Virus record (IMG/VR): IMGVR_UViG_3300043466_003692
Coordinates: 1-35,379 of that record
Source of the DNA: a virus
Strand: one strand, 5' to 3'
Length of the DNA: 35,379 bases
Within the stretch, counting starts at the first letter, position 1; each line of letters begins with the position of its first letter. The position numbers were made by a program, and so were the translations under genes. Under the pieces are notes generated by a model, which was given only the letters and a program-made list of their open reading frames with translations, did not search any database and was not told where the DNA came from. Shown one piece after another: positions 1 to 35,379 of the stretch.

Positions 1-1
1 A

Positions 2-574
2 ATATCGTCTTCCTCAAAGGTTGATCTGCAATTACACACGGAAACCGCGTTTCATCCTTTTAAGCCCTCACATGTGATCCTGATGTGTCTGAGAGGCGAC
101 GAGAACGCACAGACGACTTACGCTTTAGCAGAAGACATTGCGAGCAAACTTGATGAGCAAACACTGTCTGCGTTGATGGAACCAAACTTTATTACGAGAA
201 TAGATGACAGTTTCAGAACGCACGGTGAGCCAGACAGAGAGTTTAAGAAGCAAATCTTTAGTCGCATGCCAAACGGCGAACTATCAATCTGTTTTGATGA
301 GTTCTTCATGACAGCAGATCAATCCGTGAGTGGGGCTTCTGAGGCGTTAGAAAAACTTAAGTCAGTTATCCCTGAATGTGTCAAAGAGGTGACTCTTGAA
401 ACTGGGGATGTCATGATCATGGACAACAGAAAGGTGATTCATGGAAGAAAGGCTTTCAGTGCGCGTTACGACGGAACGGACAGGTGGCTACTCCGAATCT
501 TGGTTTCGCAGAATCTTCCACCGCGTGGTCAGTACATACACTTTGACCACATCACCATTACCACAAACCTCTGA
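2..574 (+). CDS. VioC/AsnO/clavaminate-synthase-like Fe(II)/2OG oxygenase, 5' end cut by window edge
   Basis: The frame is open from base 2, so the gene starts upstream of the window. A GTG at 74 can be read as a start but would remove the iron site. Upstream of it the frame reads LHTETAFHPFKP followed by CLRGD, the HxE segment of the clavaminate synthase / TauD-like family (His codon 35-37, Glu codon 41-43). The distal His is in VIHGRKAF (440-442) and the 2OG-binding Arg lies in RWLLRIL (494-496), in the family pattern RYDGTDRW. Enzymes with HxE of this type (VioC, OrfP, AsnO) beta-hydroxylate free or carrier-bound amino acids; clavaminate synthase is the same fold. The substrate here is unknown. 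All Fe and 2OG ligands are present, so it is probably active. The family call is strong; the reaction is inferred. Confidence 0.9.
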   Translation: MSSSSKVDLQLHTETAFHPFKPSHVILMCLRGDENAQTTYALAEDIASKLDEQTLSALMEPNFITRIDDSFRTHGEPDREFKKQIFSRMPNGELSICFDEFFMTADQSVSGASEALEKLKSVIPECVKEVTLETGDVMIMDNRKVIHGRKAFSARYDGTDRWLLRILVSQNLPPRGQYIHFDHITITTNL

Positions 575-689
575 TTTTGAGGTGTACAAGTGTGGGGTTT
601 CTTGGTGCGATGTCTATAACATGACGCCATGGAAGGCTCAGTGTTCCTACGAGGGAACAGATGAGTGTGGAGTAGGAGCAGATTGGGAA

Positions 690-899
690 ATGGATAAAAC
701 AAAGATCGCCAAGATGGATATGGAAGCATTCCGTCAACTTAAAGATGCTGAGTACGAACTAAACAAGTGGCGCAATCTTGCTGGAGCGATGCACCAGTAC
801 ATCATTGACGGGAACACGGCTGGGGCGATAGAGGCTTACGAAGATGTTTGCGATGGTTTGTACGACAAGGTGTACGAACGAATGATCAAAGATGCCTGA
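690..899 (+). CDS. Small hypothetical protein (69 aa)
   Basis: I do not recognise this protein. The frame is open from before 441, but that part overlaps the oxygenase gene. I chose ATG 690 because GGAGTAGGAG (669-678) lies about 11 bases upstream. ATG 621 or GTG 582, just after the oxygenase stop, would add a Cys-rich N-terminal piece and cannot be excluded. The product is hydrophilic and predicted mostly helical (for example AFRQLKDAEYELNKW), ending in an acidic segment around AIEAYEDVCDGLYDKV. There is no signal peptide or membrane segment. Its TGA overlaps the ATG of the next small frame (ATGCCTGA), which suggests translational coupling within a plus-strand operon behind the oxygenase. 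Confidence 0.5.
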   Translation: MDKTKIAKMDMEAFRQLKDAEYELNKWRNLAGAMHQYIIDGNTAGAIEAYEDVCDGLYDKVYERMIKDA

Positions 900-1017
900 C
901 GAAGAAGATATCTCTGACGAAGAATTTATTGCGTGGGTTATTGATCAGTTCTTGGAAGATGCCAAGAGTGAGAAACACGAACAAGTTGTTATCCCAGAAT
1001 CAAATGATGATTACTAG
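892..1017 (+). CDS. Very small acidic ORF (41 aa)
   Basis: ATG 892 overlaps the stop of the preceding gene by 8 bases. The product begins MPDEEDISDEEFIAWVIDQF and is strongly acidic (about a third Asp/Glu), with one likely amphipathic helix. It ends at a TAG that shares the palindrome CTAG (1014-1017) with the TAG of the convergent minus-strand gene. Small acidic proteins are common in phage accessory regions, but I recognise no family. Support is only the coupled start, the open frame and the exact fit of the gap up to the convergent gene. Confidence 0.4.
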   Translation: MPDEEDISDEEFIAWVIDQFLEDAKSEKHEQVVIPESNDDY

Positions 1018-1343
1018 GACTGCGTAACCATCCACGCAGAGAACGCTTCATCGTTGGTTGGGATGACCCACACCTGACAAGCACCAAGGTCTTTATGTCG
1101 GTCTCCGATGAACGACCAAGCAATTGTCATTTCGGCTGATGGGCTAGTCACACCAACATTGCACTCAAGTCCGTATGTATCTAGAAACCACTTGACAACG
1201 CATGGCGTGTCATCATGAGCACATGAAGAGTCTGACTTCTTTGGACAGTCAACAGCAACAATTTCTAGGTTTGCCTTGGTCAACTGTAAGTGCATGACAT
1301 GACCGTCGTTGTGCCAAACGATCTCTTGATCTGTATCAACCAT
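1014..1343 (-). CDS. Hypothetical protein (109 aa), end of lysis-side operon
   Basis: ATG at 1343 is preceded by AAGGTAG at a suitable distance. The product has no signal peptide or membrane helix. It has five Cys (33, 41, 48, 61, 89), an N-terminal His cluster (His 11, 15, 18) and several Trp, so metal binding is conceivable but not shown. I do not recognise a family. It is the last gene of the minus-strand block that begins with the endolysin. About 95 bases separate it from the ferredoxin, the widest gap in this part, so it may have its own promoter. Its stop overlaps the stop of the convergent 41-codon frame in a CTAG palindrome. Confidence 0.55.
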   Translation of the reverse strand: MVDTDQEIVWHNDGHVMHLQLTKANLEIVAVDCPKKSDSSCAHDDTPCVVKWFLDTYGLECNVGVTSPSAEMTIAWSFIGDRHKDLGACQVWVIPTNDEAFSAWMVTQS

Positions 1344-1439
1344 GATGTCAAGACTACCTTATACAAACTACAAAAAATAGATCCAGCACCCGTACGCGGA
1401 AAATAACGAGGGAACCTTTCCTAATTATTTTACCACCAA

Positions 1440-1685
1440 TTACGGTTCAATAAAAATGCACTCTCCAGGGCACTCTTCGGCTGCTTCAATAACATCAGAA
1501 AGTCTGTCGTCTGCGAAAGAAGCCATACCATCTGCTCCTTCGGGGTTCCCCGCAGCGACCGCATAAATCTTTTCCCCTTCGCGCACATACGCAAGACCGT
1601 CTGGCATCATGTGAAAAACATCTGGGGCTATCTCCGCGCATAGTCCATCTCCAGTGCATAAGTCTTGGTCAATCCAGACTCTCAT
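1440..1685 (-). CDS. 3Fe-4S type ferredoxin (P450-system type)
   Basis: The 81-residue protein begins MRVWIDQDLCTGDGLC. Cys10, Asp13 and Cys16 form the CxxDxxC pattern, with Asp at the second-Cys position, and Cys72 of ECPGECIF gives the CP motif. A fourth Cys (76) follows. Asp in place of the second Cys is typical of [3Fe-4S] ferredoxins that feed actinobacterial cytochromes P450; Fe-S type and partner are inferred. A GTG at 1688 is an alternative start, but ATG 1685 has AAGG at better spacing. The upstream gene's TGA overlaps this start (GTGATG). No P450 or reductase is visible here, so it would have to use a host reductase. Fe/2OG enzymes do not need a ferredoxin, so its partner is open. 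Confidence 0.88.
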   Translation of the reverse strand: MRVWIDQDLCTGDGLCAEIAPDVFHMMPDGLAYVREGEKIYAVAAGNPEGADGMASFADDRLSDVIEAAEECPGECIFIEP

Positions 1686-1972
1686 CACTTACCTTCTAGA
1701 TGATCTGGGATCCCGTTTCCGTCTTTATCTTCAGCATTGCGACCAGTTGAAATCATCAAACCTGCGAGTGTTCCAGTGATGAATGTTGCTACTGATGAAA
1801 GAACACCGAAGAACATCTTGTCGTTTTCTGCTTGTGCACCGATTGGCTGTGTCACGAATACGAGTGCCCAGAGCACGCCGATCGTTGTAATCATGAGAAC
1901 GAAACCGAGCATGCAACCGATAACAAACTTGAGACGAGCATCTAATTCTGCTGGGGTCATACGCTTCTTCAT
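1685..1972 (-). CDS. Small two-helix membrane protein, holin-like
   Basis: The frame is open further upstream, but that part overlaps the lipoprotein gene. ATG 1972 forms an ATGA overlap with the lipoprotein stop, and GAGG lies just upstream. The 95-aa product starts MKKRMTPAELDARLKF and has two hydrophobic segments, FVIGCMLGFVLMITTIGVLW and an alanine/glycine-rich one around FFGVLSSVATFITGTLAGLM. The tail is hydrophilic and reads DKDGNGIPDHLEG, which looks like a dockerin/EF-hand-type calcium loop. Size, topology and position in the lysis cassette fit a holin or antiholin, but another small membrane protein is present and I cannot say which one forms the lethal hole. Confidence 0.7.
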   Translation of the reverse strand: MKKRMTPAELDARLKFVIGCMLGFVLMITTIGVLWALVFVTQPIGAQAENDKMFFGVLSSVATFITGTLAGLMISTGRNAEDKDGNGIPDHLEGK

Positions 1973-2190
1973 GGTGCTACCGCCTCTGCTGGAATTGTCT
2001 CTACGCTTGTTTCGCTCGGATCCCATCCAAGCAGCGTTTCTGTGCACGCGCCATCTACCTTGCATTCTGGTGGCTCACATTCTGTCTTACCCCAATTTTC
2101 AGGGTCTTGACATGGATATCGGTAATAACCGTCATAACCACAAGAAGCAAGAGCAAGCATGGATACGACGACAAGGCTAAACCGTTTCAT
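1969..2190 (-). CDS. Phage lipoprotein
   Basis: The 73-aa product starts MKRFSLVVVSMLALASCGYD. It has a basic n-region, a hydrophobic core and lipobox LASC with the lipidated Cys at position 17. The mature part, CGYDGYYRYPCQDPENWG, then carries Cys 27, 38, 43 and 49, probably two disulfides. I recall near-identical small lipoproteins (GYxGYYRYPCQDP) in cyanophages and other marine phages, usually near lysis or tail genes with no assigned function. An outer-membrane spanin role (Rz1) is possible in a diderm host but would be unneeded in a monoderm one. It overlaps the upstream holin-like gene by 14 bases and the downstream gene by ATGA. Confidence 0.85.
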   Translation of the reverse strand: MKRFSLVVVSMLALASCGYDGYYRYPCQDPENWGKTECEPPECKVDGACTETLLGWDPSETSVETIPAEAVAP

Positions 2191-2449
2191 TCGCCTTTGC
2201 TTTCGCTGGAGCCTTCTTGTCAACTTTGTTAAAGACATCGTTGATTTCAGAACTTGAAAGTTTTCCGTCTTCAAGAAATGCCCTAGAGAGACCTTCAATT
2301 ACAACTGCAACCCCTGCAATTCCAGCCATGAAGACAGCCTTGAGTACTGGAACACCAGCGATAGTTCCTGCACCGATAACGCCCAAGCCAGAAGCGGCAA
2401 AAGTAGCAAGGATTCGTAAGATGACATTGACGGCAAGATCCTTTTTCAT
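2177..2449 (-). CDS. Holin-like membrane protein (90 aa)
   Basis: Starts with ATG 2449 in an ATGA overlap with the preceding gene. Two membrane segments are visible: residues about 6-30 (alanine/glycine-rich, ending GVIGAGTIAGV) and about 33-53 (VLKAVFMAGIAGVAVVIEGL). A soluble C-terminus (LEDGKLSSSEINDVFNKVDK) and a Lys/Ala-rich basic tail follow. Two helices, short length, a charged tail and a position two genes after the endolysin match phage holins. I have seen similar small proteins labelled holin in actinophages and cyanophages. Experimental class is unknown; of the small membrane proteins in this cassette it is the best holin candidate. Confidence 0.75.
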   Translation of the reverse strand: MKKDLAVNVILRILATFAASGLGVIGAGTIAGVPVLKAVFMAGIAGVAVVIEGLSRAFLEDGKLSSSEINDVFNKVDKKAPAKAKANETV

Positions 2450-2670
2450 TTTTTCTTTTTCCCGATTGGAGAGTGATCAATTAGGTGAGTATCAATTTTT
2501 GCTTCAACAACTGCAATATCTGCATCAATATCTGCGATGTCTTCTTTTAGTGAATCTAAACGGTCTTTAACAAAACCATGATCACGAACATTCTCGCGAC
2601 GACCTTTTTCAATTAGTAAAATCAAGAGTCCAAAAGACCCTGTTACTACCGCTGCCCATGTTGCATCCAT
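2446..2670 (-). CDS. Single-pass membrane protein with coiled coil (74 aa)
   Basis: ATG 2670 overlaps the endolysin stop (TAATG). Residues about 4-22 (TWAAVVTGSFGLLILLIE) form one membrane helix. Residues about 30-62 are a heptad-like helix rich in Asp, Ile and Val (DIADIDADIAVVEAKID), and the C-terminus is basic (GKKKK). An N-terminal anchor with a long helix facing the other side of the membrane is the layout of phage spanin subunits and of holin regulators. The position between endolysin and holin-like gene supports a lysis role. No family is recognised with certainty. Confidence 0.7.
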   Translation of the reverse strand: MDATWAAVVTGSFGLLILLIEKGRRENVRDHGFVKDRLDSLKEDIADIDADIAVVEAKIDTHLIDHSPIGKKKK

Positions 2671-3431
2671 TAGAGACCGAGCAATTCTTTAACTCTAGGA
2701 CCAGCGACCGAGTCAGCGGGAAGTTTGTTTGCCACTTTAAATGCTTTAATTGCGGCATCTGTTGCAGAATCTTTCTGCCCATTGATTTCGCCATTATAAA
2801 ATCCTTTAACCTTGAGTGCTTCTTGGAGTTTCTTGATGTCATCTCCACCAGATGCTGGGGCAGGTGCAACACCCGCTGGTGCGGTTACGCCATTTGCATC
2901 CATCCATGCTTTTACTGATGCTGGCGCGTTATCACCAGAAACATAACGGAGATGCCATGGCTCGCTTGGCACTACTTCCCACGAGAAACCAAACTCTTTG
3001 ACATTGGCGATCAACCAATTCAGACGCTTTGGCTCTGATGCCGAATGAACATCAACTGCCAAGCCGAGGTTATGCTGACTCTTACCCGGCGTAGCAAGCA
3101 TCGCCATGCCTTTCTTGAGATACCAAGTCTTACCTTCAAAGGTTTTGGTGCTGGTTCCGACCACTGGCTCAAGTTGGTAGCGGCTCAGAAATCCCTTTTT
3201 TTGACTTTCGTAATCGCGATATGTGTCGCCACTGGAAGTCGGTTTTAGTTCAACGCCTTCAGCCTTTGCCTTTTCCACCATTGCCGTCCATGCACAAGCG
3301 GCAATCCAATGCATCTTTCCACCACCAGGAACAGCCTTCAAAAGATTGGCTGGAAGTTTTCCTGGCTCAATTCCTTTAAGGTCTTTTGGAAGAACTACTG
3401 GAACGATGTAATCCCAAGCAAGTTTGCTCAT
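2670..3431 (-). CDS. Endolysin: M15 (VanY-type) peptidase with C-terminal peptidoglycan-binding domain
   Basis: The 253-aa protein has AAAGGA upstream of ATG 3431. An M15 D-alanyl-D-alanine carboxypeptidase/endopeptidase domain spans roughly residues 30-170. The zinc site reads SQHNLGLAVDVH (His120, Asp127) and SEPWHLRY (catalytic Glu157, His160). An Ala/Pro/Gly linker (182-196) leads to a PG_binding_1 domain (197-253, IKKLQEALKVKGFYNGEI). It would cut peptide stems of peptidoglycan at the end of infection. There is no signal peptide, so release depends on a holin. It heads the minus-strand lysis operon. All metal ligands are intact. This architecture is common in phages of Gram-positive bacteria, including actinobacteria. 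Confidence 0.95.
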   Translation of the reverse strand: MSKLAWDYIVPVVLPKDLKGIEPGKLPANLLKAVPGGGKMHWIAACAWTAMVEKAKAEGVELKPTSSGDTYRDYESQKKGFLSRYQLEPVVGTSTKTFEGKTWYLKKGMAMLATPGKSQHNLGLAVDVHSASEPKRLNWLIANVKEFGFSWEVVPSEPWHLRYVSGDNAPASVKAWMDANGVTAPAGVAPAPASGGDDIKKLQEALKVKGFYNGEINGQKDSATDAAIKAFKVANKLPADSVAGPRVKELLGL

Positions 3432-3494
3432 AGGTTTCCTTTGTTATGGCGTGCAACAACCTAAATATTGTACACCATAATATAAACCTATTTT
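3432..3494 (-). promoter_or_regulatory. Leader of the lysis operon: candidate promoter/operator
   Basis: This 63-base gap precedes the endolysin. On the minus strand it has a -10-like TACAAT (3467-3472) without a convincing -35. An imperfect dyad, GGCGTGCA (3448-3455) against TGTACACC (3470-3477), has 6 of 8 Watson-Crick pairs plus one G-T, with a 14-base loop overlapping the -10. The Shine-Dalgarno AAAGGA lies at the downstream end. A lysis operon needing separate timing from the long gene upstream makes a promoter reasonable. Evidence is weak and based on motif reading only. Confidence 0.3.
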
Positions 3495-6400
3495 TTATTC
3501 GCTTTCAGGCTCTTTCATATGAAGATACATTGCTCCAGTAAACGCGAGAATTGTTGACACCCCAGCAATTTTCTGGATTGTTCCAGAAAGCGTTAGGTAA
3601 ACAACCAGTGATCCAGCAAGAGTGAACCCCATATTAAGGAAACCGTATGTAAATTTTTTCATAAACCCCCACAGACTGAAAACTTTGACCCCATTGCGAT
3701 ACTTATAAATGCTTAATTTGGTAATCCATTCTACACCGTCCCCTGCTATCTCTCCAGAAGCCTCGGACTCCTCTTCGGGTTTTCTGGTGGCAGAGTTCTG
3801 GTTTGATGGGTTGTTTGGATTCTGGCTAGGCGAAGACGGTGATCCACCAGAAGTCCCACCTAGAGCGATGGCAGCGCCAGCAACTGTTGCGGCGATGCTG
3901 GCTGCGATAACTGTACGACGGTCTCCAACATCAATTTGTGATCCAAGCGGAACATAGGTGTCAAACACGCCCGCGAAGACATTGATCTCTTCTTCAAAAG
4001 CCTCTTTTACTTCTGTAGCCGCGTCAATGAGTGCCTCGGCAATTTGAGCACCCGCTTCTTCCGTGACCTCGGCAACAACGACCGCATTGAAGACTTCCGT
4101 CGCTTGGTCTCCGTCAATGCTTTCAAGCACTTTTGGACTTGTCGCGAGTTCGGTTGCTTGATCACTGGATACGCCCCCATCTTGGTTGACGATCAAATCA
4201 ACCACTTGAGATACTTGGTCATTCGTAATTGAATCCGAATCAAGAACATCCACGATGACACCAACAGACTCGGCGTCCAATTCATTACCCAAGACGGCGG
4301 TAAAGGTTTCAATCAAAACTTCGTTGCTTACTTCTTCGTCAAAGACCGCACCAAGAACAGTGTTCAACAACTCTGAGGTGAGTTCGTCCTCCAACACATC
4401 AACGATGAGGTCAATGGTTTCTGCATCCGAGAGGTCATCGTCAAACACGCTGTCAAAAATTGCTTCTGTTTCTGACATGCTTAGGTTTGTTTCAAGCAAG
4501 TCTCCAAGTACGGTCATAGTGTCAGCAACCGATATATCTTCGTCAAACACGGCTGCCATAACTGTGTTCAGGTCGCCAGAACTAAGCGGACCATCAAAGA
4601 TTGACACCAAAGCCGACACCATATTCTCAGCAGAAGTATCTTCTGAGAACGCTGAATCCAAAACTGCCGTCAACTGTGCGCTAGTGATGTCTGCATCCAG
4701 CATCGTAGTTAGTGCTTCGGTGAATACATCTGCCGAAACATCTTCAGTAAACACGGCTTCTAGGACATTGTCAAACTGGGCGTTGGTAAGTTCTGCTCCG
4801 AGGAGTGTGTCAAGAACAGCGCCAACCTCGTCAGCCTCAATATCGGTAGTGAATGTATTTTCAAGAATATTGTCCAATATGACTGTCGTGATTGGCTCGT
4901 TGTCTTCTATGTCTGTGACGGTATAATCATCTGGTGGAATTATTACTACTACCGTTTCGGTTTCTGTTGGGTCTATTCCAATTGGTTCTGAGTATTCTGG
5001 AATTGTCTCTGTTGGTAATTCAATTCCAGTTCCTGTTTCTACGGGAAGCGGCACCGTTGTGGATTCTGTTTCAGGCTCTGGGTATTGCGGGAGTGGCACT
5101 GTTGTACCGTCTGGGGGAGTCACGACGACAGGAGCGACAGTCGTACTGGTCGTAGTTGTAGTAGTAGATGAAGTGGTTGTCGGGTCAAGAACAGTTGCAT
5201 CAACGGTTACTTCAGGACTATAGGTGCAACTACCAGTTCCAACCCCAGCACACCCAGCAGTCATTGCTTTGATGCCGAAACGAACGGGTCCATATCCAGT
5301 CGTGACAGGATTACTTCCAGAGAACATTTCAGTGCTTAACGAGTAGTTGGTTCCTTGATTAGTCCAAACCCCCCAACCACCCGATGTTGCTCCACCAATT
5401 ACGGTGAGGTCGTAGAAACTCACTGAGTAACCGTAGATGACGCAATTACTTGCCGCCGATGCATCCCAGTCAAGGTCAACACTTCCGTCTGCGTTTGCAA
5501 CAGCCGTTAAGTTTGTGACTGGATTAAGGTAAGCCGCAGTGATTGTGTTGTTGGACTCCACATACCCAGAGCCTGAGAAATTGTTTGTGTTTTGCGCAGT
5601 AGTGCCAAATGTGTTTCCACTGGCTGTGGAGAACGAGTTCGCACTTACTCCGTTGTACACAGAAGAACCGTTATTCCAATTGTTTGCAAACTGAATAGCG
5701 GTTGTGTTTCCATTGAATGTGTTACCTGAAACCGTTTGGTTGCCAGCGCCAACCGCCCAACTTGTCGGAATCCATGAAGAGAAGTACACACCAACACCGT
5801 TTGAAGTAAATGTTGAATTTAGAACCTGCTGACGGTTGAGACCCCCTAAATATGCACCAAACTGTGTGTTGCCTGTGAACTGACTGTTATTTATTTTGAC
5901 AAAGCGCTCGGTACGAATACCATAAGTATTTGATGTAAATGTAGAGCCATTGACATAAATGCGGTTTGAGTAATCGGTGTCTGTAAGGCTCAGGGCTGTA
6001 GGTGTTCCGCCGTGGTCAGATGTAATTGCATAACCGTTATTTGTAAATTGGGAATCATTGAATGTGGTAACTCCCCCACCGCCTTGGTAGAAAGCCCACG
6101 ATGAATGATTGGAAATCTTTATCCGATTGAATGTCATCGTTCCAGAGGCGTTGTAAATAAGCCCACCGTTCCATGAAACATTTTTACCTTGCTTGAATGT
6201 CATGTCTTCAATAACAATTGTTCTTGAGCCATTGTTGTAAATTGCTCGGTACAAATTGTTGCCGTCAATAATCGTCGTGGTCATTCCCGTGCCAGTAATT
6301 GTTACTCCAGCCGTAATAGCAGGTAGGTCAGAAGTAAGGGAGATAGTTCCTTCTGTGGTGATGTCAATGGCATCGTAAATCCCACCAGCATTTGCGTTGG

Positions 6401-7520
6401 CTTGATTGATTGCCCAGCGAAGAGTTCCGCTTGAACCATCATCCAAGAGGCTTGTAACTTCAAGCGATGTTGAAGCGGGAATAGTAGTAGTGGTGGTGGT
6501 ACTCGTAGTGGTCGTAGTGCTCGTAGTAGTAGTTTGGGCAACAGTAGTTGTAGTTGTAGGGGGAACCGTTGGGGCAGTTTCACTATTTGATGCAACTCCA
6601 CCGAATGTGGTGCAATTGTTTGAAATGCATCGGTTTGTTGAACCAGCCTCGCTATCAACCATCAGCGCTGGAGGTAAACCTTGGTCATCCAGGTTGAACG
6701 AGGCAAAACCAAGTTTATAAGTACCGCTTATAGAGACTTGATATGTTGAAGTTTGCCAACCCGTAGAGCCATAAGAATTCGTTGAGTAGTCGCCAGTGCC
6801 GGGATTGGTGAATCCAAGAAGTGCGTATTGCTTGACATAGTTGTTTACCGTTACTACTGGAGTGCCAGTAACAGTCACGGGGACAAGTGAAGTTATGGAG
6901 CCGTCGTTGAAGGGTACATAGTCAGTTCCGACATAGTTCCACGCCATTGTGTAGGTCGTGCCTGCCGTCAGTTCTACCTCACGAGTAATCCATGCTGCGT
7001 CTGTCGGTGTACCTTGACCGTTGCCTGATGCTTGCGCCTGCGATGTAAGCATGTTTTTAATTTCTGTTACCGAGCCAGCCGAAAGGCTCAAAGCACTTGC
7101 CGCTTGGTCAAAAGTCTGTTCACCTTTGGGTTGAAGAAGAACAGCGTTTGTTCCGTTATTAGGGGAGAATGTCCAACTGCCAGAAGCAACTGCTGAGGCG
7201 TAATACGGGCTAGACGGACTTCCAACAGCACCCCTAGAACCGTGAGTGAAAGTCCGAGAACCAGTAAATATGGTTACACCACTACCGTTGCCAGTAATAG
7301 TGCTACCCAATGTCCCAGACTGGCTTCCCTTACTCCAGCCCGTAAAGGTTCCGTCCTCAAATCCAGCATCAGGGAATGAGGCAGCCTCAACACTGGTTAC
7401 TCCAGTGAACATTGATACGGTCAGCACAAATACAAGTGCTACTGAGATTGACGAAAATATCTGTTTGCGAAATATATTCAAGTCGTTGCGACCCCCGAAA
7501 TATTTTACACTATTGAACAT
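3495..7520 (-). CDS. Giant Sec-exported, membrane-anchored beta-helix surface protein with 34-residue repeats
   Basis: I chose ATG 7520; GTG 7565 would add 15 residues, and neither has a strong ribosome site. In order (1341 aa): signal peptide (about 20-46, core VALVFVLTVSMF, cleavage near VEA/AS); a lectin-like beta-sandwich region to about 310; a poly-Thr linker (6480-6540); a right-handed parallel beta-helix of short N/G/S/T repeats (about 360-650, e.g. NNSQFTGNTQFGAYLG); an FN3-like domain (about 660-760, LTAVANADGSVDLDWD); a second Thr/Pro-rich linker; acidic 34-residue helical repeats (872-1109); and a C-terminal part with hydrophobic segments, two near the end (MGFTLAGSLVVYLTL; STILAFTGAMYL). 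Exported proteins of this size are unusual in phages. It resembles actinobacterial cell-surface proteins. It may coat or decorate the infected cell (exclusion, adhesion), or be acquired host DNA. Function is unknown. Confidence 0.85.
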   Translation of the reverse strand: MFNSVKYFGGRNDLNIFRKQIFSSISVALVFVLTVSMFTGVTSVEAASFPDAGFEDGTFTGWSKGSQSGTLGSTITGNGSGVTIFTGSRTFTHGSRGAVGSPSSPYYASAVASGSWTFSPNNGTNAVLLQPKGEQTFDQAASALSLSAGSVTEIKNMLTSQAQASGNGQGTPTDAAWITREVELTAGTTYTMAWNYVGTDYVPFNDGSITSLVPVTVTGTPVVTVNNYVKQYALLGFTNPGTGDYSTNSYGSTGWQTSTYQVSISGTYKLGFASFNLDDQGLPPALMVDSEAGSTNRCISNNCTTFGGVASNSETAPTVPPTTTTTVAQTTTTSTTTTTSTTTTTTIPASTSLEVTSLLDDGSSGTLRWAINQANANAGGIYDAIDITTEGTISLTSDLPAITAGVTITGTGMTTTIIDGNNLYRAIYNNGSRTIVIEDMTFKQGKNVSWNGGLIYNASGTMTFNRIKISNHSSWAFYQGGGGVTTFNDSQFTNNGYAITSDHGGTPTALSLTDTDYSNRIYVNGSTFTSNTYGIRTERFVKINNSQFTGNTQFGAYLGGLNRQQVLNSTFTSNGVGVYFSSWIPTSWAVGAGNQTVSGNTFNGNTTAIQFANNWNNGSSVYNGVSANSFSTASGNTFGTTAQNTNNFSGSGYVESNNTITAAYLNPVTNLTAVANADGSVDLDWDASAASNCVIYGYSVSFYDLTVIGGATSGGWGVWTNQGTNYSLSTEMFSGSNPVTTGYGPVRFGIKAMTAGCAGVGTGSCTYSPEVTVDATVLDPTTTSSTTTTTTSTTVAPVVVTPPDGTTVPLPQYPEPETESTTVPLPVETGTGIELPTETIPEYSEPIGIDPTETETVVVIIPPDDYTVTDIEDNEPITTVILDNILENTFTTDIEADEVGAVLDTLLGAELTNAQFDNVLEAVFTEDVSADVFTEALTTMLDADITSAQLTAVLDSAFSEDTSAENMVSALVSIFDGPLSSGDLNTVMAAVFDEDISVADTMTVLGDLLETNLSMSETEAIFDSVFDDDLSDAETIDLIVDVLEDELTSELLNTVLGAVFDEEVSNEVLIETFTAVLGNELDAESVGVIVDVLDSDSITNDQVSQVVDLIVNQDGGVSSDQATELATSPKVLESIDGDQATEVFNAVVVAEVTEEAGAQIAEALIDAATEVKEAFEEEINVFAGVFDTYVPLGSQIDVGDRRTVIAASIAATVAGAAIALGGTSGGSPSSPSQNPNNPSNQNSATRKPEEESEASGEIAGDGVEWITKLSIYKYRNGVKVFSLWGFMKKFTYGFLNMGFTLAGSLVVYLTLSGTIQKIAGVSTILAFTGAMYLHMKEPESE
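4194..4907 (-). repeat. Tandem 102-bp (34-residue) coding repeat, about seven units
   Basis: Inside the giant surface gene, five units of exactly 34 codons run head to tail (4296-4397, 4398-4499, 4500-4601, 4602-4703, 4704-4805), with a degenerate unit on each side. The marker TCGTCAAA recurs at 4336, 4438 and 4540, exactly 102 bases apart. Each unit has the plan LL-x3-LT-x3-L-x2-VLxxVF-(D/E)2-(V/I)S-x9: two short acidic amphipathic helices, each with a Ser/Thr N-cap. The shape suggests an alpha-solenoid or calcium-responsive helical stack. The repeats have diverged at DNA level, so this is not a recent expansion. Confidence 0.9.
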
Positions 7521-7589
7521 CTTTGAAATGGCGTATATTGAAGTGTTGTATACTCTTATTAACACTCAAAAAGATGTATTGGAGTTTTC
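7521..7589. promoter_or_regulatory. Divergent intergenic region with dyad around a -10-like box
   Basis: This short region lies between the minus-strand giant gene and the plus-strand fibre gene. A perfect 6-bp inverted repeat, AGTGTT (7542-7547) and AACACT (7561-7566), encloses TATACT (7549-7554), a -10-like hexamer for the plus strand. TTGAAA (7523-7528) could be its -35, but the spacing is 20 bases, longer than usual. The start at 7590 has TTGGAG as ribosome site. The arrangement would suit a repressed or factor-dependent promoter for the plus-strand fibre operon. This is motif reading only. Confidence 0.3.
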
Positions 7590-8849
7590 ATGGCTGGTGC
7601 TGGCGTCCGCCTATTTACTGCTGGAAGCGTTTTAACTGCGTCGCAGGTAAATACATACCTAATGGATCAAACCATTGGTCGTTTTGCGGACTCCGCTGCT
7701 CGTGATGCCTCTTTTGGCGGACTTGGGGAGCCATCTCTGAGTGAGGGGCGTGTTTGCTACCTTGATTCAGACAACAAGTTGTACCTGTATGACGGAAGTG
7801 CATGGGTTGAAATTGGTGCCCAAATTGAAGATAGTGAAGTAACAACAGCAAAGATCAATGACCTTGCTGTAACCACAGGAAAAATCGCTGATAGCGCGGT
7901 AACGAGCGCCAAAATTGCTGACGGAACGATCGTCAATGCCGATGTTAATGCTTCTGCGGCAGTAGCCCTGTCAAAGTTGGCAACAGGGACGGTCGGATCT
8001 ATCGTTGTGCATAACGCATCTGGCGTACCAACTGCGACGGCTGTAACTGGAGATGTCACCATCACATCTGGCGGAGTTACGGCAATCGCTTCTGGAGTAA
8101 TAGTAGACGCAGATGTCAACGCTTCCGCCGCGATTGCTCATAGTAAATTAGCCAACGCAACAGCAGGACAGTTGCTACTAGGAACCACAACCACGGGGGT
8201 GGTTACAGCAACAACCGTTTCTGGCGATGTAACAATCACTGGCGCTGGTGTGACTGCTATTTCTTCTGGAGTGATTGTTGATGCTGATGTGAATGCTTCA
8301 GCCGCGATTGTGGATACAAAACTTGCAACTATTGCAACCGCTGGAAAAGTATCAAACTCTGCTACTACTGCTGATAGTGCAAATACCGCTTCGGCGATCG
8401 TCGCTCGTGACGCCTCTGGAAACTTCGTTGCTGGAAAAGCAACTTTGGCAACAGTTGATGTTAATACCGTTGTAGAAACAGCAAGCATCGTTGCTTCTGC
8501 TTCAACTGGAACAATAAACATTGAATTCAACACGAACCCGACCGTTTACTACACGAGCAACGCAACCGCTAACTGGACGCTCAATGTTCGTGGAACTTCA
8601 GGTGTCACCTTAAACGACACTCTTTCAACTGGTCAGATTGCAACAGTCACATTCTTGGCAACGAATGGCGTAACACCATACCGACCAACCGTTTTCCAAG
8701 TTGACGGATCAGCCGTAACTCCAAAGTGGATGGGCGGAACAGCACCATCTGCTGGAAATGCAAGTTCAATTGACGCTTATACATTGGCGATCATCAAGAC
8801 TGCAAGCGCAACATTTACGATGCTTGCGAGTCAGACAAGATTCGCATAA
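7590..8849 (+). CDS. Tail fibre protein (419 aa)
   Basis: Starts ATG 7590 behind TTGGAG. The N-terminus (LFTAGSVLTASQVNTYLMDQ, then LYLYDGSAWVEIG) is the attachment segment seen in many phage fibre and minor tail proteins. Residues about 80-260 are fibre repeats of the type SAKIADGTI / GVIVDADVNASAAI, the latter three times. They are followed by VSNSATTADSANTASAIVAR, a module also present in the 1456-aa fibre on the other strand. The C-terminal 100 residues (FQVDGSAVTPKWMGGTAPSA, IIKTASATFTMLASQT) form a compact tip domain common in actinophage and cyanophage tails. It is probably a receptor-binding fibre. It heads a plus-strand operon with the FN3 protein and three small genes, in opposite orientation to the main fibre block. 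Confidence 0.9.
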   Translation: MAGAGVRLFTAGSVLTASQVNTYLMDQTIGRFADSAARDASFGGLGEPSLSEGRVCYLDSDNKLYLYDGSAWVEIGAQIEDSEVTTAKINDLAVTTGKIADSAVTSAKIADGTIVNADVNASAAVALSKLATGTVGSIVVHNASGVPTATAVTGDVTITSGGVTAIASGVIVDADVNASAAIAHSKLANATAGQLLLGTTTTGVVTATTVSGDVTITGAGVTAISSGVIVDADVNASAAIVDTKLATIATAGKVSNSATTADSANTASAIVARDASGNFVAGKATLATVDVNTVVETASIVASASTGTINIEFNTNPTVYYTSNATANWTLNVRGTSGVTLNDTLSTGQIATVTFLATNGVTPYRPTVFQVDGSAVTPKWMGGTAPSAGNASSIDAYTLAIIKTASATFTMLASQTRFA

Positions 8850-8855
8850 TCAGAT

Positions 8856-9692
8856 ATGCCTTTCCTGAATCGTATTGGAAGCGGGTCAACTAGCAAGTTT
8901 GGGTTTCGCATGGGTTTCGGTCCAGGCGCCCCAACCGCCGTAACAGCAAGCCTCCCTTCTACATACGGCAACACAACTGCTTTAGTCAGTTGGACTGCTC
9001 CAGAAGTTTTAGGAAGTCCTGCATTTCACGACTACGCCATTCAGTATTCAAGCGATAGTGGTTCAACATGGACAACATTTTCTGACACTGTTTCAACTGG
9101 AACATCAGTCACGGTTACTGGTCTAACCAATGGAACTGCCTATGTGTTCAGGGTGGCGGCTGTAAACCTTGTAGCAACTGGATCATATTCGGCAAACTCA
9201 AACTCCGTAACACCACTATTCGGAAAAATTCCAACACCAGTAATTGGGGATATTGCAGAAACCACTAGTTCAATTCCTTGGTGCTTCACAAACTACAGTA
9301 GTTATGTTCCAGTTCAGGATGGCGGCACATACAACTATGTTTACTACGACTTCAATGTCAATGCTCCGAACGACCAAAGCGGCACATGTCACGGCTGGAC
9401 GGGTCTTGGTGAGAATGTTTACAGAGAGACATACCTAAAACTCACAAAGACGGGTTGGGCTGATTCGGACGCCATATTCATTGCAGAAACTACGAATACG
9501 ACTCCGCCACCACCGCCACCAGACCCATGCGCTGGGAACACCTGCTCTATGGGTGATTTCTATAACCTTAACCCTGCATGCCCAGAAGGGACTCTTGGTG
9601 GAATTTTCTACGGCGTGCCTTCAATTGCTGGATGTTCATGTGGATTCATATACGATACATGCGTACCATTTTGTCCTTTGGGATGCTTCTAA
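8856..9692 (+). CDS. FN3-domain tail protein with Cys-rich C-terminus
   Basis: The gene begins six bases after the preceding stop. The N-terminus, MPFLNRIGSGSTSKFGFRMG, is a short Gly/Ser-rich lead found on phage tail-tip proteins. Residues about 26-120 form one fibronectin type III domain (ALVSWTAPEV, AIQYSSDSGSTW, GLTNGTAYVFRVAAVN). A second beta-rich domain follows (about 125-215). After a hexaproline stretch the last 60 residues hold about nine Cys in short spacing (CAGNTCSMGDF, CSCGFIYDTC, CPLGC), suggesting a disulfide-bonded knot that folds outside the cell on the virion. It is likely a structural, surface-exposed tail component working with the upstream fibre. Confidence 0.8.
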   Translation: MPFLNRIGSGSTSKFGFRMGFGPGAPTAVTASLPSTYGNTTALVSWTAPEVLGSPAFHDYAIQYSSDSGSTWTTFSDTVSTGTSVTVTGLTNGTAYVFRVAAVNLVATGSYSANSNSVTPLFGKIPTPVIGDIAETTSSIPWCFTNYSSYVPVQDGGTYNYVYYDFNVNAPNDQSGTCHGWTGLGENVYRETYLKLTKTGWADSDAIFIAETTNTTPPPPPPDPCAGNTCSMGDFYNLNPACPEGTLGGIFYGVPSIAGCSCGFIYDTCVPFCPLGCF

Positions 9693-9713
9693 AACAATGA
9701 TAGGATTATTCTC

Positions 9714-9944
9714 ATGAGCGACACACAGCCAGAATTTACACCTAATACAGAACAGATGAACTTCTATGCTTTTGTTGTGGAAAATGAAGTTGGAATGATT
9801 TTTCAAGCACACAAGGGAAATGACAGATTGAATTCAATGCTTCAGTCTCCGTTCGTAATCATCCCATTGACAGCGGAGCAAATTGCATATGTGCGACCAG
9901 AGTGGGTCTATGACGGCACAGACTTCACAAACCCAGCAGGGTGA
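9714..9944 (+). CDS. Small protein downstream of fibres (76 aa), possible fibre chaperone
   Basis: The leader is ATAGGATTATTCTCATG. The product has the plan of small proteins found after tail fibres in T4-like aquatic phages: MNFYAFVVENEVGMIFQ, a middle variable segment, and a C-terminal VRPEWVYDGTDFTNP. The final motif resembles the C-terminus of tail fibre assembly proteins of the Tfa type. No membrane segment or signal peptide is present. The position directly after two fibre genes on the same strand supports a role in fibre folding or attachment. The family name is not certain. Confidence 0.6.
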   Translation: MSDTQPEFTPNTEQMNFYAFVVENEVGMIFQAHKGNDRLNSMLQSPFVIIPLTAEQIAYVRPEWVYDGTDFTNPAG

Positions 9945-9953
9945 TTTTCAACT

Positions 9954-10181
9954 ATGACCACACCGTGGCAGGAATATAAAAAGAAACTTGGAACAACGCG
10001 CCCATGGGACGCTGCTGACCCGAGAAACTATACGGATAGCGAATCATCTAACAAGCGCATGGCAATCTGTGAAACTTGTCCAAGTCTCCTAAAAGCAACG
10101 CACCAGTGCAAGGAATGCGGATGCTTTATGAAACTGAAGACCAAACTAAAAAACGCAGAGTGTCCACTCGGTAAGTGGTAA
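9954..10181 (+). CDS. Six-Cys zinc-ribbon-like small protein
   Basis: The 75-aa product has Cys 39, 42, 52, 55, 57 and 70 in CETCP, QCKECGCFM and AECPLGKW. I know this pattern (CxxCP ... CxxCGCxM ... CPLGKW) from a widespread small family of unknown function in cyanophages and other marine T4-like phages, where it also sits near fibre genes. The spacing suggests binding of one or two metal ions or a structural knuckle. The N-terminus (WQEYKKKLGTTRPWDAADP) is conserved in style too. It may interact with nucleic acid or act as a scaffold; nothing in the sequence decides this. It is the last gene of the plus-strand fibre operon, ending 21 bases before a convergent gene. Confidence 0.75.
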   Translation: MTTPWQEYKKKLGTTRPWDAADPRNYTDSESSNKRMAICETCPSLLKATHQCKECGCFMKLKTKLKNAECPLGKW

Positions 10182-10202
10182 TTTTAAACCAAACAACTAA
10201 AT

Positions 10203-10535
10203 TTATAGAAAATGCTTGAGGATAGCCGTAGTTGCTAGAACTACCCAACAAAGATTGAACCAAATGATTGTTGGCATGGTCTTGATTGTTGATGTGATAA
10301 TCAAAGCAAGGCTTGATGCGAGGGCAAAAAGGTACAACCACCACCATTGTTTTCCAAAAATGAGACCAGGGAAGATGATTGAAATCTTGGTCATAAAAGC
10401 CCAAGCCTCAATAGCGTTTACCTTTGTCCAATAATCTCGGTCACCCCAACGGCGTGTTACCTGCATAATTTCTGATGGTTTGAGCATCCAAAAACAGTAG
10501 CAGAAATTAACCGAGGTGTATAGGATTAACCACAT
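10203..10535 (-). CDS. Integral membrane protein (about 110 aa)
   Basis: The longest frame starts at 10592, but that would overlap the YkgJ-like gene deeply. ATG 10535 is the most plausible start, still overlapping the divergent ATG 10534 by two bases. Three to four hydrophobic helices are visible: WLILYTSVNFCYCFW, AFMTKISIIFPGLIFG, WLYLFALASSLALIIT and IIWFNLCWVVLATTAIL, with a polar loop QVTRRWGDRDYWTKVN. Trp content is high. There is no recognised family. It stands alone on the minus strand between two plus-strand genes, so it is not part of the fibre operon. It may act at the host membrane; function is unknown. Confidence 0.6.
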   Translation of the reverse strand: MWLILYTSVNFCYCFWMLKPSEIMQVTRRWGDRDYWTKVNAIEAWAFMTKISIIFPGLIFGKQWWWLYLFALASSLALIITSTIKTMPTIIWFNLCWVVLATTAILKHFL

Positions 10536-10998
10536 GACAACCGAAACCCCTGTCCACTTAAAAATCAGGGAAAGAAGTTGCGGAACCTGCACAAAGTGCT
10601 GTGAGGGGTATCTTTCTGGAGATGTCCATGGAATTCCAATGTTTCCAGGAAAACCGTGTCATTTTGTAAACTTGGATTCTGGATGCTCTATTTATGAAGA
10701 CAGGCCAGAGCATCCATGTAAATCATTTAAGTGTCAATGGCTTGCCGACCCAAACTTTCCAGAATGGGTAAAACCGAATCTAGTTAATGCAATATTCGTT
10801 AATTACAGTATTGGAGAGCATCAATATTTTTCGTTAATAGAAGCGGGCGGAATTTTAGAAACAGCAACACTGTCGTGGGCCGTATCATACATGTCATTGA
10901 ACAAGTTTAATTTCACTTGGTCATATGATGGTGGGGTTAGCGCAATTGGTTCTGATGAGTTTTTAAAGGCTTATTATGCAGAAGGTGGGAATCGGTAG
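10534..10998 (+). CDS. YkgJ-family Cys-cluster protein
   Basis: ATG 10534 has AGGA eight bases upstream. The 154-aa protein shows the YkgJ (UPF0153) pattern: Cys 16, 19, 22, 23 in SCGTCTKCCEG, Cys42 in PCHF, Cys51 in GCSIYEDRPEHP, Cys62 and Cys67 in CKSFKC. The family is described as a putative zinc- or iron-chelating cluster protein. Proteins of this kind often sit beside oxidative or modification enzymes, and their chemistry is largely unproven. It is followed four bases later by a JmjC-type cupin, so the two are probably co-translated. The C-terminal half (residues 80-154) is less typical and may hold a partner- or substrate-specific part. Confidence 0.88.
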   Translation: MTTETPVHLKIRERSCGTCTKCCEGYLSGDVHGIPMFPGKPCHFVNLDSGCSIYEDRPEHPCKSFKCQWLADPNFPEWVKPNLVNAIFVNYSIGEHQYFSLIEAGGILETATLSWAVSYMSLNKFNFTWSYDGGVSAIGSDEFLKAYYAEGGNR

Positions 10999-11001
10999 AT
11001 A

Positions 11002-11436
11002 ATGTTTTTGGAAAATGAAGACACAGAAAATTACTGGATTAAAAAAGGCTTTGAGACCAATGTTCCTTCGTGGTCTGAAATACTAGAAAACCTCAATTGG
11101 TCAGTTGAGAATAAGACTCCACTAACCCATTTCCCTCTTGGGTTTTTTGCATCGCTTGATGCTTACAGAATTGAAAAAGTAAAGCCAGTTCTAGAGAGAT
11201 TGAGCCTAATTGCTGCTCATCTGTATATAAATGTAGCAACTGATGCGAGCGGGTTTGGAATGCACAGAGACCATGTAGATGTTTTCTACTGGCAAGTGCA
11301 GGGTATCAGTAGATGGGAAATAGAAGACGGTCCGACATGGGAACTCCAGCCTGGAGACTTGGTTTTCATCAAGACTGGGGTTGGTCACCGTTCAACAGCG
11401 CTAACCCCACGCGCTGGGATTTCAATGTCTGTCTGA
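11002..11436 (+). CDS. JmjC/cupin-type Fe(II)/2OG hydroxylase, short
   Basis: The 144-aa protein carries a cupin core like that of the cupin_4 / ribosomal oxygenase group (YcfD, MINA53, NO66). GMHRDHVDVFYWQVQGISRW gives the HxD iron ligands (His88, Asp90), ELQPGDLVFI is the turn strand, and GVGHRSTAL gives the distal His129. Known members hydroxylate Arg or His side chains of ribosomal proteins. This one lacks the C-terminal dimerisation and winged-helix domains of those enzymes, so the substrate is open. It starts four bases after the YkgJ-like gene. It is convergent with the minus-strand oxygenases, which end ten bases beyond it. The Fe(II) site is complete, so activity is plausible. Confidence 0.8.
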   Translation: MFLENEDTENYWIKKGFETNVPSWSEILENLNWSVENKTPLTHFPLGFFASLDAYRIEKVKPVLERLSLIAAHLYINVATDASGFGMHRDHVDVFYWQVQGISRWEIEDGPTWELQPGDLVFIKTGVGHRSTALTPRAGISMSV

Positions 11437-11445
11437 TTGCTGACT

Positions 11446-12063
11446 TTATTCTTTATTCAACTCATACATGTCGTCATTGAGTAAGTCAAAGTTAAAGGCA
11501 ATCACAGTCTTTCGTTTATTAGTATTGTTTATTGCAGAGCGATGAAAAATTTGTGCTGGGAAGAAAACAATATCTCCCTCTTGTGCGTTGAATGAATAAA
11601 TATTGTTCGTAAACGGCTCAACGAATTGGGTAATATGTTCTTTTTCTGGGGCCTCTAAATAGTAAATCCCAGCCCAGTTTGCTCCAGCGTGGGGGTGCCA
11701 GTCGTGCGTGTCGTTTTGTTCGTATTGCTGGAACCACAGTGCTTGAACTACTGGGTTTGACCAAAATAAGGAATTAGGCATACCCCTAAGAACATCAATA
11801 ATTTTTGGTTTCACAAAATCAACCCAAGGGCGATTGTGTTCTGGGTTTACTAAGAGAAAGTCGTACTTTGTTATTCTCTGGTAATTATCTTCTTCTGGTG
11901 TCTGGGTTTGAAAATTTCTTGGAACATCGGCAATCATGTCAAGAATCGTCTGCTTATTTTCTTTATGGTATGGCATTTGCGTGACATAGTAAGCCATGAC
12001 CACTGGGTTCACATAGGTTCTTCCCTTAAACATATTTGTTCTCAGACCCTTCTTGTTTTCCAT
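11446..12063 (-). CDS. 2OG-Fe(II) oxygenase, HxH-type (PF13759-like)
   Basis: A double-stranded beta-helix oxygenase of about 205 aa. The metal region reads WHPHAGANWAGIYYL (His123, His125), the pattern (H-x-H ... W/S-G-x-Y-Y) of the putative 2OG-Fe(II) oxygenase family common in aquatic phages. The distal His174 is in FFPAQIFHRSAINN, and Arg184/Lys185 (KRKTVIAFNF) would hold 2-oxoglutarate. No Asp or Glu stands at the usual HxD position. The substrate is unknown; it often accompanies tail or modification genes. ATG 12033 is an alternative start overlapping the upstream gene by only 8 bases instead of 38. It is the last of three adjacent minus-strand oxygenases. Confidence 0.8.
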   Translation of the reverse strand: MENKKGLRTNMFKGRTYVNPVVMAYYVTQMPYHKENKQTILDMIADVPRNFQTQTPEEDNYQRITKYDFLLVNPEHNRPWVDFVKPKIIDVLRGMPNSLFWSNPVVQALWFQQYEQNDTHDWHPHAGANWAGIYYLEAPEKEHITQFVEPFTNNIYSFNAQEGDIVFFPAQIFHRSAINNTNKRKTVIAFNFDLLNDDMYELNKE

Positions 12064-12661
12064 ACTTTATGAGAAGTTTCGCTTCTCTTGTTAGGCGACC
12101 ATCGTGTATTTCCTCAGATGAGGTTGGAGTGATGTGCGGATGTTTGAAAAACCAGTGTTCTGGTTCCGCAAAATGAAAGAATACCATCTGAACAAAATCC
12201 ATTGGATTCCTACTAGGGAAACTTTCCCTCCAGTGCAGTTCATTTTCTCCATCATATAAAACTGCTGAATTGTCTTTCAGGACAATCTCCTCACCGTTTA
12301 TAACAATTCCCCAGTCAACGCTGGATGCCAACTGGTAGTCAATTGTGTATGTGCATGCATTGTCGTCTAGGTGTGGCGGCAGGTTTGGGGTTCCTCCAAA
12401 AATAGGAGAATACTTTGAGGCAAGAAAATATGTTGGCAATGCGGTTTTGGATAAATTTTCAGAGCAGATACTCTTTATTTTTAGGTCAATATCTTCCGAA
12501 AGTGGTTTTGCGCGTGAATCTTCTCGCAAACCGTTTTTTGCCAGCAGACCCGATAGAGACCTGCAATGTTTTTCATCTAACTCAAAGCGAGAAGTATTGA
12601 TTGAGTTTTTAAGTTCCTCAATCTGCGCTTTAGAGAAAACATTCTCAATAACAATTGGCAT
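12026..12661 (-). CDS. Fe(II)/2OG dioxygenase (211 aa)
   Basis: ATG 12661 has GGCGA nine bases upstream; GTG 12670, in a GTGA overlap with the preceding gene, is an alternative. Iron ligands are His97 and Asp99 in LPPHLDDNACTYTIDY and His143 in DGENELHWRESF. The 2OG-binding basic residue is probably Arg151 in PSRNPMDFVQMVFFHF. The fold is a cupin-like beta-helix core with an N-terminal helical part, and the C-terminus is charged (LTREAKLLIKYGKQEG). It is related in plan to prolyl-4-hydroxylase-like phage enzymes but diverged. The target is unknown. The start is coupled to the P4H-like gene upstream, and it overlaps the next oxygenase. Confidence 0.82.
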   Translation of the reverse strand: MPIVIENVFSKAQIEELKNSINTSRFELDEKHCRSLSGLLAKNGLREDSRAKPLSEDIDLKIKSICSENLSKTALPTYFLASKYSPIFGGTPNLPPHLDDNACTYTIDYQLASSVDWGIVINGEEIVLKDNSAVLYDGENELHWRESFPSRNPMDFVQMVFFHFAEPEHWFFKHPHITPTSSEEIHDGRLTREAKLLIKYGKQEGSENKYV

Positions 12662-12666
12662 TATCG

Positions 12667-13386
12667 TCACTCGCCGACAACTGTTGGCTCAATGAAGTTT
12701 TGTATTTGAGTAATGTCCCTGTTTTCAATTACATACGGACGATGCAGGTCTGGAACATCGCATATGATGAATGTACTGATAATCCACTTGTCCTCTGATA
12801 CAGGAACACATCCAGCGTGTGGGTGCGTCCATGCGGCAGGGAATATGGCTATATCTCCAGCGTTTCCTTTTACTCGGATATTCTGGTCTGGGAACATAGT
12901 CTCTCCGCCGACATCAATGTCGTTCAGGTATATAACCATCCCAAGAATTCTGCCTCGCTCGGTATCTTGAGTCCAAACATCGCCATCAATGTGAACCCTG
13001 TAGAAGCCGTCTCCCTTTATGTATTTTTGAAGCCTGAAACCAGTATGCCTAGGCCGTGGAGCAGCACGAAGATGTGGGTACTCCTCAAGGTAAAGTGCAA
13101 GTGCGGAGTTGACAGCATCGTCAATCTCGTATGAGATTTTCATGAATGAATTATGTGATGGCAAATTCAAAGGCTGGAGCGTCTCGTAGCAATACGAAAA
13201 ATCGTATGTATTTTTGATATGCCTCTGCACGCCTCCCATTGTCGGGCCAACCTCAAAGAGTTTCTCAAACGACTGCTTGCAATTACTGACTAATTCTTCA
13301 CAGGTAGTCTTGCTTATCATTGCCTCTGCTACTGCTATATGGCATTCCCTACCTGCTGGGAACTTCAGGAGATGCAGATTGCTCAT
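12667..13386 (-). CDS. Prolyl-4-hydroxylase-like Fe(II)/2OG oxygenase (239 aa)
   Basis: A clear P4Hc-type domain lies in residues about 100-210. FRLQKYIKGDGFYRVHIDGD gives His132 and Asp134. MVIYLNDIDVGGETMFP is the strongly conserved strand and GGET turn of the family. GDIAIFPAAWTHPHAG gives the distal His (190, or 188), and EDKWIIST gives Lys200 for 2-oxoglutarate. Members hydroxylate proline in collagen-like or ribosomal/elongation-factor proteins, or other side chains; phage members are mostly of unknown target. The N-terminal 100 residues are not assigned. The start overlaps the stop of the upstream unknown gene by ATGA. All catalytic residues are present. Confidence 0.92.
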   Translation of the reverse strand: MSNLHLLKFPAGRECHIAVAEAMISKTTCEELVSNCKQSFEKLFEVGPTMGGVQRHIKNTYDFSYCYETLQPLNLPSHNSFMKISYEIDDAVNSALALYLEEYPHLRAAPRPRHTGFRLQKYIKGDGFYRVHIDGDVWTQDTERGRILGMVIYLNDIDVGGETMFPDQNIRVKGNAGDIAIFPAAWTHPHAGCVPVSEDKWIISTFIICDVPDLHRPYVIENRDITQIQNFIEPTVVGE

Positions 13387-13805
13387 TCTTCTTCCCCTAC
13401 ATTGAATTCATGTGTTTCTATTTGCTCTCCGTCAACGCGGACAGAGATGACATAATCACCAGCAGATTTCGGAAGTATAGAGAAAAATATGCACCTTGGG
13501 TCTTGGATTTTTGTGCCAATTTGAGTTTCCTTGCCGTTAAAAACTACAAACAACTCTATTTTTGAAGAATCAATAGTGTCGTTTTTATAGTGACCAATAA
13601 AAGACTTATTCAGGGCGATTCGTGATTGAGGGATTTCCATTACTGGTTGTTCTGGTATCAGCACAAAACCGACCTTGGTTCTATCAAATTTGGCGTCTTT
13701 TGCAACCTCGGCATATCCGACCATGATTGGCAGAGAAAACTCAGAAGCCATTTTTTCGGCTTCGTCCATAGATGATTCATCTGGGCAGTAAATGTATCTA
13801 AGCAT
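13383..13805 (-). CDS. Hypothetical protein (140 aa)
   Basis: ATG 13805 fits the leader TAGGATTTGCCCATG; an in-frame TTG two codons earlier is unlikely. The product begins MLRYIYCPDESSMDEAEKM. The N-terminal part looks alpha/beta, and the C-terminal 60 residues look like a beta-sandwich of Ig-like type (KIELFVVFNGKETQIG, AGDYVISVRVDGEQIETHEF). It lacks HxD, Cys clusters and membrane segments. I do not recognise a family. It is coupled to the P4H-like enzyme by ATGA and lies in the enzyme block, so it may be a substrate or partner of these enzymes; this is inference. Confidence 0.6.
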   Translation of the reverse strand: MLRYIYCPDESSMDEAEKMASEFSLPIMVGYAEVAKDAKFDRTKVGFVLIPEQPVMEIPQSRIALNKSFIGHYKNDTIDSSKIELFVVFNGKETQIGTKIQDPRCIFFSILPKSAGDYVISVRVDGEQIETHEFNVGEEE

Positions 13806-13817
13806 GGGCAAATCCTA
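13803..13817 (-). repeat. 15-base direct repeat at start codon (copy 1)
   Basis: TAGGATTTGCCCATG on the minus strand ends with the ATG of the 140-aa gene. An identical copy lies at 16725-16739, in the same orientation and also ending with a start codon. The two copies flank the oxygenase-halogenase-DUF6065 cassette. It includes the Shine-Dalgarno AGGA. Confidence 0.85.
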
Positions 13818-13824
13818 TCCCGAA

Positions 13825-14673
13825 TTACTCCAATTCCTTGTCTATTCGGTGTTGTTCTTTTTTGTACTTACCCTCCCACATCTCATCTCTATAGACTGTT
13901 CCAAATCCCAATCCATCAAGGATTTTATGTAGGCTCTCATCTCCCTTTAGCAACTGTGATTTTTTTATAATTTGAGAACGCTTAAACGGTATTACATGTA
14001 AAAGAGGGGTTCCTGCCTCCACGGTAAAACCAGTACTTGTTTTTATATTAAAGACAACATTGCAATGATGATACATGTCCGTATTTACTACGCCACATAA
14101 AATATCGTAGTGATTATTTGGCTCCCATTGTGGCTGTATGAAAAGACATGACCAGCCTGGTGCGGTTCTAATCAGCCACGGATTTGTCAATTTTAAATAA
14201 TCGCTGTCGGGCAATCCTTTTACATTCCTAATTGGGCATTCACCAGTTTGATTATTGCCGAACTGCTGACCTTCAACGACAGATTGCTTGAACACATGGT
14301 GTTTATCCATGAATTCAAGTTCTGCTGTTTTAAATATTGGGAGGCTCTTGTCTGCCATTGTGTAGCGTGCACTCCAGCGAGCATCTAATTTTGAAACTGG
14401 TGGACGAACCTCAAGGTTTGCCCATAGCGGTATCGTGTAACCCATCCGCATATAGTCGCCGAGACCGTAACATCCGCGCAAACCAAAATCCCCAGATAGA
14501 ACATTTTTATACCAGTCTGGAGTCTTCCTATTGTTTTGGTAAACCGCGATACTTGGGTGCCACATTTGATTGTCTATGGGTATGGCTAGTAACTCTCCGT
14601 CTTTTGGAACAGGGACATCGTCGTAAATATCTCCCTTGAAAACAGAGGGTTTACTTTTTGAAAATAGACGCAT
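13825..14673 (-). CDS. DUF6065-like phage protein (282 aa)
   Basis: ATG 14673 has AAAGGTGG upstream and overlaps the end of the halogenase gene by 23 bases. The protein shows features I associate with the DUF6065-type family of aquatic phages: an N-terminal KTPDWYKNV, CYGLGDYMRMGYTIPLW, a central LTNPWLIRTAPGWSCLFIQP, GVVNTDMYHHCNVVF and TPLLHVIPFKRSQI. The plan resembles a dUTPase/cupin-like beta fold with a C-terminal basic patch, but no catalytic motif is obvious. In marine phages this family is often found next to tryptophan-halogenase-like genes, as here, so a shared pathway is likely. Its reaction is unknown. It may bind a ligand or carry the substrate for the halogenase. Confidence 0.75.
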   Translation of the reverse strand: MRLFSKSKPSVFKGDIYDDVPVPKDGELLAIPIDNQMWHPSIAVYQNNRKTPDWYKNVLSGDFGLRGCYGLGDYMRMGYTIPLWANLEVRPPVSKLDARWSARYTMADKSLPIFKTAELEFMDKHHVFKQSVVEGQQFGNNQTGECPIRNVKGLPDSDYLKLTNPWLIRTAPGWSCLFIQPQWEPNNHYDILCGVVNTDMYHHCNVVFNIKTSTGFTVEAGTPLLHVIPFKRSQIIKKSQLLKGDESLHKILDGLGFGTVYRDEMWEGKYKKEQHRIDKELE

Positions 14674-16120
14674 GTGGAACCACCTTTGTCCTCATTCTAT
14701 TGGCTGCAATATTGGCAAATGACTGCTCCATCTCTTTTCTTGAGCAATATGCATTTATTTCCAGTGTTGCTGCTTCTGGGTTTAAAACTCCTTGACCCTG
14801 AGCAACATGCCAAAAATGAGCACTTGAGAATAACTCGTACCCACCATCGTTAAATTTTGGAATATCAAAATGATGTGGGGTTCGTTCTTTCCATAATTCT
14901 AGGAGTTCTGCTAACGGCTCAGGTATTTCAGCAGACTGCTGAGATGCCCACATTTCTGAGTCGTTTCTGTCGGAGATGTAGTGGAGGGCAATCATTGACA
15001 GCCCGTTATCCATCAATGTCTTGAACCTCTTGTCGTACTGTTTAACCATTGCAGTTGATTGAGTGTTCAGGGTCGGTATGAGAGATGAAATCATTCTTGC
15101 TTGAATTATTGATGTTGAAATTGAGGTTGCTTCAAGTGGCTCAATAAACGAAGAAGCCAGACCAGTGCAGGCGACATTTTTAAATACCTGTGTCTTGTAG
15201 TATCCAGATTTCCATTTAATTATTCTTGGTTCAATATCTTCCCCATGAATTTCTTTTATTTCTTTAACCGCTTGTTCATCTGAGCAGAAATCAGAAGAGT
15301 AGATGTACCCATTCCCGCGACGGCTCTGTGTTGGTATCTCAAACATCCACCCACTTGGCATTGCCCTTGCTCTGGTGTATGGTCGTATTTCACCATCTTC
15401 TTGTCGTGGAGTTGGGAATACGGCTGACCTATCGCATGGCAGGTACTTCCTGTAACTGATGAATTCATCATCTGGAACAATTTTCCCCATCACTGCTCGT
15501 GAAAAGCCAGTTGCATCAATAATGAAATCTGTATTTGTAATCGTCCTGTTTTCATCAAGGTTTATTGATTCAACCCAGCCAGTTTCTGTGTTTTGAGAAA
15601 CGGAGACAATTTCCCCCTCAATAAACTGAACTCCCTTTCTTGTGGCAACATCAGTCAGATAATCATTTAGTTTGAATGTATCAAAATGGTATTGATTCGT
15701 GTGGTTATGAATTTCCTCAATAGTTCCATCAACCACCATGTTGTCGTGCAGGTGGTGAGAGGTTACATTCGTTAGCAGCATGGAGTTCTCAAGAGCATAC
15801 GAATAATTTCCGTAGTATCCATTTATGGATACTGGGTCAAGTGAAATACTGTGGAAATAGTAAGGGGTGTGCTTTGTCCAGTTTTCGTAGAAAATGCCGT
15901 ACTTGTGAGTTGCTTCGCACCTGCGAATCATTTCAAGTTTGTTCATTCCTGTTGTTTCACTGAATTGACGCCAGTGTTCCGTTGAACCCTCGCCAACACC
16001 GATGATGCCGATACTTTTAGATGAAACAACCACTACATCAAACCTCTGAAAGCAGTTTTTCAGATAAATTGCCGTTATCAGTCCTGCTGTTCCAGAACCA
16101 CAAACCACTATTTTCTTCAT
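14651..16120 (-). CDS. Flavin-dependent tryptophan-halogenase-like enzyme (489 aa)
   Basis: The open frame extends to 16291, but ATG 16120 begins the Rossmann strand directly: MKKIVVCGSGTAGLITAIYL, GxGxxG at residues 8-13. GVGEGSTEHW is the family's second conserved segment. Lys73 in THKYGIFYENW aligns with the catalytic Lys of PrnA/PyrH (K79/K75), and Glu330 in IEPLEATSIS with the catalytic Glu of the EPLEST segment. The fingerprint WxWxIP is WMFEIP here (258-263), second Trp replaced by Phe. Phage members exist; VirX1 of cyanophage Syn10 is a reported viral halogenase. It needs reduced FAD from a separate reductase, not seen in the window. It starts one base after the upstream oxygenase's stop and overlaps the DUF6065-like gene. 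Substrate is unknown: free Trp, a peptide, or another aromatic. Confidence 0.93.
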   Translation of the reverse strand: MKKIVVCGSGTAGLITAIYLKNCFQRFDVVVVSSKSIGIIGVGEGSTEHWRQFSETTGMNKLEMIRRCEATHKYGIFYENWTKHTPYYFHSISLDPVSINGYYGNYSYALENSMLLTNVTSHHLHDNMVVDGTIEEIHNHTNQYHFDTFKLNDYLTDVATRKGVQFIEGEIVSVSQNTETGWVESINLDENRTITNTDFIIDATGFSRAVMGKIVPDDEFISYRKYLPCDRSAVFPTPRQEDGEIRPYTRARAMPSGWMFEIPTQSRRGNGYIYSSDFCSDEQAVKEIKEIHGEDIEPRIIKWKSGYYKTQVFKNVACTGLASSFIEPLEATSISTSIIQARMISSLIPTLNTQSTAMVKQYDKRFKTLMDNGLSMIALHYISDRNDSEMWASQQSAEIPEPLAELLELWKERTPHHFDIPKFNDGGYELFSSAHFWHVAQGQGVLNPEAATLEINAYCSRKEMEQSFANIAANRMRTKVVPHASIFKK

Positions 16121-16121
16121 A

Positions 16122-16727
16122 TCAACTAAACCATGTAACCATTGAATATTTGATTTCTTCACTATTTTCACCAGTTGGTTTTGCATAGTGGTAGAACGGG
16201 AAGTTGGAAGGGAACGCAACAACACTTCCAGCCTTTGGCTTGATTTCAATTTCCTGAAATGGAAAAACAAGTTCTCCGCCATCTTCAACATCGTTCATAA
16301 ATGCAACAATGCTAAAGACTCTTCCGTTGTCCTCGGAATGGTCAACATGCCCCTTGTATTCGGCCCCACGACCATACTTCAGTAGGCCATAACCTTCGTT
16401 TCTTGTGACATGAATGTTGAATGCGTTCCTATAATGCCAAATACATTCTTCTAATTTTTTGTTTATTGAAGCCATTTCCTGTATTAAAGGCTTCATTCTT
16501 TCCACTTGACACTCTTCAAGGGGGACAAAAAGTTGATTCAGGCTCAAGTGCAAGTTTGACCTGTAATCGCTAATTCTTGTTTGGTTTGAATCACCAGTTG
16601 ACGCTTTAGTCCACTGCAAGTAACCCCAGTCCTGGCGAGCCTCTTCTTCAACCATAGGGATGAAGTTTGGGCTTCTGAATGCATTTTTATATTCAAGAAT
16701 AAATTGTTCGTGCGCGATTAGTTCCAT
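16122..16727 (-). CDS. Prolyl-4-hydroxylase-like Fe(II)/2OG oxygenase (201 aa)
   Basis: ATG 16727 follows TAGGATTTGCC; an in-frame TTG two codons earlier is disfavoured. The catalytic domain holds YGLLKYGRGAEYKGHVDHSE (His127, Asp129), FSIVAFMNDVEDGGELVFP (the GGELxFP turn typical of P4Hc), GSVVAFPSNFPFYHYAKP (His180) and EEIKYSMVTWF (Lys193). All catalytic positions are present. The first 100 residues are helical and unassigned. It is the first gene after the collagen-like, His-rich fibre, on the same transcript, and one base before the halogenase. Its position next to a protein rich in Gly-Asn-Pro triplets makes prolyl hydroxylation of that fibre a reasonable, untested idea. Confidence 0.92.
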   Translation of the reverse strand: MELIAHEQFILEYKNAFRSPNFIPMVEEEARQDWGYLQWTKASTGDSNQTRISDYRSNLHLSLNQLFVPLEECQVERMKPLIQEMASINKKLEECIWHYRNAFNIHVTRNEGYGLLKYGRGAEYKGHVDHSEDNGRVFSIVAFMNDVEDGGELVFPFQEIEIKPKAGSVVAFPSNFPFYHYAKPTGENSEEIKYSMVTWFS

Positions 16728-16739
16728 GGGCAAATCCTA
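16725..16739 (-). repeat. 15-base direct repeat at start codon (copy 2)
   Basis: Second copy of TAGGATTTGCCCATG, ending at the ATG of the first P4H-like oxygenase. The spacer between the fibre stop and this ATG is only 18 bases, and 12 of them are shared with the spacer before the 140-aa gene. Confidence 0.85.
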
Positions 16740-16745
16740 CATTAT

Positions 16746-18137
16746 TTAGTGGATGTCCTTGAGCAGCGTTGATGGATTGGTTGATTCCGTTATTGACTGA
16801 CTCAAAACAACAACTACTCCAACCTGACCAGTGTCTCCAGTTGCTCCTGCATTTCCAGCCGTTCCTGGGTTTGCGGTTCCAGCAGCACCACCAGGGTATG
16901 TCGCGTTATGCGTAGTCGGGTTCGTACCAGTGGTAGGCGTTCCTGGAGCCTGCGCGTGACCGTGATGTGCTGGGTTAGTACCAGTCGTATCAGGATTGGC
17001 ATGAGAAAACGGCGTTCCAATATGGTGAACTGGCGTAATGTGGAAATGGCTATTATGCGTGTAGTGACCAATCTGCGCTCTAGCCGCATTATGACCCTGT
17101 CCGTGAATTGCTGTTCCAGGTCTATGGTGTGCAGGGTCGTGTGCAGCACCTTGTTTTGGTGGTGTATTTCGCGCAGGACGGTGGTGGGCGCCAGCATGGG
17201 CACCCGCGTTATGACCAGTAACGGAGTGGAATGGGTTTCCTGGTGCATGGAACGGATACGGAGCAGCAATATTTCCCACTACCGCATGACCAGCAACAGG
17301 TGGGTTATGACCGCTCGTAGGAGGATTGATGTGTGAAAACGGGTTTCCTGGATTATGAACTCCGTGATGCACGGGAGGGTTGGCATGAGAAAATGGGTTT
17401 CCAGGGACTGCAGTTCCTGGAGATGTGGTTCCAGCATTTCCCGCAGTGCCTGGGTTTCCAGGATTACCTGGGTTTCCAGCGGCTCCAGTGGTTCCTTCTG
17501 AGACAAATGTTCCAGAACCAGTGACTACTTTTGCCAAGATAAGTACCATGCCTCCACCTTGACCACCAGCACCGCCAGTTCCTCCAGTGCCAGCCGTTCC
17601 AGCCGTTCCTGGGTTTCCAGCAGTTGAGCCTCCACCAGTTGCATCTCCACCTGGGTTTGCTGTTCCAGCAGAGCCTGGATTTCCAGCAGCGCCTGTAGCA
17701 CCAACAGCACCAGCAAAGATGCGCTCTAATTGTGCGCCGACAGTTCTTGAACCAGAAATAAGTTCGTCAAAGTTCGTAATTTGCGAAACAGTGATTGCTC
17801 CGCCAATTGCGTTGGCTGAGTTGTACGAGATGTTCCCATCATTTCTCGTAAGCACCGTTCCAGCAAGTACGGATGTCGTTTGCGAGGTTCCAATCGGCAT
17901 TCCGATTGTTCCGTTATTTGTCAGCGTTTCTTTTACAAATATTTTGAAACCATTAGTAAATAGAGTCGCCCCAGAGTTTACGGTGAGGTTTGTAAAATAA
18001 AAATCTCGTGTTAGGTGGGTAACTCCAGAAGAGTAGACAATGCTTCCGTCTTGACCAGCGCCGAAGAGTTTATTGAGTTTTGCCTGATAAGCATCGGTTG
18101 TCGGATTTAGCAATCCAGATAGTTTTTTGATAACCAT
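16746..18137 (-). CDS. Collagen-like, His/Pro-rich tail-tip adhesin (463 aa)
   Basis: Residues 1-145 are a beta-domain shared with the upstream 244-aa protein (FTNLTVNSGATLFTNGFKIF). Collagen-like Gly repeats follow (146-198, GAAGNPGSAGTANPGG; 218-240 with GNPGNPGNPGTAG). Residues 244-412 are rich in His, Pro, Asn and Gly (GNPFSHANPPVHHGVHNPG, GAHAGAHHRPARN). A last Gly-rich part (415-440) precedes a strand, VVVVLSQS, that also closes the shorter paralogue. The roughly 200-residue insert therefore sits in a loop of a conserved glycine-rich scaffold, as in gp38-type phage adhesins with variable Gly-rich loops. It is probably the receptor-binding tip. The His run could bind metal. It precedes a P4H-like enzyme. 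Confidence 0.85.
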   Translation of the reverse strand: MVIKKLSGLLNPTTDAYQAKLNKLFGAGQDGSIVYSSGVTHLTRDFYFTNLTVNSGATLFTNGFKIFVKETLTNNGTIGMPIGTSQTTSVLAGTVLTRNDGNISYNSANAIGGAITVSQITNFDELISGSRTVGAQLERIFAGAVGATGAAGNPGSAGTANPGGDATGGGSTAGNPGTAGTAGTGGTGGAGGQGGGMVLILAKVVTGSGTFVSEGTTGAAGNPGNPGNPGTAGNAGTTSPGTAVPGNPFSHANPPVHHGVHNPGNPFSHINPPTSGHNPPVAGHAVVGNIAAPYPFHAPGNPFHSVTGHNAGAHAGAHHRPARNTPPKQGAAHDPAHHRPGTAIHGQGHNAARAQIGHYTHNSHFHITPVHHIGTPFSHANPDTTGTNPAHHGHAQAPGTPTTGTNPTTHNATYPGGAAGTANPGTAGNAGATGDTGQVGVVVVLSQSITESTNPSTLLKDIH

Positions 18138-18139
18138 TT

Positions 18140-18874
18140 TTATCCAACCTGTAGGTAAATTGAGGTGCCATTTGACGCACCAGATGCTCCTGTTACATCT
18201 ATAGTTATACCAGGTTGCATCACATTTCCAGACGAGATGACGATAACAACACCACCGCCACCACCACTACTAGTGCCTGATGTGGTTGCCGAGATAAACG
18301 ATGTTGATACCGATGCTGCTATATATCGTGCGGCGAGGATTACCACACCGCCACCAGGACCGCCAGTTCCTCCTGCCCCACCACGGAGGAAGGTTGGAGT
18401 TGTGGATGATGCCGAAACAGCCCAACCCCTGACTGCCTGCATTGCGTAATAATAATAGTTAGTTCCACCAAGAACCGCTGCTGGGGCAGTGGCTGTCTGT
18501 GTTGCAGAACTACCGCCAAGGCTGTGTGTGACGCTCGTGTTGGTTGCTCCGCCCTGTGCTATTGAGCCAGCAGTAGAAAAACCAGCCGTATAACCAATGC
18601 GTGAACCAGAATGCATGGTCAAAGTATCTCTTACGAAAATCCTGTAGCCATTTGGGTTTAAAACTATGCTGCTATTGATGGTTAGGTTTGCATACTGCAT
18701 GTCAGATGTTAGAGATGTATTTGTTGAAATAGTTGCGTCACCATCAATCCCAGAACCGTAAATTGGGTCGGGGGTATTAAGAAGAGAAACCGACTTGGTA
18801 AAGATGTCAGAAAGCGACGAAGTGCCTTCGGCGGTTGAGACATTCGTTCTGTTCATCCGAACAAACGATGCCAT
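18140..18874 (-). CDS. Glycine-rich tail fibre/adhesin paralogue (244 aa)
   Basis: ATG 18874 has GAGGAG upstream and overlaps the preceding stop (TAATG). An N-terminal beta-domain (YANLTINSSIVLNPNGYRIF) is followed by a Gly-rich scaffold (GGAGGTGGPGGGVVILAARY, then SSGGGGGVVIVISSGNV). It is a paralogue of the 463-aa protein two bases downstream. The same strands occur in the same order, but a short Ser/Gly loop stands where the other has its His/Pro-rich insert. It is likely a structural partner or an older form of the adhesin. No enzymatic motif is present. Confidence 0.8.
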   Translation of the reverse strand: MASFVRMNRTNVSTAEGTSSLSDIFTKSVSLLNTPDPIYGSGIDGDATISTNTSLTSDMQYANLTINSSIVLNPNGYRIFVRDTLTMHSGSRIGYTAGFSTAGSIAQGGATNTSVTHSLGGSSATQTATAPAAVLGGTNYYYYAMQAVRGWAVSASSTTPTFLRGGAGGTGGPGGGVVILAARYIAASVSTSFISATTSGTSSGGGGGVVIVISSGNVMQPGITIDVTGASGASNGTSIYLQVG

Positions 18875-19236
18875 TACGACTCCTCAATACCGTTAATGAT
18901 TATATTGATGCTGGTGTTTGCACCAGCGCTACCAATAATCTGGTCACTGTTTGAAGCATTTGCCGTTCCACCGTTGTTATTTAAGACCAAGTTTGTTGAA
19001 ATCATAACTGTTTCGTTGGCAGCCAGTGAAAGTTGGTTGACAAAGTTGTGAACAGAGGTCTGCGAGACGCCTGCTGGCTTGCATGCAAGAGTAACTGTTG
19101 TCGCGCCAGCGGTGATATTGCAGAGCATAATTTGCTTGACAATTGTTGTGACACCAAGTGGGACAGTGTATAAAACAGTCGTGGTGGTGGTCGTAAGGGC
19201 AGATGGACCAGCAATTCGTTTTTGTAATAAACCCAT
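18874..19236 (-). CDS. Small beta-sandwich tail protein (120 aa)
   Basis: The strong ribosome site GGAGG and a TAATG overlap select ATG 19236. The product (MGLLQKRIAGPSALTTTTTT, VLYTVPLGVTTIVKQIMLCN) shares plan and motifs with the 102-aa protein at 22449: VLYTVP, a TT-x-V-x-x-I strand, and a final ISG/INGIE. Proteins of this type occur in tail-fibre blocks of actinophages and cyanophages, probably as small decorating or collar proteins of the fibre. There is no signal peptide and no enzymatic motif. Confidence 0.75.
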   Translation of the reverse strand: MGLLQKRIAGPSALTTTTTTVLYTVPLGVTTIVKQIMLCNITAGATTVTLACKPAGVSQTSVHNFVNQLSLAANETVMISTNLVLNNNGGTANASNSDQIIGSAGANTSINIIINGIEES

Positions 19237-19688
19237 TATAAAACCTCCATAAAAGAAAGAACTCGCATATCCCTGATGACTGGGCTTGAAACCCAATCTA
19301 CACCGTCGTAACTAAGGACTTCGCCACTTACGGCGCCAGCAACATCAATGTCAGTAAGGGAGGAAAGTTGCCCGATTGTTGATGACCATTCCATCTTTTC
19401 GTTTGCCGCAGTATTTACTTTAAGGAACTGACCATTTGTTCCGATTGGCAAAATCGCTGGAGTGTCATTTGATGTCGCAACAATCAAGTCTCCAGCGGCA
19501 TTCATGATGGTTGGCTTAATCGCAGCCGTTGCTGCTAGTTGTGAAGCAGAGATTGTCCCAGTACCGATAGTCGTTGGAGCATAGGAAACAAGCAGGTTCC
19601 ATGCTGTTCCGTCGTACTCCCAGACTCTTCCACCAGAAGAGTGCTGGTCGCCAGCGGTAGGCGAGTTTGGGAAATCAATTGCTGGCAT
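19236..19688 (-). CDS. Tail fibre protein (150 aa)
   Basis: The frame is open further upstream inside the 919-aa gene, but ATG 19688, two bases after that gene's stop, begins the typical lead MPAIDFPNSPTAGDQHSSGG then RVWEYDGTAWNLL. Residues 40-150 contain fibre-type repeats also seen in the larger fibres (GQFLKVNTAANEKMEW; DIDVAGAVSGEVLSYDG, compare with VLQWNGTNWVN in the 1456-aa fibre). It is a short fibre or an attachment segment for one of the neighbours. The stop overlaps the next start by TAATG. Confidence 0.8.
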   Translation of the reverse strand: MPAIDFPNSPTAGDQHSSGGRVWEYDGTAWNLLVSYAPTTIGTGTISASQLAATAAIKPTIMNAAGDLIVATSNDTPAILPIGTNGQFLKVNTAANEKMEWSSTIGQLSSLTDIDVAGAVSGEVLSYDGVDWVSSPVIRDMRVLSFMEVL

Positions 19689-19689
19689 A

Positions 19690-22449
19690 TTAAGCCTGAG
19701 CCTCTTTCCATGAGAGTCGTCCGAACACGGAAACAGAACTGGAACCAAGGTTGGTAACCATGATGTGGAGGGTGTCTGGACCATCTGGGTAGAAACCAGT
19801 CTGTGTCGTTGTTCCACCACCACCGAGAACCGAGTTACCAAGGTCTCGCACTTGACTGAGGTCAATGGAGTTTGCTCCAGTTCCAACGAAGAAACCACCA
19901 GTTACTTCACCACCTGAAATTGTCGTTGCTCCAGCAGTTGTATAGTCTGCAATTTGAGCAAGACTTGATGTCGGCGAGGCTACAGCGGCGAATGTTCTGT
20001 TCTGCGACGGCACGCCGTTAAGAACTGCAGTTACAAGCAAGTTTGCGTTTGATGTAGTTGTAGTTACATCCAATGCGTTAAGAATCAACTGCATTCTGTT
20101 GATAAGTTCTCGCTGACCGAAAACGCCAACCTGTCCGTTATCAACCGATGGAGCAACGCGAATACAAAATAGCGCGTTGGTTGAGCCACCAGTAATAACC
20201 GTAGCCGTTCTCTGACCATAGGTAAAGATGAGCGACTTATCGTCATCGTAACGACCATCCATGATTACCGAAGTACCCCAGTGAGAGATTGCTGGAGCAT
20301 ATGTAGGGAAGGCGTATTTCACCTGAATCGGGTTGGTTGCAGAATAAGTAAATGTTGTTCCAGATGTCAAACCCATCGGAGCGATGGTTGCAGTCGGGTT
20401 TGTTGAAGTCAAAGCCTGACTAAGCGTGAGTGATGTGCCTGAGTTGATGATTGAAATGTAGCAACCGTCTGGAACACCAGCAGAAATTACCCTCATTCCA
20501 ACTTGCATGTTGGTTGTTGATGTAACCGTCACATTGTTTGTGCCAGAGGCACCAGTGAGCGTTACCCCAGTTGCACCCGCCTTTGCTCGTACGCAACCAG
20601 TAAACGATGTTGCTGTGATTCCAGTGTAGTTAACAAATTCATAACCAGTTGATGCTCGTGCAAGCGTTAATGTTCCAGATGTTGGGAACCCAGCCGTGCT
20701 GGCAACATTTATGGTTGTATCTGCTGAACCGATTGTTGCTGTTGCGTATGTCGTGAAAGGCTCTGTAATCGTCTCGTATCGGCCTGGAAGGTTTCCAGAG
20801 CGCATGTACGCTTCGGCGTTCACATTGTTGTTTACCATTTTGTGGCAATAGAGAACCTCGCCATTTGTGGCACGCATTCCCCAACGGACAGTACCTGCTC
20901 CGTACCACGAGTAGTCAATGTAGAACATCTGCATTTTGCGCAAGTCAACATTGAAACCAGATTTTCCAGTTCCATCAAACTTGTCAATATTCCATTCGTT
21001 TTGAGGGATTCTCTCGTCATGGGTCATTGTCAATTGAGAGTTGATGATGCTTGCGCCGCGATACGCAGGGCTAATCGTCATTGAGGTATCGCTTGCGATA
21101 TCCGTTACGCGGTAAGAAACTCCGCGAATTACAATGTACTCTCCAACTGTCAATTGCTTGGAGAAGAATGTTGGGTAAGCAGAACTTGTCTGGGTTACTG
21201 TGCAACTACCTTCAGTTGCGCTGATTTTTCCAGCAATTTGGAAAGTTGATGACCTGCGAACCGCAAATAGCGTTGTTCCATCAAATTCAAAAAATACACC
21301 GTTTTGTGAGTCAAACATTCCGAGCCTGTTGACACATCCATACCAGTTTGAAACCGTGCAATAGTATGAGCCTGAAGCCACTGCTGCGCTAGGCGTAGTC
21401 AGCGGGGTGTAGGTGAATGTGTTGTAACCAGTAATGGTGTAGACCGAGAATGTTCCGTTGTAACCTGCTTCAGTTGCATCATAAATATCAATTTGCGAGC
21501 CTGGCAAAAGGTTGTGGCGTTCTTTGGTTTGCACCGTGACAATGCCAGTTCCAGAATCATACGAAAGGGCATCAAGTTGGAGTGACGGTTTTAGGACTGT
21601 TCCAGAACTAATCTGGATACCTTTACCTGATTGGTATCGGAAGTAGCGGCGTGTCTGGCGAATCGCCGACTGGTGATTTGATTGACTGTTACTGGAAAAA
21701 ATAACACCACCGTCAAACGGGCGGTGAAGAAACGAGCCTTGTGGTTGTGGATAAACCGCCGCGGAACTATAGCCAATCGTTCCAGTTGGAGTGGCGTTTG
21801 CGTAGTAGACAAAAGAAGTGTCAGAGACAATTGTTGAAACCGTGAACGAGCCGTTTGGTGCGTTTGTTGACGCAGTCAGACCACGGATACCAATTTCATT
21901 ACCAAGGGAAAGCCCGTGTGGAACTGTCGTCACAACAGTAACTGCTGTTCCAGAGTAAGTCACACTAGTAGGCGCTCCACCAATTTGTGCGCCAGTATAA
22001 ATGTTTCCAACATAAATGATTGTTTTGTTACTGTCAAAGATGTTTGTCAAACTTGAAGTGTTTACCGCATTTGATGTAAATGTAGACTGAGTGGAGCCGT
22101 TTGTTGTCTCAACAAGGAAGTTTCCGTTTGAGATTGGAAGAAAGCAGTCCTGCACAGAGATTGCGGTTCCTACTGCTGGGGCACCAGACGAGAAGGTCAT
22201 CGTCACGGTCTTTGAGCCTGTGCTCTGGGTCATTGCGGTCAGGGTGGTGATTGGAGACTGGGTGTTGAACACGAATGGTCGGTTGTCTGTTAAGGCAACA
22301 TTCTCCCACTTTGTAATCTGCGTACCGTATTCAAAGTCGGTGTCAATCAGTGCCTGACCAGTTGAAACCCTAAATTTTTGTACTGGGTCAGTGAGGTTTT
22401 CTGTTCCCTGAAAAGTGGAGTCTGTGAGTGGTAATTTATTGATACTCAT
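19690..22449 (-). CDS. Large virion structural protein, cyanophage-type (919 aa)
   Basis: The protein resembles a large structural protein of T4-like cyanophages (sometimes called VrlC-like): AIRQTRRYFRYQSGKGIQIS, DKFDGTGKSGFNVDLRKMQM, FYIDYSWYGAGTVRWGM. It is built of beta-domains. Two copies of a HGL..G..I.I.G....NG.F.V...FxY module (about residues 155-235 and 290-365) also occur in baseplate J. Gly/Thr-rich Ig-like parts lie at about 610-690. It is probably attached to the baseplate or fibre base. ATG 22449 overlaps the preceding stop (TAATG). No catalytic motif is visible. Confidence 0.85.
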   Translation of the reverse strand: MSINKLPLTDSTFQGTENLTDPVQKFRVSTGQALIDTDFEYGTQITKWENVALTDNRPFVFNTQSPITTLTAMTQSTGSKTVTMTFSSGAPAVGTAISVQDCFLPISNGNFLVETTNGSTQSTFTSNAVNTSSLTNIFDSNKTIIYVGNIYTGAQIGGAPTSVTYSGTAVTVVTTVPHGLSLGNEIGIRGLTASTNAPNGSFTVSTIVSDTSFVYYANATPTGTIGYSSAAVYPQPQGSFLHRPFDGGVIFSSNSQSNHQSAIRQTRRYFRYQSGKGIQISSGTVLKPSLQLDALSYDSGTGIVTVQTKERHNLLPGSQIDIYDATEAGYNGTFSVYTITGYNTFTYTPLTTPSAAVASGSYYCTVSNWYGCVNRLGMFDSQNGVFFEFDGTTLFAVRRSSTFQIAGKISATEGSCTVTQTSSAYPTFFSKQLTVGEYIVIRGVSYRVTDIASDTSMTISPAYRGASIINSQLTMTHDERIPQNEWNIDKFDGTGKSGFNVDLRKMQMFYIDYSWYGAGTVRWGMRATNGEVLYCHKMVNNNVNAEAYMRSGNLPGRYETITEPFTTYATATIGSADTTINVASTAGFPTSGTLTLARASTGYEFVNYTGITATSFTGCVRAKAGATGVTLTGASGTNNVTVTSTTNMQVGMRVISAGVPDGCYISIINSGTSLTLSQALTSTNPTATIAPMGLTSGTTFTYSATNPIQVKYAFPTYAPAISHWGTSVIMDGRYDDDKSLIFTYGQRTATVITGGSTNALFCIRVAPSVDNGQVGVFGQRELINRMQLILNALDVTTTTSNANLLVTAVLNGVPSQNRTFAAVASPTSSLAQIADYTTAGATTISGGEVTGGFFVGTGANSIDLSQVRDLGNSVLGGGGTTTQTGFYPDGPDTLHIMVTNLGSSSVSVFGRLSWKEAQA

Positions 22450-22757
22450 TATGCAATCTCCATACCAGAAATGTGGAAAACGACGCTTGAAGAACTTGTA
22501 GCACCGCCAGTAATCGTGTTGCTCGCGGTCAAAACTTGTTTCAGGTCAAAGGTGACGACTCCTCTTGCCTCAATTGCAATCTGCGAACAGTAGGCAAATC
22601 CACCAAAACTAATGGTGAATGTGGTGGCAGAGTCAGAAGCGTTAGTCGCGACGATGTTTGTCACAACGGTGCTCGTACTTGACGGAACTGTATAAAGCAC
22701 GGTCGCGAGGTTGGTCGTTGCCGTTCCCCTAAAAAGTTTTTTTGCTGTGTTAGCCAT
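22449..22757 (-). CDS. Small beta-sandwich tail protein (102 aa)
   Basis: MANTAKKLFRGTATTNLATV is followed by LYTVPSSTSTVVTNIV and ends in VVFHISGMEIA. It is the paralogue of the 120-aa protein at 18874, with the same strand order and the conserved LYTVP and ISGxE ends. GGAGTG precedes the ATG. It lies between the two largest fibre-block genes, suggesting a role joining or decorating them. The family is known to me only from phage tail blocks, without function. Confidence 0.75.
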   Translation of the reverse strand: MANTAKKLFRGTATTNLATVLYTVPSSTSTVVTNIVATNASDSATTFTISFGGFAYCSQIAIEARGVVTFDLKQVLTASNTITGGATSSSSVVFHISGMEIA

Positions 22758-22773
22758 TAATCACTCCATTTAC

Positions 22774-25700
22774 CTAGAAGGCACCCATAATCATAGCAGT
22801 TTCCACATCTACGGTAACTAGTGCTGAAGAACCCCACTTCAAACCAGTTGCTGTAGTTGAGTCAGCAACCAAGACTGAATTATCTGACCCAACGGCAAGT
22901 TTTGCGATTGTATCGTCTGCAGTTCCGACCAAAAGGTCACCCTTGGCATCAATAGTGTTGAGAACTGTATTGATTCCAATCTCAACCCATGCACTGTTGT
23001 AGTAGACATACGAAACACTAGTTGTAGTGTTGAACCAAACCTGACCAGTTACAGGACTTGCTGGTGCAGTGCTGGATGTGGATATCGTTACTCCAGCAGC
23101 GCCTACTTCAATCCAGAATGAGTCATAGTAAACATATGTTGAACCAGTGTCTGAGTCAAACCAGAACTGCCCTGCCTGTGGCGTGGATGGGGCGCTGGTT
23201 GAAATAGTTGCCCCACCATTGATGGTTGCGTTTACCCAGTTGGTTCCATTCCATTGCAGAACCTGATTGGCGCTCGCTGATGTTATTACAACATCGCCAA
23301 CATCGTCAAGAACGCTAACTGATGGGATGGTTGCTGGTGCCCAACTATCGGTTCCTGATGCGTACTGAAGGAACTGACCGTTTGTCGCTCCAGCGGTTGA
23401 AACATCTGCGAGGTCATTTAGTTCTGCAGAAGTTGTCAGTGCGTCTGTGATCCCATAACCAGAAACAGTTGTTGGAGCCGTTCCTGCTGTAACCCGACCG
23501 TAAGTGTCAACAGTTACCGACCTGTATGTTCCAGCAGTAACTACACCAGATGCAAGGTCAATACTGTCGGCGTCTACGACGATTCGTCCGCTGTTTGCCG
23601 TTACAACATCAACAGTATTACCAGTTTTTGTCAGACCAGCACCTGCAATAGTGGTTTGAGCAGCGTTGAATGTGGTGTAGGTTATCGCGTCTGTCCCAAT
23701 AGCAATTGGGTTTGTTGGAGATGTGTTGATGAAACCAAACCCACCGTTTAGCGTTCCATTTTGAACGAACACGAACTTGCCGTATTTAATCTCGGTGTTT
23801 GTGTCGGCGTCCGTCGGTCTGGTCAGAACAAACGCTACGCTTCCGCTTCCAACGGTTGTCACCTCATAAATGCCGTTCTGGAATGAGGAGGCTTGGTCTT
23901 TTACAAGAATTCTGTCGCCCAAACTGACCGCATACCCATCAATTGAGCCAATTGCGCCATTTGATGACTTGGTTAATGTCGCGCCAACTCCACTGCTTCC
24001 GTTGCTATAAGTAACAGCAGGAAGCGCTGCGATTGTAGATACCTGTACAGCGGTATCAAATGTAATACCAGCAGCAACATTGTCTACATACTGTTTCGTA
24101 GCAGCCTGTAAAGCAAGTGCTGGGTCTGATGGGAGTGTGACTGAACCAGTGAATGTTGGGTTTGCTGTTGGCGCCTTTGTATCAATCTGCGTTTGAATTG
24201 CAGAAGTTACTCCGTCAACATAGTTCAACTCTGTGGTCGTGAGTGTTGCTCCATCAAGGATGTTGATTTCAGCGGCACTTGCAAGAACTCCATCAAGGAT
24301 GTTTAGTTCTGCGGTAGTAGAAGTTACCCCGTCAAGAAGGTTTAGTTCGGCAGTTGAAGCAGTAATTCCATCAAGAACATTCAGTTCTGCTGCCGTTGAG
24401 GTAACACCATCAAGAATGTTGATTTCAGCGGTTGTAGCAGTAACGCCATCAAGAAGGTTGAGTTCCGTGACGCTTGAAGTTAGCGAGGTAATATCGCCGA
24501 CTACTATTCCAGTGTTAACCCATTGCGTGCCATCCCACTTCAAATACTGACCAGACGCAACAGATGAAATTACAACATCTCCAACATTGTTTAAAAACTG
24601 AATTGCAGAGTTGGCTGCTGCTGATGCCGAAGCATCCGCATAGGCGGTAGTGGCAATTTTTGTTGAGTTGTCGGCAGCCAATGCAGTTGGGGCAGTTGGT
24701 GTCCCAGTAAGCGCAGGGCTTGCTAATGGTGCCTTAGCATCTAACTGTGTCTGAATTGCAGAGGTGACTCCGTCAACATAGTTAAGTTCAGTTGTGGTTA
24801 GGGTTGCTCCGTCAAGAATATTGACTTCTGCGCCAGATGCCGTGACACCGTCAGTAAGGTCAGCCAACGCATAAGTGAGGGCATTAGCCGCGCCAATCGC
24901 GTTTGCTTCTGCCGTATTTGCGGCACCAAGGGCAAATGCTGTTGTTGCAATTTGCGTTGTATTGGTGTTCGCTGGAGCGGTCGGAGCCGCTGGGGTTCCA
25001 GTCAGGGTCGGACTTGCGAGATTTGCCTTGAGGTCCAGCGCAGTTTGACCAGCAGTTGAAACTGGCTTGTTCGCGTCAGATGTGTTGTCCACATTTCCAA
25101 GACCAACCATTGATTTTGAAATTCCAGAAACAGTTCCTGTAAATGTCGGTCCTGCCAACTTTGCATATCCTTGACCAACTACATAGGCAGTTGTTGCAAT
25201 TCTTGTTGAGTTATCGTCAACTGCTGGAGTCGTTGATGCTGGAGAGCCAGTGAGAGTTGCGTCTGCAAGTGGTGCTTTGAAACTTAAAGAAGTAGCAATT
25301 GATGTAGCAAATGATGCATCATCATTTAACGCATCAGCCAATTCTCCAAGAGTGTTAAGTGCCGCACCAGCATCACCAATAAGGGCTGTAATTGCGGCAT
25401 CGGTGTAAGCGGTTGTTGCCACCTGAGTTGAGTTGGTACCTGGCGTGGCGGTAGGTGCTGTCGGCGTTCCAGTTAATGCAGGACTGGCGAGTGGTGCCTT
25501 GTCGTTCAACTGCGTTTGAATTGCCGATGTTACGCCATCCACATAGTTAAGTTCAGTTGTTGAAAGTGTTGCGCCGTCAAGAATATTTATTTCAGAAGCA
25601 GTCGCGGTGACGCTAGTGAGGTCGGTTGGTGCGATTGAAATATTTGCTGAACCATCAAATGATTGACCAGCAATTGTTCGTGCCGTGGCAAGGGTCGTCG

Positions 25701-27144
25701 CTGTTGATGCGTTACCCGATAATGCCGCAGTGATTGTTCCTGCAGTAAAGTTTCCTGAAGCATCACGGGCAACAATTGCGCTTGCAGTGTTGTTGTTGGT
25801 TGCCGTAGTCGCTGAGTTTGAAACTTTACCAGCAGTAGAAATAGTCTCAAGTTTGGTGTCAACGATTCCAGCGGTAGCACTAATGTCACCGTTGGCAATC
25901 GTTCCATCAGCAATCATTGTGCTCGTAACGGTTCCAGAATCAGCAGTTGTAACAATGTTTCCGTAGACGGTTCCGTCGTTGGTCAAGTCCCACTTATCCG
26001 CTGTTTCGTTCCAGCGGACGAGAACATTCGTAGAATCTCCGCGCTCAATCTCTATCCCAGCAGAAACAGTCGGTGTTCCAGTAACATTTGAGTTGAGAAC
26101 GACAATGTTGTCCTCAATATTGATGTTGTTCGTATTAAACGAGGTGGTTGTTCCATTGACTGTAAGGTCTCCGCCAATTGTTACATTTCCAGTTGTTTGA
26201 ATAGTTGCAAAAGATACATCCGATGTGGTTGCAACTGCCTGACCGATTGCGATGGTTGCATTTGAGCCTTCGCCAGGGGTGTGTGTAATTGATACACCAG
26301 TTCCCTGCGTAAGGTCCGACATGTAGTTGCCAGTTGTGTCCGTGCCTAGCGCAATTGTTCCACTTATGGCAAGAGTTCCGCTCGCATCAGGAAGACTTAC
26401 GGTTCTATCGGCAGTTGGGTCTACAACAGTAAGTACTGTTTCAAACTCATTTGTTGTTGCGCCTTCAAATGTAATGAAGTGTGGTTCTGGAAGATAAATA
26501 CCATGAATTCTTGGAGTCCCACCAGTAGCCGTAATTTCTGGTCCATTAATGGTTGGAGTGGTAAGAGTTTTATTGGAAAGCGTTTGAGTCGTATCCGTGC
26601 CGACAAGGGTTGTCGTTGCATCAGGAATGGTGATAGTTCTGTCCGCCGTTGGGTCGGTTACGGAAAGAGTTGTCTCAAACTCGTTAGCGGTTGCACCTTC
26701 AAAAACAATGCTTCCGTTTAGGTTTAAACCAGCAAATGTTGGAGTAGCAGAAGATGCAACATCTTGACCGATAGCGACAGTTGGGGTGGATGCTTCACCA
26801 GAATTATTTGAGAGTGTAACACCAGTACCCGCAACAAGTGATTCAACATATGAACCAACTGTGTCGGTTGAAAGATTTACGGCATCGTTAATCCATGAAG
26901 TTCCATTCCAACGAAGGAAATCACCATTGGCTGCACTGGTAATCGTTACATCTGAAAGGGCATCAAGTGAAGCGGCAGAAAGGTTGGCATTTGCATAAGA
27001 TAAACTCGTCCACGCCGTAGAGCCATTACCAATTTTGAATTTACCAGTGTCTGTTTCGTATCCAATTTCACCAGAAAAAAGAGTTGGGTTAGCAGAAGTC
27101 CATGAAGCAGCGGTGGAACGCTTTAATTGAATCTTAACGCTCAT
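22774..27144 (-). CDS. Very long repetitive tail fibre (1456 aa)
   Basis: The N-terminus IQLKRSTAASWTSANPTLFS / GEIGYETDTGKFKIGNG is the classic start of phage fibre proteins that attach to the baseplate. Then come FEGATANEFETTLSVTDPTA, a DRTITIPDATTT repeat (twice), and at least five copies of a 40-45-residue unit with ALTGTPTAPTA / NSTQVATTAY (P2/Mu-like fibre repeats). Seven 13-residue repeats of the ELNILDGVT type follow. A module (GDRILVKDQASSFQNGIYEV, AGLTKTGNTVDVVTANSGRI) is shared with the 489-aa fibre. The C-terminus has two copies of QAGQFWFDSDTGSTYVYYDS-type segments. GGAGG lies upstream of ATG 27144. It is probably the long tail fibre shaft. Confidence 0.9.
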   Translation of the reverse strand: MSVKIQLKRSTAASWTSANPTLFSGEIGYETDTGKFKIGNGSTAWTSLSYANANLSAASLDALSDVTITSAANGDFLRWNGTSWINDAVNLSTDTVGSYVESLVAGTGVTLSNNSGEASTPTVAIGQDVASSATPTFAGLNLNGSIVFEGATANEFETTLSVTDPTADRTITIPDATTTLVGTDTTQTLSNKTLTTPTINGPEITATGGTPRIHGIYLPEPHFITFEGATTNEFETVLTVVDPTADRTVSLPDASGTLAISGTIALGTDTTGNYMSDLTQGTGVSITHTPGEGSNATIAIGQAVATTSDVSFATIQTTGNVTIGGDLTVNGTTTSFNTNNINIEDNIVVLNSNVTGTPTVSAGIEIERGDSTNVLVRWNETADKWDLTNDGTVYGNIVTTADSGTVTSTMIADGTIANGDISATAGIVDTKLETISTAGKVSNSATTATNNNTASAIVARDASGNFTAGTITAALSGNASTATTLATARTIAGQSFDGSANISIAPTDLTSVTATASEINILDGATLSTTELNYVDGVTSAIQTQLNDKAPLASPALTGTPTAPTATPGTNSTQVATTAYTDAAITALIGDAGAALNTLGELADALNDDASFATSIATSLSFKAPLADATLTGSPASTTPAVDDNSTRIATTAYVVGQGYAKLAGPTFTGTVSGISKSMVGLGNVDNTSDANKPVSTAGQTALDLKANLASPTLTGTPAAPTAPANTNTTQIATTAFALGAANTAEANAIGAANALTYALADLTDGVTASGAEVNILDGATLTTTELNYVDGVTSAIQTQLDAKAPLASPALTGTPTAPTALAADNSTKIATTAYADASASAAANSAIQFLNNVGDVVISSVASGQYLKWDGTQWVNTGIVVGDITSLTSSVTELNLLDGVTATTAEINILDGVTSTAAELNVLDGITASTAELNLLDGVTSTTAELNILDGVLASAAEINILDGATLTTTELNYVDGVTSAIQTQIDTKAPTANPTFTGSVTLPSDPALALQAATKQYVDNVAAGITFDTAVQVSTIAALPAVTYSNGSSGVGATLTKSSNGAIGSIDGYAVSLGDRILVKDQASSFQNGIYEVTTVGSGSVAFVLTRPTDADTNTEIKYGKFVFVQNGTLNGGFGFINTSPTNPIAIGTDAITYTTFNAAQTTIAGAGLTKTGNTVDVVTANSGRIVVDADSIDLASGVVTAGTYRSVTVDTYGRVTAGTAPTTVSGYGITDALTTSAELNDLADVSTAGATNGQFLQYASGTDSWAPATIPSVSVLDDVGDVVITSASANQVLQWNGTNWVNATINGGATISTSAPSTPQAGQFWFDSDTGSTYVYYDSFWIEVGAAGVTISTSSTAPASPVTGQVWFNTTTSVSYVYYNSAWVEIGINTVLNTIDAKGDLLVGTADDTIAKLAVGSDNSVLVADSTTATGLKWGSSALVTVDVETAMIMGAF
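24193..24465 (-). repeat. 39-bp (13-residue) tandem fibre repeats, seven units
   Basis: Within the long fibre, units of exactly 39 bases encode E-(L/I)-N-x-(L/V)-D-G-(V/I/A)-T-x-(T/S)-(T/A)-A, for example ELNLLDGVTATTA and EINILDGVTSTAA. Six full units run 24232-24465 and a seventh variant begins at 24231. This repeat is widespread in phage fibres and forms a triple-stranded shaft. The units differ at silent sites, so copying is not recent. Confidence 0.85.
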
Positions 27145-27695
27145 TAAACTGTTCCTCCGTCATACACCGCTTCAATCATATTTGTAAGTTCTGCTTCAAA
27201 AATCTCGGTAAATGATGTTCCGCCGTCAATATCAAAAACAGCAGAAGCGTTGTCCTGATTAACCCACGCTGAACCATTATAGACCAATACTTGCCCACTG
27301 GTTGGCGTGGTGATAACAACATCAGCAATGTCGTTGATTGACCCAATCTCTACAGATACCTGAATCCACTGACCGCCAGAGCGATAATAAAATGCATTGT
27401 TCTGTGTGTCTACGGCAAGTGCGCCGTCAGCGATTACAACAGTTGGTGCGCCAGTTGTGGTCAGCGTGACAACACCAGAAAGTGCCTGAAACACATCATC
27501 GGTTTTTAGGACATTCGCGCTGTCGCGGTAAAGAGTTGTGTCGCCAGTTGCCGAGCCAGAAGCCCATGTGATTCGTCCGCCTGCATCAATGCGGATTCGT
27601 GGGTAAGCATCAGTTCCAACACGGGCAGACACTGCCTCGTCGCCAGCATTAGCGAACTCTATTCCGCGTAGCGGAGTTCCCACAAATCTTGTCAT
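27144..27695 (-). CDS. Tail fibre protein (183 aa)
   Basis: MTRFVGTPLRGIEFANAGDE / AVSARVGTDAYPRIRIDAGG: this opening is typical of short phage fibre proteins. The C-terminal half has the QNNAFYYRSGGQWIQVSV and GQVLVYNGSAWVNQDN segments seen in the neighbouring fibres, and it ends in an acidic AELTNMIEAVYDGG. GAGG precedes ATG 27695. The 51-base gap to the upstream gene holds a GC-rich hairpin. Its product probably forms a short fibre or a connector for the long one. The stop overlaps the start of the long fibre. Confidence 0.8.
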   Translation of the reverse strand: MTRFVGTPLRGIEFANAGDEAVSARVGTDAYPRIRIDAGGRITWASGSATGDTTLYRDSANVLKTDDVFQALSGVVTLTTTGAPTVVIADGALAVDTQNNAFYYRSGGQWIQVSVEIGSINDIADVVITTPTSGQVLVYNGSAWVNQDNASAVFDIDGGTSFTEIFEAELTNMIEAVYDGGTV

Positions 27696-27726
27696 TGATA
27701 CAGCCTCAACTGTTTCTTATGTATTT

Positions 27727-27740
27727 GACCCCTCGGGGTC
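27727..27740. other. GC-rich hairpin between fibre genes
   Basis: GACCCCTCGGGGTC can fold into a five-pair stem with a four-base loop in either strand. It is flanked by direct repeats ATGTATT (27719-27725 and 27742-27748), the downstream copy running into the stop codon of the 489-aa fibre gene. No run of T follows in either direction, so a simple intrinsic terminator is unlikely. It may attenuate, stabilise mRNA ends, or mark a recombination point. Confidence 0.5.
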
Positions 27741-27746
27741 TATGTA

Positions 27747-29216
27747 TTAACCGATTACTACAACTGTGTATGCACTTGACGATGGGGCAACCGAGAACGA
27801 AATCGTTACGGTATTGGCATCTGTCCTTACGGTGTCAGCAATTACGGTGTCATAGTTGCTTGAATCGTAAACCTGAATCATTACTTCGCGAGTATTGAAG
27901 GCATGAACAAGAGTAAATGATGTGTCTACGCCGTTGCCTACTGCTTTTGTAACTTTTCGTGTAAGCGATGGTGTAGATACTCCAGCACCCTGAGTTCCGC
28001 CAGCGGCAAGGTTTGTCCGCGCAGTTGCCTCCGTGCTTGCGTTGGTACCGCCGTTTGCAATCGGCAGTTGTCCAGTTACGGCGGCAGATTGAGCAAGGTT
28101 TACAGCATTAAATTCAGGGACTCCACCAGAACCAGCCTGGAGTACTTGGTATTGCGTTCCAGCAGCGGTTACATCAAGTGCATTTGTGCCATCACCGTAA
28201 ACGATGCCGTTGTCAGTGAATGATTCAACCCCAGTACCACCAGCAGTTACTGCAACCGTTGTTGCGTCCCATGTACCAGTGGTGATAGTTCCAAGTGTTG
28301 TGATTGTTGATTGACCAACATATGTTGAAGCAATGTCAATGCTGTCGGGATTTACTGTGATTCTGTCAGCAGTACCAACTGCATCAAGCGTATTACCAGA
28401 TTTTGTAAGACCAGCACCAGCAGTGATTTGTCCAGTACCAGAAAACTGTGCAAATACAAGACCAGTTGTTCCAATCGTAATTGTTCCGTCAGTTGTTAAA
28501 ACAAAACCACTATCTCCGTTAACGGTTCCTTCTTCAACAAATGTAAACGCACCAGCGGTCACTTCTGCGTTATCGTCAAAGTCTGTTGCACGAGTTGGTG
28601 CACCAGATGCGTTGACTACATAAATGCCATTTTCTGATGCGGTGCTCTGGTTTTTTACAAGAACTCGGTCGCCAGTTGCAAGCGTTACACCGTCTACCGA
28701 GTCACCGTTTTCAAGTGCTGAAGCAATTGTTAGGGCTGCGGTTGTTGCTGCGCGAACCGATTGCTTTACATCAAGACCAGAACGGGCTGCGTCTACATAG
28801 CCTTTAGTTGCGGCATGACCATCAGCCGTAGGGGTGGCGACGCTAATATTGCCGTTAGCATCACGCTTTGCAAGTTTGCTCGCCGTAGCGGCGTCCGTTG
28901 CATCATTCAGCATGTTCCAGTTGGTGCTTGAGAGCAAACCAGCACTATCGGTGTCTGCGAGGTTTAGGGTTAGGGTTACTGTCCCATTGGACTCAGAGAT
29001 GGTGAGAGCGTCGGTATGGGAGCCACCTGCCGAAAGCGTGTGAGGTAAAGATTTCCAAGCGCTACCCGTATATACCTTTACGGTATCCGTGGTCGTGTTA
29101 TAGATTAAACGACCCTCAAAATTGCCACTTTCAGGGTCAGACGCCAACTTTTCAAAGGTTACATTGAGGAGTTGATTTTGATTGATATCAAGGTTTGTAA
29201 CAAATTTCATTGCCAT
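27747..29216 (-). CDS. Tail fibre protein (489 aa)
   Basis: The start MAMKFVTNLDINQNQLLNVT then GRLIYNTTTDTVKVYTGSAW is a typical baseplate-attachment segment. Residues about 90-150 contain NGNISVATPTADGHAATKGY-type repeat ends. Residues about 150-300 hold the module GDRVLVKNQSTASENGIYVV ... GAGLTKSGNTLDAVGTADRI, shared with the 1456-aa fibre. A TGQLPIANGGTNASTEATAR segment follows, common in phage fibres just before the tip. The tip (VGNGVDTSFTLVHAFNTREV) is a small beta-domain also seen in the 115-aa protein upstream. GAGG lies before ATG 29216. Confidence 0.88.
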   Translation of the reverse strand: MAMKFVTNLDINQNQLLNVTFEKLASDPESGNFEGRLIYNTTTDTVKVYTGSAWKSLPHTLSAGGSHTDALTISESNGTVTLTLNLADTDSAGLLSSTNWNMLNDATDAATASKLAKRDANGNISVATPTADGHAATKGYVDAARSGLDVKQSVRAATTAALTIASALENGDSVDGVTLATGDRVLVKNQSTASENGIYVVNASGAPTRATDFDDNAEVTAGAFTFVEEGTVNGDSGFVLTTDGTITIGTTGLVFAQFSGTGQITAGAGLTKSGNTLDAVGTADRITVNPDSIDIASTYVGQSTITTLGTITTGTWDATTVAVTAGGTGVESFTDNGIVYGDGTNALDVTAAGTQYQVLQAGSGGVPEFNAVNLAQSAAVTGQLPIANGGTNASTEATARTNLAAGGTQGAGVSTPSLTRKVTKAVGNGVDTSFTLVHAFNTREVMIQVYDSSNYDTVIADTVRTDANTVTISFSVAPSSSAYTVVVIG

Positions 29217-29226
29217 TATAAATACC

Positions 29227-29574
29227 TCATGTCAAATAGGCGAACCCAGAAAAAGCGGCTGTAAAATTGATCGTAATAGATGTGTCACTATTATACACAA
29301 CATCTCCAACAACTACTGTTCTGGCTGAATCAACCACTGTTACTGACGGTCTCCCGCCGAGTGCATGGGTTATTGACCATGTCGTTGACGCACTTGCCTG
29401 CGTGTGAATATGTCGTTCGTTGTTGGTGAGAGTGTTGACATTGCTTTGTGTTAGCGCAGTAAAGAACGGAGTATCAGGCCATCCCGACGAAGTTTTTGGT
29501 CCGTAGAAATCCCCAGTGGCTGTATCTATGTAGATATCACCGATGTTTCCGTAATCAGACGCAATACTTGGCAT
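29227..29574 (-). CDS. Small tail protein with fibre-tip domain (115 aa)
   Basis: MPSIASDYGNIGDIYIDTAT / GDFYGPKTSSGWPDT is the N-terminal attachment part of short phage fibres. The C-terminal 60 residues (TTWSITHALGGRPSVTVVDS ... ITINFTAAFSGFAYLT) match the tip domain of the 489-aa fibre (FTLVHAFNTREVMIQVYDSS ... ISFSVAPSSSAYTVVVIG). It therefore looks like a miniature fibre with head and tip but no shaft. It lies two bases downstream of a 65-aa gene in the same transcript. No enzymatic motif is seen. Confidence 0.75.
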   Translation of the reverse strand: MPSIASDYGNIGDIYIDTATGDFYGPKTSSGWPDTPFFTALTQSNVNTLTNNERHIHTQASASTTWSITHALGGRPSVTVVDSARTVVVGDVVYNSDTSITINFTAAFSGFAYLT

Positions 29575-29576
29575 TA

Positions 29577-29774
29577 TTAGACCTCAACCACGATCGTCCA
29601 TGGAGCGCCACTGCCGTAGGTAACATTGGTGCGAAGAGCGGATGATAAAATTCCAGGAACTGTAACAATTACTGTATTTGGTACTTCGTCAATAATCTCA
29701 ACAATATTGCGTTGGTCTTCAATTATGGCGTTGAACTCAGCATTACCAATCGTGATCTGGGTTATGTTGCTCAT
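29577..29774 (-). CDS. Small structural protein (65 aa)
   Basis: MSNITQITIGNAEFNAIIED is followed by a beta-rich stretch ending APWTIVVEV. No membrane segment is present. The start overlaps the preceding gene's stop by four bases. The position between a baseplate-type protein and fibre genes suggests a virion component or linker. The family is not recognised; the call rests on coupling and codon pattern. Confidence 0.6.
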   Translation of the reverse strand: MSNITQITIGNAEFNAIIEDQRNIVEIIDEVPNTVIVTVPGILSSALRTNVTYGSGAPWTIVVEV

Positions 29775-30121
29775 CGGGTGACCTCTTTTTCAACACGGAA
29801 CTCCCCACGCAAGACTTTGTGGACTTCTCCAGTGGCAGTTTTGACTATCTCTAAGTCATAAACACCACTCCGCGTGAGTTCTGCGGTTTGTGCTGGCGTC
29901 AAGGCGAGGGTTATCGCACCAAGTGCGCCACTAATCACCAAGCGACCATTGGCGGTAGTTAGTTCCATAAGTGATGTTGTGGCATCAACATCTCGTCTTA
30001 TCTGCATGCGCCCTGTGTAGCCAATCAAGGGGAAGACAACTCCATCGGAATCCTTGATTTCTATGATCCGCTCAAAAGATGAACCCTGATCACAGACTAT
30101 GTTGTACCTGCCAGCAAGCAT
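29771..30121 (-). CDS. Phage structural protein, baseplate/fibre adaptor type (116 aa)
   Basis: GGGAG precedes ATG 30121. The protein reads MLAGRYNIVCDQGSSFERII, DSDGVVFPLIGYTGRMQIRR, then ALTPAQTAELTRSGVYDLEI and VLRGEFRVEKEVTR. This is a small beta-sandwich common in many tailed phages next to baseplate genes (N-terminal domain type of BppU-like proteins). It probably links baseplate and fibres. It starts the fibre block after a 76-base gap (30122-30197) in which I see no clear promoter or hairpin. Confidence 0.75.
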   Translation of the reverse strand: MLAGRYNIVCDQGSSFERIIEIKDSDGVVFPLIGYTGRMQIRRDVDATTSLMELTTANGRLVISGALGAITLALTPAQTAELTRSGVYDLEIVKTATGEVHKVLRGEFRVEKEVTR

Positions 30122-30197
30122 TAATATCTCCCAAAATAGTCAGCCAAAATAAATGGCACACCTAAATAATAGGCTATTAATGCTTGCCTACGAGGAA

Positions 30198-30437
30198 CTA
30201 CTTGCCCTTTTTCTTTGCTTGTGCGTCAGCGACCTGATTGATCACCGAAAACAGTGCGGTTGTTCCTTTGTCGCCGATCTTCGTTGACACCCATGCGAGG
30301 GCAACGAGGACTACTGGCAAGAGGACTGCTACCTGCTCTGCTCCGAGACCAGCCTGATCTCCGAAGTAAGCAAGAGCGCCCAAAACAGCACCCTTAACAG
30401 CCTGATCACCTAAGTTGACTTTGAGGTTCTTATCCAT
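30198..30437 (-). CDS. Small membrane protein, holin-like (79 aa)
   Basis: MDKNLKVNLGDQAVKGAVLG begins a basic/amphipathic N-terminus. A hydrophobic helix lies at about residues 35-52 (EQVAVLLPVVLVALAWVST), with a weaker one at 15-27. The C-terminus is basic (AKKKGK). Size and charge resemble holins, but the gene lies in the tail module, far from the endolysin. It overlaps the upstream gene by eight bases. It may be a second holin, a tail-tip membrane pore component, or a tail-associated small protein; the sequence does not decide. Confidence 0.6.
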   Translation of the reverse strand: MDKNLKVNLGDQAVKGAVLGALAYFGDQAGLGAEQVAVLLPVVLVALAWVSTKIGDKGTTALFSVINQVADAQAKKKGK

Positions 30438-30687
30438 TGTGTTCTTCTCCTATTGGGAATTGGTACTCGCCTGAATTAATCATTTCCATCGCAGTATTTA
30501 ACATCCCATGTGCAAGCCACGGGGTCATTGAATCTGATATGGAAAGCGAAAGTTCCTGATGTGGACCAGTGGCTACCTCCGCTATCACTATGAAGTTCGT
30601 GATTAAGTGGTTCGGAAGCGAGTCTTTTACAAGGTTTTCAAACTCTTCTTGTAACGAAAATTCGTCAGGACTTAATTCTTCATCCAT
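30430..30687 (-). CDS. Hypothetical acidic protein (85 aa)
   Basis: MDEELSPDEFSLQEEFENLV opens an acidic helical N-terminus, followed by ITNFIVIAEVATGPHQELSL and a segment ending WLAHGMLNTAMEMINS. The central part looks like small phage proteins of unknown function that describe a strand-helix domain. No Cys, signal peptide or membrane helix. A 37-base gap separates it from the upstream tail gene. It overlaps the next small membrane protein, so the two are probably co-translated and may work together. Confidence 0.65.
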   Translation of the reverse strand: MDEELSPDEFSLQEEFENLVKDSLPNHLITNFIVIAEVATGPHQELSLSISDSMTPWLAHGMLNTAMEMINSGEYQFPIGEEHNG

Positions 30688-30724
30688 GTATTCTCCGAAC
30701 TATCGGTGATACAACCATTCTACA

Positions 30725-32014
30725 TCATGCAGTTAGTTCGTGGGTGACAATCATTCCAAGAGGTCTTGCTGGCTCAACAATTTGAAGCAACAGTAGGGAT
30801 GCTGATCCGATGTCACCAACTACCGAACCATATGTTTCTGTCCATGAAGTAGTGAAGTGGATTGCGTTTGCGGAAACCGCATAATTAACTACACCAGCAC
30901 CAGTCAAGAGTCGCTGAATTGCACTGACCATTGCTTCTATCGTTCCAGCATTATGACCGTAGTACCCAGTATCAACCTGCCAGCGTGCATATGCTTCAAT
31001 ACCCCCAGGAAGACCAATATCGTTAACATTTGATCCAAGTACCGCAATATCGTCAAGGACACCGTTCACCGAGTCATCCAATGTAAAACGAACCCACGAT
31101 GCACCTTCGGTTGATGGTTCGTAGGTTACGAGCACTTGACGACCCCTGAATTGAGCCAGCCATAGAAGTGTTGCTCCATCACAATAGTTTGGATTAACAA
31201 GAGTACTGAATGTTCCTGAATCAGTTTGGTCAAAGCCAGTTGCTGTATCAATGTATATAAATTCTTCTGATTTAACCTGAAGATCGTCTGCGACTGTAGT
31301 CATTGAGTCAATGAATCTCATCATCGGAAATGTTGGTTCATTGGTGGAAAAATCAGCAGTATCTTGGGCAATAAATATTTCTGGCATAAATTGTCCAACA
31401 AATTGCATAAATCTGTTTCTAGATATTCCAAATGATGTATGTATTGTTGGGCGTGAAATATTTAAATGGGCGTTAGTAGTTGTGGAAAAAACTACCCTTA
31501 TTTGAAGAGAAACCGAATAGTTACCGCTTTCAGGAAGTAATGTTGGCACAGCCCTAAGTAAATGCCACCTCTCGCTATCCAGCACACCAAGCGTGATTAC
31601 ATGCGTGCCCTCTGAGCCAGTAATTACATCTGCTGGATTAGTTGACAACTCATACTGCTGTGAAGTTGAGTCAAATGTAACTTTGGTCAGTACTGTTTTC
31701 ACATATATTGTGCAATTGACAGATGGTCTAACCCACGCAAAAGCCTCAATGAAGTCTCCAGAATCAATACTTGGGGAAACAACATACTGAGAAGGGATGT
31801 CGGTTGATGGGTTAGCCCAATAATTAAACTTGACATAATTTTCTAGTGCGCTCGGGGTCAAGTACAGCGATCCAAAATCAGAATCCTGATAAACCACTGG
31901 GTCTGCGGAAAGCGTACCATTGCTTGTCCACAGCGTAGAAAGCGATGACTGAAGATAGGAATCTTCTAAAAAAAGTCTCTCGCTTTCGTCAATATAGTTA
32001 AAAGTAACACCCAT
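30725..32014 (-). CDS. Tail protein I-like baseplate protein (429 aa)
   Basis: ATG 32014, two bases after the J gene stop, has GGCGG upstream; an in-frame start eight codons earlier overlaps the J gene. Position directly after a gp25-like and a J-like gene is that of tail protein I (P2 gpI-like). The C-terminal half supports this: MRFIDSMTTVADDLQVKSEE, WLAQFRGRQVLVTYE, GGIEAYARWQVDTGYYGHNA, TIEAMVSAIQRLLTGAG. The N-terminal half (residues about 30-190) is a beta-sandwich, perhaps a carbohydrate-binding-like extension that gpI of P2 lacks. It would connect the baseplate wedge to the fibres. Confidence 0.82.
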   Translation of the reverse strand: MGVTFNYIDESERLFLEDSYLQSSLSTLWTSNGTLSADPVVYQDSDFGSLYLTPSALENYVKFNYWANPSTDIPSQYVVSPSIDSGDFIEAFAWVRPSVNCTIYVKTVLTKVTFDSTSQQYELSTNPADVITGSEGTHVITLGVLDSERWHLLRAVPTLLPESGNYSVSLQIRVVFSTTTNAHLNISRPTIHTSFGISRNRFMQFVGQFMPEIFIAQDTADFSTNEPTFPMMRFIDSMTTVADDLQVKSEEFIYIDTATGFDQTDSGTFSTLVNPNYCDGATLLWLAQFRGRQVLVTYEPSTEGASWVRFTLDDSVNGVLDDIAVLGSNVNDIGLPGGIEAYARWQVDTGYYGHNAGTIEAMVSAIQRLLTGAGVVNYAVSANAIHFTTSWTETYGSVVGDIGSASLLLLQIVEPARPLGMIVTHELTA

Positions 32015-32016
32015 CT

Positions 32017-33423
32017 CTATACCGCCGTTGTGGTGCAAGTACCAATTGGTATTGCACCTTTTTCAAGAATTGTGACATTCAAACTGTCGTTAGATGCAAA
32101 AACCGTTGTTCCGTTCAGTGTTGCGTCTACTGAAATAACATATTTAACTCCAGCAACTTTTGATGCAATGGTTGTTAGGTACCGTGCGTCAACTGATTCT
32201 GCCCAGTCCCATCCAGCGATAGATAGATATGCCTCAATAGCATCCGAAACAGCAGTCCCAACAACCGATGTTGAATAGTTTGGTTCAACAGCAACCGAAA
32301 CCACCACATCAACATTGAATGTGTTTGTATCGTGGAGATTAATACCCAAACCAGCAACTACTCGGCTTGATAAATCTGTCTTAATAATTGTTTTTTGTTC
32401 ATCAGAAATTGGGTCTCCAGCGGAATCGCACATAGAGACAGTTACATTTCCACCACTGTCTGCTGTTGAGAACAACATTCCAGTAGCGAGCACAACACTT
32501 CCAGCAGTTACAGCGGCTGAAGCAATGTTTGTATTTGTTCTTGCATATGTGAATGTTGTTGTAGTTGGAGTTCCAGTAACCGTATAGGTTCCGTTGTACA
32601 CAGCATTTGCCATATCACGAACAGTTACGCTGTCACCGATTTCATAACCATGTGCATTTGCGGTGGTCAGAGTAACGACATTGGTTGCGAGCACGGCATT
32701 TGTTACATAATTCTCAAGAACTTCAGTAAGGTCATAGACCTTAAACTTACTCACAGTTGGGTAGTTGACCGCAATATAACCAGTCATCTGTGATGCAGTT
32801 GTGATTGCACTACTAAGCGATGAAAGATATGTAACGGCGCGATTAAAATACTCTGTATCCGTTTCGGTATCCTGACCCACGGTTGACAGGGTTGCAAGTG
32901 TTGCACTTAAAATAAAAGGCGTGCTTGAAACAACAGTCAAAGTAGATGGGACTGGAATATCTGGATATTGCGAAGCCTCTGACGCTGTAACAGAAACAGT
33001 TCCAGTGGTTGATCCTGAAGCAATTGTAAGGTCTTCGTCAGTTTCAAATAGATACTGGGTCAATACACCTTCACTGTCGTAGACATCAAAAGAAAATGCA
33101 GTTCCAGAAAGGATGGTTGAGCCAGTGTTGATAATCAATTCAATTGTTACCGTGCCAGATGCCTGAGTTGCCTCAATGCGATTAAACCCCATCAGTGACA
33201 ACAAGCCCTCCATTAATCCGTTCGGAAGACGATTTATTGCAGTGACAATATTGCCAGTTTGGTATGAAACAGCCTCAAGGATTGCATTCTCAATAGTTCC
33301 AACACGGGGGTTGAATTCTGGGAGATTAGTCTGCGCATATTGGACTGATTCGTCGTAAATATCAACGACATTCAGGTCACTTACGGTTAGGTCAATATAC
33401 TGTGAAAAATTTGGTGATGTCAT
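32017..33423 (-). CDS. Baseplate J-like protein (468 aa)
   Basis: The N-terminus (VDIYDESVQYAQTNLPEFNP, GTIENAILEAVSYQTGNIVT, NRLPNGLMEGLLSLMGFNRI) and the central VGQDTETDTEYFNRAVTYLS are classic baseplate J/gp47-type features. The C-terminal SDAIEAYLSIAGWDWAESVD and TTIASKVAGVKYVISV end the domain. Between, at residues about 235-310, lies an inserted beta-module (ANAHGYEIGDSVTVRDMANA ... YNGTYTVTGT) not usual in J proteins. It is also found twice in the 919-aa protein. J forms the wedge of contractile-tail baseplates. It overlaps no neighbour but is separated by only two bases from the gp25-like gene. Confidence 0.92.
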   Translation of the reverse strand: MTSPNFSQYIDLTVSDLNVVDIYDESVQYAQTNLPEFNPRVGTIENAILEAVSYQTGNIVTAINRLPNGLMEGLLSLMGFNRIEATQASGTVTIELIINTGSTILSGTAFSFDVYDSEGVLTQYLFETDEDLTIASGSTTGTVSVTASEASQYPDIPVPSTLTVVSSTPFILSATLATLSTVGQDTETDTEYFNRAVTYLSSLSSAITTASQMTGYIAVNYPTVSKFKVYDLTEVLENYVTNAVLATNVVTLTTANAHGYEIGDSVTVRDMANAVYNGTYTVTGTPTTTTFTYARTNTNIASAAVTAGSVVLATGMLFSTADSGGNVTVSMCDSAGDPISDEQKTIIKTDLSSRVVAGLGINLHDTNTFNVDVVVSVAVEPNYSTSVVGTAVSDAIEAYLSIAGWDWAESVDARYLTTIASKVAGVKYVISVDATLNGTTVFASNDSLNVTILEKGAIPIGTCTTTAV

Positions 33424-33425
33424 TA

Positions 33426-33725
33426 CTAACCTCTTTCAAAACTTACGGAAATATCGCGAGTACCGTCGTCATTTAACTTAGTTGTTACTTTTTTTATCGT
33501 TACTTCTGGGATATACCGAGAAGCCTCTGAAATCGTCCTATTGGTCTGCCGTTCGTCAAAGACTGGATCCTTAACCCCATAAAATGTAGATATGGGCAAC
33601 TCTTTTGATTCTATTTGAATGGCGTTTGCAATAAGCGTTGCGTAGTATTCATCTGAATCTTCGTTAATTGTCTCCATCGCAGATGTTTGCTTTGAGAAAC
33701 GAATGGGCATCCGAATGGTGTTCAT
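33426..33725 (-). CDS. gp25-like baseplate wedge protein (99 aa)
   Basis: MNTIRMPIRFSKQTSAMETI, then YYATLIANAIQIESKELPIS, TFYGVKDPVFDERQTNRTIS and VTIKKVTTKL. Size, position directly before baseplate J, and the mixed fold with a C-terminal strand repeat match the GPW/gp25 family. The usual EPR motif of gp25 is not clear here, so this is a diverged member. It makes the inner wedge of the baseplate with J. The start overlaps the stop of the spike gene by four bases (ATGA). Confidence 0.82.
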   Translation of the reverse strand: MNTIRMPIRFSKQTSAMETINEDSDEYYATLIANAIQIESKELPISTFYGVKDPVFDERQTNRTISEASRYIPEVTIKKVTTKLNDDGTRDISVSFERG

Positions 33726-34132
33726 ATTTTACCTACGATTATTCCTTGGTCAAGTGAATCGTCAAGAAACACAACAAGAACTCTTTCGCCAACAGAAGGA
33801 AGGTTAAGCGCTCCAATTGTTGCATTTATATCGGTTGTTGTTGCAGAGAGGCTTACACCAGTTACCACGGTTACGCCAGGATCTGCTACCCCAGTTGAAA
33901 CACTTAGTGTTTGTTTTACTGGAGTAGTTACTGTATTAGTAAAAGGCTGGACAAACTTAAAAGGACCGAGTTGGGCATCGGCATTCAAGGCAGGAATTCT
34001 TACAAATCCAGTTTGTGTTGCTGGAGCAACGCCAGTTACCACCCCAATATGGATGGACGAAAATGAACCGCCAGTAATAGCGGTTGAGTCTGGATTTTGC
34101 ATTCCATCAAGAGAATCACCAAAAAGTGGCAT
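33722..34132 (-). CDS. OB-fold baseplate spike/hub protein (136 aa)
   Basis: SSIHIGVVTGVAPATQTGFV / RIPALNADAQLGPFKFVQPF and the end SVGERVLVVFLDDSLDQGII are the first and last strands of the OB-fold seen in gpV/gp5-type spike proteins (gp5_OB). The long C-terminal beta-helix of full spikes is absent, so the protein may be only the OB ring under the hub. It lies directly after the gpD-like gene, as expected. ATG 34132 lies two bases after the preceding stop. No lysozyme domain. Confidence 0.8.
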   Translation of the reverse strand: MPLFGDSLDGMQNPDSTAITGGSFSSIHIGVVTGVAPATQTGFVRIPALNADAQLGPFKFVQPFTNTVTTPVKQTLSVSTGVADPGVTVVTGVSLSATTTDINATIGALNLPSVGERVLVVFLDDSLDQGIIVGKI

Positions 34133-34134
34133 AT

Positions 34135-35127
34135 TTAACCGTTAGCCTTTGAATCAATTTTTTTCTTATCGTCTGGAGCGATTTTAGCAATAGTTGCAAA
34201 AGCGATCTGGACTGGTTCTGGTTCCGCGTATGAATATTCAACTGATGTAACTAGATACGCAGTCTCAAAAGTTTTTATACCATAAATCATAACAGTCATT
34301 CCAGGACGGATATCGTATGCATTCCCAGTCCCTGTTTCAAAACCACTGCCACCCCATAGTGATGCACGCCCTTCTGATTCCTTTGGGCTATCCATTGACC
34401 TTCTCATATTCGGCATAGATGTCAAGAAATAATTGAGTTTTTCATCATTTGGATACTTCAGTGGTATGTACTTAAGCGTCCGCGTTTCTGTTCCGCCACC
34501 ATATTTTTGGAATGTATACGCAGGTGTTTCCTCAAGACCCCATCTGCCAAGCAACCATTGAGGTGAACCAAAAAACAGCGTTGGTTTTTTAGTTTTATTA
34601 GTCTCGCTTGTATACGCTTCCATCACAAAACAGACATACTGTAAATCTTTTGCCGCCCTCAAAAGAACATCGTAAACCGATTCTTTGGTTTTGCTCTGGT
34701 TGAGTTTTATTGTAGAACTCTTAATACCAGCAGGGTTTTGCCCGATAAAGCCAAGTTTAAACTTAGCGGCTACTTTTTTTGCAAAGTCAAATCCATTTGT
34801 TGATTTAAAAGCCTCTGGTTTTTTGTCCAAACGCATCAACTGAACTGCCTCTGTTCTAAGTTCAATGGTGATCTTTGCGTAATCACCATCACCAGCGCTT
34901 ATTTCATTTGAGGCGATCATGAACCTTTCTCCCTTGAAAATAACGACTTGCTTAATCATGAAATAGTTGTTATTCCACATTTCCATGTTCTTATCAACCA
35001 AATCAACGGTTACCTGAGATGCGCCATCAATAGAATAACTAACTCTTATTGATGTAACAGCAGCGGAAATTTGACGCATTTCCTTTGAGGTAAAAGCCTC
35101 AATGATTATTGTCTTATCGTCTATCAT
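34135..35127 (-). CDS. Tail hub protein, gpD/gp27-like (330 aa)
   Basis: MIDDKTIIIEAFTSKEMRQI, SIRVSYSIDGASQVTVDLVD, VVIFKGERFMIASNEIS is the opening of phage late-control D / gp27-type hub proteins. The middle part has KTKESVYDVLLRAAKDLQYV and the end DIRPGMTVMIYGIKTFETAY then LVTSVEYSYAEPEPVQIAF. This order is typical of the hub domain that takes the tail tube's symmetry down to the spike. It lies upstream of the OB-fold spike, two bases apart, and overlaps the preceding gene by four bases. No catalytic site is expected or seen. Confidence 0.88.
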   Translation of the reverse strand: MIDDKTIIIEAFTSKEMRQISAAVTSIRVSYSIDGASQVTVDLVDKNMEMWNNNYFMIKQVVIFKGERFMIASNEISAGDGDYAKITIELRTEAVQLMRLDKKPEAFKSTNGFDFAKKVAAKFKLGFIGQNPAGIKSSTIKLNQSKTKESVYDVLLRAAKDLQYVCFVMEAYTSETNKTKKPTLFFGSPQWLLGRWGLEETPAYTFQKYGGGTETRTLKYIPLKYPNDEKLNYFLTSMPNMRRSMDSPKESEGRASLWGGSGFETGTGNAYDIRPGMTVMIYGIKTFETAYLVTSVEYSYAEPEPVQIAFATIAKIAPDDKKKIDSKANG

Positions 35128-35379
35128 CGGCAGGTCAGCACATTATTGATCCATGTACACGGACTTGACCTTTGAAGGAGTGATTGCGCGGTTGTTGCTG
35201 AATCCTGCGTGTAAGTAGTCGTAGTTGATTTTGCGGCTTTTGAAGCCGCCTTGCACTTATCCTTGTTGTTTTTGCGATATTTTTCTTGAGTGCACTTATC
35301 TGTTTCTTTCACTGGAGCAAGTGGCGTTATGAAGGCAATATTCATCTTTGGGTTTCTGTTTTCAATCAAACTAATTTCC
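35124..35379 (-). CDS. Unknown protein, N-terminus cut by right window edge or starting at 35345
   Basis: The frame stays open to the right edge, so the gene probably begins outside. ATG 35345 (MNIAFITPLAPVKETDKC) is an internal candidate start without a good ribosome site; a TTG at 35369 is less likely. The visible part is basic and Lys/Thr/Ser-rich (KYRKNNKDKCKAASKAAKST), has four Cys, and ends CTWINNVLTCR. No LysM repeat is visible, although a LysM-type tail protein often precedes gpD in this phage gene order. The stop overlaps the gpD-like start (ATGA). I cannot name the family from this part. Confidence 0.55.
   Translation of the reverse strand, partial: EISLIENRNPKMNIAFITPLAPVKETDKCTQEKYRKNNKDKCKAASKAAKSTTTTYTQDSATTAQSLLQRSSPCTWINNVLTCR

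Follow-up and report, generated by a model that had tools for sequence, protein, structure and literature searches.

A putative oxidation and halogenation cassette linked to the histidine-rich adhesin of an IMG/VR virus

The virion proteins of mycobacteriophages can be glycosylated by enzymes of the phage itself. The cassette described here would also act on phage virion proteins, with oxidation and halogenation in place of sugars. Paramecium bursaria chlorella virus-1 has a prolyl 4-hydroxylase (P4H) with viral peptide substrates (Eriksson et al. 1999, cited in PMC9301287). As is suggested here, that viral P4H is proposed to hydroxylate proline of the virus's own proteins; unlike here, the virus is eukaryotic and its single enzyme has neither a halogenase nor a DUF6065-like partner. 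We know of no dedicated neighbouring adhesin in chlorella virus-1. The cyanophage S-SCSM1 is reported to have 24 2OG-Fe(II) oxygenase genes, and the functions of such oxygenases are described as not specifically investigated (PMC9602691). Elsewhere, the Fe/2OG enzymes of aquatic phages have been given roles in DNA repair, in nitrogen signalling or in metabolism (PMC3037559, PMC2984593). In the gp38 adhesins of T-even phages and hafunaviruses, Gly-rich motifs split hypervariable segments (PMC8651126, PMC9229481). The adhesin fibG of the present locus has the same alternation of hypervariable segments and Gly-rich motifs; unlike in gp38, the hypervariable segment is His-rich and is accompanied by oxygenases and a halogenase.

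The window, which is the whole stretch of 35,379 nucleotides that was analysed, has two adhesin-like genes. Downstream of them on the same strand lie genes for a P4H-like oxygenase, a halogenase, one DUF6065-like and one Ig-like protein, another P4H-like oxygenase and two further Fe/2OG enzymes (Table 1). The stop of fibG lies 18 nt from the start of P4H-like oxygenase 1, and the genes are coupled from there down to 11446. The coupled starts noted in an earlier sequence-only reading of this DNA are confirmed by a 1 nt spacing between this oxygenase and the halogenase and by overlaps of 4 to 38 nt at most other joints. Profile matches also place the Fe/2OG, JmjC, halogenase, DUF6065-like, YkgJ-like and ferredoxin genes where that reading had put them. 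The island edge that it set at 16727 has to be moved, since the unit starts with the adhesin genes, and the 140 aa core gene at 13383-13805 has to be added to its list. The low-complexity segment of the adjacent fibre, which tracks the enzymes, was also overlooked. A backbone gene of the window is nearest to T4-like cyanophages and a baseplate gene is nearest to actinobacterial phages.

Table 1. Features of the analysed record, with the matches that support them.
Feature	Positions	Strand	Remarks
Record IMGVR_UViG_3300043466_003692	1-35,379		Viral fragment, 35 kb, IMG/VR
Adhesin-like fibre protein 1, 244 aa	18140..18874	-	N-terminal domain as in fibG, profile match 1e-24
fibG, adhesin-like fibre protein 2, 463 aa	16746..18137	-	Proposed substrate
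fibG His-rich low-complexity segment, HANPPVHHG...	16908..17387	-	Codons 251-410
P4H-like Fe(II)/2OG oxygenase 1	16122..16727	-	PF13640 4e-14; true start is ATG 16727
Predicted flavin-dependent halogenase, Trp halogenase family	14651..16120	-	PF04820 2e-93
DUF6065-like protein, predicted dUTPase fold	13825..14673	-	phrog_7084 8e-24; Pfam only 0.01
Core cassette protein, 140 aa, Ig/filamin-like	13383..13805	-	43 matches in adhesin-domain loci
P4H-like Fe(II)/2OG oxygenase 2	12667..13386	-	PF13640 3e-10; BaP4H-like 2e-5
Fe/2OG oxygenase-like	12026..12670	-	phrog_2954 4e-14; no Pfam match
2OG-FeII_Oxy_5 oxygenase, ends co-directional run	11446..12063	-	PF13759 1e-10
Short JmjC_2/cupin protein, peripheral	11002..11436	+	PF08007 2e-9; convergent with remaining genes
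YkgJ-like Cys-cluster protein, peripheral	10516..10998	+	phrog_9155 2e-31; Cys pattern visible; no Pfam match
TauD, left edge	2-574		2e-14
Ferredoxin	1440		1e-17

As judged by sequence comparison, the conserved core excludes the JmjC, YkgJ-like, TauD and ferredoxin genes, which are all peripheral. Among the adhesin-domain loci, the JmjC_2 gene is present only in close relatives (L408, L409, L411 and L416) and the YkgJ-like gene in seven loci. TauD and the ferredoxin are absent from the conserved cassette and were dropped as members of the system. The 11002 protein was also considered as a full JmjC ribosomal oxygenase (YcfD, MINA53, NO66), in which dimerisation and winged-helix domains come after the JmjC_2 core, and rejected, with 144 aa against 373-442 aa in the solved members. 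The enzyme families of the cassette are shared with the 2OG-Fe(II) and PrnA genes of cyanophages and pelagiphages (S-SCSM1, HTVC008M, S-PM2 and Syn10 VirX1). The earlier view that phages usually have one or two such enzymes, and that their density here is unusual, does not apply to this phage group. Relatives have up to 12 PF13640 genes, and the isolate HTVC008M has five or six Fe/2OG enzymes and a halogenase in an array close to the baseplate and a Gly-rich fibre-like protein.

The P4H-like enzymes have the features of their class, with PF13640 matches, the HxD...H triad and a 2OG-binding Lys/Arg in the predicted proteins. In the relatives of the 16122 enzyme (n=101), H129 is conserved in 101, D131 in 100 and H182 in 100, and K195 is Lys or Arg in 100. 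H132, H190 and K200 are present in the 12667 enzyme. Both may hydroxylate peptidyl proline. The 12026 protein has an HxD...H pattern with an H100-x-D102 motif, and a homologue is found in about half of the cassette loci. The phrog_2954 label "ferrochelatase" looks wrong. The halogenase has residues K73, E330, W258, P263 and GxGxxG, invariant across 47 sequences, and a W-x-F/W-x-I-P motif. PF04820, GxGxxG, the WxWxIP-type motif and the Lys and Glu place the predicted protein in the flavin-dependent (Trp) halogenase family. The dN/dS against the nearest relative is 0.04-0.23 where dS could be estimated, several gene pairs with saturated dS being left out, and the cassette genes are under purifying selection where this is measurable.

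The fibG protein has an N-terminal domain, Gly-rich repeats and a His/Asn/Pro-rich hypervariable segment, with 31 His, 7 Tyr and 0 Trp. Fibre protein 1 is Gly-rich, has no His-rich segment and is encoded ahead of fibG in most cassette loci. Mean identity is 71% in the N-terminal domain versus 50% in the His segments, where 36% of the columns are gapped. A sequence search of solved structures, including S16 gp38, gives no match to fibG, and the adhesin-domain profile matches HRTV-14 gp32 weakly (3e-4). Unlike in the window, no His-rich adhesin of the fibG type is found among the cyanophages and pelagiphages of the isolate collection, in which fibG has no match. Tryptophan is missing from 45% of the distinct fibG segments, His is always there and Tyr nearly always. 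Therefore, if the halogenated residue is in fibG, it should be Tyr or His rather than Trp.

If the fibre site were only a hot spot that collects auxiliary genes, with oxygenases acting on 2-oxoglutarate/nitrogen signalling or DNA repair, a link with any fibre would be expected. Instead, the halogenase adjoins the fibre in 61/61 informative viral loci with a His-rich segment, P4H in 60/61 and the DUF6065-like gene in 56/61, whereas the halogenase is found in 0/19 loci (5 viral, 14 cellular) that have the N-terminal domain without the segment. The association has a p of about 1e-18, which overstates independence since the loci are related, and the 0.10 His cut-off was set post hoc. The cassette halogenases form 16 clusters at 60% identity, and the pairing of adhesin and enzymes is found again in dozens of uncultured phages. 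The backbone marker of the window is missing in 48 of the 49 loci that have 5 kb upstream. Distances are correlated between the fibG domain, the halogenase and DUF6065, with a Mantel rho of 0.47-0.70 (0/500 permutations as high). Gene order is variable, and in L440, L452, L454 and L482 the adhesins lie downstream of the enzymes. The co-occurrence in relatives, which had been proposed as a check, speaks against an independent distribution of the families and the fibre. Points that count against the link are that distant halogenase arrays have no adhesin domain of the fibG type, and that in the cyanophages S-PM2 and S-RIM44 the halogenase lies close to the backbone gene, though on the opposite strand, with no such fibre seen.

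A parallel class has fibres ending in (PPFF)n. P4H is found within 6 kb downstream in 45/50 of these loci and is absent from 5/50. Around the tails, 230 P4H genes are on the same strand versus 28 on the opposite, with a density of 0.58/kb downstream versus 0.018/kb upstream. Collagen-like GxP control loci, which are probably from GC-richer phages and may contain non-coding matches, have a P4H in 4/120 versus 88/120 for PPFF. A general collagen rule (P4H for GxY repeats) was rejected on these GxP loci; the GNPG stretch of the window could be a minor P4H target. The halogenase accompanies the His class and not PPFF (1/120). No PPFF protein was found in isolates, in a search limited by the low-complexity filter. 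Among phages that share the backbone gene, the arrays accompany tailed or His-rich fibres, with the exception of the L023/L024/L028 cluster, in which P4H and halogenase lie next to a Gly-rich fibre that has neither kind of tail. A Fisher test on the backbone clusters gives a weak result with the first tail definition (p 0.006) and p 4e-5 with a broader one, which was chosen after inspection and is support, not proof.

The hot-spot explanation is in keeping with the nitrogen-signalling and DNA-repair roles proposed for cyanophage 2OG-Fe(II) enzymes (PMC3037559, PMC2984593), with the plasticity of fibre regions and with S-H38 and S-PM2, which have oxygenases or halogenases away from fibres. It is unlikely given the sparing of His-poor and GxP loci, the one-sided placement on the same strand and a linkage that outlasts changes in gene order.

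The DUF6065-like protein has only a marginal Pfam score of its own, but its relatives match DUF6065 strongly. Its AlphaFold2 model (pLDDT 88.8) has a Foldseek match to dUTPase (4e-4), and the best 50 rows of the VIA comparison are all dUTPases (Z 8.9-9.8), so the modelled protein has a dUTPase fold. Of the dUTPase motifs, conservation is seen only in a motif III-like GxVxTDxY stretch. The dUTPase family is usually trimeric. The 13383 protein is modelled (pLDDT 91.7) with a small N-terminal alpha/beta part and an Ig/filamin-like sandwich that has filamin matches. This fold is a common Ig/filamin arrangement and says nothing on function. The enzymes might be maturation or assembly chaperones which bind low-complexity fibres with no chemistry, the dUTPase-fold protein serving as a scaffold. 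The constancy of these two probably non-oxidative partners agrees with that, as does the isolate HRTV-14, in which a DUF6065-like gene is near the adhesin and no oxygenase is annotated in the stretch examined. However, there is almost no variation in the iron ligands or in the Lys/Glu of the halogenase, a constraint that mere binding would not impose, and a purely chaperone role is very improbable.

The cassette could also build or decorate a small molecule or a host surface polymer, with the adjacent fibre recognising the product. The solved relatives of the halogenase include Trp halogenases, which act on free substrates. Phage VirX1 (structure 6qgm) is reported to halogenate diverse small molecules (Gkotsi 2019, cited in PMC10452541), and some marine phages place oxygenases beside glycosyltransferases (S-SCSM2R). 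In the window cassette, Pfam and PHROGs scans recognise no biosynthetic core, carrier, glycosyltransferase or transporter, and this explanation leaves the tracking of the low-complexity segment and the PPFF class unaccounted for; it is improbable. The same scans recognise no RiPP-type precursor with a leader, maturation protease or transporter. The earlier reading saw no carrier, precursor peptide or transporter; the adjacent fibre may be the precursor that it missed. As in RiPP pathways (e.g. lanthipeptides), genetically linked enzymes are found with a putative ribosomal low-complexity target; unlike there, the target would be a large structural protein, and neither leader cleavage nor an exporter is seen. 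A multi-step modification pathway had been suggested, with a phage protein, a host polymer and a small molecule as the three candidate targets. The comparison favours the phage's own fibre or adhesin among them and leaves the four peripheral genes outside the core.

The island is probably a cassette dedicated to the post-translational tailoring of the phage's own adhesin and would decorate the fibG segment. During infection and ahead of tail assembly, P4H-like oxygenases 1 and 2 and the halogenase would hydroxylate and halogenate residues of the segment, with host 2-oxoglutarate, O2, Fe(II), reduced flavin and halide as inputs. The 12026 and 11446 oxygenases would probably join in, and the DUF6065-like and Ig-like proteins may be binding or scaffold partners. 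The altered side chains may change how the fibre binds its receptor, how it folds or how well it withstands degradation. We infer fibG as the substrate, the modified residues and the benefit from the pattern of linkage.

There is an even chance that RiPP-like cassettes in many aquatic phages widen the chemical range of receptor-binding or tail proteins, with hydroxylation and halogenation in a His-rich class and, in a (PPFF)n class, hydroxylation by P4H-like enzymes in arrays that reach eleven. In both classes, hypervariable low-complexity segments would become non-proteinogenic binding surfaces. The linkage names a concrete substrate and segment for common phage oxygenases and halogenases, and splits two enzyme-substrate classes. 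If the explanation is true, phages diversify host recognition by oxidation and halogenation, and the cassettes would be a new place to find hydroxylases and halogenases that modify proteins. The broader proposal of two classes, if true, would also account for much of the phage Fe/2OG and halogenase reservoir that is filed as auxiliary metabolic genes.

By ORF listing and profile scans, nine genes form a single-direction run on the minus strand between 18874 and 11446, and every gene named in the sequence-only reading, which had proposed an oxidative tailoring island here, is present. The joints are tight. The gap is 18 nt from fibG, which encodes an adhesin-like fibre protein of 463 aa, to the first P4H-like Fe(II)/2OG oxygenase (P4H) gene and 1 nt from there to the halogenase gene, and the rest mostly overlap. 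The JmjC and YkgJ-like genes are on the opposite strand. G+C is about 42% over the island versus about 47% in both flanks of this linear 35 kb virus fragment. The first P4H (16727) and the 13383 gene (13805) have an identical 15-nt start context on the minus strand, TAGGATTTGCCCATG, which is probably a duplicated ribosome-binding site. The protein encoded on the minus strand at 3495-7565 (1356 aa) has stalks rich in Thr/Ser, a weak beta-helix match and hydrophobic segments at either end; a search for a phage family match to it found none.

Genes of the minus-strand run, in order of transcription
Gene	Position	Strand
Fibre/adhesin-like gene 1	18140, run begins 18874	-
fibG, fibre/adhesin-like	16746-18137	-
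First P4H	ATG at 16727	-
Halogenase	ATG at 16120	-
DUF6065-like	between halogenase and 13383 gene	-
140-aa protein	13383	-
Second P4H	after 13383 gene	-
phrog_2954 oxygenase	after second P4H	-
2OG-FeII_Oxy_5 oxygenase	last of run, 11446	-

The N-terminal domain is common to fibG and the 18140 protein, and 80 viral and 18 cellular loci with this adhesin domain were annotated. A segment was defined as His-rich when His made up 10% or more of 60 residues, a cut-off chosen after inspection of the data. The halogenase occurs in all 61 informative loci with such a segment (P4H in 60/61, DUF6065-like in 56/61) and in 0/19 informative loci without it (Fisher 9e-19, with loci not independent and contigs fragmentary). 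These halogenases fall into 16 clusters at 60% identity, and their distances correlate with those of the adhesin domain and of DUF6065, which also correlate with each other. L440, L452, L454 and L482 have the enzymes on the upstream side of the adhesins, and the backbone gene of the window (virion protein, 19690-22449) is absent from 48 of the 49 loci with enough upstream sequence, which argues that the enzyme-adhesin link is more than simple synteny. L468 and L470 contain two tandem P4H-halogenase-DUF6065 cassettes in one stretch.

Scanning with a halogenase profile yielded 23 loci with an identity of roughly 40% or higher, and almost all of them also have P4H, DUF6065-like genes and the adhesin pair. 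No adhesin of fibG type was found with more distant halogenases, which often form arrays of several together with oxygenases. In each of the viral contigs L364, L395 and L401, a stretch of 17 kb contains four or five genes for Trp halogenases plus oxygenases; these contigs lack a fibG-type adhesin.

Another 80 loci were fetched around homologues of the backbone protein. The island is complete in L002/L004 and L003/L005, which are close relatives, and L006, L016, L017 and L037 retain the fibres, P4H, halogenase and DUF6065-like genes. Other loci have a fibre with a (PPFF/PPYF)n or (PPLFFS)n C-terminal tail, followed immediately by as many as six P4H-like genes. Oxygenase-free loci mostly have neither tail nor His-rich segment; L058 and L074 have Pro-rich linkers without aromatics and no P4H. 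One cluster, L023/L024/L028, has the enzymes and neither tail type.

Matching a DNA pattern for three repeats of PP(F/Y)F type produced 120 loci, with P4H in 88 (335 genes, 1.03 Mb) and DUF6065-like genes in 44, versus P4H in 4/120 control loci with a collagen-like (GxP)6 pattern. In the 6 kb downstream of the tail, P4H genes occur at 0.58/kb, versus 0.018/kb upstream, 230 genes are on the same strand versus 28 opposite, and at least one P4H is present in 45/50 loci with 5 kb of downstream sequence. The halogenase is in 1/120 of these loci and therefore belongs to the His class. In the L152 fibre protein (8063-9304) the Pro-aromatic tail is followed by a Hint/intein-like domain (Intein_splicing PF14890, 9e-5), as judged by eye also in L049, L059, L060, L108 and L146, which suggests that the end of the tail is a site of self-cleavage or attachment.

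The FAD motif, catalytic Lys (K73), Glu (E330) and W-x-W/F-x-I-P motif are invariant in 47 halogenases. Across 101 P4H sequences there is hardly any variation in the Asp, in the two His that bind iron or in the Lys/Arg that binds 2OG. These residues and the dN/dS of 0.04-0.23 against the nearest relative, L002 (genes with estimable dS), point to selection maintaining catalysis. P4H-like oxygenases here, and HTVC008M gp68, match the PHROG families phrog_2954 and phrog_3531, whose 'ferrochelatase' label looks like an annotation error that was passed on.

The predicted structure of the DUF6065-like protein (pLDDT 88.8) has a modelled dUTPase fold, and a conserved GxVxTDxY stretch resembles motif III; dUTPase activity is putative. 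No mention of DUF6065 was found in the openly licensed literature searched. The 13383 protein, with 43 matches in adhesin-domain loci, has an Ig/filamin-like sandwich and a small N-terminal part. Both proteins may have a binding or scaffold role. In isolated haloarchaeal viruses (L490), a DUF6065-like gene (HRTV-14 gp35) is less than 1 kb from the adhesin (gp32) that sets host range, and this system is a cultured test bed for DUF6065.

Like T-even gp38-type adhesins, which combine Gly-rich motifs with hypervariable segments, fibG has Gly-rich stretches and a His/Asn/Pro-rich segment (residues 251-410). Close and distant relatives retain the domain and alter the segment; mean identity is 0.71 in the N-terminal domain versus 0.50 in the segment, where 36% of columns are gapped. 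This layout makes fibG a candidate member of the gp38-type family, a host-range determinant in hafunaviruses (PMC8651126). The fibG-domain profile also gives a weak match (3e-4) to the adhesin of HRTV-14.

Earlier papers have linked 2OG-Fe(II) enzymes of phages to DNA repair or to the control of nitrogen/2OG (PMC3037559, PMC2984593), and another calls them not specifically investigated (PMC9602691). Viral P4H has been called cryptic, and action on viral proteins has a precedent in Eriksson 1999, as cited there (PMC9301287). No prior description of such cassettes was found in the openly licensed literature searched. The isolated cyanophage S-SCSM2R (L509, 228299-236332) has a different tailoring island, in which glycosyltransferases, an inosamine amidinotransferase and a radical SAM protein are interspersed among the oxygenases.

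The P4H and other Fe/2OG enzymes most likely hydroxylate the low-complexity fibG segment inside the infected cell, and the flavin halogenase most likely halogenates it. fibG has no Trp at all. Among distinct fibG sequences the His-rich segment lacks Trp in 45%, never lacks His and almost never lacks Tyr, so Tyr or His is the predicted halogenated residue. The modifications would probably diversify the surface that binds the receptor, or make it stiffer and resistant to proteases.
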